From Zanthoxylum bungeanum (Eukaryota > Streptophyta > Magnoliopsida > Sapindales > Rutaceae): a stretch of DNA of 64,000 nt. The DNA lies in NCBI GenBank assembly GCA_019454045.1, contig SKCR01031853.1:62001-126000 (forward strand), read 5' to 3'. Numbering within the stretch: position 1 is the first letter of the stretch; each line of letters opens with the position of its first letter. Positions 1 through 64,000 of the stretch are shown piece by piece. Under the pieces are notes generated by a model. It ran no database searches and had not been told where the DNA came from. It was given only the letters and a program-made list of their open reading frames with translations. A program made the translations under genes and the position numbers.

Positions 1-983
1 AAGCGACCCAAGAGATCCCTGGATATGTTGACAGTAAATACGGTCATCGGACTATCTGAACATGTGCGTACTCGGTACCACATTCTTACCGATTTACAAG
101 ACATGGTTGGCTTCTAGCAAAGCACAGTGCCTTCATAATTTTCCAAAAATATTCTTTATCAAGCGTAGTATACAGTGTATTGCGTATTACGTTCTAGTAT
201 CAGATGTCACATGCTAGGCCTGGGGCTGGAATTGTGTTTGCCCCTTACGAAGCATATATCGGATCACTAGCAACTAGTCTCTATAATCAAATAATCATGA
301 CCTAGTCATATTATCCCGATGACTGCAGTACTTAAGAGTACCAGTTTCGTATCCTTGCGTGATCATCATCCATATGACTGAAGTGATACATCCATCTTGA
401 CATCACACCCAATACACTATGATTCTCAGTATACCCAGAAGAGGCGTACACAGAACCTGTTAAAGCCTCGGACGACCAAAACTAAAATATATTGATTGTC
501 ACAAGTATTAGCGATGCAAGTCTCAGGTTAAGACCAAATACACCTACCCTGATTCGGATTCCCATAGACACATAGTCATACTACCAATGGGATTCCGAGG
601 GGTCTATCCAGAGCGAAGCTGTTCCCGTACCATCGGTAAACAGAACCTCTTATCACACTTACATAAGTATCCAATACTTAAATATATGATAACTATGTCG
701 TTAAGCTTCCATAACGCGCACAAGTGCGATACTGGCTTATTTCGCATTATCGATGTCCAGTCTCGATAATACTACGACTAGGGATATTTAATGATTAAAC
801 CTTTCATGGATTAATATTGTCTCATATCTTATTAATCTGGTACTAATCATATGGACTTTTATCATTTATATATCCAAGTAATCTAATTACAAAATGATAA
901 AAGAGCAATTTCCTTTATCACATAGTTAATTTTGTACAAGAACACCATGTCCTTTACAAAATAGTGATGCTAAAGGTCATAAT
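1..983 (-). mobile_element. Inverted Copia LTR fragment (left palindrome arm)
   Basis: This stretch is a diverged reverse complement of roughly 984-2010. For example, its opening (aagcgacccaagagatcc) matches the complement of the sequence near 1995, and aaatagtgatgct near 963 mirrors the LTR start. It is therefore the first kilobase of a Copia LTR in minus orientation, cut by the window edge. The LTR terminus itself (TCCAACA) is missing at the junction. Confidence 0.8.
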
Positions 984-3032
984 TGTTGGACAATTATAAC
1001 CCATAGCATCACTATTTGTACAGATCATGGTGTTGTTGTACAAATTAACTATGTGACAAAGGAGATTGCACTCTTATCATTTGTGATTAGATCACCTAGA
1101 TATATAAATGATATGAGGTCTTTATGATTTGTTCTTGGATTGAGAATGATATGAGAAGTATCAATCCACGAAGGATAAATCATTAAATATCCCTAGTTAG
1201 AGTATTATCGAGATTGGACATCGATAAATACGTAAAAGACTAGTATTACACTTGTGCGCATTGTGAGGGCACAAACGTCATAGTTCTCATATATTTGGGT
1301 ATAGGATACTCATGCAAGTGTAATAGGAGGTTGTGTTTACCGATGGTACGGGAAACAGCTTCGCTCTGGATAGACCCCCTCGGAATTCCATTGGTAGTAT
1401 GACTATGTGTCTATGGAAGTCCGAAATCAGGGTAGGTGTATTTGGTCTTAACCTGAGACTTGCACCGCTAATACTTGCGACAATCAATATACTTTGGTTT
1501 TGTTCGTCCAGGGCTTTAACCGATTTCTGTGTACGCCTCTTCTGGGTATATCGAGAATCGGGGTGTGATGTCAAGTCGGAAGTGTCACTCCAGCATATGG
1601 AGATGATGATCGCGTAGGGATACAGAACTGGTTCTCTAAAAAGGTTGCAACCGTCAGGATAATATGACTTGGTAATGATTATCCGATATTAAAGAGACTA
1701 GTTGCTCGTAATCCGATATATGTATCGTACGGGGCAGACATTGTACCAGTCCCAGGCCTTGCATGTGATCATCTGATACTGGATCGAAATATGCAATACT
1801 ACGTATACTACACCTGATATAGATCCTTATATTCCTGTAAGGATATTGCTGGAGAATTGGGTAGGCATGGCGTTTTGCTAGAAGCCAACCTTGTCTTGTA
1901 AATCGGTACAAACGTAGTACTAGGTACTTATGTGTTCGGATAGTCCGACAACCGAATTTACTGCCAACATATCCGGGGATCTCATGGGTCGCTTCCCGAA
2001 GATTCACCGATGACGTATGACTCGCACTTCTGGGATTAATTGCAAAGATATTTTATCTGGGATAAAATATCATTTAAAGAGAGATAACGATTAATTTGGA
2101 ATTAATCGATTAAATAATATATTTGATATATTTTACGAAATTGGATTTCGACGCGGAATTAAAATTAGATTTTAATTCGGGCGAACAAATTAATTTAGAA
2201 TTAATTCGTTAGCGACGTGAATAGTGATTTCGCTAGGCATAATCATTTAATTACGTCGCAACGGAAAATTCGTTAATTTGGAATTAGCGAACCCGAGCCC
2301 GAGATTGTTTGCGAGCGCATTCGCATTTTGAATTCGAGTGCGGCACGCAAGTCAAATCAAGTGTCAAATCGCTAGTCGCATCAAGCGTAAAATCATTAGT
2401 CACTTTGAGTGATGTGACAACTTGTCACTTGATTGATTGAGTAATGTGACTTGATGGAAGTTGATGGTGGAGTGTAATACACTCAAGTGTGATGGCATGA
2501 TAGACATTTAATATATTCAAATGTTTGGTATTTGTTTTTGATTTTGGAAATCAATTAATTGATTTTTTGGAAAAATCAAAAGTGTATTTGATACACCTTT
2601 CTCACCAACCTTCACACAACTCACTCTTTCTCTTTCTCTCATTCTCTCTCACGCCCATAAGGGCCATCTTTCTTCTGGTTTGGCAGTGAACTGCCGAGAG
2701 CCAAGGAGGAGATAGGGAAGCAAATTGTTTGGTTTTTGTGGCAAAAATCAAGAGAGCTAGCACTCCGAGAGACATGCGAAGGTGATAGGGAAGTCCACCC
2801 ATGAGCTTGGAATCGTTTGACGAAGCTTGGAGCTTGACGAAGGATGAAGATTGAAGCTGAAAATAGTGAGCTGTGACAGTAGACTGTCGAACACTCACAA
2901 GGGCAGAATTTGATTTTTGTTGCCTCTCGCGTCGCTCAACCGATCGATGTGAGTATTCTGCAACTCCCTCGTATGTGTTCACATGTATTTCTTGCTTGAT
3001 AATCGATCCTCGGGGCTGTAGAAACTCCAACA
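984..3032 (+). mobile_element. Copia LTR, E family (F copy)
   Basis: Starts TGTTGGACAATTAT and ends CTCCAACA, the same inverted termini as the LTRs of element E at 48388 and 56804, and it is alignable to them throughout. No primer site follows, so this is a solo or truncated LTR. It abuts an inverted D-type LTR fragment at 3033. The short ORFs inside it match ORFs in the other LTR copies and are not genes. Confidence 0.8.
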
Positions 3033-3107
3033 GTAATTTTCCAACAGGTATCTCAAGTCGAAGGACCACTATGCTCGCTTAACTCGAGAAGATTTCTATT
3101 GACGTTG
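3033..3107 (-). mobile_element. Inverted D-type Copia LTR fragment, left part
   Basis: ggtatctcaagtcgaagg and gaccactatgct are the reverse complement of the D LTR around 60380-60435. The match resumes at 11335 after element A. The last five bases, cgttg, are the target-site duplication of element A. Confidence 0.65.
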
Positions 3108-5328
3108 TGACCGGCGTAAACACACACGTATAACGCAAGCGCACGTATCGTTCAAGTATTATAAAAATATCGATCCCACAAGGACTTAATTCCTACTGTT
3201 GTTATTAATTATTGAATCTATTTATTTACGAATATCTAATTGAGGGTGAAGAGAATGATTGTTTGATTGGTTGAAAGTGGTTTTACAAAATAAATAAATA
3301 AAAAGACAAAAGAAAATACTAAGGAAAATAACAAAAGGACACAAAGATCTAGGGTTGTGAATCCTTCTAATATCTTTTTAAAAGATGAAGTGATTATTTT
3401 ATGTTTGTGTAATAAATCAGTTTACTAACCTGGAACACTAAATTATGCAAAAGCCTTTGTCGATGGTCAGACGCAAATACCCAGTTTAACCCAATTGAAC
3501 CATATGTCTATGTCAACCAAATTATCTGGATTCATTAAGTTTGAGTTCCAATTATGGCTACCCCCGCCCGACAGGTATATTCCTATCCTGTAAGGAAATC
3601 TATTAAAGGGTTATCTATCCTCAAGGAAGATCGTGGGCTATTAAGTCTAAGGTTGAAACCTAAAATCCCTATTTCTAGTTCATTTTAGATTTACCACATC
3701 AATCTTATTGGTGATCAGACAAGAAGAAGCATTAAGCTTAAGACTTAATAAGTAAACCTTTAAATTACCCAAACTATAAAATAACCCCTTATAAACCGGT
3801 GATATTAGAATTCATCACAACCCCAGATAACTAACACATAACTAGGGCTAGTAAAAACTTAAAAGTAAAAGACATAAAATAAAAATACTGAAAAGTAAAA
3901 GACATAAAGTAAAAGCTGAAAAGTAAATTACAATAAAATAAAATGCTAAGGTAAAAGGAATTACTTTTACTACTACTAATTTAGATATCTCCCATAAAAT
4001 AATATATAAACTTGTGATTTTTTTTCCAACCAGCCATATAGGCGGTAACCTGATTAAGTCAAATTAAGTCCAACCAGCCATAAAGGCGGAACCAAAATTA
4101 AATTACCAACCGACCAATCTGGCGGTATCCTTTATTAGTCAGGTTTAAACCAGATTAAAATGAATTACCAACCGACCAATCTGGCGGTATCCTTTTTAAG
4201 TCAATATTTTAAATAATGAATATATTATTTTTAAGGGAGATTATTCTAAATAGTAATAGTAAAAGAATTACCTTTCACCCTAGCTGGGGAAGTTACCTCC
4301 TCATGGTAAATAGTAAAAACTGTACAAAGTAAAAAGTAAAAATTAAATTACTATTATGACAAAACGTAATTAAAATTATTTACAAAAACTAAAAATATAA
4401 AAAAAAAACTAAAAACTAAAGAATCTAGAGAGAGAAACTCTCTCTTTAGATAGAATATAAGAGAGAGTGTGGTACATTCAATTCTGAAATCTCGAGCTCA
4501 ATTTATAGGCCTCGGTAGGCTTCCAGCGTCGCGACGCCAGGGCCTTCAGCGTCGCTACGCCAGATTTTGTCGACGTGGCACGCTCTGGTTCGCCGGTTTG
4601 AAGATTCTGGATAAGCTGATAAGGTGACACGTGGCGAGGTGGTTGGGCTTCAATTATTGTGACACGTGGCAGCTTCTGATTGGTCGCTGAGATTCTTATC
4701 CGCCACGTGCCAGATAAGGATTAGATACACAATTATTGATGCTGACATGGCGCTGATGTGGCGGTGACGTGGCGGTGACGTGGCGACATGTGGGAAAGAG
4801 ACTGTCAGCACCGCAGGATTGCGACACGTGGCACTTCCTGATTGGCTGATGATGATGTGGCGGTGACGTGGCAGTGTTGACTTGCTGATGTGGCTGATGA
4901 CATGGAGATGACCTGGAGTGACACGTGGCACACGTGGCGATGATGACTGTCGGCACCGTAGGATGCTGACACGTGGCACGGTGCATGTTAGCAGATCGGC
5001 TGTGATGGTGACACGTGTCACGGCGCATTTTAGCAAATTCAAACTTTTCTCAGATTCTGATTTGTGGACCCGGCGCACGTTAGCACTGTTCGGCGCATGT
5101 TAGGCGTCGCGACACTGAAGGTCTTGGCGTCGCGACGCTGACAATTTACTGAAATGTCTTTTTCGTCCAATTTTCACTGTTTTGGCCCAAATCACCTCCA
5201 GAATGTCCTGAAACTTTATTTATCTACAAAATAACACAAAACACATCAAAACGTTCACAAAACTCAAGAAACTATACAAAATATTAGGTTAAATGAGTGG
5301 GAAATAGTGATATAAATACCACTCATCA
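3108..5328 (-). repeat. Element A 3' LTR
   Basis: Direct copy of 9176-11334, with termini TGA...TCA. On the plus strand it reads TGACCGGCGTAAACACAC to ACCACTCATCA. It contains a degenerate 65-bp repeat built on accaaccgaccaatctggcgg (about 4030-4200). It also holds a GA-rich stretch (4428-4470), a TATAAAT box on the minus strand (4501-4507) and an ACGTG array (about 4570-5050). Confidence 0.9.
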
Positions 5329-5340
5329 CACCCCCAAACC
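5329..5340 (-). other. Polypurine tract of element A
   Basis: On the minus strand this reads GGTTTGGGGGTG directly against the 3' LTR. It is the expected plus-strand priming site. Element B has the same tract at 30310-30321. Confidence 0.7.
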
Positions 5341-6590
5341 TAACATTTTGCTAGTCCTCAAGCAAAACATAAAATAACATAAATAAATTAACTAAGCCAC
5401 ATTCGTACGGATCACGGTTGCATTTAGCGTATGCAACAAGCCTTTAAACCCCTAGGTGTCCCTGGTGGACGAGTTGTAGTCTCGTGAGGGTTTACAGCAA
5501 TGATACCCACAAACATTTTACAAAAGTAAAAAGGTAGTAAAACTAATGCACACAAAAGTAAAAAGACAAGCGAAAAGAGAATAAAGATGTTAGTGACTAA
5601 TCAGGTGAAACTTCTACTCCAAGTTACTAGTTGTTTTGTTTCATTCTAAATTACCGATTAAGTAAATTCTCCGATTATTTTTACCATTCTCCATATTTAC
5701 AGCCAACATAATATTAAACAACTCATTTTTGCCCACAACAGTCATAAGTGCAGTTGATAAGAGAGTAAATTTTTGTCCTAAAGTTCGATCAGATTTCACA
5801 CCTTTTTGGAGCAATGGAATAATTTTTCTCATTTTTCTGATTTTTTCTTTGATTTTTCTCTATTTTTTATTTATATACAATACATTCCGTCTATGTAGCG
5901 AGTGTTGGGTCGATGGCTCCCAAACCAGTTGGCTTTAGGGCACCAAGTGTTAAGACACCCCTACGGACTTAATTACTCAGACTTCAGATATATATATTTT
6001 TGCAGCATCTTTGATCCATGTAGCGAGCTTTGGGCCAGTGACTCCCAAACCAGTTGGTTTTAGGGCACTAGGTGTTAAAACACCCTTACAGACTTAATAA
6101 CTCGGATCTTAGACTTTTTTTTTTTTTTTACTCCATTGCTTTTTGAGATGTTTCCTCCAATTAAACTAGAGCACTGAATATTACAAACTTTTCAATTTTA
6201 GCTCATGTCCGTATGTTACTATATATGTTGATAATATCTGCTAACTGAACATATGAAGATTCATTTTAAACAAAAATTATCTTGTTTCGAAATAGGTTTG
6301 AGATACGTCTCAGGAGTGGAAACTCCTTACTCAGCTATCTCTTACCAATTTCACATTTTTAGTCAAATTAAAAACACAAAATATTTTTGTAATTTTTGAA
6401 AAATTTTCAATTTTTTTGTATTTTTCGAAAAATTTTGGACTAAAAATAAAAACAACATACAAACTAAAAACAAGGTACTAATCAACTAATTTCCTCCCCC
6501 AAACCTAAATGAGACATTGTCCCCAATGTCTTAAACAGTAAAAGGAGAGTTAAGAAGGTCGTACCTGGTTAGCTGAAAATCTACAGGAAA
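5341..6590 (-). repeat. Athila-type 3' untranslated block of A
   Basis: Non-coding stretch between the LOG stop and the 3' LTR. It holds the conserved Athila signature gacattgtccccaatgtc near 6511. A roughly 120-bp block is present twice (about 5886-5990 and 6008-6115), each copy with tcccaaaccagttgg and a gggtgttttaacaccc-like palindrome. Element I has a single copy of the block at 46730-46800. No real ORF is seen; the short ORFs at 5641-5938 are AT-rich shadows. Confidence 0.6.
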
Positions 6591-7244
6591 TTAAGGGTTA
6601 AGATCCAGATTAATCCGACGCCTCTTACCACGATCGTCCTCGGACAAATTTATCTTTGAAAGGATAGGGTCAACTTGAGGTTCATAGGCTATGAGTTGGT
6701 CTATTAGATCCGGAGCAGTTCTGGCAGTGAAGAGGAGTTCTTTCATAGGTTTTGACACAAACCCATTTCTCCGAGCATCATCAAGAAACACACAAAGAAA
6801 ATCATAAAATCCATCAACATTAAACAGTCCAAGCGGTTTCTGGTGTATGTTCAGGTTCGCCCAAGATAGTACTATAAAAATTTCCTCCAATGTACCCAAG
6901 CCACATGGCAAAGTGATAAAAGCATCAGCACGGTTAATCATTTCTACCAGTCGTTCAGACATACCTGGCACGATCAGTTCCTCTCCGTTTGATGATCCAA
7001 TAAGATTTGCCTCTGCCAAGGGTTTTGGGATGATTCCCAAAACATGACTGCCTCCCTCCTGTACAGCCTTTGAAACGATCCCCATAAGTCCAAGATTGCC
7101 TCCGCCATATATTAAGTGCATATTCCTTGCAGCTAAGACTCGACCCAATTCATGTGCTGCTTCTACGTATTGTGGCTTAGTACCAACACTAGTACCGCAA
7201 AACGCACAGGTGTTTTCAACTCGTCTTCTTGAAGTGGCTTCCAT
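6591..7244 (-). CDS. Retrotransposon-borne LOG-type cytokinin riboside 5'-monophosphate phosphoribohydrolase
   Basis: A 217-residue ORF covering the full length usual for plant LOG proteins, which release active cytokinin bases from their ribotides in the cytosol and nucleus. Visible are the Rossmann glycine motif YGGGNLGLMG (46-55), GMSER with the conserved Arg (98), and the PGGxGTxxE motif in the form PCGLGTLEE (113-121), where Gly114 is Cys. IHQKPLGLFNVDGFYD (133-148) is also typical. The C-terminus is basic and then reads NLDLNP. The gene is intronless and sits in sense orientation inside element A, 18 nt after a 74-codon ORF. Family membership is certain. The Cys114 substitution lies in the active-site loop and probably impairs activity. 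Expression would depend on the LTR promoter. The start codon is supported by the aligned start of the B copy. Confidence 0.88.
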   Translation of the reverse strand: MEATSRRRVENTCAFCGTSVGTKPQYVEAAHELGRVLAARNMHLIYGGGNLGLMGIVSKAVQEGGSHVLGIIPKPLAEANLIGSSNGEELIVPGMSERLVEMINRADAFITLPCGLGTLEEIFIVLSWANLNIHQKPLGLFNVDGFYDFLCVFLDDARRNGFVSKPMKELLFTARTAPDLIDQLIAYEPQVDPILSKINLSEDDRGKRRRINLDLNP

Positions 7245-7262
7245 TTTTTATGTATTTCTTTT

Positions 7263-7487
7263 TCAAATCAGGATGCCTTCAAAAGTGTAATGACGGGCTG
7301 AATTTATAGTACCTGAAAAAGGGTGAGTAATAATAGCACTAATATCTTCCAGAGGACGATTGTTAGCTAAACAACAAAATAAATCGTGAAATGTCAAAAA
7401 GTCTGGATCCTGTCTACGAAAATAAAGATAATTACAACAGAAAAGCGAATCAAAGCAATAATTAAGGCAACGGAATTGTGTACGCAA
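7263..7487 (-). CDS. Conserved 74-residue ORF preceding LOG in element A
   Basis: An unrecognised Cys- and Phe-rich small ORF. Element B has the same ORF at 32317-32541, the same length, with 67 of 74 residues identical by eye. It ends 18 nt before the LOG start codon on the same strand. It may be leader sequence carried in with the LOG transcript, or residual element sequence. No domain, signal peptide or catalytic motif is recognised, and similarity may only reflect recent common ancestry of the elements. Confidence 0.35.
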   Translation of the reverse strand: MRTQFRCLNYCFDSLFCCNYLYFRRQDPDFLTFHDLFCCLANNRPLEDISAIITHPFSGTINSARHYTFEGILI

Positions 7488-7760
7488 TACGCCACTCGCT
7501 TAGTATAAATTCATTAGGATGCGTTTCAAGATTTCATTCCTTACTCAGCCATCGCTAATGAATTGTTTCTCATCTTTGATTGCCAAAAACAATTCCTTCT
7601 GTCTTAAAATGCTTCGTTTGTGACTTTCCCTACAAAAATAACACACAAAATTAAAAATTTCACACAAAATATGAAAACAAATTACAACAAATTGCATGGG
7701 TTTCCTCCCTGCTAGCGCTAAATTTTTCGTCTTCAGCCAAACGTGAATGAAATTCATCTA
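7488..7760 (-). other. Spacer between gag-like ORF and LOG region
   Basis: AT-rich non-coding spacer, collinear with 32542-32824 of element B. One short ORF (7545-7757) is not preserved at the same length in B and is not considered a gene. Confidence 0.5.
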
Positions 7761-9043
7761 TTAAGGAGGTTTCAATTTCGTTTTGGATGTCCGATTAAAG
7801 ACAATCCCGTGAGCGTTGCTTTTGAAGGGTCTCTTCCAACGGTAAAGTGACAAAAAGAATTTTGTTCTATTCAGTGCTCGTGCCACCTTTTTGCTCCTTG
7901 TTGTTCCAGTGATTCTTGCAAAGAAAGAAATAAAATCAGGAGGTCTCATATGGTGCTTGACTTGGAATGGAAGTTCCATTCTGTCAAGCTTCTGGGTGAT
8001 ATCTTTGATTTGTACTCCCCAAAACAGCGATGTTTCTCCTGAATGCTCTGGATCTTTATTAAGGTCAGACATTTGCTCCTCCATTTGCTTTGTTTCTTGA
8101 TCCACCTTTTCTTCACAGATGTATTTTAAAATTTTTGTATTCAGCTCTTCATCTGTTATCGATGAGATACATGCTTCAAAATTGTCAACCTGAGGATGCA
8201 AAGATGTTTCTGACATTAGGTTTTCATCCTCTGATACGACTGGAATGGATGGTTCAGATAGATCTTCTTCAAACATCATGGTAAAGGATGCTCCAAGATC
8301 TTCATTTTGAGGATTGAAAGTTTGATCCCCCGTTGTTGGTGCAGTTGGTACAAATAGATCAGCTTCATCCTCGTCAAATCTGAATAATAAAAGTCAAATT
8401 GAGACTTTGTCGGTTCGGGCTCCTGAACTGATACCTCTGGTTGTTGATACTGCTCAGCTTCCTCCTCTGTTGAAGTGTCATTGTGAAATGATTGGTACTC
8501 GAAGGCTTCATCAGTGTCATCTGAAACTGGTTCTTGAGGTATGTAGTTCTGGTTTTCTGTGAATTGTCTCATTTGATCTGTTATCCTTTGAATGGATTTT
8601 GATTGTCTCTGAATACTTTCGAGTTGATTCTGGAATGTTTCAAGCATTGTATCCATCTTTTCTTCTCGTTTCTTGAACACATCTTTGAGCATGTCAATCA
8701 TCTGATCTTTTTCTGATTGTTCTGATTGTTGATGAAGATCATTGTAGGTGGGTGGTGGATAAGATGGAAAATGTGATGGTTTTTCGTACCATGAAGGATT
8801 TTGATAGCTCTGCCACCCTGGATGGTAGTTGTATTCACAATAATCTCTAGGGTGGTTACCATTACATATTTCACATCTCCCCATTGCGTTCTGTTGAGCA
8901 AATGTGGTATTGCTTGGTTCTGGCATCCATTGATAATTGTTGGGCTGGACAACAGGCCTCAGAAAACCGGACAGTTGCTCCCAGATGTGGGGTGTATCTT
9001 CTTGTAAGGCTCGTAATCTTTCAATCTCCCAGTAGTGTTCCAT
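7761..9043 (-). pseudogene. Gag-like protein of element A, frameshifted
   Basis: Two overlapping ORFs (9043-8276, then 8279-7761) correspond to one protein in element B and are split by a frameshift near 8378. The N-terminal part has a retroviral-type zinc knuckle, CEICNGNHPRDYC, with spacing CX2CX3HX4C, one residue shorter than the usual CX2CX4HX4C. Then come a Pro/Tyr-rich stretch, a Gln/Glu-rich probable coiled coil, an acidic segment and a conserved C-terminal block (SLFWGVQIKDI, then KLDRMELPFQVKHH). The zinc knuckle and position after the primer site point to the tail of an Athila gag. The capsid-like part of gag is missing. Nucleic-acid binding is inferred from the knuckle only. Confidence 0.7.
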
Positions 9044-9150
9044 TTTTCATCCACCTGAAAGAGAAAGAAATAAAAATTACAGATAAAAATAAAGAAAATT
9101 AGATACAAGTAAATTAGATAGCTTCAAAATTAATAACTCAAGAAAAATAA

Positions 9151-9173
9151 GTCCCCGGCAACGGCGCCAAAAA
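9151..9173 (-). other. Primer-binding site of element A
   Basis: On the minus strand TTTTTGGCGCCGTTGCCGGG follows the 5' LTR after two bases. TGGCGCCGTTGCCGGGGA is the known Athila-type primer site, complementary to tRNA-Asp. Confidence 0.85.
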
Positions 9174-9175
9174 CT

Positions 9176-11334
9176 TGACCGGCGTAAACACACATGTATA
9201 ACGCAAGCGCACATATCGTTCAAGTAATATAAAAATATCGATCCCACGAAGACTTAATTCCTACTGTTGTTATTAATTATTGAATCTATTTATTTACAAA
9301 TATCTAATTGAGGGTGAAGAGAATGATTGTTTGATTGGTTGAAAGTGTTTTACAAAATAAATAATTAAAAAGACAAAAGAAAATACTAAGGAAAATAACA
9401 AAATGACACAAAGATCTAGGGTTGTGAATCCTTCTAATATCTTTTAAAATATGAAGTGATTATTTTATGTTTGTGTAATAAATCAGTTTACTAACCTGGA
9501 ACACTAAATTATGCAAAAGCCTATATCGATGGTCAGACGCAAATACCCAGTTTAACCCAATTGAACCATATGTCTATGTCAACCAAATTATCTGGATTCA
9601 TTAAGTTTGAGTTCCAATTATGGCTACCCCCTCCCGACAGGTATATTCCTATCCTGTAAGGAAATCTATTAAAGGGTTATCTATCCTCAAGGAAGATCGT
9701 GGGCTATTAAGTCTAAGGTTGAAACCTAAAATCCCTATGTCTAGTTCATTTTAGATTTACCACATCAATCTTATTGGTGATCAGACAAGAAGAAGCATTA
9801 AGCTTAAGACTTAATAAGTAAACCTTTAAATTACCCAAACTATAAAATAACCCCTTATAAACCGGTGATATTAGAATTCATCACAACCCCAGATAACTAA
9901 CACATAACTAGGGCTAGTAAAAACTTAAAAGTGAAAGACATAAAATAAAAATACTGAAAAGTAAAAGACATAAAGTAAAAGCTGAAAAGTAAATTACAAT
10001 AAAATAAAATGCTAAGGTAAAAGGAATTACTTTTACTACTACTAATTTAGATATCTCCCATAAAATAATATATAAACTTGTGATTATTTTTCCAACCAGC
10101 CATAAAGGCGGAACCAAAATTAAATTACCAACCGACCGATCTGGCGGTATCCTTTATTAGTCAGGTTTAAACCAGATTAAAATGAATTACCAACCGACCG
10201 ATCTGGCGGTATCCTTTTTAAGTCAATATTTTAAATAGTGAATATATTATTTTTAAGGGAGATTAATCTAAATAGTAACAGTAAAAGAATTACCTTTCAC
10301 CCTAGCTGGGGAAGTTACCTCCTCATGGTAAATAGTAAAAACTGTAAAAAGTAAAAAGTAAAAATTAAATTACTATTATGACAAAACGTAATTAAAATTA
10401 TTTACAAAAACTAAAAAAATAAAAAAAACTAAAAACTAAAGAATCTATAGAGAGAAACTCTCTCTTTAGATAGAATATAAGAGAGAGAGTGGTACATTCA
10501 ATTCTGAAATCTCGAGCTCAATTTATAGGCCTCGGTAGGCTTCCAGCGTCGCGACGCCAGGGCCTTCAGCGTCGCTACGCCAGATTTTGTCGACGTGGCA
10601 CGCTCTGGTTCGCCGGTTTGATGATTCTGGATAAGCAGATAAGGTGACACGTGGTGAGGTGGTTGGGCTTCAATTATTGTGACACGTGGCGGCTTCTGAT
10701 TGGTCGCTGAGATTCTTATCCACCACGTGTCAGATAAGGATTAGATACTCAATTATTGATGCTGATGTGGCGGTGACATGGCGACATGTGGGAAAGAGAC
10801 TGTCGGCACTGCAGGATTGCGACACCTGGCACTTCCTGATTGGCTGATGATGATGTGGCGGTGACGTGGCGGTGTTGACTTGTTGACTTGCTGACGTGGC
10901 TGATGACATGGAGATGACCTGGAGTGACACGTGGCACACGTGGCGATGATGACTGTCGGCACCGTAGGATGCTGACACGTGTCACAACGCATGTTAGCAG
11001 ATCGGCTGTGATGGTGACACGTGTCACGGCGCATTTTAGCAAAGTCAAACTTTTCTCAGATTCTGATTTGTTGACCCGGCGCACGTTAGCATTGTTCGAC
11101 GCATGTTAGGCGTCGCGACGCTGAAGGTCTTGGCGTCGCGACGCTGACAATTTACTGAAATGTCTTTTTCGTCCAATTTTCACTGTTTTGGCCCAAATCA
11201 CCTCCAGAATGTCCTGAAACTTTATTTATCTACAAAATAACACAAAACACATCAAAACGTTCACAAAACTCGAGAAACTATACAAAATATTAGGTTAAAT
11301 GAGTGGGAAATAGTGATATAAATACCACTCATCA
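9176..11334 (-). repeat. Element A 5' LTR
   Basis: 2.16 kb copy of 3108-5328, ending at the target-site duplication cgttg (11335-11339). It holds the putative promoter region described separately. Short ORFs over the ACGTG array on both strands (10730-11109) are compositional artefacts. Confidence 0.9.
10521..11040 (-). promoter_or_regulatory. Element A LTR promoter: ACGTG array plus TATA box
   Basis: Reading on the minus strand, about ten ACGTG cores (many as GACACGTGGC or GACACGTGTC) lie between roughly 11030 and 10590. They are followed by TATAAAT at 10527-10521. CACGTG is the plant G-box and ACGTGGC the ABA-response element, both bound by bZIP or bHLH factors. The order enhancer-like array, TATA box, then GA-rich leader fits a U3 promoter driving the element and its LOG gene. 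Function is inferred. Confidence 0.6.
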
Positions 11335-11829
11335 CGTTGGTGTACCATATATTAGGAAATCTTCAGTGAGTCGTTCAGTGTCTTATTAAATAAACACCTA
11401 CATGTCTATACGAGTCTTCCGAGACTCATGGTTCACTGGGATAAACCATCGGACCAAGTCACGATATTCGACATGTACTGGTCTCAGCGGATTTTACTAA
11501 CCGACCCATGTTAGTAAACCTTGTCCAGAAACTTTATTTAAGGATATATATCTAATAGTGTGCTTCCCAATGTCAATTACAAATTACGTTGTAACTGCAC
11601 ACTATATTGTAAATCGTAGGGTCTTTGTCTAATATACATATATCACTAAACTAGATTTAGTTTCGATCTACTCATAATCAGATATCTAATCGTAATTAGA
11701 TCGAATAAGTGTATAAAAGACAAGGGTGCTACCATTAAATTAGTAATATCATGGAAAATAGAACTGCTCGTAATTATGAATCAGACATAAATATGATCCA
11801 GATTGGCACTCTGAGCACCAACCCTAACA
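11335..11829 (-). mobile_element. Inverted D-type Copia LTR 5' segment
   Basis: Reverse complement of the first roughly 480 bp of the D LTR (59900-60380). It ends exactly at the LTR terminus, reading aaccctaaca, the complement of TGTTAGGGTT. Shared landmarks include gttggtgtacc, the gagactcatggttca region and aattacaaattac. The forward-oriented remainder of the same LTR type starts in the next base. Confidence 0.8.
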
Positions 11830-13820
11830 CTGTGTACAAGGCATAGGCATCCTCACGTGTTTACGATCTAGTAAATCCATGGCTGTAGTATAACTTCGGA
11901 AATCAGTTCCGAGTGTTATGTAGAGATCGTAAATTGAAAGTCGATTGTATTATACTGAACGGATTTGACGTTTTCATCTATATCCCAGGTATAATACGGA
12001 TTGCCTGTGACAGAGGGATTATATGTATGCTATGACCTTGACTTGCATAGTTTAGCGAGATTATCCGTGGTCGTCATAATTCATGAGTGGGTGAATTGTA
12101 GACACGAAATTGGATTTCGTGACGGATAAACCTAAACTTAGAGAGTCCCACAATACGAAGTGTACTCGTTGAGCACTTGGGCAACTCGATATGAATAATA
12201 CGGATTATTCATAATACTTCACTGGATTAAGTGAGTTAATTCGGATCATTTAATCGGTTAAACGATAACATATGCATTAGGGGATTTTGAATTTGGATCA
12301 TTTAATCGGTTAAACGATAACATATGCATTAAGGGATTTTGTTCGATCGTAATTATTGTGTATTTGTATTTGATACATAATACGATTAGATACACATTAA
12401 TTATTCGTCAAATGAGATTTTGACATATACTATATATATATATATAATATATATATATATATTATATATATATTAATTAATAATAATAATTAATAATTAT
12501 AATTATTAATATTTAATAATTAATAGATACACATTAATTATTTTTATTGTAAATAAAAATACATATATAATAATAATTACATTAATTGATTATTTGAATA
12601 TTTAATTGTTAAATATTTCAATAATTAATTAATCAAACTTTTTCCATAAATGTAATGGAATTTGTCCAATTATGATTGGTTGATGTGGCATGATTTAATT
12701 ATACTTTGGTTGTCCTAATTTGATTGGCTAACAAAAAGTGTAATTATCATTTTAATTTGATTAAAATGAAAAAGAAAATAATACCCCTTCTTAAGACCAA
12801 ATTCGGTCAACATAAAAATGAGAGAGAAAATTGTTTTCATCATCATCTTCATCTCCTTCACTTCCGAGAGACTTAAAAGAAATGAGTTTCCAAATTTGTT
12901 TGAAGAATCCATGTAGATTTGAAGGAAAATCAAAGAAAAAAGCTTAGGAAAACAAGGATTAAAGGTAAATCTTCAACTCCTTAAGCTTATAAATTTGATT
13001 TCTTGTTTCTTGATGATTTAGAATGGTTCTAGGGTTCTTTCAAATCTGAAATTTTGGGGCTTTGTGGTTTGGTGGATGAATTGGAAGCTTGGATGCATGT
13101 GTGAAGTGTATTTGGTAGATATTATTGTAATATTAGGCCAAATTAATCAATTGTTGATGAGTTGCTATTCTAGAGTGTTATGACCACTCTTATGGCACCT
13201 AAAATTTTTCTTGGGTTGTTCATATGTGGTGACTTTGAATTGGTGTTTGATTAATTAGATTAATCTTGAAAGAATTGGATTTAAGCATGAAAAATTGTTA
13301 AATTTATGTTCTGAATCAGATCTGGATTTTTCAGTGCATATGTTGATGTATTTGATGTTATATCAATGTAATGGATGTGTTTTGGGAGTTGGAACAATTG
13401 CCGGAAAGTGTTTCCGAGTTGAAATAAGCGAAAACGGCCAAAAATGGAGTTACTGTGTGACTTTTGAGTCAACCGGGTGACGGCTGTCCAAACAGTGAGT
13501 TCGTCACTGTTCCGGCAGCCTATGATCTGCCCTGACACTATTGGGGCTGACCTGGATAGTCCCCATAAGTGTCGGGTGGTCGGTTCAGTCGAAAATGTGT
13601 TTTGCGTCATTTTACGAAAAAATGGTTTTCGCAAAAGTTTCACGAAGTTTTAACCTTGTTTATGTCAATATTTAATATTGAATAAATAGGTTTAGGAGAA
13701 ATATGAATAAATTATTCATATTAGATATTGAATAATTTATTTGGTATTTTGAAAAAGTTTTAAAAATATGATTTCGCCCGAACCGCGCTTCCGCTGCGCC
13801 AATCGCCCAAAACCCCAACA
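11830..13820 (+). mobile_element. D-type Copia LTR, forward segment lacking its 5' end
   Basis: Homologous to 60573-62506. It starts at ctgtgtacaaggcatagg (D: ctgtttacagagcatagg), continues through cctgtgacagagggattata, ggtcgtcataatt and gaaattggatttcgtgac, and ends aaccccaaca. No primer site follows. A (TA)n tract occupies about 12428-12480. Within it, gatcatttaatcggttaaacg occurs twice in tandem (12244 and 12297). The ORFs at 12715-13946 are LTR shadows. Confidence 0.8.
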
Positions 13821-14333
13821 TGTTGAGTGTGGCAGTGTATAAAACAAAGTGATTTGATGGGGAGTCAGATGGCATGCTTTCTTTCGGCGAGGTAGTAGGG
13901 ACAGAGAGCCCGTCAATCGGCCAGAAATCCGCATGGCTAGCGTCATAGAGATATGAGAATAGTGTTATATTTTTCTTAGTTTATAAAGGGAGGGTAATCT
14001 CATTTGTACAGGTTGATTAGCAAAAAATCTCTCTCAAAGTACTACTTGTAAAAATATCACAGAACAAATAGCTCGGTAACATTTGACCACCCTTGAAAAG
14101 AGGTCGGCCGAGCTCGGTTTGGTTATAAAATTGGTGCTCTACTTTGTTCCCGTGGACGTAGGCTGGTTTATTCCGCCGAACCACGTAAACCCTCTTGTCG
14201 GTTTTGTGTTTGTTTCGTCTTTTGCTAAATTTTCTTTTGGCCCCCCATAACCAAACAAATTCACGGTTGGAGGAGGATTATCCCGGGAGCATTATCCCAA
14301 AATTACCTCTGGATCTAAAATCACCCGTGAACA
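13821..14333 (+). mobile_element. Old Tat-like solo LTR (H)
   Basis: Begins TGTTGAG and ends GTGAACA. Its 3' half matches the end of the element G LTR: cccgtggacgtagg, gaaccacgt, cttttgctaaattt and ataaccaaacaaattcac. It has no internal region and no clear target-site duplication, and it abuts the D-type LTR, so the 5' boundary is uncertain. Confidence 0.55.
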
Positions 14334-14861
14334 GGTTCTAACTTTGCAACTGCATCCAAAAACATATATACACATGAACATAACATTATCTCTCGGCCCA
14401 ATGAATTAACAAAAATTAATAATAAGCAAATAAGAGTTATTAACAGAGCAACCATTCTTATATGCTTGAAATAAAATTAATAAAGTTCTAACATGTGTGA
14501 AATGTAATAAGAAATAAAATATGAGCAACATACAAATATTAACACAAAAGTTAACAATACTCCTGCAATAAAATAGTTGGCAAATATATAAAATACATTT
14601 TCTTCCCTAATTCTGGTAACTTGTTCAAAAATTAGAAGGAATCTATTTTAAGATTGTTAGAACATGTATGTGAGAGAGAAATACGAACAAGAAATATGGA
14701 GTTAGAGACAATTAATTGGAAAATTTTCAATTTGTAATCAAATTAAAGTAATCAAAGATTTAAACTGGGGCTCATGTGCCACACAATGTTCTTAAAATAG
14801 ATTTGCCTCTCACTGTTGGTGCTTAAGAAATTTTGAACTCTATCACACTAAAAATTGAAAG
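14334..14861. other. Intergenic AT-rich DNA
   Basis: No ORF, repeat or RNA gene is recognised. The sequence resumes after element G at 19217. The last five bases, gaaag, are the target-site duplication of G. Confidence 0.5.
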
Positions 14862-15640
14862 TGTTGATAGTGTTTTTTAAGCACTATGATATTTAAGCAG
14901 CACAGTATGGGTAAAAGAGTAAATTCCCTTCTTGGTCAGGATCGTTGATACCGACCCGACCACATGAGTAAATGGCCGAACACTTGAGTTCGGATGACCG
15001 AGCAATTATCAGATCGGCAGAATCATTCTCAGTCCAAAGGACCACTATGACCGACCTCATGAAGACCGAGCAGATGGTGAGGCGTGCTCAGGAAGATAAG
15101 GCATCATATTTTCTCGGATAAGATGATAAGTTATCATACCTTCATGGGGTAAACTGATAAGCCTGTGTCCTAGTAGAATGAAGAAAGTAAATGTAATTTT
15201 GATTAGGAATCCTTATGGGAAAAGGGAATAGTTTTGACTAGGAATCCTTATGGGAAAAGGGAATGGTTTCAACTAGGAAATTCTTGTACAAATAGGAATA
15301 TGATTTCTACACTATTATAAATATAAGGGTAGAGTGTGCATAAGGGGAGGAAGTAAAAAGTTGAGATCAAGATCATTATTGTGAGACTTGTAAACAAAAG
15401 AGAGAGCTGAGAAGCGTGTTTGAGTAATAAAAGTATCATCATTTTTGTGCCCGTGGACGTAGGTCGGACCAAGATCCACCGAACCACGTTAAATCTCCTT
15501 GTTGATTGGTGTATTTATCTGTCTTTTGCTAAATTTGCTTTTGGTCACCCATAACCAAACAAATTCACTATTGAGGGAGGATTGTCTCGGGAGTGATATT
15601 CCCATATTGCCCCTGAGACCAAAATCAGCCGTCAACAGTT

Positions 15641-15659
15641 GGCGCCGTCTGTGGGGAAC
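15641..15659 (+). other. Primer-binding site of element G
   Basis: GGCGCCGTCTGTGGGGAAC lies three bases after the 5' LTR end. This sequence is common in Tat-lineage Gypsy elements. Confidence 0.8.
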
Positions 15660-15689
15660 TCAACAAAAAGCAGCTCGCGTAGTAAGACG

Positions 15690-15990
15690 ATGGCAGAAGA
15701 TGGAAATCACCGATCGTCAGGGATTTCAACAGATAGTTCGGGAAATCCAGGATAAAGGTCTGTTGGCCGAGCCTACTTTGAGGAAGTTCCCGATTGGGGA
15801 GGGAAATAGTAGGGCATACTGTATCTACCATAACGTAAGGGGACATGCCACGAATGGGTGCAGAGACCTGCGGGAGCATGTAGAAGACTTGGTGAGAGAA
15901 GGCTATCTCAGTGTGTACATAGACCATTCGGTTTTTGAGGTCGACCAAGTTGATAGCGGAAGTCATCCGGTCGGATGTGTGGAATGCTGA
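15690..15990 (+). pseudogene. Truncated gag of element G
   Basis: An ATG at 15690 opens a short gag-like start (MAEDGNHRSS) that stops after about 20 codons. The overlapping frame, from Met at 15700, encodes a Tat-type gag C-terminus: a YCIYHNVRGHATNGCRDL zinc-knuckle-like segment, then LREHVEDLVREGYLSVYID. The capsid portion is deleted. The gag N-terminus and the knuckle are therefore joined out of frame. No protease or RT follows; tandem repeats begin about 150 bp downstream. Confidence 0.7.
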
Positions 15991-16149
15991 GATGCAGAGA
16001 GGATGTATTAAGAAGAGCCTTGCTTATAGTGACCCTTATAGAGTTGCAAGAAAGGCAACAGATCCCAAAAAGGTGAGTAAAATCTCTTTTGACTTAGGTT
16101 GACATTTGATTATGCTTGTTTATTATGGCTCACACAATGGTTTTGATAT

Positions 16150-16690
16150 TTGTTTCACGGCTCGGGTCTGCTCCTGTACCGCCGAGTCCGTTTTGTTGAT
16201 ATATATTTTACGGCTCGGGTCTACTCTTGTACCGCCGAGATCGATGTTTCTTTCCGACTCGGGTCTGCTCTTGTACCGCCGAGATCGATGTTTCCTTCCG
16301 GCTCGGGTATGCTCTTGTACCGCCGAGACCGATGTTTCCTTCCGGCTCGGGTCTGCTCATGTACCGCCGAGACTGATGTTTCCTTCCGGCTCGGGTCTGC
16401 TCTTGTACCGCCGAGACCGATGTTTCCTTTCGGCTCTTGTACCGCCGAGATCGATGTTTCCTTCCGGCTCGGGTCTGCTCTTGTACCGCCGAGACCGATG
16501 TTTCCTTCCGGCTCGGGTTTGCTCATGTACCGCCGAGACTGATGTTTCCTTCCGGCTCGGGTCTGCTCTTGTACCGCCGAGACCGATGTTTCCTTCCGGC
16601 TCGGGTCTGCTCTTGTACCGCCGAGATCGATGTTTCTTTCCGGCTCGGGTCTGCTCTTGTACCGCCGAAACCGATGTCTCTTTTCAGCTC
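16150..16690 (+). repeat. 44-bp tandem array in element G
   Basis: About 12 units of a 44-bp repeat with the core ctcgggtctgctcttgtacc followed by gccgagaccgatgtttcc. CTCGG and CCGAG within each unit can pair as a hairpin stem. Because 44 is not a multiple of three and stops are absent, all plus frames stay open; these are not proteins. Confidence 0.85.
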
Positions 16691-18240
16691 GGGGCTGGAT
16701 TTCGTTCCGCCGAGGCCACTTGATTATTCAGCTCGGGGCTGGATTACGTTCCGCCGAGGACACTTCTTAGTTGGCTCGGGGCTGGATTTTATTCCGCCGA
16801 GGCCGCTTGGTTATTCAGCTCGGGGTCAGGTTACGTCCCACCGAGTCTACCTCTTTGGATCGGGGACGTAACATTCCCCCAGGTCCAAGTGTCTCTCTTC
16901 ACTCGGGGTCGGGTTACGTCCCACCGAGTCTACCTCTTTGGACTGGGGATGTAACATTCCCCCAGAGCCAACTCTTTCTTTTAGCTCGGGGTCGGGTTAC
17001 GTCCCACCGAGTCAGTTTCTTTGGATTGGGGATGTAATATTCCCCCAGAGCCAAGTCTTTATTCAGCTCGGGGTCGGGTTACGTCCCACCGAATCAGCTT
17101 CTTTGGACTGGGGATGTAACATTCCCCCAGAGCTAAGTCTTTCTTTTAGCTCGGGGTCGGGTTACGTCCCACCGAGTCAGCTTCTTTGGACTGAGGATGT
17201 AACATTCCCCCAGAGCCAGTCTTTCTTTTAGCTCGGGGTCGGGTTACATCCCACCGAGTCGGCTTCTTGGACTGGGGATGTAACATTCCCCCAGAGCCAA
17301 GTCTTTCTTTCAGCTCGGGGTCGGGTTACGTCCCACCGAGTCGGCTTCTTTGGACTGGGGATGTAACATTCCCCCAGAGCCAAGTCTTTCTTTTAGCTCG
17401 GGGTCGGGTTATGTCCCACCGAGTCTGCTTCTTTGGACTGGGGATGTAACATTCCCCCAGAGCCAAGTCTTTCTTTCAGCTCGGGGTCGGGTTACGTCCC
17501 ACCGAGTTAGCTTCTTTGGACTGGGGATGTAACATTCCCCCATAGCCAAGTCTTTCTTTCAGCTCGGGGTCGGGTTACGTCCCACCGATTCGGCTCTATT
17601 GGTCTGGGGAGGTGACATTCCCCCAGAACCAAATGTTCTTTCAGCTCGGGGTCGGATTACGTCCCACCGAGTCGGCTCTATTGGTCTGGGAAGGTGACAT
17701 TCCCCCAGAGCCAAATGTTCTTTCAGCTCGGGGTCGGGTTACGTCCCACCGAGTCGGCTTCTTTGGACTGGGGATGTAACATTCCCCCAGAGCCAAGTCT
17801 TTCTTTTAGCTCGGGGTCGGGTTACGTCCCACCGAGTCGGCTTCTTTGGACTGGGGATGTAACATTCCCCCATAGCCAAGTCTTTCTTTTAGCTCGGGGT
17901 CGGGTTACGTCCCAACGAGTCGGCTTCTATTGGACTGGGGATGTTACATTCCCCCAGAGCCAAGGCTTTATTTTAGCTCGGGGTCAGGTTACGCCCACCG
18001 AGTCGGCTTCATTGGACTGGGGATGTAATATTCCCCCAGAGCCAAGTCTTTCTTCAGCTCGGGGTCGGGATACGTCCCACCGAGAGACTTATCATCGGCA
18101 TGGGATCGAGCATCTCCCCCATGGTCTGCCCTTTATTGGTCTGGGGAGGTGACATTCCCCCAGAACCAAATATTCTTCTCAACTCGGGGTCGGGTTACGT
18201 CCCACCGAGTCGATCGTCATCAGCATAAGGGCAAATCATT
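16690..18240 (+). repeat. 83-84-bp tandem array with paired hairpins in element G
   Basis: After three transitional 44-bp units (ctcggggctggattacgttc), about 17 units of an 83-84-bp repeat follow. Each contains ctcggggtcgggttacgtcc, then caccgagtc, and the near-palindrome ctggggatgtaac-attcccccag. Both segments can fold into stems (CTCGG/CCGAG and CTGGGG/CCCCAG). Variable tandem repeats upstream of the 3' LTR are known from Tat-lineage elements and can seed satellite DNA. Confidence 0.85.
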
Positions 18241-19216
18241 TTCTCCACGGGTAGATATCGGGATCCTCATTGACTGAGCACATGAAGGTGGCGAGAAGGA
18301 CCAGATTTGCAGCCAATGCATTTTTCTCTGCGGTTCCTGGAGTGACCACCGACGGAATCATCGGCACACCAACTTTTTTTCATAGTTCCCGGCATCAACT
18401 CGCAAACTCGTTGTTACCGAGAACTAGGGGATAGATGTTGATAGTGTTTTTTAAGCACTATGATATTTAAGCAGCACAACATGGGTAAAAGAGTAAATTC
18501 CCTTCTTGGTCAGGATCGTTGATACCGACCCGACCACATGAGTAAATGGCCGAACACTTGAGTTCGGATGACCGAGCAATTATCAGATCGGCAAAATCAT
18601 TCTCAGTCCAAAGGACCACTATGACCGACCTCATGAAGACCGAGCAGATGGTGAGGCGTGCTCAGGAAGATAAGGCATCATATTTTCTCGGATAAGATGA
18701 TAAGTTATCCTACCTTCATGGGGTAAACTGATAAGCCTGTGTCCTAGTAGAATGAAGAAAGAAAATGTAATTTTGATTAGGAATCCTTATGGGAAAAGGG
18801 AATAGTTTTGACTAGGAATCCTTATGGGAAAAGGGAATGGTTTCAACTAGGAAATTCTTGTACAAATAGGAATATGATTTCTACACTATTATAAATATAA
18901 GGGTAGAGTGTGCATAAGGGGAGGAAGTAAAAAGTTGAGATCAAGATCATTATTGTGAGACTTGTAAACAAAAGAGAGAGCTGAGAAGCGTGTTTGAGTA
19001 ATAAAAGTATCATCATTTTTGTGCCCGTGGACGTAGGTCGGACCAAGATCCACCGAACCACGTTAAATCTCCTTGTTGATTGGTATATTTATCTGTCTTT
19101 TGCTAAATTTGTTTTTGGTCACTCATAACCAAACAAATTCACTATTGAGGGAGGATTGTCTCGGGAGTGATATTCGCATATTGCCCCTGAGACCAAAATC
19201 AGCCGTCAAGAGAAAG

Positions 19217-19918
19217 CTAAAGAAAATTTTCTTGGATTTATTTTCTTTTAATCCGTCAACAACTAGAGATACTCTCTATTTATAGATGTAAGAAAATGAA
19301 TGCTATTGATTATTGAAATCAATAAAATCCATTCAAAATTTTGAAACAAAACGGACGAGTACATTGGATTTATTAACCAAACGTATGCAATTTAATTAGA
19401 GTTACTATTGCTATTGCAAGGCATGAAGCAGCAAATATAATCTTTTGAATTTCCACATGAATACAAAGCACATGGCATATCCTTTTAATATGCAAAAGTA
19501 CTGCCAATTTATATTTACGTTAGTTGTATATATTATAAAATTAAAAAAAAAATCCATTAATACAAATTATTACACTATTCAGTTTTCAATCATTAAAGAT
19601 TCCAACAGCAGCAAATGGCACTAAAATGTTATTTTGATGTCTTTCATGTTGTTAAATATGATTGACATAACTAGCAACACTCTTCCATAAGTACATCCGT
19701 TAGGTTCGAGTGAACCACCTATTTTCCGGTACAAGTAGCACTACGTATCTGAAATAAAAATAAATAAATAAATAAATAAAAATTATCACCCTCTTTGTGG
19801 GAAAAAAATAATAAAAATAAAACCGAATATATCATAATCTTATAAAAAAACCTCTTTGTGGAAAAAATAAAAATAAAAAATAAAACCGCATATATCATAA
19901 TTTTCCTCTTATAGGGGA
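19217..19918. other. Intergenic AT-rich DNA between G and hAT MITE
   Basis: No gene is seen. It contains an (AAAT)n tract (about 19755-19780) and a 61-bp imperfect tandem duplication starting cctctttgtgg (about 19790-19912). Confidence 0.5.
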
Positions 19919-19926
19919 AGTCTTGT

Positions 19927-20401
19927 AAGGGTGGCAACGGGCCAGGCCGGGCCCGGGCTTGTCAGCCCAGCTAACAAAAAAAAATCCAGGGCCCTGGAAA
20001 AGCCTTGCCCGGGTGTCTTCCGGGCCGGGCTCGGGCCCAAGCTTTTTTTGAGCCCGAATTTTTAAAAAAAATTAAAAAAATTAAAAAATATATAAATATA
20101 AAATACATTTACACTATATATAAAGGCAATTTATAAATAAATCACAAATTTCATTGATAAATTAACAATTTAAATGCTTTTTTTTTTTGGCAAAACAATT
20201 TAAATGCTAAAAACAAATAAAAATGATACAAACATAATAAAATATATATATATTTATGTTTTTTTTTTTTAATTTTGGCCCGGCCCAGGCCAAAATTGGA
20301 AAGCCCGGCCCGAGCCCGTGCTGGGCTTTCATTTTAAGACCCGGCCCGGGTTTTTTCAATCCCGGACCGGGTCGGACTTCGGGCTTTTCTGCCACCCCTA
20401 A
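19927..20401. mobile_element. hAT-type MITE, GGCCCGG-rich
   Basis: A 475-bp element flanked by the 8-bp target-site duplication agtcttgt (19919-19926 and 20402-20409). Ends resemble the hAT terminus: aagggtggcaacgg on the left and the complement of tgccacccctaa on the right. The subterminal regions are rich in gcccgggc and ggcccggcc. No transposase is present; the ORF at 20207-20527 crosses the right end and is a shadow. Confidence 0.8.
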
Positions 20402-20693
20402 AGTCTTGTGACCTTTTAGAATATCGTGTACTCTTCGAGAATAAGCAATATAAGTTTTAAGGCTTCTTAGATAAAAGTCATTCATAAACAAGTTTTTACA
20501 TGAAAAGGAAATGCCAAAATCATACATGCCATTGTATCAATTGCTTCATTATAACAATAAAGGTAATTTGGGCAGCAAACAAACCAGCAACGAAAGCTTG
20601 CAGTCAACCAAGCCTATAAATAATAATAGCCAGACGGAGAAAAACCCCATCTCCAAGGTAAATTTGCTGCCAAAACAGAAAAGAAAAGCAGAG
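20402..20693 (-). other. Probable 3' untranslated region of LCR gene
   Basis: The region downstream of the LCR stop codon on the minus strand, up to the hAT element's right target-site duplication. No separate ORF is supported. The polyadenylation site cannot be fixed from sequence alone. Confidence 0.4.
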
Positions 20694-23600
20694 TTAAGCT
20701 GTTGCAGTCAGGCATGGGTGAAAGGCGGTGCCGCATGCAATCCACTGCCGCTTTCTCCCACGGGGCACCACACATCCAGGAACCTTTAGCCATTCCCTGC
20801 TCATCACATTGTAAGTAACTAGTCGGTTCATTTGTCTCGATCTCAATGACAACATGAGCAAACCTTTGTTGCCCAAGCAAGTCATTCTAATGTGCTTCCC
20901 ATAAAAGTCCAAGCACCATATATTTGGCATTCTGTCAACCTCCTTCCACAAAAGAGTCATCTTCTGCAGCTCCCAGATGCACACGCATGTGGCAGCATTC
21001 TTTGTCAGCAAGCCCACAAGCATGATGCGGCCACAACACTCCGCAAGAGTGTGGTCACACAAATGCAGTGGAGCTGGGATTAGGAACTGCGTCCATACCC
21101 CAGTGACCATATCGTAGGACACAATCCCTTCAGGGTCTGAACGCATGAAATAAAGTGTGCTGTCAACTGAAACTGCTTGTGACCGGAAGTTCAATGACAG
21201 TGGTAGCTTCATGCTCGAGGGCATTCTTCCAGGTTGTGTCCAGGAGTTCTTTAATGAGTCATAGATTTCATACTCTCCATCAAATCCAACCCATAAAATC
21301 TTGTAACCACTATTGGTAGAATTTTCATTTAAAGTCATCCCCACAGAAACACAGGACCAAACCTTAACTGACCTAGCTGGCAACTCTTTGAAAGAGTGAG
21401 TTAAAGGATTGCATACATAGAAGTTTCGATGACCAATGTCAAGAAAGCAAACTAAACCCCCAGCTGAAGCAACTGGCAAGATGATCATCTTTGTGGGCAG
21501 CAAAGATATAGTGGGATGGTGCCATTTCTTCAGAGAAGGATCATACATGGCTCCAGTATTCACATTTTCATGAGTGATTGTGTAAAACCAGGGATTGGTT
21601 TGTGGGACTTGGGAGCAATGCTGAGAGAAACTATAGGAGTTCAACAAGGAATTCCATTTCTGGCAAACTGAGCGGAAGCGAAAAAATGTGGCAATCGGAA
21701 GACGTGCAAGGACAGCTTCAAAAAGGTCTTCCGGAAACTCTTTCCAAATTTCTTGTTCCATAACCTCAGCTGTATTGGTGGATCCAGCTAATTTCCCTAT
21801 GTTCCGCTCCTTTCGAGATCTCTTGGAGGGATGAGGTTTGAAAGGGTCCAACATCTTACAGCTTCCAGATTTTCCAGCTGCCATCACAAGACCATAATAA
21901 TCATCTGCAGCACTGTCATTGACGTTGGGCAAGCACCATCTGCACAAAAACTAATAACAGTTACTTCTATATTTGCTAAAAAGTACCTTTCGTTAAATAT
22001 TTCATGCAAACACCAAGTATGAGTTTGAATATCTCCACAAATGTAGACACATTTATCAAAGATGTATACGTTTCAGCAAGAGTGCAAATGCCTCTCCCTG
22101 AATCAGATTAATCCATCAAGTTGTCACTTAAATAATTACACTAGATCAAGGAAGCATATAATTTACCATCTTATTCATTTAAACAATACCAATTCCCTCT
22201 GTTAGCTAACCTAATCCGAGCAGATATCTAGATACTAGTAGAAGAAAGATGTGACACAATGCCTCAGTTTTCAAATGTCCTCAAAAAACCTGAATACTAT
22301 TTAAAGCAATATTTTCAATATTATAACTAAGCCAAAACCACAGCCTATGAACTTCTTAAAAAATGAAATATTCTAGAAAGATACTGTGGATAAAAATATA
22401 TTTAGTTGAAATTATTATGAAACTAAATAGACAAGTTTGCCTATCCAGAGGAGATGCTCAGAAATCAATTTTTATAATGGGTAGGCAGTTTGTCAAGCTT
22501 GTTAGTCACCAGAAAAAAGTATTGACAAACGAATGAAGTGAGTTTATCAAGCAGGTATGACAAGAAATCCTACTGTTTCCTTGCAGAGCATCAAAATGTT
22601 ACACCCATACCACAAATAATGTTCCACAGAATCTATATGCTGTCAAAGGCAGTAGGCAGGACAGGGAGTTTTTGTAGTTCAACCCCCCTAAGCACCGCCT
22701 TTGACCAGTCAAAGGGCAAGTTGATTAGTCAAACAAGTAGAATTTTATCTAATATATAAGGAATCATAAATTACAATACCTAAGGCGCCGCCCAAGTACT
22801 GCAAGTGGCTATTTGAAAAACAGAAAAACCAGTCCAAGTGCCGCTTAGGCGGCACCTTTGACATCATAGCACGGAATATGGATTCATGCAAGGTAACAAT
22901 TTACTAAGAATAAACTCGATCAGAGGATATTTTAATTTAATAGGTGATCACATAATCACATCACAAGTAGCTTGAAAATCAGCAATGATTCTCAATTTCT
23001 AATAAATGCCCATGTCAGTGTTGTACATGTGGCTCTTAATGAACTTCACATCAGCAATACCATTCATCCATCAGTTAACAAGATCCAGAGATAGTCACAT
23101 GGATCAAAGTGTCGTTCCCCTTCCTCACAAGTAGCTTGAAAATCAGCGATGATTCTCAATTTCTAATAAATGACTATGTCAGTGGTGTACATGTGGTTCT
23201 TAATGAACTTCACATCAGCAATACCATTCATCCATCAGTTAACAAGATCAAGAGATAGTCACATGGTTCTAAGTGTCGCTTCCCTTCCTCACAAGTAGCT
23301 TGAAAATCAGCAATGATTCTCAATTTCTAATAAATGCCTATGTCAGTGGTGTGCATGTGGTTCTTAATCACATCAGCAATACCATTCATCCATCAGTTAA
23401 CAAGATCCTGAGATAATCACGTGGATCTAAGTGTCGTTCCCCATTCTCATTTTCTCAACTCCAGCCCTAGTCTCCTACGGTAGCAGCTTTAACAAGGGAA
23501 ATTATTTTAGGCTGTTACTTTTCTTTTGCATAAGAGACTGTGGATGTATTAATAAAGAGGGGTTTGCATAAAGTGTGAAAGTTGTCCGTGTAATTTGAAC

Positions 23601-24826
23601 AAGCCAAGGTGGAGTTCTTTCAGCAATATCTGTCACCTGATAACATCACCGAATCACAAGACTTTGAGTGGTCTAGCCTAGAGTTAATTTTAAGGTTATT
23701 ATAAGCAATATATATTTACACATTTAAATTTTATCATAAATAAATCTCAAACTACATTTAACATAGCCTTAATTGAATTTTTCCAGACAGATTGGTGAGT
23801 CTTATGGCTGGTTTACTAGTACAAATCAACCAAAAGAAGCCAATTTAAGTAACAGAGTTTGATAAAACAACCATTCATGGATAGTACATTATTGCTGACA
23901 CAACTAAATTTACAGTAGACATGACAATAGATTGTAAAAAGTTAAAACAGATGTCCTCCGAGAACGTGTGACCTCCAGGTCACAATGATGTACACTTGCA
24001 ATTACACCAAGGCTCATCCAATAAATAAATTTGACCAAACTACATTAGTTACACTATCCAAGTGAGCCACTAGTAAAATTTTAGCATCTAAACACTTAAA
24101 ACAAAGAACAACTACTCTTTTAAAGTTGTAATGATTGCTTATTTCATCTAATAGTTTCCCGGCAATAAAAAAAATATGCAAATATTTATATTCTTACAAA
24201 TTTAAACATGACTTATTTCCAGCCATGTGCATTGACAAACATCAATGATCCTTTTGAAAAATGATGCTAGAAATGTGTAATTTGGCTCTAAGAGATAAGC
24301 ATAAATGTCAAAGGAAATTGACCATACACTTAATCTCGGAATCAGAAGCGTGAGTATTTCACTGACCAATAAATAGAAATTAAATGAAAAAGAATGGAAG
24401 AAATCAATTCAAAAAACAAAAAAAACAAAAATATGACAGATCATTTCTGCAAGTGGAAGCAAAGAAACTAAAATTCTCCAGTTACAATCACAAGAAGAAA
24501 TAAAACCTAAAACCGACAAGCTTAATTAGCCAAAATAATTATGACTGACGGTACAATAAACACGTCAAAAAATTAAAAATTAAAACGAAATCAAGAGCAG
24601 GTACTAATAAACAGAAAAGGAAAATTAAAAAAAATAATAAAAAAATCGAAAATTGAAAGAGATCCAGCGAGAGAGAGAACCTGCTAAGCTGCCGCTGTTG
24701 TTGTTGTTGATGAGAGTGAAAATAGAGGAAATGTGAATTGTTAAAATGAGGAGGAAAAGAATCGTAGACTTGGAGGAGTTGTTGAAGCTGACCGATGAGC
24801 TGCCTAAGCATGGCCACCTCTTCCAT
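20694..24826 (-). CDS. LCR: F-box/kelch protein, LCR type (miR394 target), two coding exons
   Basis: Spliced CDS is 24826-24681 joined to 21939-20694 (463 codons), close to the 467 residues of Arabidopsis LCR (At1g27340). Exon 1 (MEEVAMLRQLIGQLQQLLQV...) ends in CTTAGCAG before GT at 24680. Exon 2 starts after TTTGTGCAG at 21940, and the Arg codon AG/A is split across the 2.74-kb intron in frame. The F-box lies at about 115-148 (EIWKEFPEDLFEAVLARLPI onward). The rest is a kelch/F-box-associated domain ending GTAFHPCLTATA. LCR is the substrate-recognition part of an SCF ubiquitin ligase and limits shoot-meristem competence and leaf development. It is repressed by miR394, and the target site is preserved. 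Reading frame and splice sites look intact, so I consider it functional. Confidence 0.93.
20924..20943 (-). promoter_or_regulatory. miR394 target site in LCR
   Basis: The plus strand reads TTGGCATTCTGTCAACCTCC, identical to plant miR394 except for A instead of C at position 14. The mRNA therefore carries GGAGGTTGACAGAATGCCAA, the site known from Arabidopsis LCR. It encodes part of KEVDRMPN, about residues 380-387. Confidence 0.92.
22641..22863. mobile_element. Possible MITE in LCR intron
   Basis: tgtcaaaggcagtaggc at the left end and the complement of gcttaggcggcacctttgaca at the right end share a 9-bp perfect terminal repeat, TGTCAAAGG. The interior has further gcgccgcc and gcctttgac motifs. 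No convincing target-site duplication was found, so the identity is uncertain. Confidence 0.3.
22961..23445. repeat. Three tandem copies of a 164-bp unit in LCR intron
   Basis: Units start at 22961, 23125 and 23289 with tcacaagtagcttgaaaatc. They share caatttctaataaatg, gtacatgtgg and cattcatccatcagttaac, and end near gtcgttcccc. The third copy has a short internal deletion (aatgaacttc missing). The copies are very similar, so the duplication is recent. Confidence 0.9.
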
Positions 24827-25128
24827 GCCCCGGACTCCACAGAAGCCCGAATCCCCCGGCCTCTCTCTCTCTCTCTTATGCCTGCCTGCCTCTGCCTGCT
24901 TTCTTTACCCACTCACTGGTCTTTTTCCACGTCAGCTGTCCCGTTACCATCATTTCTTTTTTTATTTTTTCTTACCCGCACGCTACTTTTTCCCTCTAAT
25001 AATTTTCTCTCCCCTCTGATATTTTACGATTACCTAATTGTTTTTCTCCCAAATAACTCTCGCCTTTTACATTATTGCCATTATCGTCCTTTTAAATTAG
25101 TGGATAGTATAAACCAATCATTAACTTA
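24827..25128 (-). promoter_or_regulatory. LCR 5' UTR and proximal promoter region
   Basis: Sequence upstream of the LCR start codon on the minus strand. It has a (TC)n run (about 24860-24876 on the plus strand) and a GACGTGG ABRE-like site near 24937. No firm TATA box can be named. The plus-strand ORF at 24746-25129 is antisense and low-complexity. Confidence 0.4.
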
Positions 25129-25441
25129 GGCTATCTCGACCGAACTTCAATTTGAAGCAAAACATCCAAATGGAGTAAGAAATTATTTCCAATCCATTTC
25201 TCTATTTTGACGCCAAAATGGAGATAGCTACAGTGATGCATCAAATTTTACACAACACTATAGCTGTGCGTTATTTTGGCACCTTTTTTTGCCACTTTTT
25301 TATTTAATTATCCATTTAAGTATTAATTAAAAAATTTTATAAATAAAATATTCTTTTTAGTGCAATAGGTTGGAAATGAAAATAGTATTTGAGGTGAAAT
25401 TTGTACCAAAATGACATTGGTACAATGAGTTGGAGACGGCC
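25129..25441. mobile_element. PIF/Harbinger-type MITE upstream of LCR
   Basis: A 313-bp element flanked by the trinucleotide duplication tta (25126-25128 and 25442-25444). The termini are GGCTATCTCGACC and the complement of ...TTGGAGACGGCC, imperfect inverted repeats of the GGCC-TCTCCAAC kind seen in Tourist-like elements. It has no coding capacity. It starts about 300 bp upstream of the LCR start codon. Confidence 0.65.
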
Positions 25442-25444
25442 TTA

Positions 25445-25855
25445 TCAATTGAGATTTAAGATCTTGTATTATTCGAAAAGATTTTTTTTTAATTAAAAAT
25501 TCAATAGGAATAGGAGATGATTTTTTGTCACGATTAAAGTATCGTGCAGGGATTCGAAACCATTTTATCTCCAATTTATGATGTGTCTTGATTCATTTTC
25601 GTACTGAACGGTATGAGATTCACGATAATTTTTTATCTCAATTAAAAAATCTAATAGGATTAGGAATGAATTTTTATCCCAATTATATAATAAGCTAGGT
25701 TTGGGATTGGTAAATCTGGCTCAGCCAATTACCAACGTTAATGTTCGATAATGATGAATATTATTTAAAAATATGTAATGTTCATGTACGTTTTTTATTA
25801 AGCTATTATGGTTTACAAATACTTCGGGATTGAAGCTAAAAAGGAAAAAAGAAAT
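25445..25855. other. Intergenic AT-rich DNA
   Basis: No gene or known element is recognised. gatttttttttaattaaaaattcaatagga and a diverged version at about 25630 suggest an old short duplication. Confidence 0.4.
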
Positions 25856-25860
25856 AATGG

Positions 25861-26683
25861 TGTTGACGGCTGATTTTGGTCTCAGGGCAATATGAGAATA
25901 TTACTCCCGAGACAATCCTCCCTTAATAGTGAATTTGTTTGGTTATGGGGGACCAAAAGCAAACTTAGCAAAACACAGATAAATATGCCAACCGACAAAG
26001 AGATTTAACGTGGTTCGGCGGATCTTGGTCCGACCTACGTCCACGGGCACAAAAAGGATGATACTTTTATTACTCAAACACGCTTCTCTGCTCTGCTTCT
26101 TCTTTTTTACAAGTCTGATGGTAATGATTCTGATGCCAACTCCCCATCCTCTCAACTTTTTTCCCCTTATACACACTCTACCCTTCTATTTATAATAGTG
26201 TAGAAATCAGATTCCTTCTCCTACAAGAATTTCCTAGTTGAAACTATTCTCTTTTCCCATAAGGATTCTTAGTCAAAACTATTCTTTTTTCTCATAAGGA
26301 TTCCTAATCAAAACTACATTTACTTTATTTATCCTACTAGGACTCTGTCTCACCAGTTTTCCCCATGAAAATAGGATAACTTGTCGTCTTATCCGCAAGA
26401 ATAGGGTGTCATCTTCTGGAGCATATCTCGTTATCTGGTCGGTCTTCATGAGGTCGGTCATGATGGTCATTTGAGCTGAGAATGCTGCTACCGATCTGAT
26501 AATGCTCGGTCATCCGAACCAAAGTGGTCGGTCACCTATCATCATGTATTCGGTCTCTACCTGTTGGCTTTATAACACTCATGTGTTCGGGTCGGCATTA
26601 ATGATTTCGACCGAGAAGGGAATTACCCTTTTTACCTCTGCCGTACTCCTTAAATAACATAGGTCCTCAAAACACCATCAACA
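25861..26683 (-). mobile_element. Solo LTR of the element G family
   Basis: 823 bp, reading tgttgacggctgattttgg to ccatcaaca on the plus strand. It is the inverse of the G LTR and shares its landmarks (gtggttcggcgg, gtccacgggcac, cctaatcaaaac). It is flanked by the perfect target-site duplication aatgg (25856-25860 and 26684-26688), so it arose by LTR-LTR recombination of a full insertion. Confidence 0.88.
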
Positions 26684-26688
26684 AATGG

Positions 26689-27160
26689 TAAATAAAGAGT
26701 TGGAAATAAAAGCCATGAGCGAATTCTGGGATCCATTCCTTGAACTTGAACGGATGAAAACCTACACAGAAACTTAAGAAACCGTAAGAGTTGATGTCGG
26801 TGGTGGTGTCCGATGGCACATTCCGACGTTTAAGTTAGTGGGGGAGAAAAAATGAGAGAAATCTTAAAGTTCAAGGAAGAAGATGACCCATAAATTTATG
26901 ACCTTATTTCATTTCTTAAATGAACTTGACCTTACATACGAGTGCCCATGAGGATGCCTGGGGAACCTTGGACAGGTGTACGACCCAAATTTTCCCATTA
27001 CCTCCTCATGAAGGGGTAATCTAGGGATTTCATGGAGACATTCAAATATCTCAAAGCTTTTCTATTAGTCCTGGTATGTACAGGTGGCACAAGAAGAGTG
27101 GTCCATTTTTTATGGGATCATGCGCTCCTTTGGATGCTTCAATTTGCTCATGAAGATTGG
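26689..27160. repeat. Degenerate Gypsy LTR-like sequence
   Basis: Phrases such as cattccgacgtttaagttag are typical of plant Gypsy LTRs. No ends, primer site or coding region remain. It may continue on the far side of solo LTR C at 37190-37397. Low certainty. Confidence 0.3.
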
Positions 27161-28144
27161 TGATGAGTGGAAAATATATCATTATTTACCACCTCTTTTT
27201 ACTTAATATTCTGTATAGTTTCTCGAGTTTTATGAACGTTTAATGTGTTTTAGTTTATCTTGCAAATAAAATTAAATCGGGACTTAATGAAATCAATCAG
27301 GACTAAATGTGGAATAAATAAGGGCAAAAACTGGACTTGACATTTTGATTTTGGAGATTGGAAACTTGAAATGGTGTTCTAATGAAGTACAATTTCGGAA
27401 ATTCTAATTTTGCGCAATTGTTGTATTTTGGCCATAACTTTTTACTCCGATATCGGATTGAGGTGATTCAAGTTCCAGATTAAAGAATACTCATATATCT
27501 ACAACTTTGAAGTTTATAATAATTTTGAATTCTGAAGTTTCCATGATCGAAATTGATAAAACATGTAGAAGTGGGTTATGTGTAATTATTTAAGTCATTT
27601 TCAAAATAAAAATGGTCAAACTTCCACCAAACATGCTTGCATGTTTGGTGGAGGATTTTGTGTCATGTTTGGTGTCATGTTTGATGGAGAAATTGGTGGA
27701 AGCCTTTAGATTTGCCTATAAATACCAAGCTAAACTTTGTAAATTTTTCATGCTTTCTTTGGAGGAATTTCTCCATGAAAACCTAAAGGAAAGTGTCTTG
27801 TATATTTATTTAAGTTTTCTTGTATTTTCTTTTTATTTAATTAATAAAATTTTGTGTGTTTTCATTTACAGCATGAGCAGGTAATCTCATTCTGTTGGGG
27901 TGACAAGGTAATACTTTTAATATAATAAAATAGATTAATCTCCCTTATTTTAATTAAAATTTGGATTAATTAGTTACCGTCTATATAGCCGGTTTAGGTG
28001 ACAACCTTATTTACCGGCTATATGGTCAGTTTTACATTCAAGACGTAGATTCCGCCTATATGGTCAGTTTAAGTAATAACCTTGTTATCGCTGATATGGT
28101 CGGTTAGACTTAATTAAGACAAATAGAATTTCCACCTTTATGTT
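27161..28144 (+). mobile_element. Athila-like solo LTR C, left part
   Basis: Starts TGATGAGTGG, the mirror of the A/B LTR terminus, and aligns with the LTR of element I (for example ttttggagattggaaac against 41493). It holds the repeated tatatggtcagttt motif (about 27980-28110). Element B interrupts it at 28144, and it resumes at 36283. The last five bases, atgtt, are the B target-site duplication. Confidence 0.8.
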
Positions 28145-30309
28145 TGACCGGCGTAAACACACACGTATAACGCAAGCGCACGTATCGTTCAAGTAGTATA
28201 AAAATATCGATCCCACGAGGACTTAATTCCTACTGTTGTTATTAATTGTTGAATCTATTTATTTACAAATATCTAATTATAGGGAGAAGAGAATGATTGT
28301 TTGATTGGTTGAAAGTGGTTTTACAAAATAAATAAATAAATAAAAAGACAAAAGAAAATACTAAGGAAAATAACAAAAGATACAAAGATCTAGGGTTGTG
28401 ATTTCTTTTAATATCATTTTAAAGATGAAGTGGTTATCTTAAAGTTGGTAATATATTGATTTATTAACCTGGAACACTAAATTATGTGTAAGCCTCTGTC
28501 GATGGTCAGACACAAATACCCAGTTTAACCCAATTGAACCATATGTCTATGTCAACCAAATTATCTGGATTCATTAAGTTTAAGTTCCAATTATGGCTAC
28601 CCCGCCCCGCCCGACAGGTATATTCCTATCCTGTAAGGAAATCTATTAAAGGGTTATCTATCCTCAAGGAAGATCGTGGGCTATTAAGTCTAAGGCTGAA
28701 ACCTAAAATCCCTATGTCTAGTTCATTTTAGATTTACCATATCAATCTTATTGGTGATCAGACAACAAGAAGCATTAAGCTTAAGACTTAATAAATAAAC
28801 CTTTAAATTACCCAACTATAAAATAATCCCTTATAAACCGGTGATATTAAAAGTCATCACAACCTCTAATTAACTAACACATAATAGGACTAGTAAATTC
28901 ATAAAAGTAAAAGACATAATTTAAAAGCTGAAAAATAAATTACAATAAAAAATAAAATGCTAAGGTAAAAGGAATTACTTTTACTACTACTAATTTAGAT
29001 ATCTCCCATAAAATAATATATAAACTTGTGATAAATTTACCAACCGACCAGTCTGGCGGTATCCTGATTAAGTCAAATTAAGTCCAACCAGCCATTAAGG
29101 CGGAACCAAAAATAAATTTACCAACCGACCAGTCTGGCGGTATCCTTGATTAGTCAGGTTTAAACCAGATTAAAATTAAATTACCAACCGACCAATATAG
29201 CGGTATCCCTTATTAAGTCAAATATTTAAATAGTTAATATATTATTTTTAAGGGAGATTAATCTAAATAGCAATAGTAGAAGAATTACCTTTCACCCTAG
29301 CTGAGGAAATTATTTCAACATGGTGAATAGTAAAAACTGTAAAAAGTAAAAAGTAAAAATTAAATACTATTATTACAAAACGTAATTAAAATTATTTACA
29401 AAATAAAAAAAAAAAACTAAAAAAAATAAAAATAAAATTCTAGAGAGAGAAACTCTCTCTAGAGAGAGAAATCAAGAGAGAGAGAGGTGTCCTGAAAACT
29501 GAAATTCGCGCTCTATTTATAGGAAAAAATTTTCACTGTTCGCACGTCGCGACACCAAGGAGCTCAGCGTCGCGACGCTGGATTTGTCGACGTGGCACGA
29601 TGAGAAGGCGACACGTAGCAGGCGGCTGACTGTTCACGCGACACGTGTCAAGGCGGCTAATCTCAATTATTGTGATGACGTCATTGATGACGTCATGCTG
29701 ACGCGGCGACGACGTGGCGTGACGTGGCGTGGCGGCTGACTGTTCACCTGTCGGCACAATAGGATTGTGACACGTGGCGACACGTGTCAAGTTGTGATTG
29801 GTTGAGGCTGACGTGGCAAGTTGACTCGGTTGACCTGCTGACGTGGACGATGATGTGGCATGACACGTGGCAAGGTTGACTTGTTGACCGATGATGTGGC
29901 TGATGACGAGGCGACACGTGTCAAGTCTGAGTGTCGGCAGCATATGATGATGACACGTGGCACGGCGCATGTTAGCATAGCGGCTGTGTGATGGTGACAC
30001 GTGGCACGGCGCATTTTAGTAAAGTCAAACTTCTTCAAATGGTTGACCGTTGACCAGGCGCATGTTAGCAGATTCGGCTCACGCTGAGCGTCGCGGCGCG
30101 CAGTGTTCCAGCGTCGCGACGCGCAAAAGACTAAAATATCTCTGTTGACGCATTTTTGTCCGGTTTTGCCCCAAATTGCCTCCAGTGCTGTCCAAACTTT
30201 ATTTATCTGCAAAATAACATTAAAACACATCAAAACATTCACAAAACTCAAGAAACTATACAAAATTAAGTTTAATGAGTGGGAATAGTGATACAAATAC
30301 CACTCATCA
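28145..30309 (-). repeat. Element B 3' LTR
   Basis: 2165 bp, nearly identical to 34118-36277. The TATAAAT box is on the minus strand at 29515-29521. Two TGACGTCA palindromes sit at 29676-29683 and 29688-29695 within the ACGTG array. ORFs over the array (29533-30296) are compositional. Confidence 0.92.
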
Positions 30310-30321
30310 CACCCCCAAACC

Positions 30322-31645
30322 TAACATTTTGCTAGTCTCGAGCAAAATACAAAATAAAATAACTTAACAAAATTTAACTAAGTCATTTTCGTAGGGATCA
30401 CGGTTGCATTTAGCATATGCAACAAGCCTTTAAACCCCTAGGTGTCCCCTAGTGGCGAGAGTTGTAGTCTCGTGAGGGTTTACAGCAATGATACCCACAA
30501 ACATTTTACAAAAGTAAAAAGTTAGTAAAACTAATGCACACAAAAGCAAAAAGACAAGCGAAAAGAGAATAAAGAAAGTTAGTGACTAATCAGGTGAAAA
30601 TTCTACTCCAAGTTACTAGTTGTTTTGTTTCTTTCTAAATTACCGAATAAGTAAATTCTCCGATTATTTTTACCATTCTTCATATACACAATCAACAAAA
30701 TATTAATCAACTCATTTTTGCCCACAACAGTCATAAGTGCAGTTGATAAGAGAGTAATATTTTTGTCCTAAAGTTCTATCAGATTTCACACCTTTTTGTA
30801 GTAATGGAATAATTTTTCTGATTTTTCTGATTTTTTCTTTGATTTTTTTTATTTTTTATTTATATACAATACCTTCCGTCTTTATAGCGAGCTTTGGGTC
30901 GGTGGCTCCCAAACCAGTTGGCTTTAGGGCACCAGGTGTTAAGACACCCCTACGAACTTAATTACTCAGACTTCAGATATATATATATTTTTTAAGCATC
31001 TTTGATCCATGTAACGAGCTTTGGGCCAATGACTCCCAAACCAGTTGGTTTTAGGGCACTAGGTATTAAACACCCTTACAGACTTAATAACTCGGATCTC
31101 AGACGTTTTTTTTTTTTTTTTTTTTCTCCATCACTATTTAGAGATGCTTCCTCCAATTAAACTATAGCACGGAATATTACAAACTTTTCAATTTTAACTC
31201 ATGTCCGTATGTTTCCATGTAAGTTCATAATACCTGTCAACTGAACATATGAAGATCCATTTTAGTCAGTGTTAAGGAGAATTCACAAATTAAATAATTC
31301 AAAATGAAATAAACAAAAATTAACTTATTTCGAAATAGGTTTGAGATACGTCTCAGGAGTGGAAATTCCTTACTCGGCTATCTTTTACCAATTTCACCTT
31401 TTTAGTCAAAATAAAAACACAAAAAATGCAAAATATTTTTGTAATTTTTGAAAATTTTTCAAAATTTTTTTTTTTTATTTTACGAAAAATTTTGGACTAA
31501 AAATAAAAACAACATACAAACTAAAAACAAGGTACTAATCAACTAAATCCCTCCCCCAAACCTAAATGAGACATTGTCTCCAATGTCTTAAACAGTAAAA
31601 GGAGAGTTAGAAGGTTGTACCTGGTTAGCTGAAATCTACAGGAAA
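30322..31645 (-). repeat. Athila-type 3' untranslated block of B
   Basis: Collinear with 5341-6590 of element A. It holds the gacattgtctccaatgtc signature near 31570 and two copies of the block around tcccaaaccagttgg (about 30880-30985 and 31007-31105). No ORF is supported. Confidence 0.6.
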
Positions 31646-32298
31646 TTAAAGGTTAAGATCCAGATTAATTCGACGCCTCTTACCACGATCGTCCTCGGAC
31701 CAATTTATCTTCGAAATGATAGGGTCAACTTGTGGTTCATAGGCTATGAGTTGGTCTATTAGATCCGGAGCAAGTCTGGCAGTGAAGAGGAGTTCTTTCA
31801 TAGGTTTTGACACGAACCCATTTCTTCGAGCATCATCAAGAAACACACAAAGAAAATCATAAAATCCATCAACGTTAAGCAGTCTAAGCGGTTTCTGGTG
31901 TATGTTCAGGTTCGCCCAAGATAGTACAATAAAAATTTCCTCCAATGTACCCAAGCCACCTGGCAAAGCAATAAAAGCATCAGCGCGGTTAATCATTTCT
32001 ACCAGTCATTCAGACATACCTGGTACAATTAGTTCCTCTCTGTTAGTTGGTTCAAAGAATTTGCCTCTGCCAAGGGTTTTGGGATGATTCCCAAAACATG
32101 ACTGCCTCCTTCCTGTACGGCCTTTGAAACGATCCCCATTAATCCAAGATTTCCTCCGCCATATATTAAGTGCATATTCCTTGCGGCTAAGACTCGACCC
32201 AATTCCCGTGCTGCTTCTATGTATTGTGGTTTAGTACCAACAGTACTACCGCAAAACACACAAATGTTTTCAACTCGTCTTCTTGAAGTGGCTTCCAT
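31646..32298 (-). pseudogene. LOG-type cytokinin-activating gene in element B, inactivated
   Basis: Aligned with the A copy from the same start (MEATSRRRVENICVFCGS...). The N-terminal part (32298-32029) has the YGGGNLGLMG motif. A one-base deletion near 32040-32060 shifts the frame, and a CGA-to-TGA change at the GMSER arginine adds a stop. The C-terminal part (31996-31646) retains an intact PGGLGTLEE active-site motif and ends INLDLNL. No intron is present. The lesions differ from those of copy A, whose frame is open but whose motif has Cys. The common ancestor was therefore probably a complete LOG. Confidence 0.9.
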
Positions 32299-32316
32299 TT
32301 TTTATGTATTTCTTTT

Positions 32317-32541
32317 TCAAATCAGGATGCCTTCAAAAGTGCAATGACGGGCTGAATTTATAGTACCTGAAAAAGGGTGAGTAATAATAGCAGAAGTATC
32401 TTCCAGAGGACGTTTGTTAGCTAAACAACAAAAGAAATCGTGAAAGGTCAAAAAGTCTGGATCCTGTCTACGAAAATAAATATAATTACAACAGAAAAGC
32501 AAATCAAAGCAATAATTAAGGCAACAGAATTGTGTACGCAA
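32317..32541 (-). CDS. Conserved 74-residue ORF preceding LOG pseudogene in B
   Basis: Counterpart of 7263-7487, the same length with 7 substitutions by eye. It has no recognised domain. It ends 18 nt before the LOG start. Whether it is translated is unknown. Confidence 0.35.
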   Translation of the reverse strand: MRTQFCCLNYCFDLLFCCNYIYFRRQDPDFLTFHDFFCCLANKRPLEDTSAIITHPFSGTINSARHCTFEGILI

Positions 32542-32824
32542 TACGCCACTTGCTTAGTATAAATTCATTAGAATGAGTCTCAAGATTTCATTATTTATTC
32601 AGCCATTGCTAATGAATTGTTTCTTATATTTGCTTGCCAAACACAATTCCTTCTGTCTTAAAATGCTTCGTTTGTGCCTTTCCCTACAAAAATAACACAC
32701 AAAATTAAAAAGTTCACAAAATATGAAAAATAAATTACAACAATTTGCATGGGTTGCCTCCCTGCTAGCGCTGAATTTTTCGTCTTCAGCCAGACGTGAC
32801 TGAATTCCATATGTTAAGGAGGTT

Positions 32825-33981
32825 TCAATGTGTTTTGGATGTCCGATTAAAGACAATCCCGTGAGCGTTGCTTTTAAAGGGTCTCTTCCAACGGTAAAGT
32901 GGCAAAAAATATTTTGTTTCATTCAGTGATCGTGCCACCTTTTTACTCCTTTTTTCTCCAGTGGTTCCTGAAAAGAAAGAAAGAAAATCAGGAGGTCTCG
33001 TATGGTGCTTGACTTGGAATGGAAGTTCCATTCTGTCAAGCTTCTGGGCGATATCTTTGATTTGTACTCCCCAAAACAGCGATGTTTTTCCTGAATGCTC
33101 TGGATCTTTATTAAGTTCTGACAGTTGCTCCTCCATTTGCTCTGTTTCTTGCTCCATCTGAGGATGAAAAGATGAGTCAGACATTAGGTCTTCATCCTCT
33201 GATTCGGGTAAAATGATTGGCTCAAGTAGATCTTCTTCAAACATTTGTGCAATGGAATCTCCAAGATCTTCGTTTTGAGGATACAGAATTCCATCCTCAA
33301 TTTTTGATGCAGTTGGTACAAATATTTCAGCTTCATCCTCGTCAGAATCTGAATAATAGAAATCAAATCGAGACTTTGCCGGTTCGGGCTCCTGAACTGA
33401 TACATCTGGTTGTTGATACTGCTCAGCCTCCTCCTCTGTTGAAGTGTCATTGTGAAATGATTGGTACTTGAAGGCTTCATCAGTGTCATCTGGAATTGGT
33501 TCTTGAGGTATGTAGTTCTGGTTTTCTGTTAATTGTCTGATCTGATCTGTCATTCTCTGTATGGATTCTGTTTGACTCTGAAATTGTGCATCAAATTGAG
33601 CTGCTTGTTCTTTGAACATGTGCATCAACTGATCTTCCTCGGATGGTTCTGGTTCTGATAAGGATCGAAGGAAGATGGTGGATAAGATGAAAAATGTGGT
33701 TCTGTGAAATGTGATGACTCGTCATACCATGAAGGATCTTGATAGTTCTGCCACCCTGGATGGTAGTTATATTCGCAATAATCGCTTTGGTGGTCACCAT
33801 TACATATGTCACATCTCCACATTGAGTTCTGTTGAGCAAATGTAGTATTGCTTGGTTCTGGCATCCAGTGATAATCATTGGGCTCGACAGCAGGCCTCAG
33901 AAAACCGGACTGTTGCTCCCAGATGTGAGGTGTATCTTCTTGTAAAGCACGTAATCTTTCAATCTCCCAGTAATGTTCCAT
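32825..33981 (-). pseudogene. Gag-like protein of element B, one frameshift
   Basis: ORF 33981-33625 starts MEHYWEIERLRALQEDTPH and carries the zinc knuckle CDICNGDHQSDYC at residues 57-69 (CX2CX3HX4C). ORF 33628-32825 continues in another frame with a Gln/Met-rich probable coiled coil, an acidic stretch (DSDEDEAE), a Glu-rich stretch and the conserved C-terminal block ending NAHGIVFNRTS. The frame break is near 33630-33650. In copy A that region reads through but breaks elsewhere, so the ancestral protein was about 370 residues. It is read here as an Athila gag C-terminal remnant. No capsid domain is visible. Confidence 0.7.
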
Positions 33982-34092
33982 TTTTAAGTAACCTGAAATA
34001 AAAAGAAAGAAATAAAAATTACAGATAAAAATAAAGAAAATTAGATACAGGTAAATTGGATAGCTTCAAAATTAATATCTCAAGAAATATAA

Positions 34093-34115
34093 GTCCCCGG
34101 CAACGGCGCCAAAAA
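34093..34115 (-). other. Primer-binding site of element B
   Basis: Same sequence as in A (plus strand gtccccggcaacggcgcc), directly inside the 5' LTR. It is of tRNA-Asp type. Confidence 0.85.
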
Positions 34116-34117
34116 CT

Positions 34118-36277
34118 TGACCGGCGTAAACACACACGTATAACGCAAGCGCACGTATCGTTCAAGTAGTATAAAAATATCGATCCCACGAGGACTTAAT
34201 TCCTACTGTTGTTATTAATTGTTGAATCTATTTATTTACAAATATCTAATTATAGGGAAAAGAGAATGATTGTTGATTGGTTGAAAGTGGTTTTACAAAA
34301 TAAATAAATAATAAAAGACAAAAGAAAAACTAAGGAAAATAACAAAAGATACAAGATCTAGGGTTGTGATTTCTTTTAATATCATTTTAAAGATGAAGTG
34401 GTTATCTTAAAGTTGGTAATATTTTGATTTATTAACCTGGAACACTAAATTGTGTGTAAGCCTCTGTCGATGGTCAGACACAAATACCCAGTTTAACCCA
34501 ATTGAACCATATGTCTATGTCAACCAAATTATCTGGATTCATTAAGTTTAAGTTCCAATTATGGCTACCCCCGCCCGACAGGTATATTCCTATCCTGTAA
34601 GGAAATCTATTAAAGGGTTATCTATCCTCAAGGAAGATCGTGGGCTATTAAGTCTAAGGCTGAAACCTAAAATCCCTATGTCTAGTTCATTTTAGATTTA
34701 CCATATCAATCTTATTGGTGATCAGACAACAAGAAGCATTAAGCTTAAGACTTAATAAATAAACCTTTAAATTACCCAACTATAAAATAATCCCTTATAA
34801 ACCGGTAATATTAAAAGTCATCACAACCTCTAATTAACTAACACATAATTAGGACTAGTAAATTCATAAAAGTAAAAGACATAAAGTAAAAAGCTGAAAA
34901 ATAAATTACAATAAAATAAAATGCTAAGGTAAAAGGAATTACTTTTACTACTACTAATTTAGATATCTCCCATAAAATAATATATAAACTTGTGATAAAT
35001 TTACCAACCGACCAGTCTGGCGGTATCCTGATTAAGTCAAATTAAGTCCAACCAGCCATTAAGGCGGAACCAAAAATAAATTTACCAACCGACCAGTCTG
35101 GCGGTATCCTTGATTAGTCAGGTTTAAACCAGATTAAAATTAAATTACCAACCGACCAATATAGCGGTATCCCTTATTAAGTCAATATTTTAAATAGTTA
35201 ATATATTATTTTTAAGGGAGATTAATCTAAATAGCAATAGTAGAAGAATTACCTTTCACCCTAGCTGAGGAAATTATTTCAACATGGTGAATAGTAAAAA
35301 CTGTAAAAAGTAAAAAGTAAAAATTAAATTACTATTATTACAAAACGTAATTAAAATTATTTACAAAAATAAAAAAAAAAACTAAAAAAATAAAAATAAA
35401 AATTCTAGAGAGAGAAACTCTCTCTAGAGAGAGAAATCAAGAGAGAGAGAGGTGTCCTGAAAACTGAAATTTCGCGCTCTATTTATAGGAAAAATTTTCA
35501 CTGTTCGCACGTCGCGACACCAAGGAGCTCAGCGTCGCGACGCTGGATTTGTCGACGTGGCACGATGAGAAGGCGACACGTAGCAAGGCGGCTGACTGTT
35601 CACGCGACACGTGTCAAGGCGGCTAATTCTCAATTATTGTGATGACGTCATTGATGACGTCATGCTGACGCGGCGACGACGTGGCGTGACGTGGCGTGGC
35701 GGCTGACTGTTCACCTGTCGGCACAATAGGATTGTGACACGTGGCGACACGTGTCAAGTTGTGATTGGTTGAGGCTGACGTGGCAAGTTGACTCGGTTGA
35801 CCTGCTGACGTGGACGATGATGTGGCATGACACGTGGCAAGGTTGACTTGTTGACCGATGATGTGGCTGATGACGAGGCGACACGTGTCAAGTCTGAGTG
35901 TCGGCAGCATATGATGATGACACGTGGCACGGCGCATGTTAGCATAGCGGCTGTGATGGTGACACGTGGCACGGCGCATTTTAGTAAAGTCAAACTTCTT
36001 CAAATGGTTGACCGTTGACCAGGCGCATGTTAGCAGATTCGGCTCACGCTGAGCGTCGCGGCGCGCAGTGTTCCAGCGTCGCGACGCGCAAAAGACTAAA
36101 ATATCTCTGTTGACGCATTTTTGTCCGGTTTTGCCCCAAATTGCCTCCAGTGCTGTCCAAACTTTATTTATCTGCAAAATAACATTAAAACACATCAAAA
36201 CATTCACAAAACTCAAGAAACTATACAAAATATTAAGTTTAATGAGTGGGAAATAGTGATACAAATACCACTCATCA
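34118..36277 (-). repeat. Element B 5' LTR
   Basis: 2160 bp with termini TGA...TCA. It contains accaaccgaccagtctggcgg repeats (about 34999-35170), GA-rich tracts (35405-35450) and the promoter-like region listed separately. Confidence 0.92.
35481..35980 (-). promoter_or_regulatory. Element B LTR promoter: ACGTG/TGACGTCA array plus TATA box
   Basis: On the minus strand about twelve ACGTG cores (about 35975-35550) and two TGACGTCA palindromes (35643-35650, 35655-35662) precede CTATAAATAGAGC, whose TATAAAT is at 35487-35481. This is a near-consensus plant TATA box. ACGTG and TGACGTCA are bZIP-binding cores (ABF, TGA and HY5 classes). Copy A keeps the array but lacks the TGACGTCA pair. Confidence 0.65.
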
Positions 36278-36282
36278 ATGTT

Positions 36283-37189
36283 CTGGTTAAATTTAATTAA
36301 TTAATCGATAAACATTGACAATAAGAGAGATTTCTAATTTTGAAATATTAAAAGTGGATCTTTTAACCCCAACATTTTCTTTCATTATTGTAATTTTACT
36401 TTTTTTATTTTCAAGATATTTTTTATGATGTTGTGTTTAATTAAGTTTTTAGTAATCCTAGGTATGTGTCATAGCTAAATACATTATCTAGGGGTGTGAT
36501 GAATTCCAATATCACCGTTTATAAAGTTGGTTATTTTATGTCTTGGGTAATATAAAGGTTTATTTATTGAGTCTTAAGCTTAATGCTTCTTATTAACTGG
36601 ACATTAATAAGATTGATCTGGTAAACTTAAAATAAACTTGACGAAGGTTTTTTAGGTTTCAGCCTTAGACTCAATAGCTCACTATCTCACCTCGGGGCAT
36701 GGTGACCCTTAGGTAGATTTTCTTACAGGATAGACATATACCTATCGGGCGGGAGTAGCCACAATTGGAACTTATTTAGAATGAATTCATGTAACTTGGT
36801 TAACATAGACATATGATTAATTGGGTTATTTGGGTGTTTGCATCTGACCATCGACATAGGCTTTTGTATATTTTCGTGTTCCATGTTAATAAACAGATAT
36901 ATTGCATAAACATGAGATAACCACTTCATCTTTAAAAGATATTGGAAGGATTCACAACCATAAATAGTTTTATAATATTGAATTTTCCTTTAATTTACTT
37001 TCGCACTGTTTTATTTACTTGTTTTAGGAAAAATCACCATCAAATCAACAAACCAATCTATTAGGTACTTGTAAACATTTAACTTCATAAATTGATAGCT
37101 AAGGTATTAAGTCATTGTGGGATCGATACTTTTTATACTACTTGAGCGATACATGCATTTGCGTTATACGTGTGTGATCACGTCGATCA
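36283..37189 (+). mobile_element. Athila-like solo LTR C, right part
   Basis: Continuation of 27161-28144. It ends gtgatcacgtcgatca and has the same U5-like end as A/B (gggatcgatac, actacttgagcgatac, gcgttatacgtgtgtg). The flanks attgg (27156-27160) and attga (37190-37194) match at four of five bases, consistent with an old solo LTR. Confidence 0.75.
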
Positions 37190-37194
37190 ATTGA

Positions 37195-37397
37195 CTAGGT
37201 GAATGAGAGCTATAGTTAGGGACGTTATGAGTTTGTCGGTCATAGATATTCTTTTTACCTCTGTGGTCCTCGCTATGATGCACTTAGATTGGGATTGAAA
37301 TATATCCCTTAAATAAGTTGAGGTGTCCTTGAGAGGGTCCCTAGAAATTTGGAGGGTGAGGTACGATTTTAATGTTCGATTTAAATTCAAATTTTAT
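37195..37397. other. Degenerate sequence between LTRs C and K
   Basis: No gene is seen. It is possibly the right half of the degenerate Gypsy LTR at 26689-27160. The ORF at 37187-37390 is not supported. Confidence 0.3.
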
Positions 37398-38334
37398 TGT
37401 AACATCCCGGTATTTCTGACGACAATTATGTTTAAGGTGGCATGATCCAAGATATAAATCGTGTTCAAGTGTGCATTTACTCGTGGATTACTTTCAAATA
37501 TTTGATAAATCAATTACAGTTCCGATATGAAATGTATTTTATATTCTACTCCGTACAACCATTAGTATTTGGGCCGTAACATTTTCATACAATCTCTGAT
37601 TTTTATGAATTTTATATCGTCGAAAATATAAAACCGAGACCTACAAATTTTGTGTTGAACGATTTCTGAAATTCTAAACCGAACAAGGGCAAAAACGTAG
37701 CTCAACAATTCGGATGAATAGTACCTGAGGACTAATCTAGAGAATTCTCAAAAATTCTGTTTTTTTACCATTAAATCATTAAACAAATCTGCCCCTAGTA
37801 TAAATAAGGGGAACTATTCATTCATCCCTAGAATTTTGAAAAGAATAAGAAAACATGAGGGGGAAGAAGGAAGAGAGAAAGAGGGAACCATGTTCTCAAC
37901 CAAATTTAAAGAGGAAACAAATGCAAATCAACTTACAATAAGCTAGGAAGAGGAATAGCAAGCTTACAAGACTTGATTAGTGAAGGAAATCAAGTGAGTT
38001 AAGGTAAGGAAATCTTGACCCAAAACTTGGATTGTGGAGTTTTGATGATATGATTTTATGTTGGTATTATTAGCATACTAGGGATTGTATCTAGATGGAT
38101 AATGAACTAGGAAATTCATTGTATTGAAAAAGGTCCAAAGTTATGGAAATCCTAGATGTTGAGCTAAATTAATATTTATGAGATTAGAGGTTTACATTGA
38201 TGATGGTATATTGATATAGCATGTTTGAGTGTTGAAATTTAAAGAAGTGTTTGTGTAAAGATTGTAGAGTGGGGGTGTTGGTATTGCATTATCGAATTTG
38301 GCAGTGGAGAGTTGAAGGTTGGCATGTAATCAGG

Positions 38335-38600
38335 CCAGCATCGCGACGCGTATGGGCTAGAGTCGCGATGTCAAGTTTGGAGAGGCCCTCTGTTTCAGGT
38401 CTGGTCGTGTGGGAGTCACGACACTCAACACTTGACGTCGCGACAAGGATCATTAGGATGCTCTCTGCGTTGGGTCTGTTTATGTGAACGTCATGACGCT
38501 CAACACCCAGAGTTGCGATGCGTAATAAGAATACGCCTCTGCCTCAGGTCGGACCAAGTGGGAGTCGCGACGCTCAACATCTACCGTCACGATGCGTACC
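38335..38600 (+). repeat. Degenerate TCGCGA-containing repeats in LTR K
   Basis: Units such as gggagtcgcgacgctcaaca recur about every 90 bp (38410, 38490, 38560) with intervening gtcgcgac or gttgcgatgcgta. Confidence 0.6.
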
Positions 38601-39106
38601 CTTTTCTCAAGATCAGTTTTAGCCATTCCAATTTAATCCTAAGATGTTAGAGGCCACCTTTAGGGTTTCGTATCAGCACATACACACGTATTATGTCATG
38701 TCACAAGCATAATATGCCATGTAGTAATAATAGTTAGTAAAATGAGAAGCTTAATCTAGTTCCGAAGCAAATCTCTAAACTTATATACTAATTAAGGTTA
38801 TCGATTATAGATTATCGACATGAACCATAATTCTCTTCGACGGGGTGAATTAGTGCCAGCCAGATTCCAAATCGGTAAGTATACATTTTCTTTTCAAGTT
38901 GAGATTTACTTATTTATTTTTATTCGAGACTTACTTTTAAATGCATTAGGGTGTTAGTCAAGATGATTTCCAGTTATTTCATAAATGAGAATGTTTTGAG
39001 ATTAAAAGTATGATTTTATTTATTTTAGAGGCATGGGGGAAAACCCCACCTTAGATGTGACTTATGGAATTTACAGATATAACATGTGCACATGTAGATC
39101 ATTACT

Positions 39107-39362
39107 AGGGGGACTGCGATATGTAACGCTTCTAGATCCTAGTTTCAGGGCTAGGGGGATTCCGATACGTAACGTCGCTAGACCCTAGATTCAGGGACAT
39201 GATGATGGCATGCATTGAGGGATGGCTATACGTAACGCTCCCAATGATATGTATTTGCACACCTGGCTCTAGTTTAGTGGTTTGGGGGATAGCGATAAGT
39301 AACGCCCCATGACCGCTAGTTAGGCGTATGGGGGGACGGAGATACGTGACGCCCCCATGCGT
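39107..39362 (+). repeat. Five palindromic gatacgtaacg repeats in LTR K
   Basis: Copies begin near 39108, 39161, 39222, 39293 and 39330. The consensus is GGGGGNNGCGATACGTAACGC followed by CCCC. It has a TACGTA centre and complementary G/C flanks. Confidence 0.8.
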
Positions 39363-40050
39363 CAGGTTTTCTACATATTCTTAGATATATGATTTTCAGA
39401 TAAGATAGTTTTACGAAAGAGTTTTCAAGAGAAACAATTTTATGAAAATCTCATAGTTTTACAGACAGAAATGATTTCCAGAAGAGTTTTCACAGAAAGA
39501 GATGTATTTTCATATAAGAAAGAGTTTTCAGAAAAATATCAATTTTCCTTGAGATGATTTTGATTTCAGAAAAAATGAATGTTTCATAAAGTATTTCAGT
39601 TTTCGTTTTAAACTGTCCACTCACTAGGTGGTTCAAACGATCTAACCCCCTCACTCCCAGTGTTTCTGTTGTGTAGGTTTACCCGAATGACGAGCTCGAG
39701 AGGATGGATACTGATGGCAGTCACTATGGTGTTGAGTCCATCAGGTCGAGTTTAGAAGTTCACCACAGTCAATGTCAAGTAAAGTTGCATGTCAGACAGT
39801 AGTATTGTATAAGTCATTGTAATTTACTAAGAGTTTCCATGAACCGAGTTGTAAAGAGAAGTATTTGAGTACACAGTTATAAGTAATAAAATACATTCTA
39901 TGTTTTTGAGTTGGACAATGGTCCCCATGCATGAGTTTGTATTTGAGATGGATTAGTAGTGATGTTCACAATCCGAAAGTCAGAGGCTCTGGGGGATAAG
40001 TCATCATATTTCCTACCGGTAGCATCTTCGAAAGGGGATGTTACATGTAT

Positions 40051-41454
40051 GAGATGGATCCTAATAAGATTACAATCATCTCATTGGGCTTCTGTCATTT
40101 TGGACATCACTAATGGCTAGTTCTAAGCATCTTTGACATCCTTGAAGAAGGTGACATGTGATGACTCCTCACTGGATATCTCAATTTCACCCCAAAATTT
40201 AATATAAGTTCCTATTTGTTATTGTTTCTCTACCAATTAAAAGATTTTTTTTCCTAATATTAAAGGTTTATTTTAATATTTTGCAACAATAATAGTATTT
40301 GTTGATAATGATTAAAAAAAGTTTATTTCCATTGACAGGATATAGAAACTCAAATGCTTGGCTTTTACGAAGAGAAGTTTAAATATTTTTAAAAAAGTTT
40401 CATCTTATAAAATACTATAATTATGATTTTTCATTTTCCTCCTAACATATTATTTATTTAAAATAGAAATTATAGATTAATCATGCTAAATTTGTTTCCT
40501 CTATGGTCCTAAGATTTTAAATTTTATTCATCTTTAATAATTTTTTATTTCTCTTTAATCTTTTTTTTTTTTATTAATAAGAGGTTTGATCTAAATTTTT
40601 CACGATTTTACCCTTATCTTAAAAAAGAATTAAAGAATATTATTGTTTATGTGAAAATATAATAGGTGAGCAAGCCTAAATATATTTTGTAGCCTCTTAG
40701 CTCTCTTAATATTTGAACTTTGGCACTAGATTTTGAAAGCACTTATTTCTAATTTAAATACACACTAAATATTTATTCATTTTTGGTATTTTTAGTATAT
40801 GGATGAAATTACTTATAATTACATTGTAACTATAGCTAAAAAAACATACTCAGCCACACATATAATTGACAGTCATTTTATATATGTAAAAAAATACTTT
40901 CACAATGTGACTAAGGCACATCATAACTAAATTATCAGTCATCCAACTAATATCAAATTGTGACTATCGTTTAAAAAAACACATTCCTAATTGACAATTA
41001 TTGTGCGAAAGGTACAAAAAACATAGTCACAATGTGACTGGGGTTGCAAATGTGATAAAGATACACTAATGATTAAATTATCAGTCACCCAACTAAAATT
41101 TAAATTGTGACTGTGGGTAAAAAAAAGCATTATCACAATGTGATTGACGTCACAAATATAACTGAGGCACACCTATAATTAAATTATCAATCACTCAATC
41201 GATAGTTACGTTGTGAATGTATATAAAAAAGTTATTGTGACTGAGTTCATTTTGACTTAAGTAAAATGTTATTATGGGTTGACAATCTGATTTGATGGAA
41301 CTAAAAATTGTACATTTAATAAAGAGAAATTAATAATTTTACACTTATAGTTTCATTAATCCCTTAATTTAGCACATTTGTGAAAAACTAATTAAATCTA
41401 TGTTTTAAATATTTTTATTTTGATTTTTATTTCTTATGTAGGTGAAATAATATC
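40051..41454. other. AT-rich region with degenerate tandem repeat
   Basis: No gene is recognised. Between about 40840 and 41250 a unit of about 120-130 bp recurs three times. It is built from cacaatgtgact, aggcaca, aattatcagtcacccaact and aaattgtgactg. The density of gtgac/gtcac motifs resembles the subterminal repeats of CACTA transposons, but no terminus was found. Confidence 0.4.
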
Positions 41455-42449
41455 TTGGATGCATAACTAGAAAAATGGATGTGACATTTGGATTTTGGAG
41501 ACCAGAAACTTAAAAGGGCGTTCTAACAATGTACAATTTCAGAAATTCCAACTTTACGTAATTTTCCTATTTTGGCCATAACGTTTTACTCCTATATCGA
41601 ATTGAGGCGATTCCAATTCTAGATGAAAGACAGCTCTAATATCTACAAATTGGTTGTTTACAAGATTTTCTAGTTCTGAAGTTTTCAAGGTTGAAATAGG
41701 TGAAGTAGTCAATGAATGTTGCATGTAATTTTAATTATTATAAAATAAAAAATAAGAAGTTAAAATGCCACAATCCATCTTTAGGTGAACTGTGACAAAT
41801 GTTTACAAAATGATCAACAACAAAAAAAAAGTCAAAAAATGAAGAAGAAAAAAATAAATTAGTAAAAGTTTATTGTTTGTATTTGATTTGGAAAGTTGTA
41901 ATTAATAATTGAGAGATGAGCACTTCTAATATAAATATGAGAATATAAATTAATCTAACTATATTATAATATATGAATTGTAATATGAAGACTAATATTT
42001 AATTTATATCTGGATTAATTATTGACAAACTTTGTTACCGCCTTTATGGATGATTTTATTTATTTGGCATAATTGAGTACCTAATTGGACTTGTTATAGA
42101 CAGATGTTATCACCGCCTTTATGTCTGGTGTTATATGTTTTGGCTTAAATAATTCTTGAAGTAAATTAACTGGGTAATAATGACAATTTATATATTATAA
42201 AAAAGTAAGATTTCTCTATATTTGAAATATTAAGAGTTGATCCTCTAGCCCCAACATTCTAATTTATTATTACAATTCAATTTAAAATTTCTCATCACTT
42301 CAAACAATTCAGCCTTTTTCTTTTCACTCAAATTACTATTTTATTTTACTAAATTTATTCCCTGTGAGTCGATCCCGGACTTCCCAGGTTATTTTATTAC
42401 TTCGACACTCTTATACATGAGAGTAAAGAACCTTTTTGTGAGTGTGTCA
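41455..42449 (+). repeat. Partial 5' LTR of element I
   Basis: Aligns with LTR C from about 27320 onward (ttttggccataac, gattttctagttctgaag, accgcctttatg) and ends gtgagtgtgtca before the primer site. The first few hundred bases of the LTR are absent. Confidence 0.7.
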
Positions 42450-42470
42450 AGTTTTTGGCGTCGTCGGGAA
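42450..42470 (+). other. Degenerate primer-binding site of element I
   Basis: agtttttggcgtcgtcgggaa is a mutated form of the A/B site TTTTTGGCGCCGTTGCCGGG. Confidence 0.7.
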
Positions 42471-42679
42471 ATATAATTTAGTAGGTAGAATAATAATTTA
42501 ACATCCTTGTATTTTTCTTTTCTTTTCTTTTCTTTTTATTTTTTTATTTTTTTATATTTCTTTTCCTTTTTTGTCATTTCTTTTTTCTTTTTTCACTTGC
42601 TTAATATTTTTTCTTTTTGTTAGTATTGCATTTGTAAACTTTAACATATAGTTTGCATTTAGATTGCATGAAACATTGG

Positions 42680-44210
42680 TCTCGATCAATTAGTGGTAGA
42701 TTAAATAGAGAGTTTAAATTACCTTCATCATCAATCAAAAAGGCCGAGAACTGAAATGAAAACCCACATGGCCAAGTTGAAAATCCAGTTGATCAGGTAG
42801 AACATGAGTCTCAGCATGGCGATCTTAATCATTTTAGGACACTCAGGGAATTCATGAATCCTATTAAGACATGATCATCATCTTGCATTGCTTTCCCCCA
42901 AGATGCATCACGTTTCAATATTAAAACAGGTGTCATCAAAATTTTATCCACATTTCACAGCCTAGAATCAAAAAATCATTATCAGCACTTAATGGAATTT
43001 AAAGAGGTATGTAATACTTGCACATATCAAAATTGCAACATGAATATAATTTGACTCAAGTTTTTTCCCTTTTCTTTAAAGGATAAAGCTAAAATTTAAC
43101 TGCAGAACCTTAGATCAGGATCCATCAGAACATGAGATGATTTACAAGAGTAATTTCTGAAAAAATTCTTTCCCCCCTCAAAGGACAAACTCCATTAAGA
43201 GGAGAATTATAACTTTCATACAAGAGTCGGGAAAACACTTTACCAATATTGGGAGAGAATTAAAGAGATGTTGATTGTTTGTACACATCACGAGTTTGAA
43301 ATATGGAGGCGGGTTTCCTACTTCTATGAGAGTTTAACACTCTAAAGTAGTCAAGTTGTGGAAATGATGTGTAATAGTGAGTTTAGGGACAAAAGTCCCG
43401 AAGATGCACTAGATTACCTAGAACACATGGTAGAGAATGCACAATACTAGGACACAGTCAGCACTTATGAGTAGTCTGTAAAACCACAAACATCTGGTAT
43501 AGGCATGTTTAACCTTAGGGAAAACCAAGACTTTTATGCTAAATATACATCTCCAATTAAAAAAGTTGAGGCGTTAGAAATGAGGAAGAGTGATCATGTC
43601 AAGTCAATTCAAGAAGTCATATGTCATATCTGTAATTCAAATAAACATGTCACACAAGTTTTTCCAACCTTGCAAGCCCTGCAAGAATGTCTCCATGACC
43701 AAGTCAGTTCTATAAACATCTTCAAGAGACCAAATCCAAACTAATACTCTCAAACTTACAATTCTGGTTAGAGACACCATCCAAACTTCAATTGGAGGAA
43801 TGATAACCAAACATAACCATCGCAACAACCTCCCCAGGTACACTAGAATTCTAAAAATTATCATAACTATGCACCATATATCCCACCACCTAGGAAAACC
43901 CTTAAGGATACATTGTATGTATTCATTGAGAAACATGAAGCCATCAATAACCAAACTGTGCAAATATTGATTGATCTGAAATATACCTTCTCCAAATTCA
44001 CATATGCATTGACCATTAATGAGAAATGAAAGTTTCGTGCACAACCACAGCCAAACTCCAAGAGTCATCAAAACCCTCACGAGGGTAGTTCTAGTAGTCA
44101 ACACATAAACCAAGTCAAATATGTTATTACTCTTCACAGTGGTAAGGTCATCCACAGACCTATTCTTGAACCTCATGAAGCTGAAAATAAATCAGATTCA
44201 GAGGGTAAGG
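42680..44210 (+). pseudogene. Athila gag remnant
   Basis: Frame-broken peptides match Athila gag. They include RTLREFMNPIRT (about 42837), HSLESKNHYQHLMEFKEVCN (about 42955), IQESGENFTQYWERFKEM (about 43215) and EDALDYLEHMVENAQY (about 43395), followed by a longer open piece at 43505-43744. The large minus-strand ORF (43637-44176) over this region is antisense and not a gene. Confidence 0.75.
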
Positions 44211-44454
44211 AAGGGGTTAATGAACCATTATCTATCATTTATGATAAAAAATTCTCACATGCACCTTGATTTCCTCAAGCATTAAAAACAAAGAAATTGA
44301 ACTATTCCCCATAGATTTATGAGATATTCAAACAGGTGAAGGTCAATATTCTTTTGTTAGATGCCATTAAACATATACCATTTATGCCAAATTTCTAAAA
44401 GACGTTTGCACCGTTAAAAGAAGACATCAAGAAAGAAAGAAAGTTTTTCTAGCC

Positions 44455-45624
44455 GAACAGGTAAGTTTCATTCTCTCAACCAATAATGCATTAAAATACA
44501 AAGACCCTGGTTGTCCAACTATGTCATGTATTATACGAAATCATAAAATTGAACATGCATTGCTTGATCTTGGAGCTAGTGTCAATTTGCTTCCATTTTC
44601 GGTTTACCAACAACTTAATATTGGCGAGTTAAAACAAACTTCAACTACTTTCTTACTTGCTTATAGATCAGTCAAGGTACCGAAAGGAATTGTGGAAGAT
44701 GTGTTATTACAAGTCGATAATTTCATATATCATGTGAATTTTATTGTCTTGGAAACATAAACTATAGTAGACAGTTTCAAGCCAATTATTGTAATACTTG
44801 GTCGTCTATTTTTAGCAACAGCTAATGCCTTAATTCATTACATGAATGGAATCATGAATTTGTCATTTGGAAATATGACGTTGAAGCTTAATGTTTTCAA
44901 CGTGTGTAAAAAACCATACGATGAGGACAATGAAAACGAGAGCATGAAACTAATTGAACCAATTGTGGAGGAATATATCCAGAGGAGTTTATCTGATCTT
45001 ATGGAAATTTATACATCTAATTTTCTTGAATCAAGTATGCAATTAGATTCGAATATTCTTAATGATTTTGTACTTGATTCTACACAATTACTGGAAGATT
45101 GTGGAGAGAAGCAAAATTTTAAGGAACTTGGAATACTTGAAGATGAGAAAAATGAGGAAGCACCCAAATTGGAATTAAAGACTTTGCCAGAAAGATTAAA
45201 GTATATTTTTCTTGGATATGAACAAACTTACCATATGGTAATTTCTTTCTCTCTCACAAGTGATAAAAAAGGTAAGTTATTTATTTTGAAAGAACATAAA
45301 CAAGGAATTGGATGGACTTTAAAAGATATTAAAGATATTAATCTTTTAAAATGCACATGCAAAATACATTTAAAAGATCCTGTTAGGACACATCAACCAC
45401 CTAAAAAAAGGTTAAACTCTTACATGAAAAGTGTGGTTAAAACAAGAGTCCTTAAATTTCTTGATTCATTAATCTCTTACCTACATAGTTTGGAGAAAAT
45501 CATCTATGCTAAGAAAATAAAAGCTAAACAATTAGGTGTTTGTTATGAATGCGCACGTTGGACGCGTAACACTTGTTGCCATTCTTTAGGAATGATGTCT
45601 AATAATCCCGAAGAAAAAAATTAA
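44455..45624 (+). pseudogene. Athila protease and start of reverse transcriptase, remnant
   Basis: ORF 44521-44760 contains the retropepsin motif LLDLGASVNLLPFSVY. After an in-frame stop at 44758, translation resumes (PIIVILGRLFLATANALIHY). ORF 44842-45624 covers the protease-RT linker (TLPERLKYIFLGYEQTYHMV) and the start of RT (EHKQGIGWTLKDIKDINLLK ... KRLNSYMKSVVKTRVLKFLD). The RT catalytic core, RNase H and integrase are deleted; the sequence ends in unrelated codons before the stop at 45624. No activity is possible. Confidence 0.85.
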
Positions 45625-46029
45625 CCCATTAGAGATTACTTGAGTAAAGATTCATTACATAATATATCATTAACTCTTAAGGAGCATCCTAATGGATTTG
45701 ATAAACTGATTTACAATTTACATACATAATTTCAAAAAGAAATACAACAATACTGTCTCGGGAATCTAACTTTAAGAGACCATGTTTGTCAATTTATAAG
45801 AAAATTGGATGGGAAGCATATATGCGACCCATAGAGGGCGTTCAAGCGTTACTGAACATAAAACCAGTGGAAGATGTGAGCCACAATCACATCTATCAAT
45901 ACATATCATTTACTGTTTTGATTTCATTTTATTATTTTATTATGTAACCTTTCTTTTAGTAACAGTGTTGTGGATTCAATTGTCAATTCCGCACTAACTA
46001 GGTGATGTCTTCTAAACCTCTATTTCTTT
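45625..46029 (+). other. Pol-derived debris of element I
   Basis: Short pieces such as LTLRDHVCQFIRKLDGKH (about 45765) hint at former pol coding, but nothing can be assigned with confidence. Confidence 0.35.
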
Positions 46030-46845
46030 TTATTCAGACATTGAGGACAATATCTCAATTTTGTTGGAGGATAATTGACTAGATAGTTTTTTATTGTGTT
46101 TTTCATTTTGTAAAAAAAAAAAAATTATTTTTGTGTTGTTATTTTAACAAAAAATGTTTTTTATTATTTTTTCTTTATTGTTATTTTGTGTGTAAAAAAA
46201 ATTAAAAAAACTATTTTGTGTTGATTTTCTTTTGTGTTTTTATTCAAAAAAACTACACACAAACTAACAATATTTTTTTTGACTAACCAAGTGGAATTGT
46301 TGTTCGGAGATGGTAGTGTAAGGAGTTTTCGCTCCTGAGACGCATCTCAATGTAATTCGTAACAAGTTATTTTTGTTTCTTTCTTTTTGAATCATTTAAA
46401 TTTGTGAAATCTCTATAATATTGAATAAATTTGATCTTAATATGCTCATTTGACATGTATTATCAACAAACATGGAAACATATGATCATGAGTTGTAAGT
46501 GAAAATATTATAATATTTAGTTCTATAGTTTGTTGGGGGTAGCACCTAAACGCAGTGAAATTTATGTTTTTATTTTTTAAAAAAAAAAACTAACCAAGCT
46601 TTCACTTAGTAACCAAACATCTTACCCAGTAAGCAATGATTGTTCGCATAAAACGGTAGAGCATGAGTTTGTAAAAAACAAAGTGTGAATAAGTTCGATT
46701 TCATAACCTCTCTAACTCGAGCAATTAAGTATGTAAGGGTGTTTTAACACTTAGTGCCCTTAGGCCAACTAGTCCGAGAGTCACTAGCCCAAAGCTCGTT
46801 ATATGGAATAAAGAGAAAGCTTAAGGAAATCAGACACTTCTTCTT
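46030..46845 (+). repeat. Athila-type 3' block of element I
   Basis: Contains gacattgaggacaatatctc (46037), ctcctgagacgcatctcaa (46332) and the gggtgttttaacacttagtgccc block (46738). All three have counterparts, in reverse, in elements A and B. This links the LOG-bearing elements to Athila. Confidence 0.75.
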
Positions 46846-48387
46846 TGTAACATCCCCGATCTGGGAGATGCTACCGGCATGGGATAGACCGTACTAACCC
46901 CATAAGCCTATGACTTTATAACTACAAACATATACAATTACTATTTTCTCTATTTGATTACATTATGTGTGGGACCGTAGTCCAAATTCAAGAACTTATC
47001 ATACAAACTTAACATTTGAAACTGTAAACTTAATACACTTTTACGATGACTACCTCAAAATCAAAGAATAATACAAAACTTTTACTTGACTCTGACTAAC
47101 TCAAACTGGACTCTTACTCATTGACTTGGACTGGTGGATTCCAAACCCTAGTGACTATATCAATATCCGTCCTCCCGAGCTCGTCCTCTGGGAATACTTA
47201 CAAAAAGAGAAAACTAGAGTGGGGTTAGATCGTTATACGATCTAAGTGAGTGGACGGGAAAAAAAACTGATAAACTGATATAACAACTTTTGATTCTAAA
47301 ATCAAAATTCCAAAAATATCTTTATAGTAGAACTCATTTCTAAAAACTTTGTCTGAATCTCTTTTAGAAAACTTAACCTTTTTGAAAACTGCTTCCTGAA
47401 AACTGTTTCTAAAATCTGGTTACTGAAAACTGTTTCCTGAAAATCTGATATCTGAAATTCCTTTTTTCTGAAAATCTGATGACTAAATGCTGGTCTGTAT
47501 CTGAAAAACTTGACGCATGAGGGCGTTACATATCGCAGTCCCCCCATACGCCAATCTGGAGCCAGGAATGCAAAATTGTGACTTTGGGGCGTTACGTATC
47601 GCCGTCTCCCAAAACACGCCACTCATGTCCCTGAAACTGGTGGTCTTTGGCCGTTACGTATCGCCGTCCCCTAAGCCATTGAACTAGAGCAGGTAGTACT
47701 GATCCATGCTATTACCTTACCCTGAACTAGGGTCTAGGGGCGTTACATATCGCCGTCCCCTAGCCTTGAACTATGATCTGGGGGCGTTACGTATCGCAGT
47801 CCCCTCAGTCCTCTACATGTGCACATGTTTTCTTTCTTTCAATTCCAAGCTGCATCAAGTTACATACTGGGGTGGGTTTTTCCCCCATGCCCCGAAAGAT
47901 CAAAAATCACAAGCCTTTAAAATTTTATTTTCTAAAACTTTTCTTAAAAAAAACATACTATCTCATAAATAACTGTGATCAAACAGGCTAACGTCCTAAA
48001 TGAGTAAATAAGTCTCATATGAAAAATTTTATAATAAAAATCAGTTTAAAGGATAATGTCTACTCACTAATTGGAATCTGGCCGGTGGTAAATCGCTTCA
48101 TCGATGGAAGGTGCAATTCCTGCAATGGTCTATAAATTGTAACTCGGTTAGGCTACAAATCACTAAAATGATTTTGGAATAAGGCTAAACTTTCCTAATT
48201 GAGGTCCGTGATATCGTCACTTATTTTATCATGCTTGGAATAAGATGAAATGTATGTGTACGAACTGATATGAGACTCTAAAGGTGGTCTCTAACACGCT
48301 GGGGTGGAACTGGATTGATTTAAAAACTATCTTGAGAATATTTTCATTGCGCATCGCTACGCACAACATCTTGCGTCGCGATGCAAC
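46846..48387 (-). mobile_element. Gypsy LTR J (TGTAACATCC type), left part
   Basis: Plus strand starts TGTAACATCCCC. It is the reverse orientation of the K-type LTR and contains five gcgttacgtatcgccgtccc repeats (47520-47810). Element E interrupts it at 48387, and it resumes at 58836. The last bases, gcaac (48383-48387), are the E target-site duplication. Confidence 0.8.
47518..47812 (-). repeat. Five palindromic gcgttacgtatcgc repeats in LTR J
   Basis: Copies near 47521, 47588, 47649, 47738 and 47781, each followed by c(a/c)gtcccc. They are the inverse of the array in LTR K. Confidence 0.8.
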
Positions 48388-50415
48388 TGTTGGACAATTA
48401 TGACCCATAGCATCACTATTTGTACAGATCATGGTGTTGTTGTACAAATTAACTATGTGACAAAGGAGATTGCACTCTTATCATTTGTGATTAGATAACC
48501 TAGATATATAAATGATAGGAGGTCCCTGTGATTTGTTCCTGGATTGAGAATGATATGAGACAGTATCAGTCCACAAAGGATAAATCATTAAATATCCCTA
48601 GTCAGAGTATTATCGAGATTGGACATCGATGAATACGTAAAAGACTAGTATTACACTTGTGCGCGTTGTGAGGGCACAACGACATAGTTATCATATATTT
48701 GGGCATAAGATACTCATGCAAGTGTAATAGGAGGTTGTGTTTTACCGATGGTACGGGAAACAGCTTCGCTCTGGATAGACCCCATCGGAATTCCATTGGT
48801 AGTATAACTATGTGTCTATGGAAATCCGAAATCAGGGTAGGTGTATTTGGTCTTAACCTGAGACTTGCACCGCTAACACTTGCGACAATCAATATACTTT
48901 GGTTGCGGTCGTCCAGCGCTTTAACAGGTTCTGTGTACGCCAATGCTGGGTATATTGAGAATCGTAGTGTGTTGGGTGTGATGTCAATACAGAAGTGTCA
49001 CTCCAGTCATATGGAGATGATGATCGCGCAGGGATACAGAACTGGTTCTCTAAAAAGGTTGCAACCGTCGGGATAATATGACTTGGTCATGATTATCCGA
49101 TATTAAAGAGACTAATTGCTCGTTATCCGATATATGCTTCGTACGGGTCAGACACTGTACCAGCCCCAGGCCTTGCATGTGATCATCTGATACTGGACAG
49201 AAATACGCAATACTACGTAAACTACGCCTGATATAGATCATTTATTCCTGTAAGGATATTTCCGGAGAATTGGGAAGGCATGGCGCTTTGCTAGAGGCCA
49301 ACCTTGTCTTGTAAATCGGTATAAACGTAGTACGAGGTACTTACGTGTTCGGATAGTCCAACGACCGAATTTACTGCCAACATATCTGGGGATCTCATGG
49401 GCCGCTTCCCAAAGATTCACCGATGACGTATGACTCGCACTTTAATTAATCTGGGATTAATAAGATGAGAGAGAAAATTAATCTGGGATTAATTGCGGAG
49501 ATATTTTATCTGGGATAAAATATCATTTAAAGAGAGATAACGATTAATTTGGAATTAATCAGTTAAATTAATATATTCGATATATTAAACAAAATTAGAT
49601 TTCGACGCGGAATTGAAATTAGATTTTAATTCGGGCGAACGAATTAATTTAGAATTAATTCGTTAGCGATGTGAATAGTGATTTCGCTAGGCGTAATCAT
49701 TTAATTACGACGCAACGGAAAATTCGTTAATTTGGAATTATCGAACCCGAGCCCGAGATTATTTGCGAGCGCATTCACATTTCGAATTCGAGTGCGGCAC
49801 GCAAGTCAAATCAAGTGTCAAATCGCTAGTGGCATCTAGCGTCACATCAAACGTCAAATCATGTCACTTTGAGTGATGTAACAATTGATTGGATTGATTG
49901 ATTGATGTGGTTGTTGTGGGCATTAATGGCTTTGATTGTTTGAATTTTCAAAAGCCAAAATTTTGGTATATGTTTTAGAAATCAAATACCAAAATTAATT
50001 AACACATTTTCATCTCTCTCACTCTCCTTTCTTCTCTCATCTCACGCCCTTTAAGGGCTGTTCTTGTTCTGGTTTGCTGCGAAACCAGTGAAGGAAAAAT
50101 GGGAAGCCAAGTGAGATTTTGTTGCAAAATCGAGAGTGCTAGCACACTCCGAGATCATGCGAAGGTGATAGGGAAGTCCACACATGAGCCGGGAATCGTT
50201 CGAAGAAGCTTGGAGCTTAAAAATCTTGAAGATGAAGGCCAAAACCAGTGAGCTGCATCTGCTCACTGCCGAGCAGTCCCAAGGCAGAAAATATGAATTT
50301 TTGTTGCCTCCAGCGTCGCTCAACCGATCGATGTGAGTATTCCGCGACTCCCTCGAATGTATTCACTCATGTGCATGCTTGTTTATTGATCTTGGGATGC
50401 TTAGAATATCCAACA
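48388..50415 (+). repeat. Element E 5' LTR
   Basis: 2028 bp, TGTTGGACAATTATG to ATATCCAACA. Copies are at 56804-58830 and, diverged, at 984-3032 and 1-983 (inverted). ORFs inside it recur in every copy and are LTR shadows. Confidence 0.93.
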
Positions 50416-50416
50416 A

Positions 50417-50428
50417 TGGTATCAGGGC
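50417..50428 (+). other. Primer-binding site of element E
   Basis: TGGTATCAGGGC, one base from the Copia consensus TGGTATCAGAGC complementary to initiator tRNA-Met. Confidence 0.9.
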
Positions 50429-53130
50429 ATGGTTAAAAGCATGAAAAATGTTTAGGGTTAAAATTTGGGTAAACTTGATTTTGAGCATGATTAATGAAAT
50501 TGGATGAATTAGTATGCTTAAATGTGTTTTAATTGATAATTGATTGGATCAATTTGATTAAAAATTGTTTGGAACAAATTTGCCCAATTTTTTTGTGATG
50601 GCCGAATGTGGTGCCCTAAATGTTATCTTGGAATTTTTGATTTTTGATCATTGGATGTGTTGGAAATCATTCGGGAGTATGATTTAATGTCGATTGTGGA
50701 ATTAATTGGATTGAAACCGAATCGGACGTAAAATCCCCAAATTGCCGAGAATGTAAGAGCATGTAATTTGGTTTGATTTTTTGTTAATTTGTGTTGGACA
50801 CTAATTGATGTTAATGGCATGATTAATTAGTGCTAATTGATGTTTTAGAAATGTTAATTGGGTAATTAATTATGTAATGCACTTTAGGTAATTAAATTAA
50901 AAATTTGGAATTTGGCAATTTAATTTAATTGGGCTAATTTTGGAAATTGGGCTTGAAATGTTGTAAATGGGCTTATTGGGCTTTGTTGTACAAAGTTGGG
51001 TTAAGGAAAATTGGATTGGATCCAATTGGGCCCAAAACCGCATCCATAAAGCCCAAATGTGACTTAATGGACCTTTGAAGTTTAATTGGGCCTAATGGGC
51101 CAAAATTGATTTCTAGGCTTATGGGGTAACTCCCGGATTGGACTTTGGTTATCGGTTTGATCTAGGGGTGAGCAAAACCGGTTTCGGTTCGGTTCCGCAC
51201 TAAGTGGAACCGGAACCTACCCAATTAAACAGGGTATCCTATTATTCGGTTCCAATCTAGTTCCGGTCCGGTTTCGAATTACCCTATTTTAAAATATTTT
51301 AATGAAAACTGCTTATAGGTTCATATTTAGTAAGTTTTTTTTCTTAAAAAAAAAATTAAAACTTTATAATTAATTGATTGTATTTTGTTGTGCAGTTTCT
51401 ATTGTATTCTGTTGCTGTTGTGCAACTGTTAGCCTGAGGATTGTATTATGTTGCTGTATTCTGTTGCTGATTGTGCAACCATAGCTTGTTGTTGCTTCTG
51501 TTGTGCAGCTTATAGGTTCCAATCTATTGTGCAGTTTATATTGTATTATGTTGATGTTGTGCAGTTTATATTTATTTATTCTTTTATTTCCCAGAAAATG
51601 CATAATTTTAGCAGGAATTTACCTCAAAAAAAAAAATCGGTTCCAGTTCCATGGTCCGGTTCCGGTTCCGATCATTTTGGAACCGGAACCTACCCGAATA
51701 AAATCGGTTCCTTCATTTTTGGAATCGGAACCTACCCGATTACAACCGGTTCCGGTTCCAAACCTGGAAAACCGGTCTGTTATAGACCGGGTAGACCCGA
51801 AACCATTGCTCACCCCTAGTTTGATCCGAGTTGACCAAAAGTCCACGCCTCAAGAAATTAATTAAAAGCTCATTGGACTTTAATTAAACTGACGTTGGAC
51901 GTTAATCGGGCTTTGAGACCCGTAACGATTAAATTTAGAATTTAAGTCGTAAAGGTTCGTTAATAAAGTGTAGTATTTAATTTGGAATTAAATAGTGAAT
52001 TAGTATTAAATACAAATTGAATTGGATTTAATTGTGTAGTTTAATTTAATTCGAGAATTCGTACTTTGAGTACTTATTCGCAAAACGAGTTTGACTCGAG
52101 CAAAATCAAATCGTTGTTTGAACATTGGATGATCACTAATTATCAGATTAATTAATTTGATTAGATTGATTGATAACATGCTTGTGTGAATACATGGTTG
52201 CGATGCATGAATAATGTATATCGGATGGCTATTAGATGGGTGGGGCAATTTTATAAATTGTTGTAATAAATTTGATTTATTAATTGGACCTGCGTGTCCA
52301 GCCTTATTACCTACTTATTCTTTGTATTCTCTTCTCACCTATTCCCCTCAATGTAAATGAGGTTTCTTTAGAAGTGTAGTGTAACAGGTAGAAGTAATAC
52401 ATGTGCTAGCGGGAGAGAGAAAGAGAGAGATTTGATCTAGGATCAATGTGTAAAGTATCCATCTGAATATCATTATTATTTTATTTATACTCACTTTATT
52501 ATGTATTTAGAATGCATGTTTAAGTGTGTATGATGATGAGACCTTAACAAAGATAATAAATTGGTTGCCAATTTGCACTCGAAAAACCCTCGCAAAATAT
52601 TAAGCGTCTTTCCTTCCATTGAGTGATTCTCACTCAAGATCTGAAACTGGCATTGGCTTGTTGGCCAAAGTCAAGGCCTTCGTCCGTCGATGATGTGTTT
52701 GAATCACGAGAGCTTTATTCCATGTCAGTTTCTTGTCCAAGTTGTGGTTTGTTGGCCAAAGTCAAGACCACTTCTTGTCCATCGACATTGATTACGAAGC
52801 TTTCCATGGTCAATGGGTCGCGCTTAACTGGGATCACTAAGTTTGTTGTGCCAAAGCCAAGGCTTAGTTGATTCAGAGGAAAAAGGTTAGGTAATACATT
52901 GTATGTATTGGCATATATAAGATATATATTTCGGACTTGGATGTCCCCCTACCGGATCTAGGAATTGGATTGGATCCAATCGATCTTAGAGATCTACCTA
53001 GTTAATTATCATACATTTGTTGGCCAAAGTCAAGATTGTGTGATATTTAACGGGATCCTAGCCCGCTAGGAAACACGGTTTCCCGAGTACTCGACAGAGG
53101 GTTAGAGGCTCGCCGAAAAATAGTGGGAGG
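50429..53130 (+). other. Leader region of element E
   Basis: Long non-coding leader. It has many TGGGC motifs (50930-51120), a hAT MITE (51163-51818) and four copies of a gttggccaaagtcaag motif (52659, 52750, 52845, 53017). It ends at aaaaatagtgggaggca (53116-53132), which element D shares. The ORFs at 50623-52871 are not supported as genes. Confidence 0.6.
51163..51818. mobile_element. hAT-type MITE inside element E
   Basis: 656 bp with 13-bp perfect terminal repeats TAGGGGTGAGCAA / TTGCTCACCCCTA and the 8-bp duplication gtttgatc (51155-51162 and 51819-51826). The subterminal regions are full of ggttccggttc and its complement. No transposase is present. ORFs at 51370-51865 arise from the repeats. 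Confidence 0.92.
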
Positions 53131-53829
53131 CAAGAATTGAATTTGCAATACTCGTTTAATTACTTGCTATACGCGCTCAAATCAAATATCATTCATCAAA
53201 TAAATTAAATGTTAGTTGGACTAATATTTAAATGTTGTTTTAATAAATAGTTGGACTATATTCAAACTATTCATTTATAGTTGATTTTATAATTGGATTA
53301 TAGTAATCAATATAATTGATTTTAATCTATTAAATTATAGTTGATTAAATTGTTGGACTATTGTAATCATTATAATAAATAGTACCGATATCGTTGATTA
53401 AATAGTTGGACTATTAGAATCAAGATATAATTGAAAGATTGACATTTAAAACATAATCCTAGGGAAAATGTATTTAAATGGTTTAATTTTCAAATTGGGA
53501 ATAATTTCAGGATGGTCCTGGAAAAACTAATAAGTTACTTTATTTGATAAAATAACATATTAGGCCTAAGCCCGGAGTTAAGCAAATAGTCGAGCATAAT
53601 CTTTGGAAGATTTATGTAATGATAACTTTAGTTCTTAATCCATTAAGCTTGTCGCAGTAGACTCCTTAATTTCTAAATCAGAACTAAGGATTAGATCCTT
53701 AAAGTATGATAATGAAATTGAAGGATCTTCATAAATCTATATTTAGATTTTAGAAGTACTAAAATTGCAATAAATAATTCTTGGAGAATTAATGACTATT
53801 CTCAAGGAGATAAAGTCAAAGTTTGCAAT

Positions 53830-56750
53830 TAGGCAAGTAGCGCAAGGCGCACCTTACTTCGATATTCTAGAAGGCCATAGGCTTCTGGAGTGTTGAAAAG
53901 GGCAAATGCAATATCATTATAGTCTTCTGGGAAGATAAAAGACATATCCCAAAATGTCTGCTTAAATGTGGCAAACGGGATCGCGGAAGCGTGACTGCCG
54001 TTTGGACAAAGCAGACATGAAGGAATTGAAGACGAGCAAGGCTCTAACTTCAAATATGTTTGTCATAAATATATTCACTACTAGTATTAAAATTGGATTT
54101 TAGATGCTTAGTGTGATATATATTGATGTTCAGAATCTGTTATGAACAAGATACTGACTTCAATAGAGATTTATCTGCGAATTAGAAGCGAGACGAAAGT
54201 CGCTGTTTTAACCGTAGATACCTAAGTTTAGGAACTATCCTTTGGGTGTGTACCTAAATTTGAAAACTGTTATAATGTAACTAGTTTGACTAGATACATT
54301 ATCTTTATATCAGTGTTTTACCCGCTGCGGGTGAACCTTTATATTCTAGAACCCTAAAGTGTTTTATTTTATAAAGATGATATTAAGATAAACACATTTG
54401 ATGTGAATAACAGAATTTATATTTTGAATATAAATAAATCTCAAAAATATAACATGACAAACAAATAGCTCAAACTGATTTGATCAGAAGAAACTAATTG
54501 TGGCATTGTTGTCTGGGACATAATTAAACAAGAATCGTATATCCACACTTTCGGAGAGTGGGTACTAGGACTGATTTGATTCCAATCAAATAAAGTCTAC
54601 GAATCTAGTTTATTGGGCAAAGTGCCTAAAACACTATTTACTTGGTAAAAGTGTAAATGCCACCAATCTGTTAGCCCTAGTTCATAGTGAAGCAAGTGGG
54701 CCCATGTCTAGCTAGGCTAGAGGTGGATATGAATATTTCGTGATCTTACGGATGTGGCATCGCGTTATGGTTATGTGTTTCTTTTGAAGAACACAAATCA
54801 GAAACTTTTAAGTTTTGACATGAAATAGACAAACAGACCGGCTAAAGTATTAAACCGTCACGGTATGATCGTAATGGAAAATACTTAGGCAATAAGTTTC
54901 TAATATACTTGAAAGAGTATAGTATTCTTTCAAATGAGGACTCCTCCCGGAACACGTCAAAGTGACGGTGTGTCCGAACAGAGTAACCGAATTTTGTTAG
55001 ACATGATAAAGTTAATCATGAGTCGCTCTGAGCTACCATTTCTTTCAACGGATAAGCATTAACAGTGCAAGAACTTATTTTGAATAAGGTTCCATAATAA
55101 TCTGTTTGACAGATATCATATTAGATATGAACGGGAAAAAAACCGGGTTTCTCATTCCTGAATATTTGGGTATGCTGGGCATATGTTTGGATGATACCAA
55201 ACTAAAACCCAAATTGGATAAGTGCCAATTGTAGGTTATCCTAGGGATACCGTAAGTATAGTACTTATACAACTCACAAGAGAACAATTAGATTGTTGTT
55301 CGCCATGTGTTTTTCCTAAGAGGAATACCGATATGCAGTGGTAAGTTTGAGGATAGTAAAACTCGATGAAAATCAGAGTAATACTATTCCAGACACTGAT
55401 TCCTAATGGAACACAAATAGTTTATCAAGGATGAAACTATACCAGTAATCTTCGAATACACAAGAACCGCGTTAGTCAGAAAGAGTCAGAAAACAACCTG
55501 GGGTATGGGTTTCTGATCTCACCTCATAAAGATGTCTATCTTGTTGAGGTATACCAACTGACTACGTATGAGGAAGTGATACAAGGTATCGACTCCCTAT
55601 TATGACAAAGTGTCATGAATCCGAAATGGATTCCATGTATATCAACTATGTTTGGACACTAGTTGATGTACCATAAGGCATTGTGCCTATTGGTACTATA
55701 TAAGTCTTCAAGGAAGACATACATGGATGGCAACATACCAACGTATAAAGCTAGGCTTTTAGCGGAAAGGTATCGTTATCAACATGTGTTGATTACGATT
55801 CAAACTTTATGAAATATGACAGCTTTACGGGAAAATCGCTTTCCTGAAAAGGAAACCTTTTGGAGGATGTTTACAACATCCTGACGGTTTTGTCGTACCA
55901 AAACTAGCAAACAAGGTTTGCAGGTTATTCGATCCATGTTTAGATTGAAGCAAGCATAGGTTCTTGGAATTATCGTTTTGATGTAATCATAATAGATTAT
56001 GATTTGATTCAAAACAAAAATGATTCTTGTGTATATAAGGAGGTTAGTGGGAGCGCACTGACACTAAAATGTCCTAAGAATAATGATAATATACGTCATT
56101 TCTTGGAAATGATATTCCCATAATAAACAATCAGTGAAAGCTTGGCTTTTGAGAAAACTCTCCGAGAAATCATACATTGAAAAATGTACGTGACCTGGTG
56201 TCTCATACGCTTTGAGCATATGGAAACACAAACAGGCCAATCCAAGTGATAGTTACTGGATTGATGTTAAGAACATACTTAGTATCTTAGAGATCTAAGG
56301 ATGTTGTCTTAATCTTTGGAGATGGAGAACTTGAAGTGACTGGGATCACTGTAGCAAGTTTCATAACCGATAAAAATGACTATAAGTCGCAAACGGTACT
56401 ACAAAGTTTGAATAGTGGAACAGTAAGTTGGAAATCTTCCAAGCAAGATACTGTTACCGTATAAACAACAAACGCTGGTTATTGCTGCAGCTGAGGCAGC
56501 AATAGAAGCCATTTGGGTCGATAAACAAATCTAATTAGATTAGATATAGTTCTGTTAGAAGCTGAGCTAGGCGTCAGCACAGGCTAAAGAATTAATGGTC
56601 TCATTAACGATCCTAATACATACTTCGATATTCATCTGATTCGTTCTGATCATACATCAAGGCGATGTGATGATCGAATAAATCGCATCAGATGATAGTC
56701 ATACAAATCCGCTGACGAAAGTCTTTTCTCAGCAGTTTGAGACAACCGTA
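53830..56750 (+). pseudogene. Copia gag-pol remnant of element E
   Basis: No long ORF survives, but ordered motifs are readable across frames. They include a gag zinc-knuckle relic (aaatgtggcaaacggg, about 53967), a protease relic (WILDA, about 54095) and an integrase relic (GPMSS, then ARGGYEYFV, about 54700-54750). RT relics follow (LGIIVLM and the SCVYKKVSGS-like stretch, about 55950-56050). RNase H (AAAEAAIEAIW, about 56482) and the pol C-terminal NPLTKVFSQQF-like stretch (about 56706) complete the series. The order PR-INT-RT-RH defines Copia. Frameshifts and stops abolish all enzymes. Confidence 0.8.
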
Positions 56751-56792
56751 TATAGTTCGGGTGTAAGACACTCGAGTGACTGGCTATAGGCC

Positions 56793-56803
56793 AAGTGGGA
56801 GAT
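56793..56803 (+). other. Polypurine tract of element E
   Basis: aagtgggagat directly before the 3' LTR, the usual form in plant Copia elements. Confidence 0.85.
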
Positions 56804-58830
56804 TGTTGGACAATTATGACCCATAGCGTCACTATTTGTACAGATCATGGTGTTTTTGTACAAATTAACTATGTGACAAAGGAGATTGTACTCTTATCAT
56901 TTGTGATTAGATCACCTAGATATATAAATGATAGGAGGTCCCTGTGATTTGTTCCTGGATTGAGAATGATATGAGACAGTATCAGTCCACGAAGGATAAA
57001 TCATTAAATATCCCTAGTCAGAGTATTATCGAGATTGGACATCGATGAATACGTAAAAGACTAGTATTACACTTGTGCACGTTGTGAGGGCACAACGACA
57101 TAGTTCTCATATATTTGGGTATAGGATACTCATGCAAGTGTAATAGGAGGTTGTGTTTTACCGATGGTACGAGAAACAGCTTCGCTCTGGATAGACCCCA
57201 TCAGAATTCCATTGGTAGTATGACTATGTGTCTATGGAAATCTGAAATCAGGGTAGATGTATTTGGTCTTAACCTGAGACTTGCACCGCTAACACTTGCG
57301 ACAATCAATATACTTTGGTTGCGGTCGTCCAACACTTTAACAGGTTCTGTGTACGCTAATGCTGGATATATTGAGAATCGTAGTGTGTTGGGTGTGATGT
57401 CAATACGGAAGTGTCACTCAAGTCATATGGAGATGATGATCGCGCAGGGATACAGAACTGGTTCTCTAAAAAGGTTGCAACCGTCGGGATAATATGACTT
57501 GGTCATGATTATCCGATATTAAAGAGACTAATTGCTCGTTATCCGATATATGCTTCGTACGGGGCAGACACTGTACAAGCCTCAGGCCTTGCATGTGATC
57601 ATCTGATACTGGACAGAAATACGCAATACTACGTAAACTACGCCTGATATAGATCTTTTATTCCTGTAAGGATATTTCCGGAGAATTGGGAAGGCATGGC
57701 GCTTTGCTAGAGGCCAACCTTGTCTTGTAAATCGGTATAAACGTAGTACGAGGTACTTACGTGTTTGGATAGTCCGACGACCAAATTTACTGCCAACATA
57801 TCCGAGTATCTCATGGGCCGCTTCCCAAAGATTCATCGATGACGTATGACTCGCACTTTAATTAATCTGGGATTAATAAGATGAGAGAGAAAATTAATCT
57901 GGGATTAATTGCGGAGATATTTTATCTGAGATAAAATATCATTTAAAGAGAGATAACGATTAAATTGGAATTAATCGGTTAAATTAATATATTCGATATA
58001 TTAAACGAAATTAGATTTCGACGCGGAATTGAAATTAGATTTTAATTCGGGCGGACGAATTAATTTAGAATTAATTCGTTAGCGACGTGAATAGTGATTT
58101 TGCTAGGCGTAATCATTTAATTACGACGCAACGAAAAATTTGTTAATTTGGAATTATCGAACCGGAGCTCGAGATTATTTGCGAGCGCATTCGCATTTCG
58201 AATTTGAGTGCGGCACGCAAGTCAAATCAAGCGTCAAATCGCTAGTCGCATCTAACGTCACATCAAGCGTCAAATCATGTCACTTTGAGTGATGTGACAA
58301 TTGATTGGATTGATTGATTGATGTGGTTGTTGTGGGCATTAATGGCTTTGATTGTTTGACTTTTCAAAAGCCAAAATTTTGGTATATGTTTTAGAAATCA
58401 AATACCAAAATTAATTAACACATTTCCATCTCTCTCACTCTCCTTTCTTCTCTCATCTCACGCCCTTTAAGGGTTGTTCTTATTCTGGTTTGCTGCGAAA
58501 CCAGTAAAGGAAAAAAGGAAGCCAAGTGTGATTTTGTTGCAAAATCGAGAGTGCTAGCACACTCCGGGATCATGCGAAGGTGATAGGGAAGTCCACCCAT
58601 GAGCCGGGAATCGTTCGACGAAGCTTGGAGCTCAAAAATCTTGAAGATGAAGGCCGAAACCAGTGAGCTGCATCTGCTCACTGCCGAGCAGTCCCAGGGC
58701 AGAAAATATGAATTTTTGTTGCCTCCATCATCGCTCAACCGATCGATGTGAGTATTCCACGACTCCCTCGAATGTATCCACTCATGTTCATGCTTGTTCA
58801 TTGATCATGGGATGCTTAGAATCTCCAACA
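56804..58830 (+). repeat. Element E 3' LTR
   Basis: 2027 bp copy of 48388-50415, ending TCTCCAACA, followed by the target-site duplication gcaac. Confidence 0.93.
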
Positions 58831-58835
58831 GCAAC

Positions 58836-59856
58836 CATTCCAGAATCGGCCCTAAATTTTCTTCTACGCGTTGCAACACGAAACCCTTTTGTGTCGCGAT
58901 GCGAACCTGATTTCCAAGTTTCTGCCTTTCTTCCCTCAAGTCTAATTCTTTCCAAATGCATCTTCAAACTTTTATAAATTTTTTTTTATATTGTATCAAC
59001 CATTCCATTTGGCCTCAAATAATATCCACAACACTACAAATACCTCACTCAACTTCAACTTATCACCATTCTATTATCTTCACCTAATTTACCGAAAATT
59101 GAATAAGTTGGGGTTTATTTTTCCAATCACCATTCCATTAACACAAAATCATTCATTCATCCTCACTTCCAAGTCAATGAACTCATTATAATCATCAAAA
59201 CTTAAAAAAAAAAAAAACTCAAAAGATATAAATTTGGGTCAAGTTGTCTTACCTCTTCTTTGCTTGATTTTGTCCATCTATCAAGTCTTCCTTGCTTCAT
59301 CATCTCTCTCTTTTTCTCTTTTCTTTCTCTTCTTCACTTTTTCTTCTTTTATTTTCTTCCCTTCTTCTTCTTATTCTTCCTCTCTCTTTTACGTTTTTTT
59401 TTCTCATTTTTTTGTCCTCAAATTCTGAATTTATGAATAGTGCACCTTTTTTTATAGTTAGCCATAAAAAAGTAGAAGAGTGTAGAAATTTATAGAATTT
59501 ACTAGAATGCCCTCGGGTACTATTCATCCAAATTTTTGATCTGCGTTTTCGACTTAATTCTGGTCAGAATTTGGAAAAGTGTTCAATGCAGAAATTGTAG
59601 GTCTCGATCTCAGCATTCCGACGATATAAAATTTGTAATAATCAGAGTTCGTATGAAAAATTACGGCCCAATTACTATGGGCTGTCCGGAGTGGAATATT
59701 GTAAAGTTTCTCATCGAAGTTTTGAAGAATTTACCGTTATCCATAAGGTCGTTCCATGAATGTATATATGCTCGGACATAATTTTATATTACTTATACTC
59801 ATCCCGCGATGTAATAGTATTACATTCAACAGTAGTAGAAACCACCGGTCGTTACA
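58836..59856 (-). mobile_element. Gypsy LTR J, right part
   Basis: Continuation of 46846-48387; total LTR length is about 2.56 kb. The plus strand ends accaccggtcgttaca. ORFs at 58991-59781 are low-complexity (Ser/Phe/Leu-rich) and not supported. Confidence 0.75.
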
Positions 59857-59899
59857 AATTTTCCCCCCTTAAATAGGATTCATCCTCGAATCCTCTTTA
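59857..59899 (-). other. Polypurine tract and pol-end remnant of Gypsy element J
   Basis: On the minus strand, attcgaggatgaatcc is followed by AAGGGGGGAAAATT and then the LTR. Purine-rich AAGGGGGGAA before TGTAAC is typical of the 3' end of plant Gypsy elements. J was therefore a full element whose remaining interior lies beyond the right edge or was displaced by element D. Confidence 0.7.
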
Positions 59900-62506
59900 T
59901 GTTGGGGTTGGTGCTCAGAGCGCCAATCCGGACCGTATTTATGTCTGATTCATGAATACGATAATCTCATTTTTTTCATAATATTACTTTCTTAGTGGTT
60001 ACACCTCTTGTTTTTATATAAGTATTCGATCTAATTACTATTAGATTGAAACTAAATCTGATTTAGTGATATGTATATATTAGACAAAGACCCGATAATA
60101 TATAATGTAGTGCGTAGTTACAAAGTAGTTTGTAATTGACATTGGGAAGTGCCACTGCTAGAAATATATTATCAAATAAAGTTCCTAATCAAGATTTACT
60201 AACACGGGTCAGTTAGTTAAATCCGATGAGACCAGTACATGTCTTATATCGACACTTGGTCCAATGGTTTATCTTAATGAACCATAAGTCTTGGGAGACT
60301 CGTATAGACGTGTAGGTGTTTATAGTGGATAAACATTGAAATACTCAATGAAGATTCTTAATGGATGGTACACCAACATCAATAAGAATCTTCCCGAGTT
60401 GAGTAGCATAGTGGTCATTCGACTTGAGATACCACTAGGGATGTATGAGATATACTCTACACTTAGATATCAGTCACGTCACCGATCTATTTAGATCAGA
60501 CATCTGCCTGTTCATTGGGTGTGGACCGATCCTCAGAATATCCTATGTGTATCAAGATAAGATCCGTCAGTTCTGTTTACAGAGCATAGGTAGTCCAAAT
60601 GTGATTAGAAATCTGTTAAATCTATGGCCATAGTATACTTCGGAAGTAAGTTCCGAATTTTATTTAGAGATTGCTAATAGATACGTCGACGTGATTATAC
60701 CTATAGAGATTTGACATTTTTATCTATATCTCTTGGATAACCGGATACCTGTGACGGAGGGATTATACGTATGCAATTACCTCCACTTGTATGATTCAGC
60801 GAGTTTATCCGTGGTCGTCATAATTTACGGGTGGGTAATTATGGACATGAAATTGGATTTCGTGACAGATATGCCTGAATCTAGAGAGTCTCACTAATGA
60901 AATAAACTCGTAGAGCACTAGGGCGTCTATTATAAATAATGGTGATTATTTATTGATCATTTAACTGTTAAACGAAAGATACATGCATTAGGGGCCGAAC
61001 CGTCATTTCCTAATTAGTATGTATTTGTGTTTAATATTTGATATTATTAAATACACATTAATTAATTATCAAATTATGATATTTGACATATATCATTAAT
61101 ATATGTATTTGAGATATTTAAAGTAAATATAATACATATATTTGAAATATTTATATTTAATTAATTATTTAATTATTAAATAATTAAAGTAATTAAAATA
61201 TAAATATCTTACCAAATGATAGAGTTAGGAAATGATTAGAGTGTATATTGTTGACTTATACATTAAAGGAAAAAGTTGTCAAAATGGTTTTGACTACTTG
61301 GATATTTATTTTAATAAGTTAAAATTGAAAATATCCTTATTCCTTTTTTCTTAATAATTTCGGCCATGACCTAATTGAATATAAGTGTTATATTTTTTAA
61401 GTTGCTTTTGTTGACTTGTTGAATTTTCATTAAAATTGTAATGATCAAATTGTAAGTTGATCAAAGTAAGCTTTAAATGAAACAAAAATTAAATATCTAG
61501 ATATTTTCTACTTGCTAAATTCGGCCAAGGGCTTTTTGGGTGAGTATATATTCTTTTGTTTCATTTTCATTAGGTTAAGGGTTCATAAGTCACAAAATAA
61601 ACACAAAAGTAGTTGGGAGAAAAGATTGAAGAAAATAAGAAAAGCTTGGAAATCTTTTGTATTTGTAAGTTTTCTTTTAAATCTTCCAACATAGAAAATA
61701 TTTCTAACATGATTAGCTTCAACTTGTGATGCTTTGATGTTGTCTCTTTACTTATATTTTGTGTTTTAATTGATCATGAGCTTGAATGAAAGATGTATGC
61801 ATGTATGGTTTCCAAGTGAGCTTGAATGGTTTCATAAGCTCTCTTTTGATTATTTGATAATCAAGTTGCCATTCTAGAGTTGGTGAGCCACTCCTTGGTG
61901 ACCTAGAATTGTTCTAGAGTTATTTCAAAATGGTGAGACTTGTTTAGTGTGGTAAAGAATGAATTAAAGTGATGGATTTAATAGATTTGGTAAGATTTGT
62001 CAATTTGAATAAATTGTAAAATTAGGGTTCTTAACCCTTTCCAAATTTTGGGATTTTCATATATGTGATGTATTATGATGTGTATATGACGCATACAAAT
62101 TTTTGGGTTGATTGGATTTGATCTTGACATGTTTTGAACATAAAATGACCAAAATGCAAATAACCGAAACTTTGGGGTGTGTTCGACAATTTGACTAAAA
62201 TTGGGGATTTTGTTTCAATCTGATTTTGACATGTTGGACATGTTGGAAATCATTTTAGGAATAATTTAGAATCATCCAAAATTGTATTTGACAATTTTTG
62301 GACTAAAATGATCAATTTGCAAAGTTTGGGAGCAATTCGGTAATTACCAAGAAATTTGATTTCTTGTGTAATTTTTCAGAATTTGATAATTGGATAATTA
62401 AATAAATAAGTTTATTGAATTGATCCAAGAAAAATTTTGAAATTGGAAAATTTTGATTTTCCGCGATTCCACTGCGTTATCGGATTTTCACCATAAAACC
62501 CCTACA
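59900..62506 (+). mobile_element. Copia element D, 5' LTR
   Basis: 2.6 kb, TGTTGGGGTTGG to AAAACCCCTACA, with a Copia primer site just inside. Homologous to the LTR pieces at 11335-11829 (inverted) and 11830-13820. It inserted next to the J polypurine tract. The element continues past the window, so its target-site duplication cannot be checked. Confidence 0.88.
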
Positions 62507-62509
62507 AAA

Positions 62510-62521
62510 TGGTATCAGAGC
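62510..62521 (+). other. Primer-binding site of element D
   Basis: TGGTATCAGAGC, perfect match to the plant Copia tRNA-Met primer site. Confidence 0.93.
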
Positions 62522-64000
62522 AAGTCTGATTCTGGACACCCTGATATGATTATGCCTTTTAAATTCAATGTTTAATTTAATCTTTACTTTATGCATGTAT
62601 TTTTTTATTTAATGTGATTAAATAAAGTAAAAAGTATCTTTTGCGGAAAATTCCTAATTAATAAGGTTTTAAAGTAACTAGTATAGAGATACTTGTTTCT
62701 TGGTTCGCCTTGTCAATACGGTTTATAGATACTTTTCTGTGACTACATCTGAGACCGTGCCAAAGCTGTGAGGGTGTGGCCGATAGAAATTTATTTATGT
62801 CGGATGTATATCAGATACTAGATAAATTCAAGCGAAAGCGGAATCCTGAACGTGCCAAAGCTGTCAGGGTTACGCAAGTAGCTTGAGTTTATCATTGACG
62901 AGTTTAACCTTGATACGCCTCCTGTGAACGTGCCAAAGCTGTCACAAAGAGAAACGGTCAGAACCAAAACATGAGTCACAATGAGTGTGATTGACAATGA
63001 GTTGTCTACCTGTGAATATACGTAGGCGAAACCGTGCCAAAGCTGTGAGTCGAAATATATTCATGGGGTATACTTCCCATTATGGAATTTGATTTAATTA
63101 TTGAATTCTCATTTTCGCTGAGGATTACGAAATTACGTAAAAATAGTGGGAGGCACTGCTAAGTTTAAAATATTCCATAACTTAAGCAGTGTATAATATT
63201 ATGAAAATTGCCGCCTGTTTTTTTTCCTTATTCTTTTGTAGATATAATTAAATTTTTAATTCACTGCTTACATATTTTAATATGTTGTTTCTGACTTGAC
63301 TTATGGTTGCACTTTTCTGGAATAGGTTCTAGATACTATTAGACTAGGATATTGTTAGATTAGTCTAAACCATCAGGAACTATTGTTCTGATTTTCTTGA
63401 AAAATCAAGATGGTTAGTGACTTAGTTACTAAGTCATGATAGATAATCTAGATAGATATCTGTTTTAGGATATTATTCTGTAGAGAGAATAGTTTCTTGT
63501 GCAGTAAGAATTGACACGAATAAGTTCATGTCTCGAGATTCTTGACTGGCATTAAGAAAACCCCATTAGGTATTTGTTTATCTGATAATGACGTTTCTTA
63601 GCTTTAGTTACCTTTTGAGGTAATGTGTCTGACACAGTTTGCTAATCAGTTATTTGTAAACTGTTGTGAATAATTGAAAGCAAATTATAAAGCTATAGAA
63701 AGGAGATACCTATAGTTGTGTATAGAAAATATCGATTCTCACAATACAACAACTATAGGTATTGGATACCGGATCTCCCGTCTAGTTATTTAAAATATTA
63801 TTTAATGATTGTTTTGATATTTGATATCAGAACTTGCAACTATTGGATAGTTACTTGTTCTTTATAAACAATTGTTATATATTTTAATACAACTAGTAGT
63901 GTCATTAACGTAGAGATAAATATTAAGAAAATATTTGGTAAAGTAAATAATTTAGAACAGTGCTTTATGAGATTTCATCACTTAAGCATTATATGCTTAT
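62522..64000 (+). mobile_element. Element D leader, incomplete
   Basis: Non-coding leader with four copies of cgtgccaaagctgt (62755, 62851, 62929, 63033), then aaaaatagtgggaggca (63139-63155). No gag ORF is visible before the window ends. Confidence 0.7.

Follow-up and report, generated by a model that had tools for sequence, protein, structure and literature searches.

LTR retrotransposons that carry a LONELY GUY (LOG) sequence are a kind of element that has already been described. In the passages of PMC9289625 that deal with them, a YgdH/LONELY GUY domain is reported from Citrus sinensis and C. clementina, in the consensus sequences of their Gypsy elements, Populus trichocarpa Gypsy is added under a laxer filter, and the finding is presented as agreeing with Steinbauerova et al. 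2011. Where it turns to Phalaenopsis, the same source describes Gypsy elements with an ORF for an AlkB-type RNA demethylase, the protein of which is active in vitro (PMC9289625). A literature search for LOG in LTR elements returned no report beyond PMC9289625 and Steinbauerova et al. 2011. A preliminary description of the locus reported here had known of no described case, a view that the YgdH/LOG domains of those Gypsy elements overturn. What seems to be new is a lineage of such proteins with an altered pocket and an added tail, in literature searches that were not aimed at the pocket switch or the tail by name.

The window, by which we mean the whole stretch of 64,000 nt that was analysed, contains two complete elements of this kind, A and B, both on the minus strand, for which both LTR ends and the TSD could be placed. 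Each has paired LTRs with TG..CA ends, a PBS by the 5' LTR and a PPT by the 3' LTR. Element A occupies 3108..11334, coordinates that the preliminary description had right together with the perfect TSD, which is CGTTG at 3103-3107 and at 11335-11339. Its 5' LTR (9176..11334) and 3' LTR (3108..5328) differ by a K2P of 0.0227. The PBS, TGGCGCCGTTGCCGGGGAC, lies at 9151..9169, 6 nt inside from the 5' LTR, and it is followed by a gag-like region (7761..9043) made of two ORFs (8276-9043 and 7761-8279), in which a CX2CX3HX4C knuckle can be read by eye. The LOG-family ORF at 6591..7244 has 217 codons from ATG to TAA. The 3' spacer (5329..6590) contains, by pattern search, a second polypurine-like site at 6494 and the PPT at 5329, adjoining the 3' LTR.

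Element B (28145..36277) has the TSD ATGTT at 28140-28144 and 36278-36282, a 5' LTR at 34118..36277 and a 3' LTR at 28145..30309. The K2P between its LTRs is 0.0075, and because this is lower than the 0.0227 of A, B is the younger insertion. Its PBS (34093-34111) is at the same site as that of A, pattern search places its PPT at 30310 by the 3' LTR, and the internal order is the same in the two elements: PBS, gag-like region, LOG, a spacer that contains an additional polypurine-like site, PPT. The gag-like region of B (32825..33981, with an ORF at 32825-33625) was found by tblastn with the ORF of A, at 45% across 262 residues, and its LOG copy (31646..32298), located by tblastn and alignment, is broken. 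LOG thus has the sense of the element and the same position in A and B, downstream of the gag-like region and upstream of the 3' LTR, and with LTR ends and TSDs mapped it lies between two LTRs in both, as had been proposed. A tblastn search of the 64,000-nt window gave no further LOG copy besides these two.

The gag-like region and LOG are the sole ORFs of at least 120 codons between the LTRs of A and B, and for this reason we call both elements pol-less. In a Pfam scan at curated cut-offs the gag-like ORFs have no match to any gag family, and a homologue search with the gag-like ORF gave 15 matches, all of them nameless. TR-GAG and LARD are non-autonomous LTR elements of plants, with gag alone or with no gag at all; A and B likewise have LTRs, PBS and PPT and are without pol, and they differ by their enzyme-derived ORF. 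We regard A and B as probable non-autonomous Ty3/Gypsy (Athila-like) elements: pol is missing, part of a gag-like region remains beside the LTRs, PBS and PPT, and an autonomous relative presumably mobilises them in trans. That they are Athila-like is plausible, a label that is unproven because reverse transcriptase is absent and there is nothing to place. Steinbauerova et al. 2011 reportedly found two Athila-like elements similar to LOGL4. The PBS of A and B is one that we take to be of tRNA-Asp type; ARAGORN finds no tRNA in the window. The scanned gag-like and LOG ORFs have no match to PF03078, the Athila ORF-1 family, which is a feature of a minority of Athila only (16% of Athila elements in the part of PMC6317226 that treats it).

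Element B is inserted within an LTR of an older plus-strand relative, element C, which it splits (27161..37189, with approximate ends). By blastn, the LTR of A is 75% like element C at 36327-37189 and 83% like it at 27161-27270. A degraded gag-pol and 3' region at 42900..46814 on the plus strand is recognised from its reading frames, from aspartyl protease matches at 44371-44760 that are weak (E 0.02 and 0.04, below the curated Pfam cut-offs), and from blastn, by which 46273-46814 is akin to the LOG-to-3' LTR spacer of A in three pieces at 73-84%. We infer that this region and the LTR at 27161-37189 belong to a single element; its identity as a gag-pol element comes from those protease matches and from motifs at 42.9-45.9 kb that we take to be of Athila type.

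The window has other repeats and one apparent gene. The motif ACACGTGGC, which we take to be G-box/ABRE-like, occurs 17 times in the window where 0.17 occurrences are expected, and all 17 fall within LTRs of the two elements, in clusters at 4627-4977, 10682-10944, 29770-30005 and 35737-35970; judging from this motif, ABA or stress may act on the LTR promoters of A and B. Two 300-nt direct repeats at 14862-15161 and 18436-18735 (99% alike, spacing 3574), with inverted kin at 25885-26408, are probably another LTR pair, and between them, at 16120-18104, are two adjoining arrays of tandem repeats, with units of about 44 and 83 nt. The direct repeats at 48388-50390 and 56804-58805 (spacing 8416, 94-98% alike in the parts listed) are probably another LTR element, with a third copy at 984-2392 that is probably a further LTR. 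An intact F-box ORF of 396 codons at 20694-21884 on the minus strand, with a beta-propeller/kelch-type C-terminal part, is apparently a host gene.

The ORF at 6591-7244 is a member of the LOG family by profile and by fold. Its match to the Pfam profile PF03641, at 1.1e-33, spans the full profile (131/131), so that the claim of a full-length 217-codon LOG ORF in sense orientation between the gag-like region and the 3' LTR of A stands, and it matches solved LOG structures, among them AtLOG3 (2a33) at 5e-56, with which it has 47% identity. Both LOG copies in the window are nevertheless decayed. In A the frame is open, and the PGGxGTxxE motif reads PCGLGTLEE, with PGG changed to PCG and further conserved positions altered. 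B retains PGG, yet it is frameshifted by a 1-nt deletion in codon 82, and a TGA at codon 98 turns the catalytic Arg codon into a stop. The preliminary description had given B the same cargo at the same place as A; the place is confirmed, and the copy is not an intact one. The C-termini read LDLNP in A and LDLNL in B. Across the element-type clade described below the PGGxGTxxE motif is kept, the first Gly of PGG in 119/127 rows and the second in 126/127.

Relatives of this ORF were collected in two protein searches. For the search with the LOG of the window, 120 of 1237 matches were listed, of which 20 come from named plants (Xanthoceras, Populus, Reevesia and Paulownia) and 100 are ena, jgi or lgn records. 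For the second search, with a Xanthoceras protein as query, 120 of 7999 matches were listed, and these include named host LOG proteins from many families. Pooling the matches listed in both gives 185 distinct proteins. We call element-type any protein not labelled as host, the host labels being taken from source names, with three adjustments: two Acer rows were relabelled from host after inspection of their tails, which are basic and without LxLxL (P0143, 334 aa, is excluded by length, and P0150 keeps Lys100 and Glu125), and the Bidens row P0170 was added to the host labels. Tail and residue counts use the 157 proteins of 200-265 aa (126 element-type, 31 host), with 28 excluded by length; pocket counts add the LOG of element A, AtLOG3 and AtLOG8, for 127 element-type and 33 host rows. 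Two annotated Xanthoceras proteins, P0008 (359 aa) and P0015 (336 aa), apparently have two tandem LOG units each. Four scans of viral contigs gave no LOG relatives, and a scan of genome contigs gave 22 LOG loci, all bacterial by title, which we use as controls for the pocket residues.

We built trees of 76 rows hand-picked for spread, with 52 element-type rows (including the LOG of element A), 23 host rows and one outgroup. In the maximum-likelihood tree from all columns the element-type rows form a single clade apart from host, with support 84/95. When the trait columns are removed, support for the element-type clade is 93/97 and for the host side 88/67, and each of 200 bootstrap trees (100%) has a branch with the element-type rows together on one side. 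An earlier 100-row tree also has its 97 element-type rows together on one side (SH-aLRT 89). The root of the tree falls on a long bacterial branch. The preliminary description had proposed that a host LOG was captured and then multiplied with the element, and that the ORF be placed among plant LOG proteins. The uninterrupted ORF and two insertions with different TSDs agree with an LTR element that carries LOG and has multiplied with it, and the position of the ORF, in a clade separate from the 23 host LOGs, disagrees with a recent capture from the host. Within genera, the element-type proteins come in bursts of near-identical sequences. Among the clusters listed, sizes reach 39 in Xanthoceras (where records carry four locus-tag prefixes and member counts may mix assemblies) and 29 in Reevesia, are 1-2 in Paulownia (just 5 members across 4 listed clusters) and are 1-6 for host proteins. 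Xanthoceras, Populus, Reevesia and Paulownia represent four plant orders. These genus-wise bursts look like mobile-element cargo, and from them we infer that the other rows are linked to elements as well.

Most element-type proteins differ from host LOGs in residues of the pocket. For LOG of C. glutamicum, the relevant passages of PMC4979012 propose Arg99 and Glu122 as the catalytic pair and Met96, His97, Lys100, Glu125 and Trp129 as a putative prenyl site; Lys100 is placed at the adenine too. Replacing catalytic and AMP-binding residues by alanine, except Ser19, almost removed activity, a result that the text gives for the mutants collectively. The LOG of A has both catalytic residues, and at the five positions of the prenyl site it has Met, Ser, Leu, Ile and Trp in place of Met, His, Lys, Glu and Trp. 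The element-type rows as a group keep the catalytic Arg in 118/127 and the catalytic Glu in 123/127. Lys100 and Glu125 are jointly lost in 114 of the 127; the other 13 keep both, and 0 keep one. His97 is lost in 87/127, whereas all 33 host rows keep Lys100, Glu125 and His97. Among the 13 that keep the pair are rows from Xanthoceras, P0034-type rows and P0041, all of which branch near the base of the clade, and on the tree built without those columns the loss of Lys100 and the loss of Glu125 are one change each. In the bacterial loci, read by eye, Lys is present in 22/22, Glu in 18/22 (with three Asp and one Thr) and His in 4/22; Lys is therefore a strong marker, since these loci keep it throughout and vary at Glu and His. 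Since bacterial LOGs vary in this way, and since the LOG of M. marinum has a divergent prenyl site in the account given of it in PMC4979012, an altered pocket does not necessarily abolish LOG activity. Compared with plant LOG7, AtLOG3 and AtLOG8, the element-type lineage has lost Lys100 and Glu125, and often His97, and it has gained a basic and LxLxL tail. Plain cytokinin activation by the element-type LOG is doubtful on these residues, and the cargo cannot simply be called hormone-activating, as had been claimed, with the adenine/prenyl pocket residues of the clade replaced and both copies in the window damaged.

The tail is absent from the host proteins sampled. A basic cluster after Trp200 is present in 120/126 element-type rows and 0/31 host rows, and LxLxL within the last 22 residues in 99/126 and 0/31; among the 27/126 element-type rows without the strict motif, some are truncated proteins. 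A looser tail pattern requires 4 changes on the tree, and structure prediction gives the tail low confidence, like a flexible end. The EAR motif has two consensus forms, LxLxL and DLNx(x)P, in the passage of PMC9956375 that defines them, and the sequences fit that definition, a five-residue motif being weak evidence by itself. The tail may also be another kind of short motif.

The one pair of copies in the window allows selection on LOG to be estimated. Between A and B the K2P is 0.071 in LOG, 0.078 in the gag-LOG spacer, 0.072 in the 5' leader and 0.067 in the 3' spacer (0.030 in the 71 nt of it adjoining LOG), and it is higher in gag (0.135) and in the LTRs (0.167-0.174) than in LOG. That LOG DNA is as diverged as most non-coding internal DNA (0.067-0.078) counts against function. 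The codons give another picture: we observe 15 nonsynonymous codons against a neutral expectation of 24.6 (P 0.00075), in a simulation that leaves out the frameshift stretch and counts the stop as nonsynonymous. Outside the frameshift stretch dN is 0.037-0.038 and dS 0.13-0.14; over all aligned codons dN is 0.047-0.049 and dS 0.13-0.15. The Ka/Ks comparison that the preliminary description had suggested among copies thus points to constraint between two copies that are both damaged. We read this, for one pair, as constraint that would have acted while the lineage multiplied, followed by decay of the copies. Because B, with LTRs at 0.0075, carries a dead LOG, recent movement did not depend on LOG in cis.

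We think it probable, somewhat beyond an even chance, that A and B are non-autonomous Gypsy elements bearing an anciently acquired and refitted LOG-derived ORF, with plain cytokinin activation unlikely as its ancestral role. An assembly artefact or chimaera has a negligible chance: nothing was seen in its favour, and we reject it on account of two insertions with two different TSDs, diverged LTRs and the same internal order. A recent uptake of cDNA from a LOG gene that the host has today, with the element now spreading a functional enzyme for cytokinin activation, would fit the uninterrupted, open ORF of A and its LOG fold; we hold it to be very improbable given that the ORF is placed apart from the 23 host LOGs sampled, at 47% identity to AtLOG3, that its pocket is replaced and that both copies are damaged. 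The relatives might instead be a host gene family of intronless retrogenes or duplicates, copies of which were captured by LTR elements repeatedly. Some of them carry gene annotations (LOGL10 in Populus), and for most, which are protein records, the element context is not seen; cluster sizes and genus-wise bursts speak the other way, as do the Citrus and Populus Gypsy consensus sequences that hold the domain in the passages of PMC9289625 on them, and we judge this distinctly unlikely.

It is also rather unlikely, in our view, that the LOG ORF is of no use to the element and merely tolerated, its constraint a relic of a past as a host gene. Damage to both copies despite the youth of B is what this would predict, and LOG DNA does diverge like the spacers. 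It has to contend with the A-B constraint (P 0.00075, from a single pair) and with a catalytic pair kept across a diverse clade in which two pocket residues changed once. Under the reading that we favour, the uptake of the ORF, without introns, is probably ancient, and transposition has passed it on since. In the protein lineage the LOG fold and the catalytic Arg/Glu persist, the Lys/Glu pair of the base/prenyl pocket has been swapped, and the basic and LxLxL tail has been gained. Its ancestral role would most likely be that of a LOG-like protein in the nucleus, either a nucleotide phosphoribohydrolase, perhaps with an altered substrate, or one that binds nucleotides, and it would recruit a TOPLESS-type corepressor or otherwise change the host cell.

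Set beside the described systems, A and B resemble the Citrus and Populus elements in being plant Gypsy LTR elements with LOG-type extra cargo; compared by description only, they differ in having no pol, and the passages on those elements in PMC9289625 mention neither the pocket switch nor the tail. They share with the Phalaenopsis AlkB elements of that source an LTR element that keeps a host-type enzyme through several replication rounds. The enzyme there is another one and its activity was shown (PMC9289625), whereas A and B are known from sequence alone.

The pattern at the level of the lineage is the interesting part. On the question why plant LTR elements retain host-derived enzymes, the lineage offers two testable handles: a switch of two pocket residues, for which a single change on the tree is enough, and a short tail absent from the sampled host enzymes. 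Annotators should note that transposon cargo may lie behind some of the models called LOGL10 or hypothetical LOG in poplar, Reevesia, Xanthoceras and Paulownia. Should the product of intact copies elsewhere be nuclear, bind a corepressor or have an altered substrate, the retrotransposon would possess a protein that acts on its host, and LOG would not be a gene dragged along. More tentatively, and with less expectation that it will prove correct, an old retrotransposon lineage in several plant orders could carry a refitted LOG protein, a nuclear one that recruits TOPLESS or intervenes in the nucleotide or hormone signalling of the host; if so, it would be the retrotransposon counterpart of the EAR-motif effectors of pathogens.
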